Shown here in pieces: positions 1-64,000 of a stretch of DNA of 64,000 bases. A program made the translations under genes and the position numbers. The DNA is from Isoetes taiwanensis. Lineage: Eukaryota > Streptophyta > Lycopodiopsida > Isoetales > Isoetaceae. The notes beneath the pieces are model-generated. The model ran no database searches and was not told the origin of the DNA. It worked only from the letters and a program-made list of their open reading frames with translations. The stretch is taken from contig JAJEKV010000041.1 of assembly GCA_021234155.1 (NCBI GenBank), positions 11,356,689-11,420,688 of the forward strand. The letters are read 5' to 3'. Numbering within the stretch: the first letter of the stretch is position 1; every line of letters begins with the position of its first letter.

Positions 1-253
1 TGAATTCTTGCTCAGCCTGAAGCAGCATTTGTTTGAAATCTGGCCTTCAGTCAGCAACCATCTTCTCTCTGAAAGTGCAAACTGTTAAATAACAAAACCT
101 ACTTTACTTAGAACTCTATGTTTTGTTTGATTTTCTTTCTTTTCTCCTTTTTATGTCTTTTATCATTTTAAACTTGAAATACTAACAAAGACTCGACAAC
201 TATATTCTTTGAGAATTATCACATAGTTCCTAACTAAAAGCATTACAACATGT
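1..253. other. AT-rich sequence downstream of element A pol
   Basis: This stretch lies 3' of the pol stop of the minus-strand Gypsy element A. It is probably the element's 3' untranslated region. I see no polypurine tract or LTR boundary that I could defend, and no coding signal. Confidence 0.4.
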
Positions 254-1360
254 TTACTCAAATAAGATCAGGCAGACATGCTGCTCCCAATACCTTTTCA
301 AGTGCAATGTGTTTATAGGATTAGCTAGCAATCTCCCTGTACCAATTTCTTGCAAAAGATAAGAACTCGTACCTGCAATTGCATGGATCTTGAAAGGGCC
401 TTCCCATAGGCCATCAAATTTACCCTTTATGAATCTTCCTTTGCTTTATTCCACTTGAGCACCAATTCATTTACTTTGAAACTTCCTTGTAACTTGTGTG
501 CAGCTTTGAAAGCTGCTATATCCTTAGCTTTTTTCCTCAGGTTGACATTCTCAGCTTCCAGCCTCTCTTCTTCAAGCATCAGCAACTTCTCATACCTGTC
601 TCTGTAAGCATCCTCTAGCTGCATCTGGATCTTCATTGCCAACCTGAGTGATGGCAATTCTAGTTCAACTGGGACCACAGCTTCAACACCATAGACAAGG
701 CTAAAAGGTGTATGGTTAGTAGCATTTTTTACAGTGGTCCTATATGCCCACAATGCATCATGCAGTTTAATATGCCAATCTTTTTTATGAACTTCAACTG
801 TTTTTTTTAGGATGCTCTTCAACACTTTGTTTGTTGATTCAGCTTGCCCATTGCCTTGAGGATAATAGGCAGAACTTTTCACATGTTTGACTTTTAATGC
901 TTTCAGTAGATTACTAATGACATCATTTATGAACTGTGTTCCCCTATCAGATACAATTTTGAAAGGAATGCCAAACCTGGTGCATATGTGCTCATGTAAA
1001 AATCTTGCAGTTATCAGAGCATTTGCCTGTCTAAGTGGAGTTGCTTCCACCCATTTAGTAAAATAATCTGTAGCTACTAGGATGTATTCATGCCTACCTT
1101 GAGATTCAGGAAATATAGGCCCTATAAAATCCAATCCCCAAATTTGAAAAGGACTAGGAGATACAATACCAGTAAGAGCAGCACGTTGAAGTATTCTTCT
1201 ACCATGAATTTGACATTTATGGCATCTTTTGATTGTCTCATAATAATCTTTGAACAAACTTGGCCAGAAGTAGCCCGGGCCTGATGATCTTCTTTGGTGG
1301 TGGTTTCACCTGCAAAATGCCCACCACAAATGCCTTCATGACATGCTTCCACAATCATTT
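254..1360 (-). pseudogene. Integrase region of Tat-like Ty3/Gypsy element A
   Basis: This is the C-terminal part of a retrotransposon polyprotein, the integrase that joins element cDNA to host DNA. The HHCC zinc-finger start (EACHEGICGGHF) is near 1350 and CHKCQIHGR near 1220. The catalytic core follows with D in WGLDFIGP, D in VSDRGTQF and E in GQAESTNK; I count exactly 35 residues between the second D and E, the usual DD35E spacing. LHDALWAYRTT and FSLVYGVEAVVPVE are typical of the plant Tat/Athila side of Ty3/Gypsy. The reading frame breaks near 1250 and has a stop near 427. The protein then resumes (KFDGLWEGPF, then NPINTLHLKRYW) and ends at a TAA at 254-256. A chromodomain is not apparent. 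The element is decayed, and some breaks may be sequence errors. Confidence 0.85.
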
Positions 1361-1644
1361 TCAGCTTTCAGATGCATGGACACATCTCAACAAAGACTCC
1401 ATTATAATCAATCTTGCACAACACATTTCCTACCATCTTGAATGTTTTAGCTTTAGTTCTAAATCTTCGGGTTTGCTTAGTATCCATGTTTTTAGGCAGC
1501 TCTCCATTTCGTAAATTCAATAAGGTCAAATTGCCAATCTTCATTCATCTTGCTAGACAAAACAAGGTTGGTGGAGTCTCCAGTCTCTGAGGTGTTTTCC
1601 ATGTCCCGCAATCCTTCAAAATCCTCAAATTCAAAAGCTCTCTC

Positions 1645-2870
1645 TCAGAAGATAATCACTAGGGCTCTTAATGGTTTTGACTGTTTTGACACTAAGATTA
1701 TAATCTTGAATTTTGCAGTGCCCACCGCATAGTTTGGCTTTGCTTTGACTTTTTGAAATAATAATGGAAGGGGATTTTGGTGCATGAGCACCTTTACCTC
1801 ATTGTGTTGGACAATATGTCCAAGTCTTTGTAGGAACCACATTATTCCCGCAAAGACTTTTTTTCCAATCTAGCATATCTCATTTCTGTGTCTGACCATA
1901 TCTTGCTTGTAAAGGCTATTATGCCATGATCCTGCAGTAGAGAAATGCCAACAGCCTTGTTAGTGATACTTATATAAGCTTTAAAAGGAAGACTATGATC
2001 AGGTGGTTTTAAAGCTTCTGATTGAGAAATTCGAGTGATGAGTAACTCAAAAGCAGCCTGGCACTCTGGTGTCCAATTTACTTCCATATGCTTGCTCTCA
2101 TGTTTGTTTGATTTGCCTACTCTTGTCAGATTTGCTATAGGACCCATAATATGTGAGAAATTAGGTACATAGATTCTTAAAAAACTAGTAAGTCCCATAA
2201 AGCTCTTTACTTGCCTCAGAGTTTTAGGTGGCACTACTCTCTTGAGTGCTTCCATCTTACCCTCTGAGACTTTGATTCCTTGAGCAGATACTTCATGTCC
2301 TAACAGTTCACCTTTTGAACATAGAAAGATACACTTCTTTGGATTTAAGCATACACCACTTTCCCTGCACAGACTCATAATCATAGTCAGAAGTTTCATG
2401 TGTTGCTCTATCAGTGTTCCTAGGCAAAGGTCATCAAGAAACACCCTAAATTTATCAAGAGGCATGCTTTGAAAGATTTTATCCATAGCCCTTTGGAATG
2501 TAGCAGATGCATTCATCAATCCAAAGGGCATTTTTTGCATGGCAAAGGTTCCCCAAGGGGTTATGAAGGAGGTCTTAGCTTGGTCTGCTTCCTTGATTTT
2601 AATCTGATTAAAACCTGAAAATCCATCTAGAAATGAATAAATCTCTTTACCGCCAGCTTGCATGAAGCACCTCTTCTAGAAAGGGAAGTGGATAACAGTC
2701 TTTTATAGTAGCCTTATTAAGGTCTCTATAATCTATGCATATGCGTATAGTTTTGTTCTTTTTTTCAACAGGTACTATGCATGACAGCCACTCAGGGTTG
2801 GTTATCTCAGTGATAACTTCAGCTTCTTTCATCTTTAATAATTCCTCTCTGATCAAAGTTAGCAAGGATC
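1645..2870 (-). pseudogene. Reverse transcriptase plus linked RNase H of element A
   Basis: This is the RT of the minus-strand Gypsy element. RT motifs run in order: NPEWLSCIVPVEKKNKTIRI, then CIDYRDLNKATIKDCYPLPF, then FLDGFSGFNQI, then PFGLMNASATFQRAMD, then VFLDDLCLG. The catalytic box is FLDD instead of YxDD, and elements C and D share this, so it is a lineage trait and not decay. The RT-linked RNase H follows: KAYISITNKAVG stands where other Gypsy elements have a TDAS-type motif, so the first catalytic Asp is missing. A stop interrupts the frame near 1842, and the coding continues weakly to about 1645 (QRLGHIVQHNEVKVLMHQ). The stretch from 1645 to the integrase at 1360 has only broken coding. 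Confidence 0.85.
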
Positions 2871-3208
2871 TATTTATCTTTCTCGGTTTTGCATGACAGC
2901 TTGGTTCCTTCTTTCATCTTTATTTCAAATTCACATATCTCAGTCTTTACACCTACCAACTCTGTGTAATCCCATGCAAATACATCTTTCCACTCTTCAA
3001 AGAATTCTTGTAATGATGCTTCTTTCTGAGTTTTAAACATATCACCTAGAAACAGAGTTCTAATCTCATCATTCTTGGTTATAGTCAGTTCTTTTACCTC
3101 TTTCTCTTGCTGAGCATCTATTACCAGAATGGGATGTAGTTGTGCAATCTCTTCATGTTCCAACTCTTCTTCTTTGATAGCTCCTTCAGCAAGGTAATCT
3201 AGCAGCAC
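2871..3208 (-). pseudogene. Linker between RNase H-like domain and RT, element A
   Basis: About 110 residues (LLDYLAEGAIKEEELEHEEI through VGVKTEICEFEIKMKEGTK) correspond to the linker seen in elements C and D between the upstream RNase H-like domain and RT. It includes FFEEWKDVFAWDY, a segment typically found just N-terminal to plant Gypsy RT. It has no catalytic role that I can name. The frame ends close to the RT frame, so a shift separates the two. Confidence 0.7.
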
Positions 3209-3575
3209 ACTTCTGCATAGGGCATCTCGCTTTCACAATTCTCATCCCTTGGTATGTAATTCAAACTCCATTTGTTAAATTTGCTCAACCAGCTCAAAGC
3301 TTCCTCTTCAAAGAATAGCATTTCTTGGTTCTTGGCTTGATACTCACCATTGATTTTTGCTTTTGCATATTAGTTGAGAGTCACCATAAATGGTTACTTC
3401 TGGGTCAAATCCCTAATGAAATAGCTTCCTCGTAAGCCAGCCAAAAGGGCTCAGACTCAGCCATATTGGAGGTTATACCAACATGTATCCTGCCAACCTT
3501 TGAAAGCAATGCTAGCACAATCTTTGATTATAGCTGAAGAAGATGCCACCTAGCTTAACGGATATTCCACCATCA
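3209..3575 (-). pseudogene. Decayed RNase H-like domain upstream of RT, element A
   Basis: Reading minus across several frames gives IWFDGGISVKL near 3575-3545, then SSAIIKDCASIAFKGW, then KNQEMLFFEEEALSWLSKFN and WSLNYIPRDENCESE near 3230. These line up with the better preserved domain in element C (LWFDGGVSKKL to FNEEADAL). The middle catalytic segment is unreadable through shifts and stops. It lies between protease and RT, as in C and D. Confidence 0.65.
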
Positions 3576-4580
3576 AACCAGATGACACCCAATTCTTGTG
3601 ATCTCGAAAGTTAGAAGAGTAAGAGGGTACCAACTCATCCAGGAGATCCATGGCTAGAGGTAGTTTGTAGAATCCCATGGTGCTTTGTTCAAGCATTTCT
3701 TCTTCCAAAAAACTACAGATATTAGTACTCCCTGACTTGTTGTAGAGGGTTGTCCTTTTAACTCCATCAGATATGGTACACTCTCCTTTTGACCATACAG
3801 GTCTGGCATCAACTGTAGACATCCATCTCCTGCCAAGTAACAAGTCATAGATGTCAGTAGTGCTGTTGCCAAACTCGAAAGCAACTACAAAAAAACTAGC
3901 TTGAACCACAATCCCTTGGTTTCCCTTTGGTACACTGTAACAACACCTAAAGGCATGATTTTAGCATTAGAAAATGATCTCAACACCATTGGTGAAGGTT
4001 TTGTGATCTTCAATCCACATTTTTGCATTATATGCTGAGGCATCACATTCAAAGAAGAACCACCATCTAATAAAACTCTAGGAAGTTGATGAGTACCAAT
4101 CTTTGCTGAACATGTAAAGGCACCAGGGTCTTCCTCTTCCTGAGTCAGCACAATTTCAGAAGCAAAAGACACTGTTTCTACATTACTAGAGTTGATCACT
4201 TTCTGCCTATAGCTAGGAGCAATTCTCAACAGAGTCAATAAATCCAAAGTTACCTTAGAATTCTTAAGAATATGTTCAAAGTCATCCAAATCTTTATCTT
4301 TTCTCTGAAATCTCTCAGCAGGAGCAGGAGCTATTACCTGACAAGCTTGATCTTCTTTTTGAATTTCCTTCTCTTGGCACTGACCTGAGCTTGCATCCTT
4401 CTTGTTCTCAGCCATAGCTCTAGTTTGTACTGCCATGACTGCTTCCTGGAATGCTTCTTCTTCCAAGAATCTCACAGATGCACTAGTCTCAGCCTTTTTG
4501 CCTTGTTCTTGTTTCTCCAAATACTCCTTCACCAAGCACCTATCCTCATAATGGCCAATCTCCTTGCAGAACTTGCACAC
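3576..4580 (-). pseudogene. Gag zinc knuckle and protease of element A
   Basis: This is the upstream end of what survives of element A. It opens with the CCHC knuckle CKFCKEIGHYEDRC at about 4578-4537, a nucleic-acid-binding motif of Gag. A charged linker follows, then a retropepsin-like protease with LLDGGSSLNVMP near 4070, where DGG replaces the usual D-S/T-G. It continues in another frame through YDLLLGRRWMSTVDARPVWS. The N-terminal Gag is missing: the element is cut at 4580, where plus-strand integrase of another element begins. Confidence 0.8.
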
Positions 4581-5462
4581 TGGGCTTGATTTTATAGGAC
4601 CTGTAGATCCACCTTCTTCTGCACAACATCAGTACATCCTTGTGGCCACTGATTACTTTACAAAGTGGGCTGAAGCTGTTCCCCTGAGACAAGCCAATGC
4701 ATATACCACTGCCAGATTTATCCATGAGAATATATGTGCCAGGTTTGGCATACCTTTCAAACTCATATCTGATAGGGGTAGTCAGTTTTTAAACGATGTC
4801 ATAGCCACATTGCTAGCAACTCTCAAAGTGAGACACTCCAAGAGCTCGTCTTATTATCCTCAAGGTAATGGCCAAGCAGAATCTACAAACAAAGTGCTCA
4901 AGACTATTCTCAAGAAGACTATTAGTGTTTCAAAGAAAGATTGGTACATGAAGTTACATGATGCTTTATGGGCTTATAGAGTTACTACCAAAATCTCAAC
5001 CAAGCATACACCTTTCAGCCTGGTTTATGGAGTAGAATCTATTGTCCCAATAGAATTAGAACTTCCCTCCCTGAGGATGGCCTTGAAACTAAATTTGGAA
5101 ATGGAGGAAGCACTCAAAGAAAGATGTATACGACTTATGCAGTTGGAAGAGCAATGCACATGAAGTGAAAAATGCAATATTATTAAAAAGCCAAAGATCT
5201 GGCAGCATTCAAGGCTACACATAAATTACAAGGTACATTGAGAGATGGGGAATTAGTTTTAAAATGGAATAAAGCAAAAGAGGATTGTGCCAGCAAATTT
5301 GAAGAGCTGTGGGAAGGTCCTTTTGAGGTTGCGAACAACCGGGCCGTGATTCTTCTTGGCCGAGGTCCATATCGAAGGGAGGGTCTTACCAAATCCTATC
5401 AATATTCTCGTGATTTGAAGAGGTAACGGCAACAACATGTTGCCCTTAGTTTGTTTGAATAA
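4581..5462 (+). pseudogene. Integrase core and pol C-terminus of Gypsy element B
   Basis: This is a Tat-like integrase from GLDFIGP to the pol end, lacking its zinc finger and everything upstream. The catalytic D (GLDFIGP), D (LISDRGSQF) and E (GQAESTNK) are all present, as are LHDALWAYRVTT and FSLVYGVESIVPIE. The frame breaks near 5160. The tail is recognisable as KFEELWEGPFEV, then LPNPINILV in a shifted frame, then QQHVALSLFE ending at a TAA at 5460-5462. It is clearly related to element A but not the same copy. The orientation is opposite to A and the junction is abrupt at 4580/4581. Confidence 0.85.
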
Positions 5463-5789
5463 GAATTAGTAGCTATATTTAGAGTATGAGTTATTAGGGT
5501 AGAAACAGAGTCATGAAATATTTCAAAAGACAAAAAAAACAAATTGCATTGCATTAGATATAAATTGTCCTGAAGATTAGTAAGTTAGAGCTTGAATTAT
5601 TTATAAGTCTTAAAAAATGTGTGAAGTATGTCATGAGAAGTTAAATTTTCAAGTTAGATAAGTAAGTTGTAGGATTGCACCTTGTTGTCATAACCTTTTG
5701 CAGAGATAACTATTCTATGAGCTAAACGATTCTTGAAGAACAGGTATGTGGTGCTAATGATTAATTAAGCTTCCATGCAGGAACATCCA
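5463..5789 (+). other. 3' untranslated region of element B
   Basis: AT-rich non-coding sequence directly after the pol stop of element B. I see no gene. It leads into a tandem array, the usual arrangement in Tat/Ogre-type elements. Confidence 0.4.
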
Positions 5790-6190
5790 CTGGCCATACA
5801 TCATTCATTTCATCTTTTCACTCTCCATTATCTTCACCTCACATATGTGTGCTGCTATCATCCTCACCATCCAGCAAGCACACTCAGCTAACATGTTTGT
5901 TATATACTGTATGCAGGTGCAGGTTCATCCTTGACTCATTCGCTCCATCTGCTCATTCATTCTCTTCACTTCACAAATGTGTGCTGCCATCATCTTTACC
6001 ACCCAGCAAGCACACTCAGCTAATATGGTTGTTGTATCTTTGTATGCGGTGCAGGTTCATCCTTGACTCATTCGCTCCATCTGCTCATTCATTCTCTTCA
6101 CTTCACACATGTGTGCTGCCATCATCTTTACCACCCAGCAAGCACACTCAGCTAACATGCTTTTACATACTGTATGCAGGTTCACCCTCA
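5790..6190 (+). repeat. 132-bp tandem array, about three copies
   Basis: A unit containing TGTGTGCTGC, CAGCAAGCACACTCAGCTAA and GGTTCATCCTTGACTCATTC recurs. GGTTCA starts are at 5922, 6054 and 6179, so the period is 132 and then 125. The last copies are the most alike. The array lies between the pol stop and the R repeat. Long open frames across it are by-products of the repeat. Confidence 0.85.
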
Positions 6191-6306
6191 ATATCATTCA
6201 TCATCATCTGCTCCATGCTTGGCCTGATTTCCATGAAGAACTCTGTTTCTCAAACATATGCATCATATCCACATTGCCATTCTTTTTTCCATCATGGCAA
6301 TCTTCT

Positions 6307-8153
6307 GCACTTTGAAGTCATCAGGGGTTTGGCAAACCAGTCTCCCTCTTTTTTTTTAGCATGATGCTGCCACTCATGGCAGCATAGAAGAGCCTAGACA
6401 TATCTGACATTTGGCTCATTGATTGCATGAGGAAATATGAAGACCATTGGCTTTCAGAAGCATTTGAAGACTCAGTCAAACAGCAAAAGGAACAAATGTT
6501 TAGAAGAACCAAAGAAGGACATTCACTTGGTTATTTCAAAATTGGAGGATGGACAAGGTTTTTGATTATCATCCAAAGTACTAGAGATCACTCCTACAAG
6601 ATTTGAAGTCACTTGTTGAAGAATTGCGAGGCATGAGCATGGTATGAAGTCTATTTCATGATTTGAGCATTTGAAGTTTGGATTCTTGATGTTGTAAGAG
6701 TTTTGCCTAGCCAATTTCCCATTTTTATAGCCATTTGACTCATATTCCACCTTCCTATCTCTTGTCATCTCTACACTTCATACTATCATTTCCCATACAC
6801 CTATATTTCATCATACCATACCTTGGGATTGTTCAAATCACTTTTCCCTAGTCAAAATGAGCCACACACTCATGATCCATCCATACATTCATAAGTTTAC
6901 CAAAAGAAACTAAAAAAGTTGAGGCTTTACCCTACTTTCTCTCACTTCAAAAAACCTAGGGTTAAAATGATCACTAGGTTGAGGAAAGGTTGTCACCTAT
7001 GTCTAGTGGCAAAGAATTCTTTTTTATGCCCACATCATCACTCACAAGTCCACATTACTATTCATTACACACGTGTCAACCCACATCATTTTCATTCCAT
7101 ATCCACCTCATTAAAACATTTTTGACTAGGGAAAAGTTCTTTTTGTCATCCAATGGTACCACATCAATTACATTTGCCACCTCACCAAAATTTATGCCTA
7201 GTCACCCCCCTTCACTCTTTTGACAAAAAATCAAAGTGCTCCAAATCATCTTTTGACAAAACCACACTGGTAGCCCTTGTGAAAATATGCCACGGCACAA
7301 AAGATTTTCAAATTGAGTTGTTTGGACCTCCTTAAGCTACTTCTTGGGAAGCGTGCCTTCTTTGGAAAAATGGCAAAACCTACCTACATCTATTCCCCCC
7401 ATCTATATACCCTCTCATTTCATGAGTATGCGTCCCCCAGCGTGCCGGTCAAAAACACGAGCGGCTGGCGTGGGAGGAGAACCGCAATTAGTTAAAAGCT
7501 TGAGAAGTCTATTTATATCCTTGTTTAACTTTTGCTCTTGGCACGTGGGATATATCCGGAAGAAAGCAAGAACCCTAAATTTTGCCAACCAAAAACGGAA
7601 TTTTTGGTGTATCCGACCACTAATTCACATCATTACCTTCGAATCCACCTACGCAACATCAAGAAAACCAAATAGAAGCTAAAAGACAAAGGATCTGGCC
7701 GTAGATTCAAGAATTGCAACAGAACAGGGCCTTTTTAAAGAGGGCAAATCTCTATGCGAAAGTTAGGGGCTTTTACGCTAAATTGAAGACTACTGGTGTG
7801 AAGTACATGCAAAAGTGATCTCCTGCTGCGGATTCGACCCTCCTTGCTGGTCAAATTGATGGATTGATCGGTAAAAGGCGACCATAAACCTGTCAGTTTT
7901 TGAGAAATATGCTTTGCTCATTAACTGTGGGCATCGAAAATGATGTGATTCCTCAGATTTGATATATCAAGTGAATGAAAATCCAATTTGGTAATATCTC
8001 TCCCTTTGAAATTGTTGAAATTCCAAAAAGTAGCTCTAAAATCGCTTCTATATTGCATAAAGACTAAAGAAAATTCAAAAAATAGCTTATTTTGTTTCCT
8101 TCAACTAGTATGTATATCAGTCAATACTGTTCTATGGTTAATAAAGAAGAAAC
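6307..8153 (+). repeat. R repeat, plus orientation, copy 1 (probable long LTR, truncated)
   Basis: The copy begins at TGCACTTTGAAGTCATC, the same start as at 16934, and follows the pol and tandem array of element B, so a 3' LTR is the simplest reading. A TATA-like TATTTATATCC lies near 7512-7522. Downstream comes an AACATCAAGAAAACCAAATA leader-like stretch. The copy ends abruptly at 8153, where it meets an inverted copy. No protein is supported; the 60-110-codon open frames here recur in every copy and look incidental. Confidence 0.6.
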
Positions 8154-10808
8154 TCACTAGACAATTGATGTGATATATGTGCAAAATATATTCAGAAGTC
8201 AGATATCATTTGGTACTTTAAAACACACATAAACTATTTGGGTCAAAATTTGGTCAATGCCCTCAGAGAGCTTCGCATTTGAATTCTTTTAGGAATATCT
8301 TTTTTGAATGAAACCACCTGGGAAGGTATTAAAGGGTCTAAAGGGTCACATGCAAACGCTAATACAGTCCAGAGATAAAGATATTTTGGAACTATGGGGT
8401 TTTATGAACTGACAGACTGTGTCTTTTGCCACAGAGAATGCTTTTTCAAATTTTATCGTTATTTAAATAGGAAGTCTATGTAAAAGGAACATTGGAGATA
8501 TCCTAAGTCAACCCTTGTTATTTATACCACTAGAGCTTCAGGAGTTCAACTATAGAGCATACAAAGGTGCAGTTAAAATGATGAGAAACGGAATGGTATT
8601 ATGATGAGCAGAGTTTCTTCTTTATTAACCATAGAACAGATTGGATCGATATATATACTAGTTGAAGGAAACAAAATAAGCTATTTTTTGAATTTTCTTT
8701 AGTCTTTATGCAATATAGAAGCGATTTTAGAGCTACTTTTTGGAATTTCAACAATTTCAAAGGGAGAGATATTACCAAATTGGATTTTCATTCACTTGAT
8801 ATATCAAATCTGAGGAATCACATCATTTTCGATGCCCACAGTTAATGAGCAAAGCATATTTCAAAAAACGAGACGGGTTTATGGTCTTTTTTTACTGATC
8901 AACGATCAATTTGACCAGCAAGGAGGGTCGAATCCGCAGCAGAGATCACTTTTGCATGTACTTCACACCAAGTAGTCTTCAATTTAATTTAGCGTAAAAG
9001 CCCCTAACTTTCGCATAGAGATTTGCCCTCTTTAAAAAGGCCCTGTTCTGTTGCAATTCTTGAATCTACGGCCAGATCCTTTGTCTTTTAGCTTCTATTT
9101 GGTTTTCTTGATGTTGCAGAGGTGGATTCGGAAGGTAATGATGTGAATTAGTGGTCGGATACAGCCAAAAAATTCCGTTTCTTGGTTGGCAAAAATTTAG
9201 GGTTCTTGCTTTCTTCAGCGGATATATCCCACAGGCCAAGAGCAAAAAGTTAAACAAGGATATAAATAGACTTCTCAAGCCGTTTTAACTAATTGCGTGG
9301 TCTCCTCCCACGCCAGCGTCGGCTCGTGTTTCGACCTGGCACGCCAGGGGGGACGCCACTTGGCGGGAAATGAGAGGGTATATAGATGGGGGGGAATAGA
9401 TGTAGGTAGGTTTTGCCATTTTTTCCAAAGAAGGCACGTTTCCCAAGAAGTAGCTTAAGGAGGTCCAAACAACTCAATTTGAAAATCTTTTGTGCCAGGT
9501 GGCATATTTTCACAAGGGCTACCAGGTGGTTTTGTCAAAAGATGATTTGGAGCACTTTGATTTTTTGTCAAAAGAGTGAAGGGGGTGACTAGGCATAAAT
9601 TTTGGTGAGGTGGCAAATGTACTGCTGATGTGGTACCATTGGATGACAAAAAGAACTTTTCCCTAGTCAAAAATGTTTTAATGAGGTGGATATGGAATGA
9701 AAATGATGTGGGTTGACACGTGTGTAATGAATAGTAATGTGGACTTGTGAGTGATGATGTGGGCATAAAAAGAATTCTTTTGCCACTAGACATAGGTGAC
9801 AACCTTTCCTCAACCTAGTGATCATTTTAACCCTAGGTTTTTTGAAGTGAGAGAAAGTAGGGTAAAGCCTCAACTTTTTTAGTTTCTTTTGGTAAACTTA
9901 TGAATGTATGGATGGATCATGAGTGCAGGGAAAAAATTAGTAGCTAATCTTAGCTAAATGGCGAAATTTTAGACTTATTGGAAAAAAAAAACGGCTAAAC
10001 TATGGCCCTTTTTGGGCCAAAAAAAAAGAAAATATTAGCCAAGTCTATTTCACGCCCCACCTCTATTTCATCCGACTTTAGCTAATCGTAAGAAAGTATA
10101 AGTGTCAAAAATTGGAGAGTTTAGCCAAAACTTAGAAGCTTTTACTTCAAATTTTGATGTACTTTAGCCAAATTATTTTATAACCTTTATATATATTATG
10201 ATTAGTTAATATTTAGGCTTAAATTAGTGCAAAATAGCCAAATGATAGAAGATTTTTTTATTTTTAAATATAAGTTTAGCCAAATGTAAGAAAGTAGAGG
10301 TGGCAAAATTTGAAAAGATTAGCTAAACGATAGAAGATTTCATCTCAACTGTTGGCATACTTTAGCCAAGTCTATTCCACCACTTTGGATTTAGAAGTTC
10401 CTTATTTTTTTCCCTGCATGAGTGTGTGGCTCATTTTGACTAGGGAAAAGTGATTTGAACAATCCCAAGGTATGGTATGATGAAATATAGGTGTATGGGA
10501 AATGATAGTATGAAGTGTAGAGATGACAAGAGATAGGAAGGTGGAATATGAGTCAAATGGCTATAAAAATGGGAAATTGGCTAGGCAAAACTCTTACAAC
10601 ATCAAGAATCCAAACTTCAAATGCTCAAATCATGAAATAGACTTCATACCATGCTCATGCCTCGCAATTCTTCAACAAGTGACTTCAAATCTTGTAGGAG
10701 TGATCTCTAGTACTTTGGATGATAATCAAAAACCTTGTCCATCCTCCAATTTTGAAATAACCAAGTGAATGTCCTTCTTTGGTTCTTCTAAACATTTGTT
10801 CCTTTTGC
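8154..10808 (-). repeat. R repeat, minus orientation, copy 2, interrupted by a MITE
   Basis: This is the reverse complement of the R unit, entered at its far end (ACTAGACAATTGATGTG). It runs to the CAAAAGGAACAAATGTTT position that in copy 1 lies near 6490-6505. With copy 1 it forms a large inverted repeat with arms of about 1.7 kb around a spacer near 8154-8640. A 491-bp hAT-type MITE interrupts it at 9926-10416. The join to the next R fragment at about 10808 uses the short shared string CTTTTG. Confidence 0.7.
9926..10416. mobile_element. hAT-type MITE inside R copy 2
   Basis: The termini are CAGGGAAAAAA and TTTTTTTCCCTG, flanked by perfect 8-bp duplications CATGAGTG at 9918-9925 and 10417-10424. 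Other R copies have this site uninterrupted. The TIR start CAGGG and the 8-bp target duplication are hallmarks of the hAT superfamily. The inside is AT-rich, with many TTAGCCAA/TTAGCTAA words and no coding capacity, so it is non-autonomous. Confidence 0.88.
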
Positions 10809-11455
10809 CACAGAGAATGCTTTTTCAAATTTTATCGTTATTTAAATAGGAAGTCTATGTAAAAGGAACATTGGAGATATCCTAAGTCAACCCTTGTTAT
10901 TTATACCACTAGAGCTTCAGGAGTTCAACTATAGAGCATACAAAGGTGCAGTTAAAATGATGAGAAACGGAATGGTATTATGATGAGCAGAGTTTCTTCT
11001 TTATTAACCATAGAACAGTATTGACTGATATACATACTAGTTGAAGGAAACAAAATAAGCTATTTTTTGAATTTTCTTTAGTCTTTATGCAATATAGAAG
11101 CGATTTTAGAGCTACTTTTGGAATTTCAACAATTTCAAAGGGGAGAGATATTACCAAATTGGATTTTCATTCACTTGATATATCAAATCGAGGAATCACA
11201 TCATTTTCGATGCCCACGTTAATGAGCAAAGCATATTTCGAAAAAAAGCGACGGGTTTATGGTCACTTTATCGATCAATCCATCAATTTGACCAGCAAGG
11301 AGGGTCGAATCCAGCAGGAGATCACTTTGCATGTACTTCACACCAAAGAGTCTTCAATTTAGCGTAAAAGCCCCTAACTTTCGCAGATAGAGATTTGCCC
11401 TCTTTAAAAGGCCCCTGATTCATTTGCAATTCTTGAATCTACGGCCGAGATCCAC
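10809..11455 (-). repeat. R repeat, minus orientation, copy 3 (partial)
   Basis: This is part of the minus R unit, from CCACAGAGAATGC to TGAATCTACGGCC. It is joined at AGATCC to the leader of element C (ACCCCGGTTCTTGGGAACTATGG). Its orientation is opposite to that expected for a 5' LTR of C, so it is not simply the partner of the R copy at 15930. Confidence 0.65.
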
Positions 11456-12600
11456 CCCGGTTCTTGGGAACTATGGCTCCTAGACGAAATCTTTGAGACA
11501 TCTGAACATCTTTGAGGTACAAGATAATGCAGAGGTACAAGCTACACCCCAAGGTATGTCCACACATCTCAACAAATTGCGTGAATCTAAACACCCAGCG
11601 TCTGCTCAATACTTTGAACTAAATGTTCCCATTCCTGTTCCTACATTTGACTCTCTACTATGAGTGCTAACAATTTTCTCAAGGTTTTGATGAGTATTAT
11701 CAAGAATATGGCCACAAGAAAGGTACCAAGTTCATCAATTCAAGAAGTGGTTCAAAATGATGAAGTAAGAGCTTGGTTGGAATATGTGATAAGTGATGGA
11801 ACTAACACATGGGATGAGATCATCAAAAGATTCCTAGCAAGGTTTGGAAAGGTTTATGATCCTCAAGATCTTGTTTTTGAATTACAAACCTTCCATATTA
11901 GAAATGGTGAGACTATTCATCAATATGTAGAAAGATTTCATGTGTATCTCACCAAATGTCAAACTAATCAAGTGCCTCACCATACCTTGCATCTTGTTGC
12001 ATCTTTTATAAGAGGTTTGACTGGCAGACCGAGAGTACACAGGAAAATGCTTAAGATTTACAAGCAGGAGGGATTTGCTACCATTCACAAGGCTTTTAAC
12101 AAGGCTATTGAAATTGCTGATGTGCTTTCTTCCTTGCCAGATGATGTTTATGCCACTAATGATCCTTTCTTCCCAGATTTTGAACAAGAGCATATGGGTC
12201 CAGATGCCATACCGGTTTATCTTCGTTAGGAAAGACAAAAAGAAATTCAAGACAATCGAAGAATCAGATAGCATCGCTGCTAATACCAAAATAGATGTTG
12301 ACAAGGTTCTTTGAGGCCCTACTTGAAGTGACCAAACAACTCCAGGAATTGAAGGCTTCAAGACCGAAAAGAAGAACTTATCCTCCATGTGCACATTGCA
12401 TGAGAGACACTCATTCTTCCGAGATTTGTTGGTGTGGGCTTTGTCTTAAATGCAATAAGAGAGGCCATTATGGTAAAGAGTGCCTGCCTGTTTTTTTTGC
12501 AAAGCCACGGGACACTATGAAGATAGATGTAGTGTTAAAGAGTATTTTGCTAGACAAGAAAAGCAAAATCACTGAAGCACCGCTTCAATTAAATATTTGT
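11456..12600 (+). pseudogene. Gag region of Tat-like element C
   Basis: This is a structural Gag remnant. The candidate start is the ATG near 11472 (MAPRRN), but frames shift repeatedly. The best continuous part, about 11720-12200, matches the plant Retrotrans_gag pattern (VRAWLEYVISDGTNTWDEII, then FHIRNGETIHQYVERF, then SFIRGLTGRPRVHRKM). Two CCHC zinc knuckles follow: CLKCNKRGHYGKEC near 12445-12485, and KATGHYEDRC near 12500-12530 in another frame. They bind element RNA. Element D carries the same region inverted. Confidence 0.8.
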
Positions 12601-13484
12601 CTGAAACTTCTTATCCTATAAGGTTTGTGCAGGAATCTGAAGAGCAGGAAGAAATTATGGCTGTGCACACCAGAGCTATGATGAAAGACAAGGAGGCAAC
12701 TCGAGAAGAAACAGAAGCAAGTGCTCTAGAAGGTAGAGGGAATAAAAACAAACCTACAGAAGAAGGTAAACAACTGATACCTCCTCTGCCCTGTCAAAAG
12801 TTTCCGAGGAAAGATAAAGACAATGATGAATTTGAGACTCTTATGAAAAGTTCAAAAATCAGTGTAGACCTACTCACATTGTTGAGAATTGCTCCTACTT
12901 ACAGAAAAAAGATGCTTAGTTTGACTCAGGAGGAACAAGTTAACCTCACACAAGAGGAGCAGATTGCTTTTACAAACCACATTGAAGAACAAATGCTGAT
13001 ACAAGATGAGCATGACCCAGGTGCCTTCACTTGTGCTGCCAACATTGGTAAAAGAGCCTTGTCCAAGGTATTACTAGATGGTGGTTCACCTTTAAATGTC
13101 ATGCCACATCATGTGATGAGACAATGTGGCCTAGAAGTTGACAAAAAAGCCCCAATGGTACTTAAGTCCTTCTCCAATTCGAAAATAAACCCCATAGGGA
13201 TTGTAAGCAAGGTACCTATAGATATTGAAGGGATTGTAGTGGCTGCTAATTTTGTAGTGGTTGCTTTTGAAGGTATGAATGAAAAATCAGATATTTATGA
13301 CCTCCTTTTAGGAAGAAGATGGTTGTCCACAGTAGATGCTAGGCCTATATGGTCAAAAGGTGAGTGTACCATTACTGATGGCAAAAGGACAGTCACTATT
13401 TTACAACAAGTTGGGGAAATTGAATCTTTTAACTATATTGAAGAAGATTTGTTGATGTCTAACCAACTGGTGAGTATGAAGTAA
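12601..13484 (+). pseudogene. Protease region of element C
   Basis: An open stretch holds a charged linker (MAVHTRAM, then KFPRKDKDNDEFETL) and then a retropepsin-like protease that cleaves the polyprotein: VLLDGGSPLNVMPHHVMRQC near 13070-13130, and YDLLLGRRWLSTVDARPIWS near 13295-13355. DGG replaces the canonical D-T/S-G in all three elements. A short tail links it to the RNase H-like domain in the next frame. Confidence 0.8.
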
Positions 13485-13486
13485 TT

Positions 13487-13960
13487 ATGGCTCAGCTTGA
13501 TATAGCAAAGAGACCATCTGACAAGTGCGAGACACTCAAGGAAAGTAGTAGTGCTTACTTATGGTTTGATGGTGGTGTTTCTAAGAAACTAAGCATAGCA
13601 TCATCTGCTGCTATTCTCAAAGACAAGTCCAGCAAATTAATGGCAAAAGTAGGCAGAATCCATTTGAATTCCACTTCTAACATGGCAGAGTATAAAGCAT
13701 TGATTGTGGATTGCGTGAGGCTAAGCACCTTGGTATTACTGACATTATTGTGTTTGGTGATTCCCAACTTGTGTGTAGACAGATCCTAGGAGATTATCAG
13801 ACCAAGAACAAGGATATGCTCATACTTAGAGATCAAGCTTTAGAAGAATTATCAGGATTTTCAACTTGGGAGCTGCATCATATAACTAGAGAGTTCAATG
13901 AGGAAGCAGATGCCTTATGCAAGAGTGTCTTGCTTGAACATCTAGCAGAAGGTGCTATTA
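13487..13960 (+). pseudogene. RNase H-like domain between protease and RT, element C
   Basis: This is an RNase H fold of the plant reverse-transcriptase-like (RVT_3, archaeal-type) group. The expected acidic residues are visible in order: D in LWFDGGVSKK, E in NMAEYKALI, D in IVFGDSQLVCRQ and D in FNEEADALCKSVL. One frameshift near 13715 splits it. Tat elements are known for an extra RNase H of this kind, normally placed after RT and before integrase. Here it lies upstream of RT. It would degrade the RNA strand of the RNA/DNA hybrid during replication. It is followed directly by the linker LAEGAIKEEELEEEELKQLH and then RT. Confidence 0.8.
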
Positions 13961-15300
13961 AAGAAGAAGAGCTTGAAGAAGAGGAACTCAAACAACTTCA
14001 TCCTATTCTGGTAATCAATGCTAGTACTGAAAAACAAGTAAGAGAAATCCAAATAGAGAAAAATGGTCAGAATAGAGTCTTGTATGTGGGAGATATGTTT
14101 AGAGAAGAAGATGAATGCACATTAACTAAATTTTTTAATGAATGGAAGGATGTGTTTGCTTGGGACTATGATGAATTAGTTGGTGTAGATAAGAACATTT
14201 GTGAGTTTGAGATAAAAGTTAAGGAGGGTATCAAACAAACGTGGATGCAAAAAACTGAGAAGAATCAATGTATCCTTGCTTGACTTAATCAGAGAAGAAT
14301 TACTTAGAATGAAAGATGCAGGTGTGATCACTGAAATATCAAATCCAGAATGGTTGTCATGCATTGTGCCTGTTGAAAAAAAAAACAAAACTATTAGAAT
14401 TTGCATTGACTATAGGGATCTGAATAAAGCCACTGTTAAAGATTGCTATCCTTTGCCTTTTTTGGAAGAAGTTTTACATGCGATTGGTGGAAGGAGATCT
14501 ACTCTTTTCTTAGATGGATTCTCGGGGTTTAATCAGATCTCACATCAAGCTAGAAGACCAGCCAAAGACAGCTTTCATTACACCATGGGGAACTTTTGCC
14601 ATGAAAAGAATGCCTTTTGGTTTGATGAATGCTCCAGCAACTTTTCAAAGAACAATGGACGCTATATTCAAGGACATGCCTTCAACTGCATTCAGGGTTT
14701 TCCTAGATGATCTTTGCTTGGGATCAGCCTTAAGGGATCATTTTAACTATCTAACTAAAATATGTGTTATGTGCAGAAAAGGAGGTGTGAGTTTAAATCC
14801 CAAAAATGCGTGTTTCTCCGCTCCAAGGAGGATTGTGGGCCATGAAGTATCTTCCAAAGGGATTCAAGTAGCTGAAAGTAAGGTGGATGCCCCGAAAAAA
14901 TTAGCACCACCTAAAAACCCAAGTAGGGAAGTAAAAGTTTTTGGGATGGTAAGTTTTCGAGAGGATGTATGTCCCACATTTCTCTAATATTGTGGCTCCT
15001 ATATCTGATCTCACCAAGGTTGGCAAGTATACCAAACATGAGAGCAAGCTAATTATGGTTGAATGGACTCGTATTACATGCCAGCTTGCTTTTTGATAAT
15101 ATTATACAAGCCATCTCCAATTCTCAGACATTGAAACCTCCCGATACATCCAAATCCTTTGAGGCTTATATCATTATAACCAAAAGGGTCAGTAGGATTA
15201 GTTCTGCTGCAAGAAGATGAGGTGGTAACTTTTGCCAAAGAAAATTTGGTCTAACACCTGAAATGAGATATCCAAGACTTGAAAAAGTGCAGCAGCCCTT
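13961..15300 (+). pseudogene. Reverse transcriptase and degenerate RNase H of element C
   Basis: After the linker (FFNEWKDVFAWDYDELVGVD) come the RT motifs: NPEWLSCIVPVEKKNKTIRI, then CIDYRDLNKATVKDCYPLPF, FLDGFSGFNQI, PFGLMNAPATFQRTMD and VFLDDLCLG (FLDD box). At least four frame shifts occur, several at CAG/CTG sites where the inverted copy D reads cleanly. The RT-linked RNase H (KPPDTSKSFEAYIIITK, about 15125-15185) lacks the first catalytic Asp, as in A. Confidence 0.82.
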
Positions 15301-15499
15301 ATGTTCTTGATTGATAGACGGGGACATCTCATTCAAAAAGAGCCATACTCAAGTGTACATGAAACAAAATCCTTTATCCTTGATGTTCTCAAAGAAGCGA
15401 CCCTAAGGCTAAGATATGTAGATGGGCTTGTAAAATCCAAGCTTATGATATTGTTGTCAAAGTGATCACTTTAGTTAATGATCCTAGTTCATACTTGAC

Positions 15500-15929
15500 T
15501 AATATCTTGTTCTGGACAGAAGATGAAGAAGGTTTGGCTAATGATGTTCAAGAAGATGCGGATGCGCATGTAAATCTTGTTGCGGGGAGGAAGATTGGCA
15601 AGAAGAGATAAGAAGGTTTCGAGAATTTGAATGAAGTACCGTAAGGCCTCAATTCTAGCCAAAAAGAAGGTTCAAAGAAAAAAATGCAACAAGTATAGAC
15701 TAATTGGAGATGTGTTATGCAGGTATGACAAGGAAGGCATTATCCTAAGGTGTGTTGACAAAGAAGAAGCTAGATTAGTGGTGGAAGCGTGCCATGAAGG
15801 GGTATGTGGTGGACACTTTGCAGCAGATACCACAGCAAAGAAGATTTTGAGGTTTTTGGCAGAAGGATTCTTCAGCCAGCTGCATTAACTGCCATAACTT
15901 CCCCAGGACCCTTCCAGACCTAGGGGCTT
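15500..15929 (+). pseudogene. Integrase N-terminus of element C, truncated
   Basis: The best part is DVLCRYDKEGIILRCVDKEE then LVVEACHEGVCGGHF (about 15710-15820), the start of the HHCC zinc finger. Coding decays after KKILRF. At about 15929 the sequence passes straight into the middle of an R repeat (GGGGCTTTTACGCT). The integrase core is absent. Element D stops at the identical point. Confidence 0.8.
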
Positions 15930-16933
15930 TTACGCTAAATTGAAGACTACTGGTGTGAAGTACATGCAAAAGTGATCTCCTGCTGCGGATTCGACCCTCC
16001 TTGCTGGTCAAATTGATCGTTGATCAGTAAAGCTGACCATAAACCTGTCCGTTTTTTCGGAAATATGCTTTGCTCATTAACTGTGGGCATCGAAAATGAT
16101 GTGATTCCTCAGATTTGATATATCAAGTGAATGAAAATCCAATTTGGTAATATCTCTCCCTTTGAAATTGTTGAAATTCCAAAAAGTAGCTCTAAAATCG
16201 CTTCTATATTGCATAAAGACTAAAGAAAATTCAAAAAATAGCTTATTTTGTTTCCTTCAACTAGTATGTATATCAGTCAATACTGTTCTATGGTTAATAA
16301 AGAAGAAACTCTGCTCATCATAATACCATTCCGTTTCTCATCATTTTAACTGCACCTTTGTATGCTCTATAGTTGAACTCCTGAAGCTCTAGTGGTATAA
16401 ATAACAAGGGTTGACTTAGGATATCTCCAATGTTCCTTTTACATAGACTTCCTATTTAAATAACGATAAAATTTGAAAAAGCATTCTCTGTCAGTTCATA
16501 AAACCCCATAGTTCCAAAATATCTTTATCTCTGGACTGTATTAGCGTTTGCATGTGACCCTTTAGACCCTTTAATACCTTCCCAGGTGGTTTCATTCAAA
16601 AAAGATATTCCTAAAGAATTCTCAAAAGAAAGTCACGAGGGCATTGACCAAATTTTGACCCAGTCAGTTGTGTGTTTTTAAAGTACCAAATGATATCTGA
16701 CTTCTGAATATATTTTGCACATATATCACATCAATTGTCTAGTATACTATTGCATTGATTTCAGGAAAAAATTCGATTTATATTGCTCAGAATCTAAAGG
16801 TTAGCACTGTGCATTTTTTTCCAATTTGGGAAACTGGTTCTAACAGATTCCTTGAAGGTTGTTTCTGCAAATTTTATGCATAGAGTGGTTGCCTAAAGCA
16901 ACCTGGAGGTCCTATACCATTCCAGTTGAGGGA
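15930..16933 (+). repeat. R repeat, plus orientation, copy 4 (3' half)
   Basis: This copy is entered in mid-unit at GGGGCTTTTACGCT and runs further than any other plus copy, through CACATCAATTGTCTAGT and a unique tail to GTTGAGGGAT. The next R copy starts immediately at 16934, which makes a head-to-tail R-R arrangement. Near 16903 the tail has TGGAGGTCCTATACC, which resembles a tRNA-Gln-type primer site only in its first 11 bases. Confidence 0.6.
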
Positions 16934-19213
16934 TTGCACTTTGAAGTCATCAGGGGTTTGGCAAACCAGTCTCCCTCTTTTTTTTAGCATGATGCTGCCA
17001 CTCATGGCAGCATAGAAGAGCCTAGACATATCTGACATTTGGCTCATTGATTGCATGAGGAAATATGAAGACCATTGGCTTTCAGAAGCATTTGAAGACT
17101 CAGTCAAACAGCAAAAGGAACAAATGTTTAGAAGAACCAAAGAAGGACATTCACTTGGTTATTTCAAAATTGGAGGATGGACAAGGTTTTTGATTATCAT
17201 CCAAAGTACTAGAGATCACTCCTACAAGATTTGAAGTCACTTGTTGAAGAATTGCGAGGCATGAGCATGGTATGAAGTCTATTTCATGATTTGAGCATTT
17301 GAAGTTTGGATTCTTGATGTTGTAAGAGTTTTGCCTAGCCAATTTCCCATTTTTATAGCCATTTGACTCATATTCCACCTTCCTATCTCTTGTCATCTCT
17401 ACACTTCATACTATCATTTCCCATACACCTATATTTCATCATACCATACCTTGGGATTGTTCAAATCACTTTTCCCTAGTCAAAATGACCCACACACTCA
17501 TGATCCATCCATACATTCATAAGTTTACCAAAAGAAACTAAAAAAGTTGAGGCTTTACCCTACTTTCTCTCACTTCAAAAAACCTAGGGTTAAAATGATC
17601 ACTAGGTTGAGGAAAGGTTGTCACCTATGTCTAGTGGCAAAAGAATTCTTTTTATGCCCACATCATCACTCACAAGTCCACATTACTATTCATTACACAC
17701 GTGTGAACCCACATCATTTTCATTCCATATCCACCTCATTAAAACATTTTTGACTAGGGAAAAGTTCTTTTTGTCATCCAATGGTACCACATCAGCAGTA
17801 CATTTGCCACCTCACCAAAATTTATGCCTAGTCACCCCCCGCGACTCTTTTGACAAAAAATCAAAGTGCTCCAAATCATCTTTTGACAAAACCACCGGTA
17901 GCCCTTGTGAAAATATGCCACCTGGCACAAAAAAGATTTTCAAATTGAGTTGTTTGGACCTCCTTAAGCTACTTCTTGGGAAAGCGTGCCTTCTTTGGAA
18001 AAAAATGGCAAAACCTACCTACATCTATTCCCCCCATCTATATACCCCTCTCATTTCCGCCAAGTGGCGTCCCCTCGGGCGTGCCGGTCGAAACACGAGC
18101 CGACTGGCGTGGGAGGAGACCACTAATTAGTTAAAACGGCTTGAGAAGTCTATTTATATCCTTGTTTAACTTTTTGCTCTTGGCCCGTGGGATATATCCA
18201 TTGAAGAAAGCAAGAACCCTAAATTTTTGCCAACCAAGAAACGGAATTTTTGGTCAGATCCGACCACTAATTCACATCATTACCTTCCAATCCACCTCCG
18301 CAACATCAAGAAAACCAAATAGAAGCTAAAAAGACAAAGGATCCGCCGTAGATTCAAGAATTGCAAACGTAAGCGTGGCCTTTTTAAAGAGGGCAAATCT
18401 CTATGCGAAAGTTAGGGGCTTTTACGCTAAATTGAAGACTCTTGGTGTGAAGTACATGCAAAAGTGATCTCCTGGCCGCGGATTCGACCCTCCTTTTGCT
18501 GGTCAAATTGATCGTTGATCGAAGTGACCATAAACCCGTCCGTTTTTTCGAAATATGCTTTGCTCATTAAGCGTGGGCATCGAAAATGATGTGATTCCTG
18601 CATTTGATATATCAAGTGAATGAAAATCCAATTTGGTAATATCTCTCCCTTTGAAATTGTTGAAATTCCAAAAAGTAGCTCTAAAATCGCTTCTATATTG
18701 CATAAAGACTAAAGAAAATTCAAAAAATAGCTTATTTTGTTTCCTTCAACTAGTATGTATATCAGTCAATACTGTTCTATGGTTAATAAAGAAGAAACTC
18801 TGCTCATCATAATACCATTCCGTTTCTCATCATTTTAACTGCACCTTTGTATGCTCTATAGTTGAACTCCTGAAGCTCTAGTGGTATAAATAACAAGGGT
18901 TGACTTAGGATATCTCCAATGTTCCTTTTACATAGACTTCCTATTTAAATAACGATAAAATTTGAAAAAGCATTCTCTGTGGCAAAAGACACAGTCTGTC
19001 AGTTCATAAAACCCCATAGTTCCAAAATATCTTTATCTTCGATCAGATTAGCGTTTGCATGTGACCCTTTAGACCCTTTAATACCTTCCCGTGGTTTCAT
19101 TCAAAAAGATATTCCTAAAGAATTCGAACAAGTCTGCAGAGGGCATTGACCAAATTTTGACCCGGTACCAGGTGTTTTTAAAGTACCAAATGATATCTGA
19201 CTTCTGAATATAT
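16934..19213 (+). repeat. R repeat, plus orientation, copy 5 (longest)
   Basis: This is the most complete plus copy, about 2.3 kb. It starts at TGCACTTTGAAGTCATC, has TATTTATATCC near 18150, and continues through GGGGCTTTTACGCT to CTTCTGAATATAT. It then flips into the minus copy at 19214. It is probably a long LTR of the Tat-like family. No coding sequence is supported. Confidence 0.6.
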
Positions 19214-20018
19214 CGATCGTTGATTTGGTACTTTAAAAGCACACAACTGACTGGGTCAAAATTTGGTCAATGCCTGGAGGTCAAGAGAGCTTCGCTATGT
19301 AATCTGCCGAATATCTTTTTGAATGAAACCACCCGAAGGTATTAAAGGGTCTAAAGGGTCACATGCAAACGCCAATACAAATGTAGATAAAGATATTTTG
19401 GAACTATGGGGTTTTATGAATCGACTGTGATCGTGGTCTTTTGCCACAGAGAATGCTTTTTCAAATTTTATCGCTATTTAAATAGGAAGTCTATGTAAAA
19501 GGAACATTGGAGATATCCTAAGTCAACCCTTGTTATTTATACCACTAGAGCTTCAGAGTTCAACTATAGAGCATACAAAGGTGCGCTTAAAATGATGAGA
19601 AACGGAATGGTATTATGATGAGCAGAGTTTCTTCTTTATTAACCATAGAACAGTATTGACTGATATACATACTAGTTGAAGGAAACAAAATAAGCTATTT
19701 TTGAATTTTCTTTAGTCTTTATGCAATATAGAAGCGATTTTAGAGCTACTTTTTGAATTTCAACAATTTCAAAGGAGAGATATTACCAAATTGGATTTTC
19801 ATTCACTTGATATATCAAACTGAGGAATCACATCATTTTCGATGCCCACGCTAATGAGCAAAGCATATTTCTAAAAAAACGGGACAGTGTTTATGGTCGC
19901 CTTTTATATCGATCAACGATCAATTTGACCAGCAAGGAGGGTCGAATCCGCAGCAGGAGATCACTTTTGCATGTACTTCACACCAGTAGTCTTCAATTTA
20001 GCGTAAAAGCCCCTAGGT
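19214..20018 (-). repeat. R repeat, minus orientation, copy 6 (partial)
   Basis: This is the reverse complement of the R 3' half, ending at AGCGTAAAAGCCCCTA, where the inverted element D begins. It is the mirror image of the C-to-R junction at 15929/15930. Confidence 0.65.
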
Positions 20019-20480
20019 CTCGAAGGGTCCTGGGGAAGTTATGGCAGTTAATGTAAATTGGTCAAGAATCCTTACGCCAAAAAAACCTCAAAATCTTCTT
20101 TGCTGTGGTATCTGCTGCAAAGTGTCCACCACATACCCCTTCATGGCACACTTCCACCACTAATCTAGCTTCTTCTTTGTCAACACACCTTAGGATAATG
20201 CCTTCCTTGTCATACCTGCATAACACATCTCCAATTAGTCTATACTTGTTGCATTTTTTCTTTGAACCTTTTTTTTGGCTAGAATTGAGGCCTTCGGTAC
20301 TTCATTCAGCTCCGCAAACCTTCTTATCTCTTCTTGCCAATCTTCCTCCTCGCACAAGATTTACATCTCAGACTGCATCTTCTTGAACATCATTAGCCAA
20401 ACCTTCTTCATCTTCCCCGTCCAGAACAAGATATTAGTCAAGTATGAACTAGGATCATTAACTAAAGTGATCACTTTGAC
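20019..20480 (-). pseudogene. Integrase N-terminus of element D, truncated
   Basis: This is the mirror copy of the C integrase start, with the HHCC opening on the minus strand around 20100-20160. Coding is more broken than in C. The truncation point relative to the polyprotein is the same as in C. Confidence 0.75.
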
Positions 20481-20639
20481 AACAATATCATAAGCTTGGA
20501 TTTTACAAGCCCATCTACATATCTTAGCCTTAGGTGCTTCTTTGAGAACATCAAGGATAAAGGATTTTGTTTCATGTACACTTGAGTATGGCTCTTTGAA
20601 TGAGATGTCCCCTGCCTATCAATCAAGAACATAAGGGCT

Positions 20640-21984
20640 GCCGTGCACTTTTTTCAAGTCTTGGATATCTCATTTCAAGGTGTTAGACCAAATTTTGCCG
20701 GGCAAAAGTTACCACCCTCATCTTCTTGCAGCAGAACTAATCCTACTGACCCTTTTGGTTATAATTGATATAAGCCTCAAAGGATTTGGATGTATCAGAG
20801 GTTTCAAGAATGTAATTGGAGATGGCTTGTATAATATTATCAAAAGCAAGTCGGGCATGTCCGAGTCCATTCAACCATAATTAGCTTGCTCTCATGTTTG
20901 GTATACTTGCCAACCTTGGTGAGATCAGATATAGGAGCCACAAAGATTAGAGAAATGTGGGACATACATCCTCAGAAAACTTACCATCCCCAAAAAACTT
21001 TTTACTTCCCTAACAGTTTTAGGTGGTGCTAATTTTTTCAGGGCATCCACCTTACTTTCAGCTACTTGAATCCCTTTGGAAGATACTTCATGGCCCAGCA
21101 ATCCTCCCTTGGAGCAGAGAAACACGCATTTTTTGGGATTTAAACTCACACCTCCTTTTCTGCACATAACACATATTTTAGTTAGATAGTTAAAATGATC
21201 CCTTAAGGCTGATCCCAAGCAAAGATCATCTAGGAAAACCCTGAATGCAGTTGAAGGCATGTCCTTGAATATAGCGTCCATTGTTCTTTGAAAAGTTGCT
21301 GGAGCATTCATCAAACCAAAAGGCATTCTTTTCATGGCAAAAGTTCCCCATGGTGTAATGAAAGTCGCTTTTTGGCTGGTCTTCTAGCTTGACAGAGATC
21401 TGATTAAACCCTGAGAATCCATCTAAGAAAGAGTAGATCTCCTTCCCTGCAACTGCATGTAAAACTTCTTCCAAAAAAGGCAAAGGATAGCAATCTTTAA
21501 CAGTGGCTTTATTCAGATCCCTATAGTCAATGCAAATTCTAATAGTTTTGTTTTTTTTTTCAACAGGCACAATGCATGACAACCATTCTGGATTTGATAT
21601 TTCAGTGATCACACCTGCATCTTTCATTCTAAGTAATTCTTCTCTGATTAAGTCAAGCAAGGATACATTGATTCTTCTGAGTTTTTGCATCACAGGTTTG
21701 ATACCCTCCTTAACTTTTATCTCAAACTCACAAATGTTCTTATCTACACCAACTAATTCATCATAGTCCCAAGCAAACACATCCTTCCATTCATTAAAAA
21801 ATTTAGTTAATGTGCATTCATCTTCTTCTCTAAACATATCTCCCACATACAAGACTCTATTCTGACCATTTTTCTCTATTTGGATTTCTCTTACTTGTTT
21901 TTCAAGATTAGCATTGATTACCGTAATAGGATGAAGTTGTTTGAGTTCCTCTTCTTCAAGCTCTTCTTCTTTAATAGCACCACC
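20640..21984 (-). pseudogene. Reverse transcriptase and degenerate RNase H of element D
   Basis: Minus-strand RT reads better than C over its core: NPEWLSCIVPVEKKNKTIRI, CIDYRDLNKATVKDCYPLPF, LHAVAGKEIYSFLDGFSGFN, then PFGLMNAPATFQRTMDAIF, VFLDDLCLG and LGHEVSSKGIQVAESKVDAL. One shift near 21370 breaks the frame. The FLDD box is at about 21230-21240. The linker (FFNEWKDVFAWDYDELVGVD) is intact. The linked RNase H remnant is degenerate. Confidence 0.83.
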
Positions 21985-22400
21985 TTCGCTAGATGTTCAA
22001 GCAAGACACTCTTGCATAAGGCATCCGCTTCCTCATTGAACTCTCTAGTTATATGATGCAGCTCCCAAGTTGAAAATCCTGATAATTCTTCTAAAGCTTG
22101 ATCTCTAAGTATGAGCATATCCTTGTTCTTGGTCTGATAATCTCCTAGGATCTGTCTACACACAAGTTGGGAATCACCAAACACAATAATGTCGTAAGAA
22201 TACCAAGGTGCTTAGCCTCCGCAATCCTCGCAATCAATGCTTTATACCGCCATGTTAGAAGTGGAATTCAAATGGATTCTGCCTACTTTTGCCATTAATT
22301 TGCTGGACTTGTCTTTGAGAATAGCAGCAGATGATGCTATGCTTAGTTTCTTAGAAACACCACCATCAAACCATAAGTAAGCACTACTACTTTCCTTGAG
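21985..22400 (-). pseudogene. RNase H-like domain between protease and RT, element D
   Basis: The visible core is MFGDSQLVCRQILGDYQTKN through LHHITREFNEEADALCKSVL (about 22184-21995), with two of the four acidic residues. The first part (LMVVFLRN, the shifted form of the LWFDGG strand) lies near 22375-22345 and is out of frame. Position and order are the same as in C. Confidence 0.75.
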
Positions 22401-23310
22401 TGTCGCAGACTTGTCGATGGTCTCTTTGCTATATCAAGTTGAGCCATAATTACTTCATACTCACCAGGTTGGTTAGACATCAACAAATCTTCTTCAATAT
22501 AGTTAAAAGATTCAATTTCCCCAACTTGTTGTAAATAGTGACCGCCCTTTGCCATCAAGAATGGTACACTCACCTTTTGACCATATAGGCCTAGCATCTA
22601 CTGTGGACAACCATCTTCTTCCTAAAAGGAGGTCATAAATATCTGATTTTTCATTCATACCTTCAAAAGCAACCACTACAAAATTAGCAGCCACTACAAT
22701 CCCTTCAATATCTATAGGTACCTTGCTTACAATCCCTATGGGGTTTATTTTCGAATTGGAGAAGGACTTAAGTACCATTGGGGCTTTTTTGTCAACTTCT
22801 AGGCCACATTGTCTCATCACATGATGTGGCATGACATTTAAAGGTGAACCACCATCTAGTAATACCTTGGACAAGGCTCTTTTACCAATGTTGGCAGCAC
22901 AAGTGAAGGCACACCGGTCATGCTCATCTTGTATCAAGATTTGTTCTTCAATGTGGTTTGTAAAAGCAATCCGCTCCTCTTGTGTGAGGTTAACTTGTTC
23001 CTCCCCGAGTCAAACTAAGCATCTTTTTTTCTCGTAAGTAGGAGCAATTCTCAACAATGTGAGTAGGTCTACACCGATTTTTGAACTTTTCATAAGAGTC
23101 TCAAATTCATCATTGTCTTTATCTTTCCTCGGAAACTTTTGACAGTATGGGAGGAGGTATCGGTTGTTTACCTTCTTCAGAGGTTTGTTTTATTCCCTCT
23201 ACCTTCCGAGCACTTGCTTCTCGTTTCTTCTCGAAGTTGCCTCCTTGTCTTTCATCATAGCTCCGGTGTGCACAGTACCATAATTTCTTCCCGCTCTTCA
23301 GATTCTGCAC
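22401..23310 (-). pseudogene. Protease region of element D
   Basis: VLLDGGSPLNVMPHHVMRQC and YDLLLGRRWLSTVDARPIWS are intact in one 141-codon frame (22937-22512). The upstream linker is scrambled near 23110-23310, where C reads cleanly; the differences there are again at CTG/CAG sites. Confidence 0.78.
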
Positions 23311-23315
23311 AAACC

Positions 23316-24060
23316 TTATAGGATAAGAAGTTTCAGGAAAAATTTTACGTATAAAGTGGGTTTCAAAGTAGTTTTTGCTTTTTTCTTGTCTAGCAAAATA
23401 CTCTTTAACACTACATCTATCTTCATAGTGTCCCCGTGGCTTTGCAAAAAATACGACAGGGCACTCTTTACCATAATGGCCTCTCTTATTGCATTTAAGA
23501 CAAAGCCCTGTACCAACAAATCTCTAAGAATGAGTGTCTCTCATGCAATGTGCACATGGAGGATAAGTTCTTCTTTTCCGGTCTTGAAGCCTTCAATTCA
23601 CGGAGTTGTTTGGTCACTTCAAGTAGGGCCTCAAACAACCTTGTCAACATCTATTTTGGTATTAGCAGCCGGGCTTATCCGATTCTTCGGTTGTCTTGAA
23701 TTTTTTTTGTCTTTTCGAACAAAGATAAACCGGTATGGCATCCGGACCCATATGCTCTTGTTCAAAAACGGGAAGAAAGGATCATTAGTGGCATAAACAT
23801 CATCGGCAAGGAAGAAAGCACATCAGCAATTTCAATAGCCTTGTTAAAAGCCTTGTGAATGGTAGCAAATCCCTCCTGCTTGTAAATCTTAAGCATTTTC
23901 CTGTGTACTCTCGGTCTGCCAGTCAAACCTCTTATAAAAGATGCAACAAGATGCAAGGTATGGTGAGGCACTTGATTAGTTTGACATTTGGTGAGATACA
24001 CATGAAATCTTTCTACATATTGATGAATAGTCTCACCATTTCTAATATGGAAGGTTTGTA
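23316..24060 (-). pseudogene. Gag C-terminal half of element D
   Basis: On the minus strand FHIRNGETIHQYVERFHVYL, SFIRGLTGRPRVHRKM and AFNKAIEIADVLSSLP are recognisable, followed by a damaged zinc-knuckle region. The Gag N-terminus is gone: at 24060/24061 the sequence switches to the LTR of a different element. Confidence 0.8.
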
Positions 24061-24673
24061 CCCGGTCAACATGAAGAAAAAGAAGTAAAACCATTGAAGA
24101 AGGGGGAAAAAGGTCAATGGCCCAGATTCATTTGTGCTAGTTGTTAGAATCCAAGGGCCCATATTAAGTTGTTGAGAAAAAAACAAAATTGGTTAAAAAG
24201 AAGAAGAGGACAAAAAAGAAGGGATTAATGAGGTGTAAAAAGAGAGTGTCAAGATGATGACACATGGATGGCCAAGATTTGTTAAAAAAAAAAATTATTA
24301 TAAATATCTTGAGGAGACTTGCTCTCCTCCTCTTTGGCTCACGGAATCACATGGAGGAAATGAGGGGTGTGAGGCCTCTTTCCCCATGTTGAGGACATGA
24401 GTAGCGCTCTCTTGAAGGGCTTCATTTGTATTTCCATCTTCCTTATTTGAAATAAAGTGTGGTGCACCATTCTTTCTACATTTGCTTTCAATTTTTACTT
24501 GCTCCATTCCATTCACGTTTTGCAATTTTGCCCCCTTCATATCCATATCTTTACTCACCTTTCTTTCTTGATTTCTACCCATTTGCCTTGAAATTCAGTT
24601 TGCCCATCTTCTTTCCATATCTTTCCTTTTTCCTTTTGACGTTTGCGGGAGTGTGGGGAAAACCCGGCAAACA
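24061..24673 (+). repeat. 5' LTR of a short LTR retroelement (truncated by about 20 bp)
   Basis: Apart from one base near its left edge, the sequence reads the same by eye as 26037-26649. It ends AAAACCCGGCAAACA. It lacks the first 20 bases present in the 3' LTR. A TATA-like TTATTATAAATATC is at about 24296-24309. The left edge abuts Gag of element D. Confidence 0.85.
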
Positions 24674-24676
24674 GAA

Positions 24677-24694
24677 TGGAGGTCCTACCGAGAT
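24677..24694 (+). promoter_or_regulatory. Primer-binding site, tRNA-Gln type
   Basis: TGGAGGTCCTACCGAGAT begins three bases after the LTR. It matches what is expected as the complement of the 3' end of a eukaryotic tRNA-Gln (ending CGGTAGGACCT plus CCA), as I recall that tRNA. It would prime first-strand synthesis. Confidence 0.65.
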
Positions 24695-26016
24695 CTGGTT
24701 TTTGCCTGCACCAGATCTGTTCCCCAAAAAAGCTTGGGCTGGTTTTATAATCCTATGATGGTGTTTGGCTCTTGGAAGTTGGAAGAAGGTGTTCTCTAAT
24801 ATCAGAGTTTCTTTCGAAAAGAATTGAGCAATTTTACGTTCTTTCTTCTCAGCAGTCTGGATCCCTGTGGTTTCGTTTGCAGCAGAATACTTGGTGCAGT
24901 AAAGAAGACAAGAAGCATAGTACCATTCTATTTTGAGATTTCTTGCCCGGTTACGCTTTGCCCTTTCTTTCATCCAACATTTCAAGCTTTCGTTTTGCCA
25001 TTTTCTTAAAGCTTTCCTTATGTCTTTGCCTTTTTCGTGAGACCGTTCCATCTCTCGCTTTTGAAGAATGAAGACTTACGCTCAGGCCTTGTTTCTCGCT
25101 GTAATTTTGCTCTTGTTTTCTTTTACGCCATGACCGAAAAACCGCTCTACTCCATTTGCCCCCCGAACCTTGTAATCGCTAGCTCTTAAAAAGTTGAAAT
25201 GCTTGTTCTTGTTCCATCCCAGTGCTCCAGATATGTTATTCCATCTCTGCTGGCCATAGACCTGTGGAAAAAAAAAGGGTGGGGGAGAAATGGAGGATTT
25301 GCCATAGCGAGTCAAATATTTGCTGCCATTTTCTTCTGCCGAATCCTTGTCGCCTCCTCGTTCAACCCGCAGCTAAAAAAAGAAGGGACTAAATGGGAAA
25401 GAAGGAGAAAAGAAGCAAGAATGTCATAGTTTCCACAAACATTGAGCTTAACCTCTGCCTGCGATTTCCTTGCTGCCTGTTGAGTCCGAAATCTCCTCTG
25501 GACTGCATCCAAACAGCCGAAAACCCTGTATGTTGCCCGATCTGTGTCATCGCCATAGCCTGCGAGCTCCAAAAACTTCGTGGCCCTATTTTTACCCTAG
25601 AATAATTCTTGTTCTATCTTCCAAGCACCGCTTTTTTTTTGAAATTCGACCATTGTCTTTAATTTCTGGGCCGTTATATCGATATCCTTAGCCCTTATAG
25701 CTCATCTATATATCCTGATGCACATTTTTGTTTGGGCGCAACTCTCTTACTCTCCTCCAATATTTTTATGACCATTGCCCTATTGATTTTAAGCCCTTCC
25801 TAAGGTCCATATTTTGCACATCTTATAATGTTTCTATGCCCTATCAAGAATGGGTTACCCACACGTGGAGTCAGGCCAAAGAGTAGCCCCACCGGGCGAT
25901 GTGGGTGTGTCCCCCTTGAAGGAGCGTCCTTGTTATTTACATTAATTGTTATTGAATTGTATGTGCTACATCTAAGGGCCGAGGGGACCGGCCACATTTT
26001 TTTTGTTTGGGCGAGA
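24695..26016 (+). mobile_element. Internal region of the non-autonomous LTR element
   Basis: About 1.3 kb lie between the LTRs. Both strands contain only short open frames, none with Gag, protease, RT or integrase motifs. The element is therefore TRIM/LARD-like and would depend on a partner. The bases just before the 3' LTR (GTTTGGGCGAGA) are only weakly purine-rich. Confidence 0.6.
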
Positions 26017-26649
26017 TGTTGACCGGGTTTTTGGCACCCAGTCAACATGAAGAAAAAGAAGTAAAACCATTGAAGAAGGGGGAAAAAGGTCAATGGCCCA
26101 GATTCATTTGTGCTAGTTGTTAGAATCCAAGGGCCCATATTAAGTTGTTGAGAAAAAAACAAAATTGGTTAAAAAGAAGAAGAGGACAAAAAAGAAGGGA
26201 TTAATGAGGTGTAAAAAGAGAGTGTCAAGATGATGACACATGGATGGCCAAGATTTGTTAAAAAAAAAAATTATTATAAATATCTTGAGGAGACTTGCTC
26301 TCCTCCTCTTTGGCTCACGGAATCACATGGAGGAAATGAGGGGTGTGAGGCCTCTTTCCCCATGTTGAGGACATGAGTAGCGCTCTCTTGAAGGGCTTCA
26401 TTTGTATTTCCATCTTCCTTATTTGAAATAAAGTGTGGTGCACCATTCTTTCTACATTTGCTTTCAATTTTTACTTGCTCCATTCCATTCACGTTTTGCA
26501 ATTTTGCCCCCTTCATATCCATATCTTTACTCACCTTTCTTTCTTGATTTCTACCCATTTGCCTTGAAATTCAGTTTGCCCATCTTCTTTCCATATCTTT
26601 CCTTTTTCCTTTTGACGTTTGCGGGAGTGTGGGGAAAACCCGGCAAACA
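26017..26649 (+). repeat. 3' LTR of the short LTR retroelement
   Basis: It begins TGTTGACCGGGTTTT and ends AAAACCCGGCAAACA, an imperfect terminal inverted repeat with the standard TG...CA ends, 633 bp in all. Apart from the missing 20-base edge and one base, I saw no difference from the 5' LTR. Confidence 0.85.
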
Positions 26650-26654
26650 TCTGG

Positions 26655-27235
26655 CCCCTAGTTTATCTCCACCAATCCAACTTCCGGCACTGTACGAGCT
26701 TCCGGTGATGTAATCTATCTCATTAGCCAGTACAGAGAATGTGTTAGGAGTTGGCGTCAAAGAAGCCATCAACCTGGGCCACACGACGAAGGAATGGAGT
26801 GCCTCAAGCAAGTTGTCAGCTCCCATCGAAGGAACAGTAAATCAGCTGCGTGTAACTACAACACCGACGGCGTTAGCGACATTTATGCAATCATCAGGCA
26901 CAAGAACTCCATGACAGATAGCTGCCTGCACAAAGGTTCCTTCTCCGACTAAATGGCCAGAAGAGAACATGTAAACACGCCTTGGCTCGGAAGGTATATC
27001 TCTAAAAATCTCCTCTGCGTCATTGGCAACATTCTGAACTACAGCGTCCAGACCTGCTTGATGGATGTTTTCTGGCTCGGAAGCGGTGCTCGCTTACGGT
27101 TGTTAAAAGCACGACATAGTTAGTGGCTGCCCTCATTGTCTTCACCATGATGTGTGCGCGCATCTGGCCTTCTCTTCTGTTCTTTGGTTGTTGGGATTGT
27201 TAGATCCGGCATTACCGCTATTCTGCGCCATTGTC
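26655..27235 (-). pseudogene. DUF8039-like fragment, probably transposon-derived
   Basis: Minus-strand coding in two or three frames: VYMFSSGHLVGEGTFVQAAI, then CHGVLVPDDCINVANAVGVV, a stop, then NLLEALHSFVVWPRLMASL. The spacing and the closing WP motif resemble DUF8039, a domain seen in plant proteins associated with EnSpm/CACTA transposons. A possible start MAQNSGNAGSNNPNNQ lies at about 27231. The frame is broken at least twice. No transposase or CACTA termini were found nearby, so the family call is tentative. Confidence 0.42.
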
Positions 27236-27399
27236 TCTAAACTGTAATTTGACAAATAAGTGGACAAGATTGATAAATATGCAATGTAATGACTTAGAAC
27301 AAATATCAAAAGCAGACAACATCGATAACAAAGATAATTATATAAAGAGTAGATTTGTTACCTGAGTTAAAACAAAGCAAAAGATAGCCACGAAACCAA

Positions 27400-27545
27400 T
27401 CTTTTCGCACCGCGGGTACCGGTCGCGAATAGCGCTTAATCTATAACTAATTCCCAACTTCATTCGCACCGTGGCCATGGTGCGAATAATTGTCATTCAT
27501 CAATTGAATACCAACTAAGTTCGCACCGTGCCCACGCTGCCAACC
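27400..27545. repeat. Short tandem array of palindromic TTCGCACCG units
   Basis: Three units begin near 27404, 27463 and 27520, about 58 bp apart. Two contain near-perfect palindromes; the clearest is the 26-bp one at 27462-27487, with centre GTGGCCATGG. The third is a half-site. Confidence 0.6.
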
Positions 27546-27949
27546 TAACATATTTGAAACATTATAGTTGCACATCATGGTCTATAGTTATACATTAATA
27601 TGAATTTGTTCATACAATTGATTCCCCAGTATATCTTCTACCCCCGCCTCGATCCTTGTGGATCGCCACGCCTTTAACTTGTCCCGGGCCGTGACTAGAG
27701 CTACACCATATCTGTTTCTTTTTTTTCCTGCTTCAACTTTTCTCCTCAATATTCTAGCCGGCCAGTGTCTTGTTTAGCTTTATCTTTTTCTCTAGCTTGC
27801 GATAATCCTTCTATAGAACCATTGGCACATCGTTGTAATGAGTTACCACACTAACCTCGATGTTGTGTGAACCTGAAAAAAAGCATTCTTGGCTTGCTTA
27901 TGTGACTTCTCCATTCCCCTCAAGCAGATTCCATATTCCCAAGCTCCCG

Positions 27950-29640
27950 TGCACTCTTTGGTAAAACCACAAGCCATGGTGAAGTATATGAATGTAATGT
28001 GTGACATTGCATTCTCCCATGCTTGTATAAACGACTTTGTGAATTCGCCATCGCTACTTTGAATTCATCTAACTTTCCACCCACCATTTTTTCTTCTCGC
28101 CATCAAAGTTACTGTGATCGCTTGATTCTCGCCACGCTTTTAATTTTCTTTAGTTTTGCCCTCCCACTTGAAGTACGGTCATCTTTCGCTACGGCAAAGA
28201 AGTCCTTATACCCCTCCCACTTTCCGGTTGGCAATGATCCATTCTTACGCAATTTAGTACAAGGCAGAAATCTTTTTCGCTTTCACCCCACCCATGGATG
28301 GTTTACAAGGAACCTTGCCTCCCTTCTTAGGATCTTGCAAGATTTTATAGTCACCACCATGAAGACCAAGATCGAAAGCACGTTCTCAACATCTTTCATA
28401 CACTTTTCTCTCGGCTGATTGTGGAGACTTATTCCAAGCAAAAAGAATGCTCATGTACACCATCTTATCCACTATTCTTAGAAAGGCATGGAGAGTGCAA
28501 ATATGTACTCTCTTCACAGAATTGCAAGTACGGGATCAAAGTTTTGTCCTCCTTTTCTCACGCGTTGGTTCAAAGCATCCGGTCACATTCGAGAGTACTC
28601 ATTCCCTTCCCTTATCATCTACCCTAGCATACAAACAAGAAGGACATGCGTGGGTAGTCTTACGAGAACCATGTTTCATGTTATACATGCACTTGATGGT
28701 CTTTAGATCAGCAGACCAAATGCCATTCAACCTCAGAATCTCCGTGAGCCGTGAACACGAAGCTTCTCTCGACTCCATGAGCAAAGAATAATAGTAGGAA
28801 TAGGTGTTCATTGAAAGACCCACCGAAGAACACCATGATTTTCTTCCCATTTGAAATATCTTTATCCACCAAATATGGTCCTCGATTGAACGTAGAACTT
28901 CCCCTTCCTCATTATCGAATTTGACAACTACGTTCATTAATGTCAAAGAAACCCTCTCATACTTCTCACCTTTGATCGGTTCCATCCCATCCAACTTTAT
29001 AGCAATTTGAGTTTCCCTCCACATTCTTCCACTTTCATATCATAGAAGCGAACAATGTAAGAAGCATTTTAGAGAGATCCATCCAACAATTAACCCTGTT
29101 GCTTGATACCATCCCGCAAACATCTAAAGAGAGCAATGTAAGCTTGTCGATCGATACCCACATTGTCACATAGTTCTTGCATGCTATCAAGACTTTGATT
29201 CTTTCCCAATTCAAGAAGCACTGTTCAACAAATGCCTTTTCTTAAATGGTTAGCTCCGAAGCTTCAACATATCTATAACATCATCTTTAATTACAAGCTT
29301 TTTTTCAACAAACTAGCCATATTACAAGGTTTTTTCTTCTTCTTTTCAGCCATAGTAGGATCCATCGAGTTTTTTAATAGCGTGGATTCTTCTTCTAGAG
29401 CCCCACCACTAGGAGCAAGTATACTTAGGGCTTTCAGTTCTTTTTTCCTCTCCCTCATGCCCAGTGGTGTCATTTTCAGTCTTTTTAACTTCCTCTCCAG
29501 TTTGTCATTGTCCTCGTGAGCATCTCTTCAATCCTTGTTTAAGTGACTCCACCTCCATAAGCAACCTTTGATTGGAAGCTTGCGGTTCTTACGTATTCTT
29601 AGACCTGTTGGTTAAGAAATAGTTACACCTGTTGGAGGTA
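27950..29640 (-). pseudogene. Unrecognised decayed protein-coding remnant
   Basis: A coherent minus-strand protein can be followed across several frame changes. First comes a coiled-coil-like segment (NQRLLMEVESLKQGLKR, then NDKLERKLKRLKM) around 29580-29460. Next come GKNQSLDSMQELCDN and VGIDRQAYIALFRCLRDGIK near 29200-29110. The longest open part, 29024-28599, includes EDHIWWIKIFQMGRKSW, ILRLNGIWSADLKTIKCMYN and KTTHACPSCLYARVDDKGRE. Weaker coding continues to about 27950. I do not recognise the family. A DNA-transposon-associated protein is possible, given the neighbour at 26655-27235, but no catalytic motif supports it. Confidence 0.4.
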
Positions 29641-30470
29641 ATTACAATTAAGCTACCGTATTGCAATGCACTCCACACAATTGATTGTACATTGTTCTCA
29701 AATGCACATCAGAATTACTTGAAATATTATTGCAATAGCCAAGGCATCTTTGATTACCCTTACGGGCAAAATGAATAAGCCCCAGATGGAGAATGAAATT
29801 CGGGATGTCTTACGGTGATCGGATCGATGGGATCTGATTCCCCCAGCCCAGAGATCAATATTCATTGCACCGGAAGCTCGAAGAGCATTCTCATCGAATT
29901 GTTCCTTCCGATTATATTGATTTTTGTCCGCAAGCGGTTCTTGGGCACCTCCACCCGGAATTGGCCTTTCGGCCAGTATTCAAAAAGAATTACTCATTGT
30001 CATTGCCCGAAATTAATAGAAACGATTACCTCTCGCCATAGATCGAATTCGAGTCGCGTGATCGCTTCAGAGCTCCACAGCCCGGCGACCAAATTGATGC
30101 AATTCTTCGCCAAAATACGAAGGAAAAACTAGAGAATTCCTTCTGATTTGGGCGAGGATTGACATCAAAACTAAATTCTCAAATGCCCTTCAAAGCTTTG
30201 GCCCAATTGAGGCATTCTTGAGGGTGTCCCGCGAAGCTACTCCTTGTAGCTTCAGGTTGTGGGAAGGTGGGGGAGGAGGGATTTAGGCGTAATGAGTAAA
30301 ACAACAAGTAATAATAACGTTTACTGTGTTTGGTTGCTCCTGGTCGAGGTTCTGGGTTGAGGTTAAGGTGGGGCTTTTGCCCATACCTGCAGGTTCGGGT
30401 ACCAACTAAAATCCAAATTTGGGAAGGGCTTACAAGGGCGTTAATAGACTCCACCAAACCTCTAATGAGC
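29641..30470. other. No recognised feature
   Basis: The sequence is less AT-rich than its surroundings between about 29815 and 30130, with a 105-codon plus-strand open frame that shows no domain I know. Both strands were read. I see no gene that I can support. Confidence 0.3.
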
Positions 30471-31550
30471 TAATGTGATTATTTTTTATCTTGAATCTAT
30501 GTTTTTTTTTATAACAACCTATTCAATTGTTTTAGAGATATATAGTCTATGGTTTCGGGAATTGTTATTTTTACATCCATATCAAATCCCCCTGGAACCC
30601 CCTGTTATGCTACATATTCTAAACGAGATGCACCCTAGACTACCACATACAGTCGTCGGATTCGTCGATCCTACGACCCAGATCGTATGTTGAGGCCTCT
30701 GGGCACCTCTCATTTCGCTTATAGATGCATCCTAGACTACCACAGTCGTCGGATTCGTCGATCCTACACCTCATTTATGATTGGAGGCACCTATGATTTT
30801 GAAGTATGAAATACGATTTCACCCAGCTCACTGGATCGTATGAAATACGATTTCACCCAGCACCCAATGAGCTAATGTGATTATTTTTTATCTTGAATCT
30901 ATGTTTTTTTTTATAACAACCTATTCAATTGTTTTAGAGATATATAGTCTATGGTTTCGGGAATTGTTATTTTTACATCCATATCAAATTCCCCTGGAAC
31001 CCCCTGTTATACTACATATTCTAAACGAGATGCACCCTAGACTACCACATACAGTCGTCGGATTCGTCGATCCTACGACCCAGATCGTATGTTGAGGCCT
31101 CTGGGCGCCTCTCATTTCGCTTATAGATGCACCCTAGACTACCACAGTCGTCGGATTCGTCGATCCTACGAGCCAGATCGTATGCTGGGGCCTCTGGGCA
31201 CCTCATTTATGATTGGAGGCACCTATGATTTTGAAGTATGAAATACGATTTCACCTAAGGTTTTGAGGTAATATCGAACCTCTATACGTAGAATATGAAA
31301 TACGAGGGTTCGAACCTCTACCAAAAGAACTCAATGTCCTAATAAGAGTACTTTAATCAATGCACCCAATGAGCTAATGTGATTATTTTTTATCTTGAAT
31401 CTATGTTTTTTTTTTTATAACAACCTATTCAATTGTTTTAGTGATATATAGTCTATGGTTTCGGGAATTGTTATTTTTACATCCATATCAAATCCCCCTG
31501 GAACCCCCTGTTATTTTGCTACATATGGCTCTTGAATCTTTTTAAGAGGA
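30471..31550. repeat. Tandem 400-500-bp units, three copies
   Basis: Units starting GCTAATGTGATTATTTTTTA recur at 30471, 30871 and 31372. Each contains GTCGGATTCGTCGATCCTAC once or twice. In the later units GGGTTCGAACCTC matches the pol III box B consensus, so a tRNA-related SINE-like origin is possible but unproven. Copy 2 holds the equivalent array at 48333-49280. Confidence 0.8.
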
Positions 31551-32532
31551 TGTGGGCATACGTACAATATTAATGTAGGCAACTATGAAATTGTGGGTCT
31601 ATGCATATTACCTTGGTTAATTCAAGAGGAGGCAAAGAGAGCAATGGGAGAAGGATTGTGATATGATTCAAAATACAATATTGGGACAACAATTAGATAC
31701 TTTTAGAATATTGATAAGTCACATATTCCAGCAAAAGTGATGCATCCCTTGTCAATTCTATGTGTTAGAAAATTGGAAGCATTCTTGTATGAGATTGTCA
31801 AATACTTCATGAGATGATCATATGAGGTTGTTGAATACTTCACGACATGATCCAAAAGGTTGCGAATCACTGTAAAACTATCTTATTATATTGGCCATGC
31901 ATCCATGCAAGCTACTGGAGCCAATTCAGGCAACTAATATAAGTTTGTTGGTGAGTTTTATACTTGAAATTTGACGATTTATTGAAGGACGTCTTAATAG
32001 CTTAAACATTTATCCCGGTTGGCTTATCTAAATCCTCATTGTGTTCATCTCATCAAAGTTGGCTGGCTTCGTGTAGGCAATTCATTCTAGAATTCAGATT
32101 TTCCGAGCAAAAATACTGTGAATATGACAATAATGGATACATGACCATGAACACTTACATGACCATCCAATGTAATCCGCAGTCTATTTGGCAGAGAACC
32201 TCGCTCAATAAGGGCCATTAAAAATTGGATTAGAAAAAATGATATAGCACGGGGCGCAGTTCCAAGAATAGGGTGATTTCTTTGGAGACTTTTGGTTGGA
32301 AAGATATGTCAATTCATTAGACGGCGATGGTGTCATTTTATTTTGTTGCCTGGAGCACTGCGCTAAAGTCCAACAGTTTTTCTCTGATAGTCCATCACAA
32401 ACAGAGACTCATCTTGTTCTCGAATTCAACCGCAACATCATTTTAGATTGCAAAGTTCGAAACAAAACAAGAAAAAGAATAACGAAACACTCAATTATAT
32501 ATTGGAAACAACATATGCAACAATATTCTAAC
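31551..32532. other. Non-coding sequence within duplication copy 1
   Basis: Collinear with 49290-50310 in copy 2. Only short unrelated open frames are present. I see no gene. Confidence 0.4.
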
Positions 32533-32690
32533 ATGCTCCCCAGGCGGAATACTTAACATGTTAGCTGCGGCACTGCATGGGTTGATACACACATCACCTA
32601 ATATCCATCTTTTATAGCTAGGACTACTGGGGTATCTAATCCCATTCGCTCCCCTAACTTTTGCCACAATCTCATAAGGTACACAAACTT
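32533..32690 (-). pseudogene. Plastid 16S rRNA fragment (NUPT), copy 1
   Basis: The minus strand contains GGGAGCGAATGGGATTAGAT, then ACCCCAGTAGTCCTAGC, GATGGATATTAGG, and GCTAACATGTTAAGTATTCC running into GCCTGGGGAG. This is the 790-to-880 region of plastid 16S rRNA. Most mismatches to the plastid consensus are C-to-T or G-to-A, as expected for decay of methylated plastid DNA in the nucleus. The plant mitochondrial 18S sequence is different here. The overlapping 75-codon open frame is meaningless. Confidence 0.85.
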
Positions 32691-32931
32691 GGGCTATATG
32701 TGTGTGTTTAACTCTCATCGCAATATTTCTTTCAATGGAGGGGGTGGAGGGGTTTTGAGGAGGAAATAATTATGACAAAGGAGGATGCGTAGGATACCCA
32801 ATTTGTATAATGTAGGAGATGCATATGCGATCAAATAAAAACGAAGGTCACATCCCATTTTATTGCATCGTCTTTTGAAGAAACCAATGTGCTCTCAAAA
32901 TACAAAATGAAAGTATACATATTCAAATTAT

Positions 32932-34165
32932 TTAGTTAACAAACTTGCAATTCTTTCGGATCTCGCCCTTCTTACCAGTGAGAATATCAATGAGCCCCAT
33001 CTTCACCATGGATTTTACAAACTGGCCATTGAATGGAGAGTAACGTCTAGCATCAGCATCGACATAAGCCTTAGTAATCTTGCTATCTAGCAAGGCAACA
33101 TCAGAGGTGAAGATGCCTCTCCTCTGTTTAATTCCCACAAAATAATCATTATCAAAAGCAAACTTGGTACGGTCCATTGGCACGGTAGTTGTCGTGTCAG
33201 TAGGAGAGCACTTCTTTTTTAGGTCTTTTAAGTATTTTGGATCTAGTAAAGGATCAGAATCTCCCTTTCCAGTAAAATTGTAGAGTCGGTTTGCAATGTT
33301 ACTACAATGGGTAACTCCAATAGTGTGTCCACCTATAAAATTCAAAACAAAATAAATTAGTTTATATACTTAATAAAAAGATGGCTTATTTCTTACCTGA
33401 CAATGCAACTAAGTCTACTTGGTTAAGCCCTTTGCTTGCAAAGTTGGCAATAAGAGTGGAGAGGTTAAATATTGGACGTGGCAAATTAATCCTAGCATCT
33501 AAATCCTTGGATACCCGGCCATCCCTACGACCCATTGGAACATCCCAAGAAGGTCCGCCAATCTTAAATAAATAAATGGAAAAACCCACATTATTATTCA
33601 ACTCTCAATAGTCACTTAGTAGCATAAGAAAAAGGAGAATTTACTCACCGCAACGACTCCATCTCGTGCTGCAAGAGCAAGAATATCTGCACAAGACACA
33701 GTATGTGGACAAATCTTCTCCATCACGCCTTGATTGCGTCAATAACAAAATAACCCCAAAGGTCGATTAGGAGGGAATCTTTTTCTGCAACATTTGATCT
33801 TTGTGGAATTGAGGAGAACAGAGGCATCACATCCCTCTGACCTAAAAAGCATAAGGACTTAAATTTGACACTACAAATTTCAACTATGCAATAAGTATAT
33901 AAGCTTATAGCTTTAAAATAATAAGTACCCTAACGAAGCAATCATGAAAATGCAGCCTGAGTATCGAAGCGGCCAATGATTTATCTTTCTTAATATACTT
34001 GTTTATGATATCCTTCGCCACATACTCAGCTTGAGGACATGATTTCATGTAAAACCCAAGTTTCAAACCCTTTGATACCCATGGTGGCGAGTAAGTAGCA
34101 TATGCAGGTGCAATGATCATCATTAATAACACAACCATCATGGTTGCATTTGTTAGGTTGACCAT
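32932..34165 (-). pseudogene. Class III peroxidase gene, copy 1, exon 2 frame-broken as read
   Basis: Secretory plant haem peroxidase (H2O2-dependent oxidation of phenolics in wall or apoplast) in four exons: 33929-34165, 33649-33834, 33397-33562 and 32932-33332, the usual intron plan of the family. Exon 1 encodes a signal peptide (MVNLTNATMMVVLLMMIIAP) and the distal haem pocket RLHFHDCFVR. Exon 4 begins at the proximal His motif (GGHTIGVTHC) and ends RKNCKFVN. Splice sites read canonically, with acceptor TATAG before exon 4. Exon 2 is 186 bp instead of 189 and is shifted into a stop. The breaks lie exactly where copy 2 has CTGCTG, TCAGTGTCAG and GCTG, so they could be sequence errors and not true lesions. 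Confidence 0.85.
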
Positions 34166-34227
34166 TGCACAAACAACAACCTCAAATGGAAATGAACCTA
34201 AACCAAGAAAAAGAAAACAACAACAAA

Positions 34228-34242
34228 GGCAAATATAAGAGC
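34228..34242 (-). promoter_or_regulatory. TATA-like element upstream of peroxidase copy 1
   Basis: CTTATATTTGCC on the minus strand lies about 70 bp upstream of the ATG. It is the only TATA-like match close to the start, and the same bases occur in copy 2 near 52011-52023. Confidence 0.35.
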
Positions 34243-34390
34243 AAGCTATTTGTATTAGTTACATAAAAAAAAAAAAAATGAAATCTTCATACCAAGATTT
34301 AGAATGCGTGCAGACTACAATAATGTTGCGAGGCTTATACACTAGTAGCCCTTCTTACTTATATACTAGTCATTCTCATATAGATCATGC

Positions 34391-35400
34391 ATGACAACTA
34401 AGAAATTCATAGATGTGAGCAACGTGCATATAGAAGCACCATTTAGGCCATTGAAAGGGACATATAAGATTAGTACCTACCAATCCTTGTCAATAGCATG
34501 TGTCATTCCTATAAATGGGGGATACCATCACGATTCATGTTTTTCTTTTAATGGGAACACCATCACGATTCATGTTCTTCTTTTTTTAGGGATTGAAGAA
34601 TCATACACGGTTTTTCTTTTAAAGGGAATACCATCACGGTTCATATTCTTCCTTTTTGTAGGGATTGAAGAATCATACACGTTGTGACATCATATTGCTT
34701 TTATACACTATTTGAATGCCATATGGAAGTACACCCACATTGTCGCTAACAATGGGGCTTCATTTATAGTTGACTCATAGATTAACAATGGAACTTCATT
34801 TATACTTGACTCATAGTTTTACATCTTATCATATGGCAGCATCCCATAGGAACATATAATGGTCCTCTAAATATCCCAAGAGACCTCCTAATGGCTAACC
34901 CCAAAGGAATAGCCAACAAACCAAAAAGAGTGGAATAAAACAAAATCAAACTAAATTTTCTACATAAGCTCATTATTAGAATAGAAAAAATCTCTGCCTT
35001 GAAAAAAGATTAGAATGAAAGGCAAAAAAATAAAGTTCATCAAGCTACGGTATGTTAATCATCACATGTCGCAATTCAGTTAGGTGTAATCAATGTAAGA
35101 AATGAGCTAGAAAATCTTGGAGGCAAGGCACTAGAGATGGACTGGAGAACATAGGGCGCACGAGATTCTTGTATGAAAGCTCTAAAGAAACGTAAGAAAT
35201 GAGCTAGAGAGAGATGGAGGAGGCAAGGTGCTAGAGAGGGACTGGAGGAGGTAGGACTCACGAGATCCTTGTATGAGAGAAAGTGCCCAAAAGCTCTAGA
35301 GAGAATGTAGAAAATGAGGTAGAGAGATGGAAGAGGCAAGGTACTAGAGCGAGGCTGGAGAAGGCAGAGTGCACGAGATTCTTGTATGAAAGAATTGAAT
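34391..35400. repeat. Minisatellite-rich upstream region, copy 1
   Basis: CCATCACGATTCATGTTCTT-type units occur at about 34526-34680. A doubled CTTCATTTATA/TTGACTCATAG motif lies at 34765-34820. Three roughly 100-bp units lie at 35095-35395 (AATGAGCTAGAGAG through ACGAGATCCTTGTATG). All recur in copy 2 at about 52742-53750. No gene is supported. Confidence 0.7.
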
Positions 35401-37326
35401 TGATTTGATTTTTATCGTCCGCGGAGACCAATTGGCCTATGGAACCCAAAGAAGGAACACAACGAACGATATCGCCGGGGATTTGAAAACCCAGCCCCAA
35501 GTGTTTTTGAGGAAAAAAACTTAGTAGTAATAGGCATACTAAGAGATTGTACAATGATACGTGTTTAATACCAGTGTTGTATTTGAGGACATAACTGAGT
35601 GCATGCATCCATGATGTATTGGAGAAAAGATCTGGCGAACCCATTGAAGTCACGCCCAACAACAAGATGAAGAGGCGGGATTAAGCATAATCAACTCAAC
35701 ATAGCCGGTAACCGAAGTGATTGAATGCTAGACGTTCTTTGCGGTAACGACATTCGTCTTCAATGGCATTCTGCAAGCAACATTGACAGAATCTATCCTT
35801 GCGCGCCCCTCGAACCCATCTGTTTGTGTCAATTCAGAGGCGATGTCCATCTGTGCGAATTGAAACTATCAATCTGCACTTTTTTAATGACAAATGTGTA
35901 CGTAGGATAGCATTGTTGGATCCCATTAAGCATGGGGTTGGCCTAGAGCTAGCAGTTTATTATCTTAACTTATTTTAGGGCACTAGTATCCATATCCCAA
36001 AGGTTGTTGAGGAAGCAAGTATCAAGGTATTGTCACAAGTGATGGTGATCCTCTTCAATTTCTACCTGTATGCACTTATGCTCTTGCATATTCCACCGAA
36101 AGAACCACTGAGCTTGCCTCTTCATCCAACAAGATTTGAGGGGTTGTGGACCTATGGCCGTTGTATAAGACAGGTTGGGGAGATAATCATTGCCCATACT
36201 AACTACCGTCTGGAAGTAGATAATGTGGCAGCCAAGTGCAACCCACTATAAAGGTAAGAAGCTTGTTTCCTGCAGGAAAATCTGGTAGGGGGCTGCAGAT
36301 TTTACTCCAAGTGCCTGAGCTAGAAAGGCTTTCTGTACCTGTTCAAGTTAGCAGTTAGCAACTTCCAGGCACTGGCCCTATTTAGAGCTTGGCATTTGAG
36401 TTTCCCGCATCAGCGCTTTTGTGCGCATCTCCATTCTGAATTTTCCCTGAGCTCACTTTGGCAGATCCATGGTTGCTTGGTAGCTTCTATTCTCTTCATT
36501 TTCTCTTGCTCACATCTGTCCTAGAGCATCGATTTTCCTTGCCCTCAAATTGTTTTCTTTGGGAATTGTTTTTCCCTTGTTTTTGCATCATTTTACAGCG
36601 TGCTTACATTGTTTCATCGGCAGAAGAATCAGGTGGTTCTCATGGGCTTGTTTCTCCTTCTGCAGCTATTGTTGGCACCCCTAGAGAGCCTTTAACCGAT
36701 TTACAAGCCCGACCTGGGCTCAAGAAGTAATGAAATTGGCCATTTCTTCCATTTTTTGCTGTCTATTTATCTAGGGTTTCGTTTTTTGGATCTGTTGGTG
36801 CAGCAAGAACCAAGTTTTCGGGCAGACCATTATCTCTATTTGAAGCCTCTAGAGTTGAATCTGCAACAAAAGAGCCGATTTGGCCATTGCAAGCATTTAT
36901 TATTTCGTGACATAATAGAATCCCCTATCAATAGAATATTTTTACTAGTTTTGATATCAAGGCAGGCCAATGCAGCAATTCTTTGTCTCCATCATAACTG
37001 ACGATACTATTGCATTACAAACAAATCTGAATGGAATATCAAATTAGAAATATATCAAACAATTTATGAGTCACGAAAGGCTTCATAAAACTATGGATTC
37101 TTAAAATGCTAACACTCGCAAACCTAGTCTTAGTAGATCAACTGTGGCTAAAGTAGTTCTTGACTCTCTGTAGCAAACTGTAAGGTGCATCGTGAGAGTA
37201 GCCTTCTCTAGATACGCATCTTTTCATGTTTTCATTTTGATGGAACGTGCTTAAGAATTTTTCCTTCCGTTGTTGATACGTCATTGTTAATCTACTGGTC
37301 CCCTTTATTTCTGAACGGGGATTTAT
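35401..37326. other. Non-coding sequence within duplication copy 1
   Basis: Collinear with 53750-55680. Short open frames in this part differ between the copies and carry no domain. It ends in a GA run at 37331-37347, where the LINE is inserted. Confidence 0.4.
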
Positions 37327-37411
37327 AGAGAGAGAGAGAGAGAGAGAAATGAAATGAAATGAAATGTATTACGTCTATAGGAGGCCTCTCAGGCCTATCA
37401 GACGACAAGCG

Positions 37412-40400
37412 TTACAAATCACAATAAAATAGTAGATGAGTCTCCGAGTCCTCATCCAAATCCTCACTCTCACTCATACTCTCATCATCATCTATTAAAA
37501 CATTTAGACTTTTAGTATATGTTTCTCTAAAGTCTAATGCTTCTACAATATATGCACCTATCTTATCTGCTTTCAATGAGAAAAACATATCAAGATCATG
37601 TGCTATTATGTCATGTCGGGCTCTTATCAGAGTGTATGCTGGACACTTTAATAAAAAGTGTTCATCTTCTACATCATCCACTACCCAGACTTTTGCAAGT
37701 CCGCATTGTTCGTGGAATTTTCTGCCCCCATCTTCCAATTTCCACTCCCAATCGATGTGAACTAAGGCGTATCCCGCATATAGAGTGTCTTTTCTTAATT
37801 GATATGTTATCCTTCAAGTAGCCGACTGCTTCGGTTCGGGATTCATGATTTGCCTATATAGGATCATCTTGGTTTTAGGACCCATACTAGTTTAGCTTTC
37901 ACCTTCAAATGTATCCATTGTCCGAGCTTATTCTCATGCACTAAAACCGAGTCTTCCGGTTAATGTCCCATTTAAGGAGCCAATTTTCACATCGCAAACC
38001 ATCCCTTATGCTCACTAGCCATCATAGCCTTATCTGAAGTCTTGTGCTTTTCATATTACGCACCTTCCTAAAGTATCTAATGCATCTAAGTATAGCTTCC
38101 CCTTCAAGAGACATGAGTCGGGGATTCAAATTAGCATCATCGGGTATGGGGTCCGTACCTTGACACCCAATTCTAGGCGTAGAAATCTTTTCAAACACCG
38201 CTCAATGTCTTCCCATAGGCATCGTGGTAGACTTCGGGCCCCGGATCTCACAACCATACAAGCACCACGGTTTGCACCGGTGATTGGAAAAGTCTCATTT
38301 TAAGTTGCCATGACCATAGAAAATCCTTACGCACATGCTTTGCATAGCATACGCTGATGCCTTCCCGCCTTCAACCCGTTTGGGTAATGCAAGCATTCCA
38401 TTTGTGATTCCCGCTATAACTAATCCCAAATATTTATAGGCATCCACACGTCTCAATATTGCTGCCCTTGAATTTAAACCCTGATTCTTGCTTAAGAGCA
38501 CCAACCGTCATACCGTTGTGTCACAGAAATCTGCTAGGCTGTCCAAAAGTTGCTGCATGTGTTCTCGTGTCCTTGCACAAATCACCACATCATCTGCATA
38601 CATTAGTAATTGGATCACATATCCATTTAGATCTACCCCCTCGCATTTTATTTCATTTGTAACCATTCCTCAAGGCCATCAATGAAGCAGCCCAAACAAT
38701 GTGGGGACATTGGGCACCCTTGCTTAACTCCGACATTACTTACAACACAATCCTGGACATCTAAGCATAGGGGAAAGGATAGCTGGACCAGAACCTTTTC
38801 ATATAGCACACGGACTGCTTGCCTTAAGTGTTTGGGTACTTTTATCTTTTCCATTCGTTCCCAGAGCTTCGTCCTCGGTACCTTATCAAAAGCCTTTCTA
38901 AAGTCAATAAAAGAAACATATATGGGCTTTTTCGTACTTTTTAACAGAGTCAAATATGGTCTTCGGTGTGAGCAAATGATCCGTTGTGGATCGATTTGGC
39001 CTAAACCCCGCTTTGAGTTTTCAGACGAGCCTTATTTTCTTCCGCCCACTTACTAATCTTCTTCTCCAAAATTGTGGCCAATAGTTTTGAGAATACACTA
39101 CTCACCATAAGTGTTCTATAATTGTTTGCCTCCGTTTTTGGTCCACTCTTATGGATAGGGACTACTCGGTTCTTTTGCCACTCGATTGGGAATTCCCTCC
39201 TTCATGGCGCAGATGAACATATTAGCAATAAGCACATGGAGATCTCAGACTGCCCATTTCGGATGCTCACAAGATAACCCGTGATATGTCTCTTGCTTTT
39301 CCATTGGCAAGTTGAGCAATGCCTTCAGCTATATCATCCTCCGTGAAGGCTAAATCAGATCTGATTTTTCCTTCTGCAGCAACACTACTATCATAATATA
39401 GTTTGGCAACATGATTGTATAAATCCATGGCCTCAAAGCGGAATCTCCGATTGTTTTTGCTTTCTTGACTTGCTTTTAAACGTTTAGGCTCATCTAGATA
39501 ATGATCTACGAGCGTCTCTTGCTGCCTCTTTATGAATTTTCGTTTCTTCATCCTTACCAAACTTCTATATTTCTTTTTTAGTGTTGGCTTCTCTTCTTGG
39601 ACACATCTATGGAGCAGTTTTACGGCTGCCCGCACTCATGGTCAAACCATGAGTTGCATTTAAGCCCTTTACGGACTCTAGATGAAGTGAAGCTTTGCTT
39701 TCCCAGATTCTGAAGAATCTTATGTATATTTGCACCGATACTTGTAGCATTTCCATCCCAGCTCATGCACTTAATCATATCTTCTACCTTCGCTCCAAAA
39801 GGCCAGCCCGTTTTGGATTGAGCTCACGGATTGGTTTCCTTTATTGTTTTTGGTACATCCTCGTTCTTAATGGGCAGCAAACAACTGGTAGGGGCACATG
39901 ATCAGATTCTATGTGCTCCTCTAGAACCATAAAATCATTAATTTCTTCCAAAGGCTTGGTCTGAAGCAATCACATAATCAACTACGCTTCTTCCTCTACA
40001 TGTGTAACCGGACGATTGAGGGAACTTAGCAATCCCATTGCATATAAGAAGCCCGCCACTGCAGCTAGTAGATTGAGAAGTCTGTCTTCCCGACCGAAAG
40101 TGACCACGGTATCATCGATTGTCGTACCATCCATGTGCCTTCAAATCTGATTCTTCCATTGTTTCTAGCCATAAAGGATCACAATTACAGTATATGTAGT
40201 TGCTTGCTTATTTCCGCCCCGCAATTAAAATCTCCTACTATTATGACATTTCCCTTTATCTTGATATCTCATGATATCTTGTTCAAGCTCAAAAACATGT
40301 CTTCTCCATTAGCATCCGAAGTTCCGGGTATGCTTGCTTATGCCGTGGTGCAAAGTAACATCTTCGCTACATAGAATGTGTTAGCTCCTTTGAATTGTGA

Positions 40401-40679
40401 ACCAAATATATTGGTGATTAGGATCTTTTTAACACCATGTATCAGGGATCTCTGCATGATTCTCTCACATAGCATGCAACTCCACCATTGCCGTTATTCC
40501 ATCTCTCGAATCTATGATTATAAAATCGAGTAAACATTCTCAAATCCTTCAATTTCTGGTAACTCAAAGAGATCATGCTCTTTTGTCTCTAGAAAACATA
40601 TTACATCAGCTTGTGCAATTACTTCTTGCATACTAAGAATCTTATCAGCAGTAAGTCTATTTATATTCCAAACTATCAT
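37412..40679 (-). pseudogene. LINE ORF2: endonuclease and reverse transcriptase
   Basis: This is the replication protein of the LINE. It starts MIVWNINRLTADK at 40679, just after the ORF1 stop. An AP-type endonuclease domain includes FLETKEHD and VIIVGDFNCGAEI (near 40210-40250). RT motifs follow: FIDFRKAFDKVP near 38900, GVKQGCPMSP near 38725, the YADD catalytic box at 38589-38600, then YKYLGLVIAG. The C-terminus has a Cys/His segment (CGLAKVWVVDDVEDEHFLLK then CPAY) near 37700-37630 and ends at 37412 after a short acidic tail. Multiple frame breaks occur, mainly between 39640 and 40600. Related functions need ORF1 for RNA binding. Confidence 0.85.
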
Positions 40680-40700
40680 TCTGAGGGCCTCCACGTTTCC

Positions 40701-41433
40701 CTATTCTTCAATGAAAGCTTTACCTTTCTTCCAAGTGACCTTCTTATTCTGTGCTTTCGCTTCTTTCACCTTCTCAAGTTCTTGTTTTTTCAATACCATC
40801 TGCTCTTTTGTTATATCATCATTAATCCAGATGGATTTATCTTTCAACTTGTATCTGTTTTTAATCACAGCAAACCTTGCATCTCTATTCAAAAATCTAA
40901 CAAGAACACGTCTAGTATATGTACCTTTCCTTCCAATGCGAAAAGCCTCTGTAATGCCACTGTTCTGCACTCCTAGCTCCTCCGTCAGTAGTTTCTCAAC
41001 AACAGCCTGCGTATTCTCATTCTCGGTCTCTATCAGCCCTACAATACGAAGATTCATTGACCTTTGCTTCTGTTCTTGCTCTTCCATATATGCTTGGAAT
41101 TGACGCCTCAACAAATCCAGCTCTGCGGGCTCTGCAACAAATACCGACTCATTTCGGATTTTTTCGATTTGCTCCTTTAGTTGCCTTGCCGCCTCTTCGC
41201 CATCAGTTTTAATTTTGTCTAGTGTCTGGCAATTTGCGCATCCAAAGCATTGGCCGACCTTGTGTTTCACGTCTCACTGCCTCTATTTCCTCTTTCATTT
41301 TTGCATTCTCCTGACGAATCTCTTCAAAAGCTATCTGAAAATCATTGTGTAGCGATATCTTTACCTCCTTTATCATATCTTGCATCACGGTATTCATGAA
41401 CTCCTTCAGAAACTCCTTTTTGAACTCCTTCAA
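40701..41433 (-). pseudogene. LINE ORF1: L1-type coiled-coil RNA-binding protein
   Basis: The N-terminal coiled coil (DFQIAFEEIRQENAKMKEEI) and a second coil (EEQEQKQRS) lead to NLRIVGL, EAFRIGRKGTYTRRVLVRF and IWINDDITKEQM. This pattern matches the RRM plus C-terminal domain of L1-type ORF1 proteins (Transposase_22-like). It would coat LINE RNA in the cytoplasmic RNP. A single shift near 41260 separates the coil from the RNA-binding part; the remaining 189-codon frame is intact. Confidence 0.75.
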
Positions 41434-41690
41434 AGATCGTCTTCATACTCTCCGCCATTACATTCAAAGATTTTCTTCGAAAGGCCTTGTCTTGCTTGGA
41501 TAGCATATCTTCGTGGTCGGAACTTTCCCACCTCGGACTCTACATCTCAGGCCTTTGTCGATTCCCATTCATCACTTCCACATTTTTCTTCTTGAGGGCA
41601 CGCACGCTTTTTTGGCTCAAGGCTCCGCAAAGCAGTGGACCCTTGGTGGAAGATCCCCATCTCGCCTCTTCTTGACCAACTTGGTAGCTC

Positions 41691-43191
<1,501 letters not shown>

Positions 43192-43334
43192 CCACGGGAG
43201 GGGGCCATTCCGCCCTTGTAGGATTTTCATTCTGGCGGGACAAAATGCGGCGGCTTTTTCCGCGGCTTCGCCGCTCACCGCTTTCGGTGGTGGCGCCCTC
43301 AAGACCCCATCAAGGAATGGCTCCCCTCCCGTGG
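43192..43334. mobile_element. GC-rich foldback MITE, copy 1
   Basis: The termini CCACGGGAGGGGGCCATTCC and GGAATGGCTCCCCTCCCGTGG are inverted repeats around a GC-rich centre. In copy 2 the inverted repeat extends outward with GTAATC. No target duplication could be fixed. It is present in both duplicates, so it is older than the duplication. Confidence 0.6.
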
Positions 43335-44401
43335 ATTACGTATTACATTAATACAAAATGCCCATGAAATTAATTCTACGATGTTTACAAGCTTTTCATT
43401 GTTACTTTACGTATCGAAGCTTGGATGATATGGAGGCAAAAGGCCTCATTTAGCATAGTCATTAGCGTGATAATAAACTAGCATCATCATCATAGTTTTC
43501 ATCTCCAATACGAGTATATTAGAAGGAAGAAGCATCTTAATATATTCCACATGTACGTGCATCTCAAGCACATTTTGAGTTTGAGGATTCGAGGCATACA
43601 CGTCAGCTTTATAGATTGTGTTTGATCGTGTTTGGGAAAATGTCTCAACAAATTAAAGGTCAACATATGCTAACACATCATATAGATCATGTTTGGAAAA
43701 ATGTCTTAGACAAATTGAAGTTTTAACATAAAGTATCTCATAGATCTTGTTTGGGAAGATGTTGACACAAATTAAAAGTTACATAAATTAGCCCACCTTA
43801 TCCAATATGTTCACCTTATGCTTGGATTCAAATCCAATAAGTTCAGGCAACTATCACACATTATCATGTTCTTATCAAAATCTTCTTGTTTATTAAGTAC
43901 CCAAATTGTCACAATTCCCAAACTATAGCAGGTCGTAAAGATAACACGTTTGTGGCGGCCGAGTTGTAATACATAATCATTTCATTTGACATAAATACAA
44001 TTTTTTATGCATGTCACAAAGGCTGCCTACATGGCAATCATTAAAACTACGACTGGCCTTTACCACGATGTGAACTTGCCTAACTGGTCTAACATGTGGC
44101 CGTTTGACTGTGCGACTTTACAACGTCCACATAAGGGTTAGTTACAATGCTATTCCACCACTCTCCCCTAAACCTAAGTAAAAGTCTCAGCTTATTGTGT
44201 CTTTCACTTAAGCTAAAATTTGACCATTCCTATCTGTTCTTTGATATTAAGCTTCCATGTGGCCAAGGATGTGTTGAAGATATCCGTTCTCTGAGATGAG
44301 TCTCTGTTGAACAATGGGACAAAGTTAGTTGATTTGCCAAAAAGAAATCGTTGCTTGCAAAAAAGAGGTCAGTCAATTTAAATTTCTCTCGAAGATCAAG
44401 A
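43335..44401. other. Non-coding sequence at the right end of duplication copy 1
   Basis: Collinear with 57924-58975. It contains about three 64-bp units (GTTTGGGAAAATGTCT) at 43630-43790. The antisense short open frame near 44230-44451 is shared by both copies but has no recognisable domain. Confidence 0.5.
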
Positions 44402-45130
44402 TTTGAGCCCCAAGGATGCAGAAGAGAAAGATGGAATGGAAAGGGTTCCATACAGAAAATTAGTTGGAAGCTTGTTATATTTGGCTAACAATACTAGATC
44501 AGATATTGCATTCATTGTAAATGTGCTTAGTAGATATAATACAAATCCAGGTAAGGGACATTGGATAGCTGCCAAAAAGGTTGTCAGATATCTAAAGGGG
44601 ACCAAAAATGTAGGGTTATTATCTTGTACAGATGATTTGAAATTACATGCATATTGTGATGCAGATTGGTGCGGAGATTTAGATGAAAGGAAATCCACAT
44701 CTGGATATGTTCTAATGTTAGGAGGTTCATCTATAAGTTGGAGGAATAAGAAATAAACTACAATTGCATTGTCTACAGCAGAGAGTCTGAATATGCTGCT
44801 ACTACTCTAGCAGCTAAGGAAATAGTTTGGGTGCAGAGACTGCTCAATGAACTTGGAATACAAGAACAAGGTACAGTCTTATTTTCTAATAGTCAAAGTT
44901 GTATTGCAATTGCCAAAAACCCAGTACTTCATGAGAGAACTAAACACATAGAGATGGAAATGCACTTCATAAGAGATATGGTAGCAAGGAGGATAATTTG
45001 TTTGGACTATATTCAGACACAGTTGCAACTAGCAGATATATTTACCAAGGCTTTAAGTGGTCAGAGATTTACCTGCTTAAGGGATAAGCTAAACTGTATC
45101 ATTTTTGACAAAACAGCTGATGTGAAGTAG
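44402..45130 (+). pseudogene. Ty1/Copia RT C-terminus and RNase H, 5'-truncated
   Basis: The start of the fragment coincides with the edge of the duplication. VPYRKLVGSLLYLANNTRSD and GHWIAAKKVVRYLKGT are the end of Copia RT. AYCDADWCGDLDERKSTSGY, STAES, LFSNSQSCIAIAKNPVLHER and TKHIEMEMHFIRDMV are the RNase H, with its acidic residues. A stop lies at 44755, and a two-base insertion near 44785 shifts the frame. The polyprotein ends at 45130. Everything upstream of RT is missing. Confidence 0.9.
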
Positions 45131-45197
45131 GATACGGGATCATGGACTCACAAGCAAGTAAGATTTGCAGAATAAAAACCAAGAAGCAGATTATCAT

Positions 45198-46290
45198 GAA
45201 GGAGGATTTTAGGATTGTATGAAATCATGATAGTCTAAGTTTATCTAGCTCATGAGGCCACGAGGTGAAAATAACCTAAAGACATGAAGGTTTAATTAAA
45301 GGTATATTATGGGTGAGCACACCATTGAGCACTTAATGAATCATATTTCTATGTTATTTATAATTATAGAAGTATAGTGTCGGTCAAATGAGAAAAGAAT
45401 ATGCAACGAGCAATTCTAGCTCGGTGCATCATGACCTTCGGAAGTCGTGTATATATTCCTGTACAGATTCAATCTAATCATCTAGCCGAGTACTTCAGAA
45501 TCATCGGATTAAAGCTTTTCTATCAATTTGTCAGTCTTGATTTTGAGAATCATATAGTTTGTGTAATTCTGTCTGCTACAGTGTTTCACTTAGTCCCATT
45601 TGAACAGTTAATTTAAGCTACAATGTTTCTATGGTTAAAGGTTATTTATTAAAGACAAATGAGGGCAACTAACTCTAGAAAGTTTAAAGACTATGAATAA
45701 GCATTGAGTACATTATGTCTTGAATGTTTGCATATTGATCTAAGCATTCTACACTTATCGACATCTTCTGCATCTTTAAACATTATGAGAAAGAAGCCTG
45801 TGCTCAAAGATGTGATAGACTCAAAAGGGTTAATAAGATTTCTTTATAGAAGAGCACTCAATCACCAAGCGCTTATTCTCATATCGAACTTTCCACCGGT
45901 CCAATATCCCACAATGAAAAATGCCATTAGATTCTCAATATATTTCATATGTTCTTCTTAGTCAATTTTCACAACTACTACATCCCCAAAGTGGCCCCCT
46001 GATGGAACCTGCTCTATGTCTCCAAGCATGGACAATGATGCTTTTAAAGCACTGTCCTTCAGGGAGTTCATAATGTCCTGCTTATTCCTCTCCGTATAAA
46101 GGATAGTCTTCTAAGACTCTCTCACTCAGCTAAGAGGGTAAATCCTTCTTGAGCCAGTCATTGAAACTGGACTCATAGAAAGAATGAGAGAGAACTAAAC
46201 AAAATCCTTTACATTCAAGAATTCTCATTTTCAAAGCATTGTGGTAGCATGCGTCCAAATGAATACTGCAATTTCAATAAACCTGATCAA
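45198..46290 (+). repeat. Polypurine tract and probable 3' LTR of the Copia fragment
   Basis: GAAGGAGGA at 45198-45206 lies about 70 bp after the pol stop, where a polypurine tract is expected. The LTR would start just after it (TTTTAGGATTGTATG, first bases perhaps mutated from TG). A TATA-like GTATAAAGG is near 46096, and a possible CA end follows ATAAACCTGATCAA near 46290. No second LTR is available to confirm the borders. Confidence 0.45.
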
Positions 46291-48332
46291 CATGAATAGA
46301 AATAATAAGAGAGAGTGAAGCAAAATTCTTTACATTCTTGCACTGCGACTCGCATGAAACCAACAAAGCGCCCGATAGATAGGCTTCTCATTCATCTCGT
46401 GATTTCTACAATGGTGATGATGGATAGTGGACACATGCGAACTACCCTAAAAAAATAAAGGGAAAATCCAATTATATCATTTGGACCCCAAAACAAATAC
46501 AATGCTAATAGATGAGTGGCTGATGTACTGCCGAAAGCTTATCACCGGGATTAAAAACCAGCCTTTTCGGTTTTTAGGAAAAACCCTAGTGATAAGCCTT
46601 CTAAGGGGCTTAGACAAACGTAAGGCATAGAATCGCCCCAAAACCCCGCATGGAGTCAAAACGGATGGCGCTCGCCAACCCGTACTGCACATCACCAACA
46701 CAACAAACGAGAAACATACCGAGAATAGCATCACCAGTGGTGGAAAAAAGCATCACCCACCGGGTGGAAAAACATGAAAACAGAACTTGTACAAAAATAT
46801 AAACAAAGAAAGGGGGAGGGTGGGTTCAAAGAGAATAAAGGTGCTGCCGAGAGAAGAGGAAGCGCCGGCGAAACGTCGATGAAGAATTCCGCAATAAGTA
46901 GCAAAGCTTCAACCGTAAGAACGGCCAAAACGCATGGCGATGCATGCATGCGACGATGCCGATGCATGCATGTTGTCTTGAGCAAGAATGCCCGGTACGC
47001 TAAGCGAAGATATTCGATTTGCGACTGCATTCACTATGAAACCAACAAAGCCCGAATACCAAAGGACTTCCTTAACAAACTAGGATCGAGGGACGAAGAT
47101 CCGCGGGATGAAGGCTAAAGCTGGGAAAGGACAGCAGGAAAGCAACGCCAAATTGGCCAAACCAAAGGCAGGGAAGAAGCCCCTCCACGCACGGAAATAA
47201 TTCAAAGAGAATAAGAATGCTGGCGAGAAGAGGAAGCGCCGATGAAACGTCGATGAAAGAATTCCGCAATAAGTAGCAAGCGTAACCGGAAGAACGGCCC
47301 CAAAGCGCGATGCGATGCATGCATCGCGACGCATCACAATGCATGCATGCTCGTCTTGAAACAAGAATGCCGGTCGCTCACCTTGAATCGGCATTTCAAA
47401 GCACGTTTGGCTAACGAGTTCTCTTAGTTATTTAATCTATACTAGTTATGGTGCGGAGCATTTGGAGCTTAACTACAATTTGAAAAGCGGTTGTTTGATT
47501 GTTGGCTAGAATAAAGAATGTCGCGATTTTGTTTTTGACATGATCTTTGAAAATGAAGGAAGGAGTGAATGTGTGAGTGTGGGTGGGGCATTATTACATG
47601 TTTTGTGTTGATTTGTTGTGCAAAAGAAATGCCAAAGAGGACGCCTCTAGCTACATGGTGAAATGCATCATAATATGAAATAGATAGAAATGTGAAGAAG
47701 TCATTCTGGCATACTCATCCCTTGATTGGCGTTGACTATATACACAAATCGATCATTATAACAATAAAAACGATGTTCTATTCATTTTGAGTTGAAATAC
47801 CGAGTGGCGAGTTTATTAGTTACTATACCCATTTGCACTTCCTTTCTGCTTGTATTTGATGCATTAGGCTTTTCAACATAGCAAAATTGTAGAGATATGG
47901 TAGACTATTATTATTAGCTAGGTAGAGTTTGAGATGAGGCTTAGAATAGTCTTATTTGGTGGACAATTAAGATAGAAACATCAAGTATATATCACAAACC
48001 ACTCTTTTTGTTCTTCTTTAGATTTTGCAATACAACATCACAAGCCATTGCCATTTTCTTGCTAACATGAAAAAAACTATTGCCAGTCATAAGTATCTTG
48101 TTCTTTCGAAGTGTTTAAGATGATTTTCATGTAGCACAAGTATAAAATTACATGTTCGCAATATGCTTTTGATCGACCATATTCATACATATAAAAAGGA
48201 AATCTATAGGTCCAAAATTTTTCTTATATTCTATAGTAAAAAAAAAAAAGTGGATATATATAATATTTGATCATTTCCAATACTAAGTGTTTCTCTGGCA
48301 TCAGCACACACACATTGTTACTAAGTGTTTCC
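46291..48332. other. Spacer with a direct repeat of about 175 bp
   Basis: The stretches 46825-47000 and 47201-47380 are diverged direct copies, 376 bp apart. Each has two clusters of ATGCATGCATG. The rest, including 47400-48330, shows no coding, RNA or transposon signal that I can support. Confidence 0.5.
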
Positions 48333-49280
48333 CTGTTATTTTGCTATCTATTCTAAACGAGATGCACCCACACTACCACAGTCGTCAGACTTGTCGATCC
48401 TACGACCCAGATCGTATGTTGGGGCCTCTGGGCACCTCTCGTTTCGCTTATAATCATTTATGATTGGAGGCGCCTATGATTTTGAAGTATGAAATACGAT
48501 TTCACCTAAGGTTTTGAGGTAATATCGAACCTCTATATGGCTTTGCCTAAGATTATAGAATATGAAATACGGGGGTTCGAACCTCTACCAAAAGAACTCA
48601 ATGTCCTAATAAGCTAATGCACCCAATGAGCTAATGTGATTATTTTTTATCTTGAATCTATGTTTTTTTTTATAACAACCTATTCAATTGTTTTAAAGAT
48701 ATATAGTCTATGGTTTCGGGAATTGTTATTTTTACATCCATATCAAATCCCCCTGGAACCCCCTGTTATACTACATATTCTAAAGCGAGATGCACCCTAG
48801 ACTACCACATACGGCAGTTTGGGATTAAATTCGATCCTATGACCCGGATCGTATGTTGAGGCCTCGGGCCTCTCATTTAAACTTATAGATGCACCCCCTA
48901 GACTACCCACGATCGTCCGGATTCGTCGATCCTACGAGCGGATGGTATCTTTGGGGCCTCACGGGCACCTCATTTATGATTGGAGGCACCAATGATTTTG
49001 AAGTATGAAATCACGATTTCACCTAAGGTTTTGAGGTAATATCGAACTCTCTATCGTAGAATATGAAATACGAGGGTTCGAACCTCTACCAAAAGAACTC
49101 AATGTCCTAATAAGAGTACTTTAATCAATGCACCCAATGAGCTAATGTGATTATTTTTTATCTTGAATCTATGTTTTTTTTTTTTATAACAACCTATTCA
49201 ATTGTTTTAGTGATATATAGTCTATGGTTTCGGGAATTGTTATTTTTACATCCATATCAAATCCCCCTGGAACCCCCTGT
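48333..49280. repeat. Tandem 400-500-bp units, copy 2 array
   Basis: GCTAATGTGATTATTTTTTA starts are at 48632 and 49140, with a partial unit before them. The unit at about 48780-48970 is heavily altered compared with 31020-31200, with changes at CAG/CTG/CCG sites. Confidence 0.75.
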
Positions 49281-50310
49281 TATTTTGCTACATATGGCTC
49301 TTGAATCTTTTTAAGAGGATGTGGGCATACGTACAATATTAATGTAGGCAACTATGAAATTGTGGGTCTATGCATATTACCTTGGTTAATTCAAGAGGAG
49401 GCAAAGAGAGCAATGGGAGAAGGATTGTGATATGATTCAAAATACAATATTGGGACAACAATTAGATACTTTTAGAATATTGATAAGTCACATATTCCAG
49501 CAAAAGTGATGCATCCCTTGTCAATTCTATGTGTTAGAAAATTGGAAGCATTCTTGTATGAGATTGTCAAAATACTTCATGAGATGATCATATGAGGTTG
49601 TTGAATACTTCGACATGATCCAAAAGGTTCGCGAATCTTTGTAAAAACTATCTTATTATATTGGCCATGCATCCATGCAAGCCTACTTGGAGCCAATTCG
49701 GGCAACTAATATAAGTTTGTTGGTGAGTTTTATACTTGAAATTTGACGATTTATTGAAGGGCGTCTTAATAGCTTAAACATTTATCGGGTTGGCTTATCT
49801 AAATCCTCATTGTGTTCATCTCATCAAAGTTGGTGGGCCCCGTGTAGGCAATTCATTCTAAAATTGATTTTAGAAAGCAAAAACAACGTGAATATGACAA
49901 TAATGGATACATGACCATGAACACTTACATGACCATCCAATGTAATCCGCAGTCCGTTTGGCAGAGAACCTCGCTCAATAAGGGCCAGTAAAAATTGGAT
50001 TAGAAAAAATGATATAGCACGGGGCGCAGTTCCAAGAATAGGATGATTTCTTTGGAGACTTTTGGTTGGAAATATATGTCAATTCATTAGACGGCGATGG
50101 TGTCATTTTATTTTGTTGCCTGGAGCACTGCGCTAAAGTCCAACAGTTTTTCTCTGATAGTCCATCACAAACAGAGACTCATCTTGTTCTCGAATTCAAC
50201 CGCAACAGTATTTTAGAGTCATTTTAGATTGCAAAGTTCGAAACAAAACAAGAAAAAGAATAATGAAACACTCAATTATATATTGGAAACAACTTATGCA
50301 ACAATATTCT
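49281..50310. other. Non-coding sequence within duplication copy 2
   Basis: Matches 31530-32530. No gene is seen. Differences from copy 1 near 49620-49900 are concentrated at CHG trinucleotides. Confidence 0.4.
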
Positions 50311-50470
50311 AACGTGCTCCCCAGGCGGAATACTTAACACGTTAGCTGCGGCACTGCATGGGTTGATACACACATCATCTAGTATCCATCTTTTATAGCT
50401 AGGACTACTGGGGTATCTAATCCCATTCGCTCCCCTAACTTTTGCCACAATCTCATAAGGTACACAAACT
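50311..50470 (-). pseudogene. Plastid 16S rRNA fragment (NUPT), copy 2
   Basis: The same fragment as at 32533-32690. It is slightly closer to the plastid consensus: it keeps GATGGATACTAG and CTAACGTGTTAAG where copy 1 has further C/T and G/A changes. Confidence 0.85.
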
Positions 50471-50712
50471 TGGGCTATATGTGTGTGTTTAACTCTCATC
50501 GCAATATTTCTTTCAATGGAAGGGGTGGAGGGGTTTTGAGGAGGAAATAATTATGACAAAGGAGGATGCGTAGGATACCCAATTTGTATAATGTAGGAGA
50601 TGCATATGCGATCAAATAAAAACGAAGGTCACATCCCATTTTATTGCATCGTCTTTTGAAGAAACCAATGTGCTCTCAAAATACAAAATGAAAGTATACA
50701 TATTCAAATTAT

Positions 50713-51947
<1,235 letters not shown>

Positions 51948-52039
51948 TGCACAAACAACAACCTCAAATGGAAATGAACCTAAACCAAGAAAAAGAAAAC
52001 AACAACAAAGGCAAATATAAGAGCAAGCTATTTGTATTA

Positions 52040-52606
52040 GGGTCATTACACACTGGCCGTTATGTTAGGTTAAATTGCTAACATAACGGGATGCCCTTTA
52101 CGTTAGGGTAACATAACATAAAGGTTTCACTTCACATTTGCCGTTAGATTAAAATTTAACATAACAAAAACCGTTAAATCTTGCTTCACACTGCTGGTCA
52201 CGCCGTTAGGTTAAAAATTAACATAACGAAAATCGTTAAATATTACTTCACACTGATTTTTACGCCGTTATGTTAAGAGTTAACATAACGGAAACAGTTA
52301 AATATTGCTTCACACTGACTGTCACGCCGTTAAGTTAAAAATTGAATTGATAATGGAGCTTAAGGGATGGGGTCCCCCTACCCTTAAATTTGAAGGGAAA
52401 AATTATGGCCCATTAAGTCCTCCGTTAAAATTTAACCTAACGGAATATAGTGTGAACCCCAGTTATCTTGCACCGTTACCTTAATTGTGCCGTTAATTTT
52501 TAACCCCATAATCTTAACGGAATTTTTTAACGGAAGCCAATGTGAAGGACAGTTAAGTTAATTTTCTTAACCTAACGGCACTTTAACGGCCAGTGTGAAG
52601 CGGCCC
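52040..52606. mobile_element. PIF/Harbinger (Tourist-like) MITE upstream of peroxidase copy 2
   Basis: It is flanked by TTA duplications (52037-52039 and 52607-52609), and copy 1 retains the empty site TATTAGTTACAT. Termini GGGTCATTACACACTGGCCG and CGGCCAGTGTGAAGCGGCCC form a TIR with a few mismatches in its outer bases. The inside consists of several diverged units of about 60 bp (ACGCCGTTATGTTAA with TTCACACTG). A 3-bp TTA target and a GG-starting TIR are typical of PIF/Harbinger. No coding capacity. Confidence 0.88.
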
Positions 52607-52741
52607 TTAGTTACATAAAAAAAAAAAAATGAAATCTTCATACCAAGATTTAGAATGCGTGCAGACTACAATAATGTTGCGAGGCTTATACACTAGTAGC
52701 CCTTCTTACTTATATACTAGTCATTCTCATATAGATCATGC

Positions 52742-53750
52742 ATGACAACTAAGAAATTCATAGATGTGAGCAACGTGCATATAGAAGCACCATTTAGGCC
52801 ATTGAAAGGGACATATAAGATTAGTACCTACCAATCCTTGTCAATAGCATGTGTCATTCCTATAAATGGGGGATACCATCACGATTCATGTTTTTCTTTT
52901 AATGGGAACACCATCACGATTCATGTTCTTCTTTTTTTAGGGATTGAAGAATCATACACGGTTTTTCTTTTAAAGGGAATACCATCACGGTTCATATTCT
53001 TCCTTTTTGTAGGGATTGAAGAATCATACACGTTGTGACATCATATTGCTTTTATACACTATTTGAATGCCATATGGAAGTACACCCACATTGTCGCTAA
53101 CAATGGGGCTTCATTTATAGTTGACTCATAGATTAACAATGGAACTTCATTTATACTTGACTCATAGTTTTACATCTTATCATATGGCAGCATCCCATAG
53201 GAACATATAATGGTCCTCTAAATATCCCAAGAGACCTCCTAATGGCTAACCCCAAAGGAATAGCCAACAAACCAAAAAGAGTGGAATAAAACAAAATCAA
53301 ACTAAATTTTCTACATAAGCTCATTATTAGAATAGAAAAAATCTCTGCCTTGAAAAAAGATTAGAATGAAAGGCAAAAAAATAAAGTTCATCAAGCTACG
53401 GTATGTTAATCATCACATGTCGCAATTCAGTTAGGTGTAATCAATGTAAGAAATGAGCTAGAAAATCTTGGAGGCAAGGCACTAGAGATGGATTTGGAGA
53501 ACATAGGGCGCACGAGATTCTTGTATGAAAGCTCTAAAGAAACGTAAGAAATGAGCTAGAGAGAGATGGAGGAGGCAAGGTGCTAGAGAGGGACTGGAGG
53601 AGGTAGGACTCACGAGATCCTTGTATGAGAGAAAGTGCCCAAAAGCTCTAGAGAGAATGTAGAAAATGAGGTAGAGAGATGGAAGAGGCAAGGTACTAGA
53701 GCGAGGCTGGAGAAGGCAGAGTGCACGAGATTCTTGTATGAAAGAATTGA
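52742..53750. repeat. Minisatellite-rich upstream region, copy 2
   Basis: Equivalent of 34391-35400: CACGATTCATG units, the doubled TTGACTCATAG motif, and three roughly 100-bp units at 53445-53745. No gene. Confidence 0.7.
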
Positions 53751-55680
53751 ATTGATTTGATTTTTATCGTCCGCGGAGACCAATTGGCCTATGGAACCCA
53801 AAGAAGGAACACAACGAACGTATTACTGCCAGGATTTGAAAACCCCCGCCCCCAAGTGTTTTTGAGGAAAAAAACTTAGTAGTAATAGGCATACTAAGAG
53901 ATTGTACAATGATATGTGTTTAATACCAGTGTTGTATTTGAGGACATAACTGAGTGCATGCATCCATGATGTATTGGAGAAAAGATCCTGGCAGACCCAT
54001 TGAAGTCACGTCCAACAGCGCATGAAGAGGCAGTTAAGCATAATCAACTCAACATAGCTGGCTCGGAAGTGATTGAATGCTAGACGTTGCTGCAGTGTAC
54101 GACATTCGTCTTCAATGGCATTCTGCAAGCAACACTGACAGAATCTATCCTTGCGCGCCCCTCGAACCCATCTGTTTGTGTCAATTCAGAGGCGATGTCC
54201 ATCTGTGCGAATTGAAACTATCAATCTGCACTTTTTTAATGACAAATGTGTACGTAGGATAGCATTGTTGGATCCCATTAAGCATGGGATTGGCCTAGAG
54301 CTAGTAGTTTATTATCTTAACTTGTTTTAGGGCACTAGTATCCATATCCCAAAGGTTGTTGAGGAAGCAAGTATCAAGGTATTGTCACAAGTGATGGTGA
54401 TCCTCTTCAATTTCTACCTGTATGCACTTATGCTCTTGCATATTCCACCGAAAGAACCACTGAGCTTGCCTCTTCATCCAACAAGATTTGAGGGGTTGTG
54501 GACCTATGGCCGTTGTATAAGACAGGTTGGGGAGATAATCATTGCCCATACTAACTCACCGTGCGGAAGTAGATAATGTGGCAGCCAAGTGCAACCCACT
54601 ATAAAGGTAAGAAGCTTGTTTCCTGCGAGGGAAAATCGGTAGGGGGCGGATTTTTACTCCAAGTGCACGAGCTAGAAAGGCTTTACGTACTGTTCAAGTT
54701 AGCGGTTAGCAACTTCCGGGCCGGCCCTATTTAGAGCTTGGCATTTGAGTTTCCGCATCGGTAGCTTTTGTGCGCATCTCATTTCGAATTTTCCCGAGCT
54801 CACTTTGGCGGATCCATGGTTGCTTGGTAGCTTCTATTCTCTTCATTTTCTCTTGCTCACATCGTCCTAGAGCATCGATTTTCTTTGCCCTCAAATTGTT
54901 TTCTTTTGGGAATTGTTTTTCCCTTGTTTTTGCATCATTTTACAGCGTGCTTACATTGTTTCATCGCCCGGAAGAAGAATCGGTGGTTCTCATGGGCTTG
55001 TTTCTCCTTCAAGCAGCCTATTGTTGGCACCCCTAGAGAGCCTTTAACGATTTACAAGCCCGACACGGGCTCAAGAAGTAATGAAATTGGCCATTTCTTC
55101 CATTTTTTCTTTGTCTATTTATCTAGGGTTTCGTTTTTTGGATCTGTTGGCAAAGAAGAACCAAGTTTTCGGGCAGACCATTATCTCTATTTGAAGCCTC
55201 TAGAGTTGAATCTGCAACAAAAGAGCCGATTTGGCCATTGCAAGCATTTATTATTTCGTGACATAATAGAATCCCCTATCAATAGAATATTTTTACTAGT
55301 TTTGATATCAAAGGCAGGGCCAATCAAAGACAATTCTTTGTCTCCATCATAACTGACGATACTATTGCATTACAAACAAATCTGAATGGAATATCAAATT
55401 AGAAATATATCAAACAATTTATGAGTCACGAAAGGCTTCATAAAACTATGGATTCTTAAAATGCTAACACTCGCAAACCTAGTCTTAGTAGATCAACTGT
55501 GGCTAAAGTAGTTCTTGACTCTCTGTAGCAAACTGTAAGGTGCATCGTGAGAGTAGCCTTCTCTAGATACGCATCTTTTCATGTTTTCATTTTGATGGAA
55601 CGTGCTTAAGAATTTTTCCTTCCGTTGTTGATACGTCATTGTTAATCTACTGGTCCCCTTTATTTCTGAACGGGGATTTA
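53751..55680. other. Non-coding sequence within duplication copy 2
   Basis: Equivalent of 35400-37326. Around 54620-55330 it differs from copy 1 almost only where one copy has CAG, CTG or CCG. No gene is supported. Confidence 0.4.
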
Positions 55681-55700
55681 TAGAGAGAGAGAGAGAGAGA
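55681..55700. repeat. Short GA run, empty LINE site
   Basis: About nine or ten GA units between GGGGATTTATA and TGTTTTTTTTACG. This is the unoccupied counterpart of the LINE insertion in copy 1. Confidence 0.9.
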
Positions 55701-55997
55701 TGTTTTTTTTACGTCGTAGCTTCTAAGACTTCAGATTGGTCTGTAAGTTTGTGATTAATTCAAATGGAAGCGCCTTGCTTATGAAGATGCCTTTATTTTC
55801 TATTCTTAGACCATTTTCCAATTCAATAGCCATTATTTCTTAGCCATAACTTGGGAAATCTACATATTGCCGTAGATTTGGTCTGAACATAACTAGGACT
55901 TTAGAGTGCTCTTTGAGTCTGGATTAAGTTTAAACTGAGACGCCTTGTGAAACCTTGATTAAAATTTCGTCTGATTAAAATTTGGTTTGAACGCGCC

Positions 55998-56693
55998 CAG
56001 GGTAGCCCTTAAGGACGAAAGTTCGCCAAAAGGCTATTTTTTAAGGGTATCGATAAATTTTGACGCTATGATTTAGTAGGGCCCATTATAGATGAAAAAA
56101 ATAAAATTAGCCAACATTTCTACAAATAGATCTCACTCCACTCGGAAATTCGCCACATCCACTAAGCATCATAACTATGGATTCGCCTTATCCTCTACCC
56201 TCCTTCTCAAAGATTTCTTAAGGAATCGCCTAATATTTTAGGCTTTTTATAACCTAATCTATTCTCCATATCCATCCAGATACATATGATAATTTTTGTA
56301 GCTATTGTGTTTCAAATACTTCTAAGGATGCACTGGAGAGCATTTTTTTACAGACCTCCCTTCAAATAGATTTGTCACATCTACAAGGATAAGCCACGTT
56401 CTCATTTGCAAAGGTTAAGTTGTGGTATTGCATCATGCAACTATAGTTATAATGTGTTTGTGTCCTTGGTTAAATATGGATGCCAGTGAATAAAATTTCA
56501 CCACAGAAATTGCATTTGGAAAATTAAGACACTTAAATCTTGGCAAAATAATATTGGCCGTGATTCGCCTAGATTTCTATAAAAAACATTCATGTCTAGA
56601 AAACATTCGCTAGCATAACTAATCTTGCAACTCTATTATTCGCCCGACCTTCTAAATTATGCTTAGACAAATTTGGCCTTAAGGGCAACCCTG
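55998..56693. mobile_element. hAT-type MITE in duplication copy 2
   Basis: Termini CAGGGTAGCCCTTAAGG and CCTTAAGGGCAACCCTG form a 17-bp TIR with one mismatch. The flanking 8-bp duplications AACGCGCC are at 55990-55997 and 56694-56701. Copy 1 has the single uninterrupted AACGCGCC near 42126. The 8-bp target and CAGGG end indicate hAT. At 696 bp, no transposase is encoded. Confidence 0.92.
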
Positions 56694-56701
56694 AACGCGC
56701 C

Positions 56702-57766
56702 TAGTACTTTAGAGTCGTCTCCACAAACGTGGAGGCAGTTTCAAAGTCGGTCACTCCAGTCAATCCATACATCGTGAGACAATTTTTTTTTTTTTTTTTT
56801 TTTTGGGGGGGGCACATGGATGCCCACCTCGTAACTATACGTGCAACTCTCACTATATGTGGCTTGCACAAACACTTACATCTTGCTTGCTGGTCGGGAA
56901 TATTTTCTTTTTCTTTTCTTTTTTGTGTTTAAGGTCTTTATTAAGAAGTCTAGTAGACACCTACATATCCTATCCATATCAAGTTGCTTGAAATAGACCA
57001 TAGTGAACATGTATCAACAGAAAATTTTACTAGACCATAGTGAACATGTATCAACAAAAAATTCTACTAGACCATAGTGAACATGTATCAACAAAGAATT
57101 CTACTACATCGGGGTTCATCATTAATATAACGTTTTTAGATGCTCAAGTTTACGTAATCAACACTAGGCTCAAATTATGCCTATTTTAGGTTAAAATTAT
57201 AAGGTGAAAACGTATTAGGTTTTATGAGCGGGCCCGCCGCTTCCCCCTTCTTTCTTCACAGAGATGTTGTTTCATTCAACTTGCCGAATCTCGCTTTAGG
57301 GGTTTTAGACGAGGCAGCAGACGATCCGGTGCTTCAACTGCTGATCTGATGAAAGATCCAGTGCTTATTTCTTTCTCTGTAGATCCGTGTTTTAAAGGCC
57401 TCTTCTTTCTTCCTCTGTAGATCCGGTGCAACCTTGCAGCTTGTAGCCCTTGCAGGTGCTTTAGGGCTTACAGAGGCGACGGAAGAAAGAAGCTACCGGT
57501 TTTGACAGATTGGTTTTGGCAAATCCATTTGCAGATCGGTTTCTTTCTAGAAGTAGATGCTTCATTCACAAGAACAGGCTTATTTTTGCTGAGTTTTCTT
57601 GCTTATTTGATGCTCTGAGTATTTTTTGCAGAGATTGCTTGCTTGTTTGTAGATTTTGACCTTCAAATCCGTTCAAATCTTGTATAAGAACCGATTTAGA
57701 GCCGATTCACCACTAAAACAGAGCATTTTCTACCTGGAAATTTGAGCCTAGTGTTGATTACCTCCC
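56702..57766. other. Non-coding sequence with 37-bp triplicate, copy 2
   Basis: Equivalent of 42135-43191, with a longer T/G homopolymer run at 56783-56812 and the 37-bp triplicate at about 56995-57105. No gene. Confidence 0.5.
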
Positions 57767-57923
57767 GTAATCCACGGGAGGGGGCCATTCCGCCCTTGTA
57801 GGATTTCTCAGCTACGCGCACAGCCTCGGCGGCACTCGCGACTTCACCGCTCGTGCACCGCCTCGGCTGGTGGCGCCGCCTCGAGACCCTACTGGACGGA
57901 ATGGCTCCCCTCCCGTGGATTAC
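57767..57923. mobile_element. GC-rich foldback MITE, copy 2
   Basis: GTAATCCACGGGAGGGG and CCCCTCCCGTGGATTAC are inverted termini, followed inward by CCATTCCG and CGGAATGG. The 157-bp element is otherwise GC-rich. The inner sequence differs from copy 1 mainly by small indels. Confidence 0.65.
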
Positions 57924-58975
57924 ATAGTACATTAATACAAAATGCCCATGAAATTAATTCTACGATGTGTACAAGCGTTTCATTGTTACTTTACGTATCG
58001 AAGCTTGGATGATATGGAGGCAAAAGGCCTCATTTAGCATAGTCATTATTATGTTTATGAATTTCATTAGCGTGATAATAAACTAGCATCATCATCATAG
58101 TTTTCATCTCCAATACAAGTATATTAGAAGGAAGAGGCATTCCACATGTAGCATGGACGTGCATCTCAAGCACATTTTGAGTTTTGAGGATTCGAGGCAT
58201 ACACGTCAGCTTTATAGATTGTGTTTGATCGTGTTTGGGAAAATGTCTCAACAAATTAAAGGTCAACATATGCTAACACATCATATAGATCATGTTTGGA
58301 AAAATGTCTTAGACAAATTGAAGTTTTAACATAAAGTATCTCATAGATCTTGTTTGGGAAGATGTTGACACAAATTAAAAGTTACATAAATTAGCCCACC
58401 TTATCCAATATGTTCACCTTATGCTTGGATTCAAATCCAATAAGTTCAGGCAACTATCACACATTATCATGTTCTTATCAAAATCTTCTTGTTTATTAAG
58501 TAGCAGGTCGTAAAGATAACACGTTTGTGGCGGCCGAGTTGTAATACATAATCATTTCATTTGACATAAATACAATTTTTTATGCATGTCACAAAGGCTG
58601 CCTACATGGCAATCATTAAAACTACGACTGGCCTTTACCACGATGTGAACTTGCCTAACTGGTCTAACATGTGCAGTTTGACTGTGCGACTTTACAACGT
58701 CCACATAAGGGTTAGTTACAATGCTATTCCACCACTCTCCCCTAAACCTAAGTAAAAGTCTCAGCTTATTGTGTCTTTCACTTAAGCTAAAATTTGACCA
58801 TTCCTATCTGTTCTTTGATATTAAGCTTCCCTGTGGCCAAGGATGTGGTGAAGATATCCGTTCTCTGAGATGAGTCTCTGTTGAACAATGGGACAAAGTT
58901 AGTTGATTTGCCAAAAAGAAATCGTTGCTTGCAAAAAAGAGGTCAGTCAATTTAAATTTCTCTCGAAGATCAAGC
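57924..58975. other. Non-coding sequence at the right end of duplication copy 2
   Basis: Equivalent of 43335-44401. It contains the 64-bp units at about 58215-58380. No gene is supported. Confidence 0.4.
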
Positions 58976-59061
58976 TTGGTCTGATCAACTGCAATGGAAA
59001 GATCCACATAGAGGACAACTATGCAATGCTCATAATTAGAATCACTCTTAAGTTACACATT

Positions 59062-59658
59062 AGAGACATTAAGGTAGAATCACTCTTTAGGTAGATTCTT
59101 AATGCCTGCAACTTTTTCTAACCATTAGCAGTTGCAATTTAGTATTAAGTTGCAATTTAGTATTAAGTACATTATACTGCACTGGAGGTTGCACTGGATT
59201 AGACTAGTTATGCCTCGAGGTTCAGGCAAGAAGTTAAAGGGTTAGATACCTTTGATGTTCTATTTGGCTAGATGGAGTAGGAATTGCCATTTCGGTAGCT
59301 ATGGAACAGGCATTGCTCATAGCCTAGTTGTCCTGGCTTTCAGAGACATTAAGGCAGAATTACTCTTAAGGTAGATTCTTAATGCCTGCAACTTTTTCTA
59401 ACCATTAGCAATTGCGATTTATATAGGATTAAGTACATTATACTGCACTGGAGGTTAATTTATATATGGAGGATTAAGTACATTATACTGCACTGGACAT
59501 TATACATTATGCTCAGGCAAGAAGTTAAAGGCTTAGCTATCTTTGATGTCCTATTTGGCTAGACGGGTAGGAATTGCCATTTCAGTAGCTATGGAACTGG
59601 CATTGCTCATAGCCTGGTTGTCCTGGCTTTCAGAGACATTAAAGCGGTTGGTAGCCAT
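59062..59658 (-). pseudogene. Duplicated 5' end of a Copia-like gag, minus strand
   Basis: The ATG at 59658 opens MATNRFNVSESQDNQAMSNA and continues to a stop about 35 codons in. The same leader-plus-gag stretch is repeated at about 59062-59345, so the segment is a roughly 290-bp tandem duplication with a partial third copy of GGATTAAGTACATTATACTG. The rest of gag-pol is absent. The identification rests on the primer site next to it. Confidence 0.5.
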
Positions 59659-59689
59659 GTCCAAGGAATTTATTCAAGTTCAGCAAGGT

Positions 59690-59700
59690 TCTGATACCAA
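59690..59700 (-). promoter_or_regulatory. Primer-binding site, initiator tRNA-Met type
   Basis: The minus strand reads TTGGTATCAGA, the standard plant Copia primer site (TGGTATCAGAGC) for its first ten bases. It directly follows an LTR end ...CGTATCA. Confidence 0.7.
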
Positions 59701-59701
59701 T

Positions 59702-60540
59702 TGATACGAATGAAAAACTTGATACCGCCACATGAAACTAAAATTTCCATAATCCTGGCAAATTACAAAAACACAAACAGATGAATAACAAAAGAATACT
59801 TGGAAATCTAAATACCAGCCCTTAAGATCAAGCTCCTAAACAGGCCATGTTAGGTTGTGTGGTTCATGCATCAGGAGTGCGTAGCCTATTGGTGGGAAGA
59901 TGTGCGCGTCAACCTCACAGCCAGGCCCTTGTTATAAGGGTTTGATTTATAGTCAGCAACAACACCCAGACTTCATATACATTGATGTCATGCTGGCAAT
60001 GGTTTAGATCTCAGAAAATCAGCTACAGGGGCGCAATCTTCAATTTAAAATTCCTGGACAATTTTGGCTCATCCTATTGTCAGCAGCAACTACAAAAACT
60101 CCTTCTCCATTCACAATTCTGGAATCTTCCATTGCAGAATTCTAAGGACAATTCTGGAGATGTCTGGATCTTCTTCCTCTGCCAATCAGTATTTTGCTGA
60201 TTCTCCTTGAGTGGGCTCCACCAATGCCACGTTGGGAGTAAAATGATCTAAAGAAAATCACCCTAGCACAATTCTGGGCAACCTTCCTCTGCAATTTTTG
60301 GGAGAATTCAGGAGATGTCTCGCTCTTCTTCCTTTGCAAATTACTTTTTTTGCTGATTCTCCTTGAGTAGGCTCCACCAATGCCATGTTGGGAGTAAAAT
60401 GATCTAAGGGAAAAAAATCGCTCTATTCCGAAGAAAACTACTGTACTGGCTAACGTGCAGGTTAGTATATATACTACCACAATGCACATATACAAACACA
60501 TGCACATCACATGTCACTACACTCCTAAAACGACATCGGT
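59702..60540 (-). repeat. Copia LTR, minus orientation (outer edge uncertain)
   Basis: The 3' edge is at 59702 (plus strand TGATACGAATG, i.e. CA end on the minus). A TATA-like GTATATATAC lies at about 60463-60474. Inside are two related units of about 160 bp (TTTGCTGATTCTCCTTGAGT and GGCTCCACCAATGCCA) near 60190 and 60350. The 5' edge could not be fixed. Confidence 0.5.
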
Positions 60541-62258
60541 AATCACTAGTCATTTGTTTCCCATATTCCAACACAACACTTTTATATGTGTCAATTATAC
60601 AATCATTATTGGTGATGCTATAAACGTGTTTATGAACAAAATACGTACCAAGATCAGGATCACCTTTAAAGGCTGAAGTGAATCTCCTTCTTTACAAGAA
60701 TAAGGTTTCAAAATTGTAAAAAGCGTATGTTGTTACATAAGATTGTATGTTGTTACATAAGATTGTGAATGGTTATGGAGGGGTATTTGTAGATTTTTTC
60801 GTATGATGCTGATGGTGGATGGGCTGGTTTGACCCAACGGGATGCCTTTATGCAAGTTGCCTTTTTGATGTTAGAACGACGTGGCATGGAGACGGTAAAA
60901 AAGGTAAGCGTGCCATGTCGCTAATTTAGGTATTTTCATTTAGATTAAGTGAACAGGGGCTTTTTTAGCAAGTTGATGGCAAAAGGGTTACTAAGTGATT
61001 AACAGGGCTGTTATTAGCGATCCGGAGAAGGCAGCAAGTGATCCTGTTAAACTCCCCTCGAATTAGATTAATCCAGGCCGAAGTGGGCATTGAATTTTTT
61101 TTAACAAGGCTGTTATTAGCGATCCGGAGAAGGCAGCAAGTGATCCTGTTAAACTCTCCTTGTAATCCAGGCCGAAGACCATAGCTTGATTGTGAAGGTA
61201 AGATGGGTTCCTCCAAACGGGCTCCAATCAGTTCCAGATTTGGTCCACACGTCTCTAGGAGGTCGATTGAAGAACTATGGTTGCGGCAAGCAGTTCTGAG
61301 CAAGCAAGGCTAGCATTCAACAGAAGCCAGGGCCGGAACTGAGTTTTCCCACAGGCCACGGTTGGCCTTGAAAATTGCAAAGCAGGGTCTTAGGGGCCCC
61401 AAGCTGGTCGTAAATTTTTGTGGCAGTTGGAGCTCTCAGTTGGGAGCTTCGACTGAGTGAAGCAGGTCAGCAAGGAAAAACTGTTTCATCGGCCCAATTT
61501 GTGAAGGAATCAGGATCCCGACTTGGAGTAGTTATGGGGGGGCCACACAAAGATTTGTGAGAATAAATTGGCCATTCCGAAGAATGGGGCCACACAGAAA
61601 GATTTGTGAGAATAAATTGGCCATTCCGAAGAATCCTGCTATGAGCAAGATTAAAAGTTGAGGCAGTATAAGAATTTGTGCCAATCGGTTTTTAAGCTGA
61701 TGGACCAAAAGAAAAAAGGGTTGAACGGAAAACATGCCCTGACAGAGATCTTTCATGCAGGGTTGTGAAAGGGCTTGTTTGCCTTATATTTGTTTACGTC
61801 CTTATCCTTTTATGCTTCTGCTATGGCAGTCGAGGCATACAGTAGCTCAGGGGTAGATTGAAATCTGTAAATAATATTGACTTGTATCTTGACTTCCTTC
61901 AATGGTGGGGAAATAATATGCTGAGGTGGAAAATCCCGTTTGACCAATTCAGGTTTTTTGCGGAATGGAATATTATGTGCATTAATGGCTAAGAATGAAT
62001 AATAGAGAGCAGGAAGCGATAATAGAGAGAAATATACAATCCAAGATGTATAAACATACAAATTGGTCAAGCCTGCATCAGAAACTGGCCATATGGTGGA
62101 ATTTTGAGAAGCATGGCCGTTCAAATACTAAGAAGACAAAAACCTTCGCTTATGAAAGGTGGTGAAATAGACTACCAAGGAAACAAAACTTCATACCGTA
62201 CCTCTTCTCGCATAATACCGCAGCTAGCATTTTCTTTCTTGATCAATCAACAATCAGA
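60541..62258. other. Intergenic sequence with short direct repeats
   Basis: A 104-bp-period direct repeat at about 61001-61180 (TTATTAGCGATCCGGAGAAG) and a roughly 47-bp doublet at 61541-61640 (AAAGATTTGTGAGAATAAAT) are visible. The last part probably includes the 3' untranslated region of the MBOAT gene. No coding region is supported. Confidence 0.5.
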
Positions 62259-63333
62259 TCATTCCCTGAATTCCTTCTTTCTTGCTAATGATTCGTACTC
62301 CCTAATCTTAAACATTATCTGCACAGTAACGACAAACTTAAAATTGTCTACAGCTAACTTGATGTTCTTCAGCTTTGACTTAGGAGGATAGCAGTAATGA
62401 AAAATTACAAAGACAATCCTGACTAATTAATTCTTACCTTTGCGCCAATATATAAAGAAAACAATATAGCAACAAGAATCAGTGTATCTGTCACGAACGT
62501 ATAACGTTAGAAAATTGGAAGATAGCTCAAGAGTTTTAACACTTTAGAAAAAGATTCAAACTTGTACTTTGCTTTCTGAAAAGATTTGATATCAAGATAC
62601 GCATGCCTGAAGGTCCAGCTACAAACCCTATAAGGTTCACAATCTGCAGGCCCATCAAATATGGATAGCAAACTCAGAAATCAAACCTGCATGCTCAGAT
62701 GGATTTACTTACTTTAATCATAGTACTTGAGCCATGTGTGACATACCATAAGGCCTGCAATGTTCAGTGCACTTGCCGCAGCACAACACTCTCCAAAATA
62801 AGTCCTCCCCTTCAACTGCCTCAACTGCACATATCTCCATATATTAAAGCTTAAGAGCAAACGGTTAACAATTCAAATGGCCGTTTACCTACAGGATGCT
62901 TATTAAAGACATATCTTATTGACACTTCGGGAGCCCAGAGCAAGCACATTACCCACGCCCATGATAGAAGTTTCCTGTGCAGAAACATATAACATGATTA
63001 TTGGCACCATGCATGCAGGAACTAACAATAAATGCTAGGAAAAAATTGTCCTCACCATTCCAAGTCATGCCACAGCGCAACGAAAGTGAATATTACCCAA
63101 ACATTGAGCAGCCTCCACTGAGCCCCTCCCAGTGGAATATACATATATCTTTTTCAGCAATAAGAGAAACATGTCATGGCAAGCATGCACCATTTGAGAA
63201 TCAATGACTGACAAAGTAACTACCTAACAAGCCAGCGATTATATGAAGCATGCCAGCTTTTCCAAAACTCTGCAAGACTATAACAATTGTTTACACATCG
63301 CAGCATGTTTTCAGGTGGATCTACACCATTCAT
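62259..63333 (-). CDS. MBOAT-family acyltransferase (GUP1/HHAT-like), seven C-terminal exons
   Basis: Multi-pass membrane O-acyltransferase of the endomembrane system. Exons from 5' to 3' on the minus strand: 63224-63333, 63056-63148, 62893-62974, 62747-62824, 62568-62643, 62438-62487 and 62259-62318. They sum to 549 bp (182 residues plus stop), and the phases agree at every junction with GT-AG introns. Key motifs: EFWKSWHASYNRWLVR, YMYIPLGG, and VWVIFTFVALWHDLEW with the His usually taken as catalytic. Then come LLSWAWVMCLLWAPE, VNLIGFVAGPSG and a last hydrophobic segment (LILVAILFSLYIGAK). The end is ESLARKKEFRE. The layout matches the plant GUP1-like proteins of this family. Upstream exons lie beyond 63333, partly outside the window. 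The acyl donor and acceptor cannot be told from sequence. Confidence 0.88.
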
Positions 63334-64000
63334 CTAAGAAGAGAAAGGAAAAGTTTTAGAAATAGAACAAGATTCCTAACTAAAGCTATAGAACATTCAA
63401 ACAGATTTCAGAAACAGATAAACAGCTTTTCCCAAGCTGAGCAGAAACTATAACAGGGAAGAAATTGCATTAGACACAACCTGAAAACTAGAAGTTATGG
63501 CCTTGGGACTCTAGGCCATGGAGAGCTTTTGACACGAAATTTGCCATTGTTCTTAAATTTAGATATCGACTGGTTGGATGGTGCCTCTTGAATAGACAGA
63601 ACAAGATCAGATTTGAATGAAAATGAGCAGGTTGTTATGGCTGTGTATGCTCAAAATTTTGAACAAATCTAGCACTCCTTGAGGAGGACACTTTCTTAGT
63701 CACAGAATTTCAAATCTCCATTCTTTTTGCATTGTGGGTATCCCTAAAAAATGCATTTGACTGCACAATCAGCTGATTTTCCCTGTTTCTTAGGCACCAG
63801 AGAATATGTTAAGCACCCAGAACTCTTAAATTTGCAACATGGGGCTTTTCGTCAAATAATGTAACATGTGCTGCTATTCACACAGTTTCTACCCAATAGC
63901 CAGTCGGAAGTGTCTAAAAGCACGCATTGCTCTCACTAGATCTTGATTTGTTGATGCCAACAAGCTCTGAGTCGACCATTGAGGTGGTTATTGAATATAT
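63334..64000 (-). other. Probable intron of the MBOAT gene
   Basis: The sequence upstream of the exon acceptor at 63334 (TTCTCTTCTTAG) is AT-rich. I could not identify another MBOAT exon before the window ends. Confidence 0.4.

Follow-up and report, generated by a model that had tools for sequence, protein, structure and literature searches.

A relocated RNase H ahead of reverse transcriptase in two degraded, probably Tat-type Ty3/gypsy families of Isoetes taiwanensis: a real but already known arrangement

Tat elements can carry, besides the native RNase H that follows their reverse transcriptase (RT), an additional RNase H of archaeal type (aRH), which according to the excerpts of PMC8775202 used here has become fixed at several positions across Tat lineages. 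In the commoner arrangement, structure #1, the aRH lies after RT, and this form is widespread in land plants (PMC10508981). It includes Ogre and Retand of flowering plants, in which the aRH sits between RNase H and integrase, and is also known from hornworts, ferns, clubmosses and gymnosperms. Structure #2, represented by clusters E, F, G and J, places the aRH inside pol, ahead of RT; every aRH-bearing structure is reported to have a degraded native RNase H (PMC10508981). The passages of PMC6317226 on which we draw give an aRH between protease and RT as the mark of TatI, from clubmosses, and TatII, from gymnosperms, and place both in the Tat clade of the non-chromovirus OTA branch of Ty3/gypsy. 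The type amounts to a natural experiment on the retrovirus-like dual RNase H: as published, the native domain has decayed whatever the location of the added one. Retroviruses similarly combine one degraded RNase H, the tether, with an active one, although their added domain differs in source and position and the likeness is convergent (PMC10508981).

The window analyzed here is a stretch of 64,000 nucleotides of I. taiwanensis DNA. Its elements A, C and D are very probably dead copies of two related Ty3/gypsy families of Tat type, with the order Gag, protease, aRH, RT, degenerate RNase H and integrase, as in TatI/TatII and structure #2; by phylogeny, too, they would be expected to belong to Tat. 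An archaeal-type RNase H would have been captured ahead of RT and most likely took over RNA cleavage during reverse transcription, a predicted role that the cited papers also favor, while the native RNase H lost its catalytic residue(s) and most likely persisted as a structural tether only. Compared with TatI/TatII as described in the PMC6317226 excerpts, the domain order shows no difference, the aRH being found between protease and RT, and the degenerate native RNase H after RT and before integrase. Structure #2 agrees in having the aRH ahead of RT in pol and a degraded native RNase H, but its single open pol frame (PMC10508981) is absent from the window copies, which are broken. Ogre and Retand share the archaeal-type RNase H and the degraded native domain, whereas in A, C and D the aRH precedes RT, an order that sets them apart from structure #1.

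Because this order has been published as TatI/TatII and as structure #2, the arrangement in the window is one already described. The relocated RNase H is real but known, and the window adds two further degraded families to the described type. The first-pass annotation of this DNA had started from the premise that the position was new, which does not hold: the same place is published for TatI/TatII (PMC6317226, in the passages cited) and for structure #2 (PMC10508981). Its statement that the Tat aRH lies after RT agrees with the commoner structure #1. Of the functional hand-over to a new position that it proposed, the hand-over with decay of the old RNase H fits the data, and the novelty of the position falls away.

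Element C lies on the plus strand. Eight pieces of it were scanned against Pfam, which identifies, in order, Retrotrans_gag, a weak aspartyl protease, RVT_3, RVT_1 and an integrase zinc-binding domain. The capsid part of gag spans 11651-12226 (Retrotrans_gag, E = 1.1e-10). The protease ORF at 12576-13481 contains the motif VLLDGGSPLNV and matches gag-asp_proteas below the Pfam cut-off (E = 0.0053), with further support from tblastn to A and D. It is followed by the aRH in two frames (about 13565-13926), by an acidic linker that extends into the start of RT (13927-14280), and by RT itself, also in two frames (about 14372-14840; RVT_1 with E = 3.1e-06, below cut-off, and 8.7e-11). The first part of the degenerate native RNase H, at 15092-15286, is recognized by tblastn to residues 209-272 of the A RT-RNase H ORF with 45% identity. 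The piece 15384-15608 has no Pfam match, and the zinc-binding domain lies at 15754-15852 (Integrase_H2C2, E = 0.00064, below cut-off). The Pfam scan of pieces found no integrase core in C or D, only the zinc-binding part. At 16 bits, short of the Pfam cut-off of 21, a match between EutQ and the linker piece of C (E = 0.011) was put down to chance.

The aRH of C is about 120 residues long and is split by a single frame change at about 13705. In the first frame the RVT_3 match takes in profile positions 2-49 (E = 0.0026, below cut-off), and the second frame supplies positions 50-122 (E = 3.6e-12). When solved structures were searched at E up to 1, the C-terminal piece matched RNase HI/RNase H1 chains: 4e19 (2.6e-11), 3aly (ST0753; 1.6e-07), 2ehg (1.7e-07) and 3hst (Rv2228c; 8.4e-05), which are all four distinct sequences reported. 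The N-terminal piece has no solved-structure match at the same threshold. The D, E, D and D residues lie in LWFDGG, NMAEYKA, FGDSQL and NEEADAL, and together with an Arg they make up a D-E-D-R-D set. This Arg, in ITREFNEEADAL, aligns to VPREENKEADRL of 3aly. In the parts of PMC5348765 cited here, 3aly is called an archaeal aRNH, and Arg at this place denotes archaeal-type RNase H where His denotes the fungal/metazoan type. Taken together, the RVT_3 matches, the PDB matches and the position of the Arg indicate that the upstream domain of C and D is an archaeal-type additional RNase H. It is placed between protease and RT by profile in C and D and by tblastn in A; a tblastn search of the window with aRH pieces (E up to 0.01) matched C, D and A upstream of RT only, with none behind RT. 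The first-pass interval of 13487-13960 thus contains the domain but is wider than its actual extent, which runs over two frames. All four motifs that it had listed for the D, E, D, D residues of C are present in the translation, and its assignment to an RNase H fold is borne out by RVT_3 in C and D and by RNase HI chains in C, with A giving no profile match.

Seven pieces of element D, on the minus strand, were scanned against Pfam with gag left out, and two of them have no match. The others give the same order as in C: protease (22605-22868; gag-asp_proteas, E = 0.0017, below cut-off), RVT_3, RVT_1 and zinc-binding domain (20077-20184; Integrase_H2C2, E = 2.5e-05, just below cut-off). The broken aRH spans 21984-22430, where RVT_3 matches 22193-22008 (E = 1.3e-08) and tblastn to C gives 90% and 99% identity; its NMAEYKA motif, which holds the Glu, is not intact. 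RT at 21087-21564 is divided between two frames (RVT_1, E = 2.1e-07 and 3.2e-13). For the gag of D the evidence is tblastn only, and the native RNase H of D was recognized solely by visual inspection of the translation. Self-comparison reveals that C (11883-16691) and D (24060-19223) form an inverted pair with 94% identity over 4897 columns. Between C 11883-15921 and its partner in D there are 179 substitutions and 51 gap runs, 49 of which are no longer than 3 bases. C and D being such a pair, the window holds two lineages, A and C/D, rather than three.

Element A, also on the minus strand, has about 70% DNA identity to C and D in the stretches that align. Six of its pieces, plus one from the neighboring fragment B, were scanned against Pfam, and three A pieces have no match. 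RVT_1, RT_RNaseH_2 and rve occur in sequence, as in Ty3/gypsy elements. The protease region (3691-4493) has no Pfam match and is identified by tblastn to C (E = 1.2e-77). The aRH, at 3172-3583, is broken over several frames; it has no Pfam match in the scanned pieces and is recognized solely through tblastn to C (3.4e-09 and 2.2e-05), with its four motifs IWFDGG, NMAE, YGDSQL and DALC in different frames. RT occupies 2289-2769 in two frames (RVT_1, E = 2.6e-20 on 2666-2289; the piece reaching 2769 gives 0.031, below cut-off). The first part of the degenerate native RNase H lies at 1854-2075 (RT_RNaseH_2, E = 1.3e-12; RT_RNaseH weakly), and the zinc-binding end and core of integrase at 859-1272 (rve, 6.3e-13; Integrase_H2C2, 0.00055, below cut-off). 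No capsid match was found in A. The claim that C, D and A share the order Gag, protease, RNase H, RT, degenerate RNase H and integrase therefore stands for the order, with integrase reduced to its zinc-binding part in C/D and no capsid match in A. The accompanying count of three copies from two subfamilies is right in that A and C/D share the order, although C and D, as an inverted pair, make up a single lineage. Separately, an integrase core fragment at 4552-5426 (+; rve, E = 1.6e-11) adjoins A on the opposite strand at the expected position of gag, with 72% protein identity to the A integrase over 181 residues.

The RT-linked RNase H lacks its first catalytic Asp, as had been claimed from the sequence at first reading: Ser occupies this column in A (column alignment) and Ile in C (by eye). 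The Glu is retained in A; a third Asp was not seen, by eye only. Relatives were tallied for 120 listed of 324 found. The first Asp column is not covered in 72 of the 120; of the 48 that cover it, 46 lack the Asp (40 F, 4 Y, 1 C and 1 I) and two keep it, so that loss of the first Asp is shared by relatives, none of those listed being known to carry an aRH. The Glu column in the same 120 contains 89 gaps, 27 E, 2 D and 2 Q. Those lacking the first Asp include P0001, which carries a Taxus chinensis name (39% identity, Y at that column), and P0002 (PITA_28554; 38% identity, F). P0107 (32% identity) also bears a PITA label, which in both cases we take to stand for Pinus taeda. Mere decay of dead copies, with no hand-over, would be in keeping with the stops and frame changes that run throughout C, D and A. 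As an explanation of the missing Asp it is nonetheless quite improbable, given that the residue is also missing from nearly all covering relatives among the 120 listed, P0001 and P0002 included, and that degradation of the native domain is published for every Tat structure with an aRH (PMC10508981).

Protein-level constraint on the upstream domain is apparent from A and C. A ratio of 0.26 obtained for the C-terminal piece of the aRH was discarded, as it took in out-of-frame stretches, and dS was saturated in three of seven pieces; for these reasons, codon positions were used instead, in blocks hand-picked as in frame and with an even spread as the null. Over 101 codons of the aRH (59% protein identity), differences at codon positions 1/2/3 number 34/18/60 (chi-square p = 6e-6). 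The corresponding counts are 28/18/50 over 94 codons of the linker (p = 2e-4) and 10/6/41 over 77 codons of RT (p = 4e-9). The third-position excess shows that the aRH was kept as protein while the two families diverged, or at least for some of that time, and the bias between A and C thus indicates that this domain evolved as a protein. These counts bear on the idea that an RNase H fragment, from the host or from a LINE, was inserted by chance in one old element, outside the polyprotein. RVT_3 also takes in plant LINE and cellular RNases H, and A, C and D are all broken, both of which such an accident could accommodate. Yet the domain occupies the same site in two families with the identity and codon-position bias given above, and a similar linker continues from it into RT, which leaves chance insertion even less probable than decay. 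Least probable of all is that the upstream domain arose by duplication of the native RNase H and then moved forward: both domains are RNase H-like, but the upstream one matches RVT_3 and RNase HI chains and has its Arg at the archaeal-type position (PMC5348765, in the parts cited), against RT_RNaseH_2 and, weakly, RT_RNaseH downstream.

An aRH captured ahead of RT, the reading we prefer, is also supported by the same order and a similar aRH-RT linker in A and C/D. The linker is acidic and about 110 residues long, and the 94 codons that start at 13960 are 64% identical in A and C. A tentative suggestion from this conservation, which we consider unlikely, is that the linker would hold the aRH to RT on the latter's N-terminal side, from where it might cleave the hybrid from the polymerase side. 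No studied RT-RNase H is known to have such a geometry.

The searches for relatives retrieved none with aRH and RT together, whether in proteins, in the viral_contigs scan or among the 120 listed. The homologous-protein search confirmed none of the 180 candidates (E = 1e-3) for the C piece that comprises the C-terminal half of the aRH and the linker, nor any of the 948 for the C protease ORF. The viral_contigs scan with the A RT-RNase H piece gave three stretches that fit a pattern, none of which was confirmed, and RVT_3 (PF13456) appears in none of the 120 listed relatives. Two of these 120 contain, after RT, a GGH motif as in the integrase zinc-binding domain. In P0029 it lies 174 residues past EK.A, the motif assumed to hold the RNase H Glu, so that an aRH would scarcely fit between them, but P0029 may have no aRH at all. 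The distance in P0018 was not used, its anchor probably being other than the catalytic Glu.

No intact copy with this order was found in the window, and self-comparison recognized no simple LTR pair. A second copy of the repeat at 10802-11376 lies in the same orientation at 19438-20015, and an inverted one at 15921-16491. Repeated units in both orientations (6306-8155, 8423-9079, 10802-11453, 15921-16713, 16935-18800 and 18413-20015) lie around and between C and D, whose integrase breaks off near the start of such a unit; in C, the repeated sequence starts at 15921. Two direct repeats of 614 bp (24060-24673 and 26036-26649), 99.8% identical and 1.4 kb apart, reach the edge of D on one side and resemble the LTRs of a short element that inserted at D recently. 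Further along, 30860-37345 and 48619-55700 form a direct duplication in two blocks, each with about 97% identity. Inside it, the ORF pieces 32932-34258 and 50713-52064 (-) presumably belong to a class III plant peroxidase, judging by motifs. A second direct duplication, of 42124-44403 and 56692-58977, has 93% identity. The ORF pieces at 44382-45130 (+) look by their motifs like the terminal RNase H part of a Ty1/copia element, and the piece at 38648-39031 (-) presumably derives from a LINE reverse transcriptase, which it resembles in a motif. Finally, a long GA/CT simple repeat lies within 41540-41866, where the frames read RERERE and SLSLSL.
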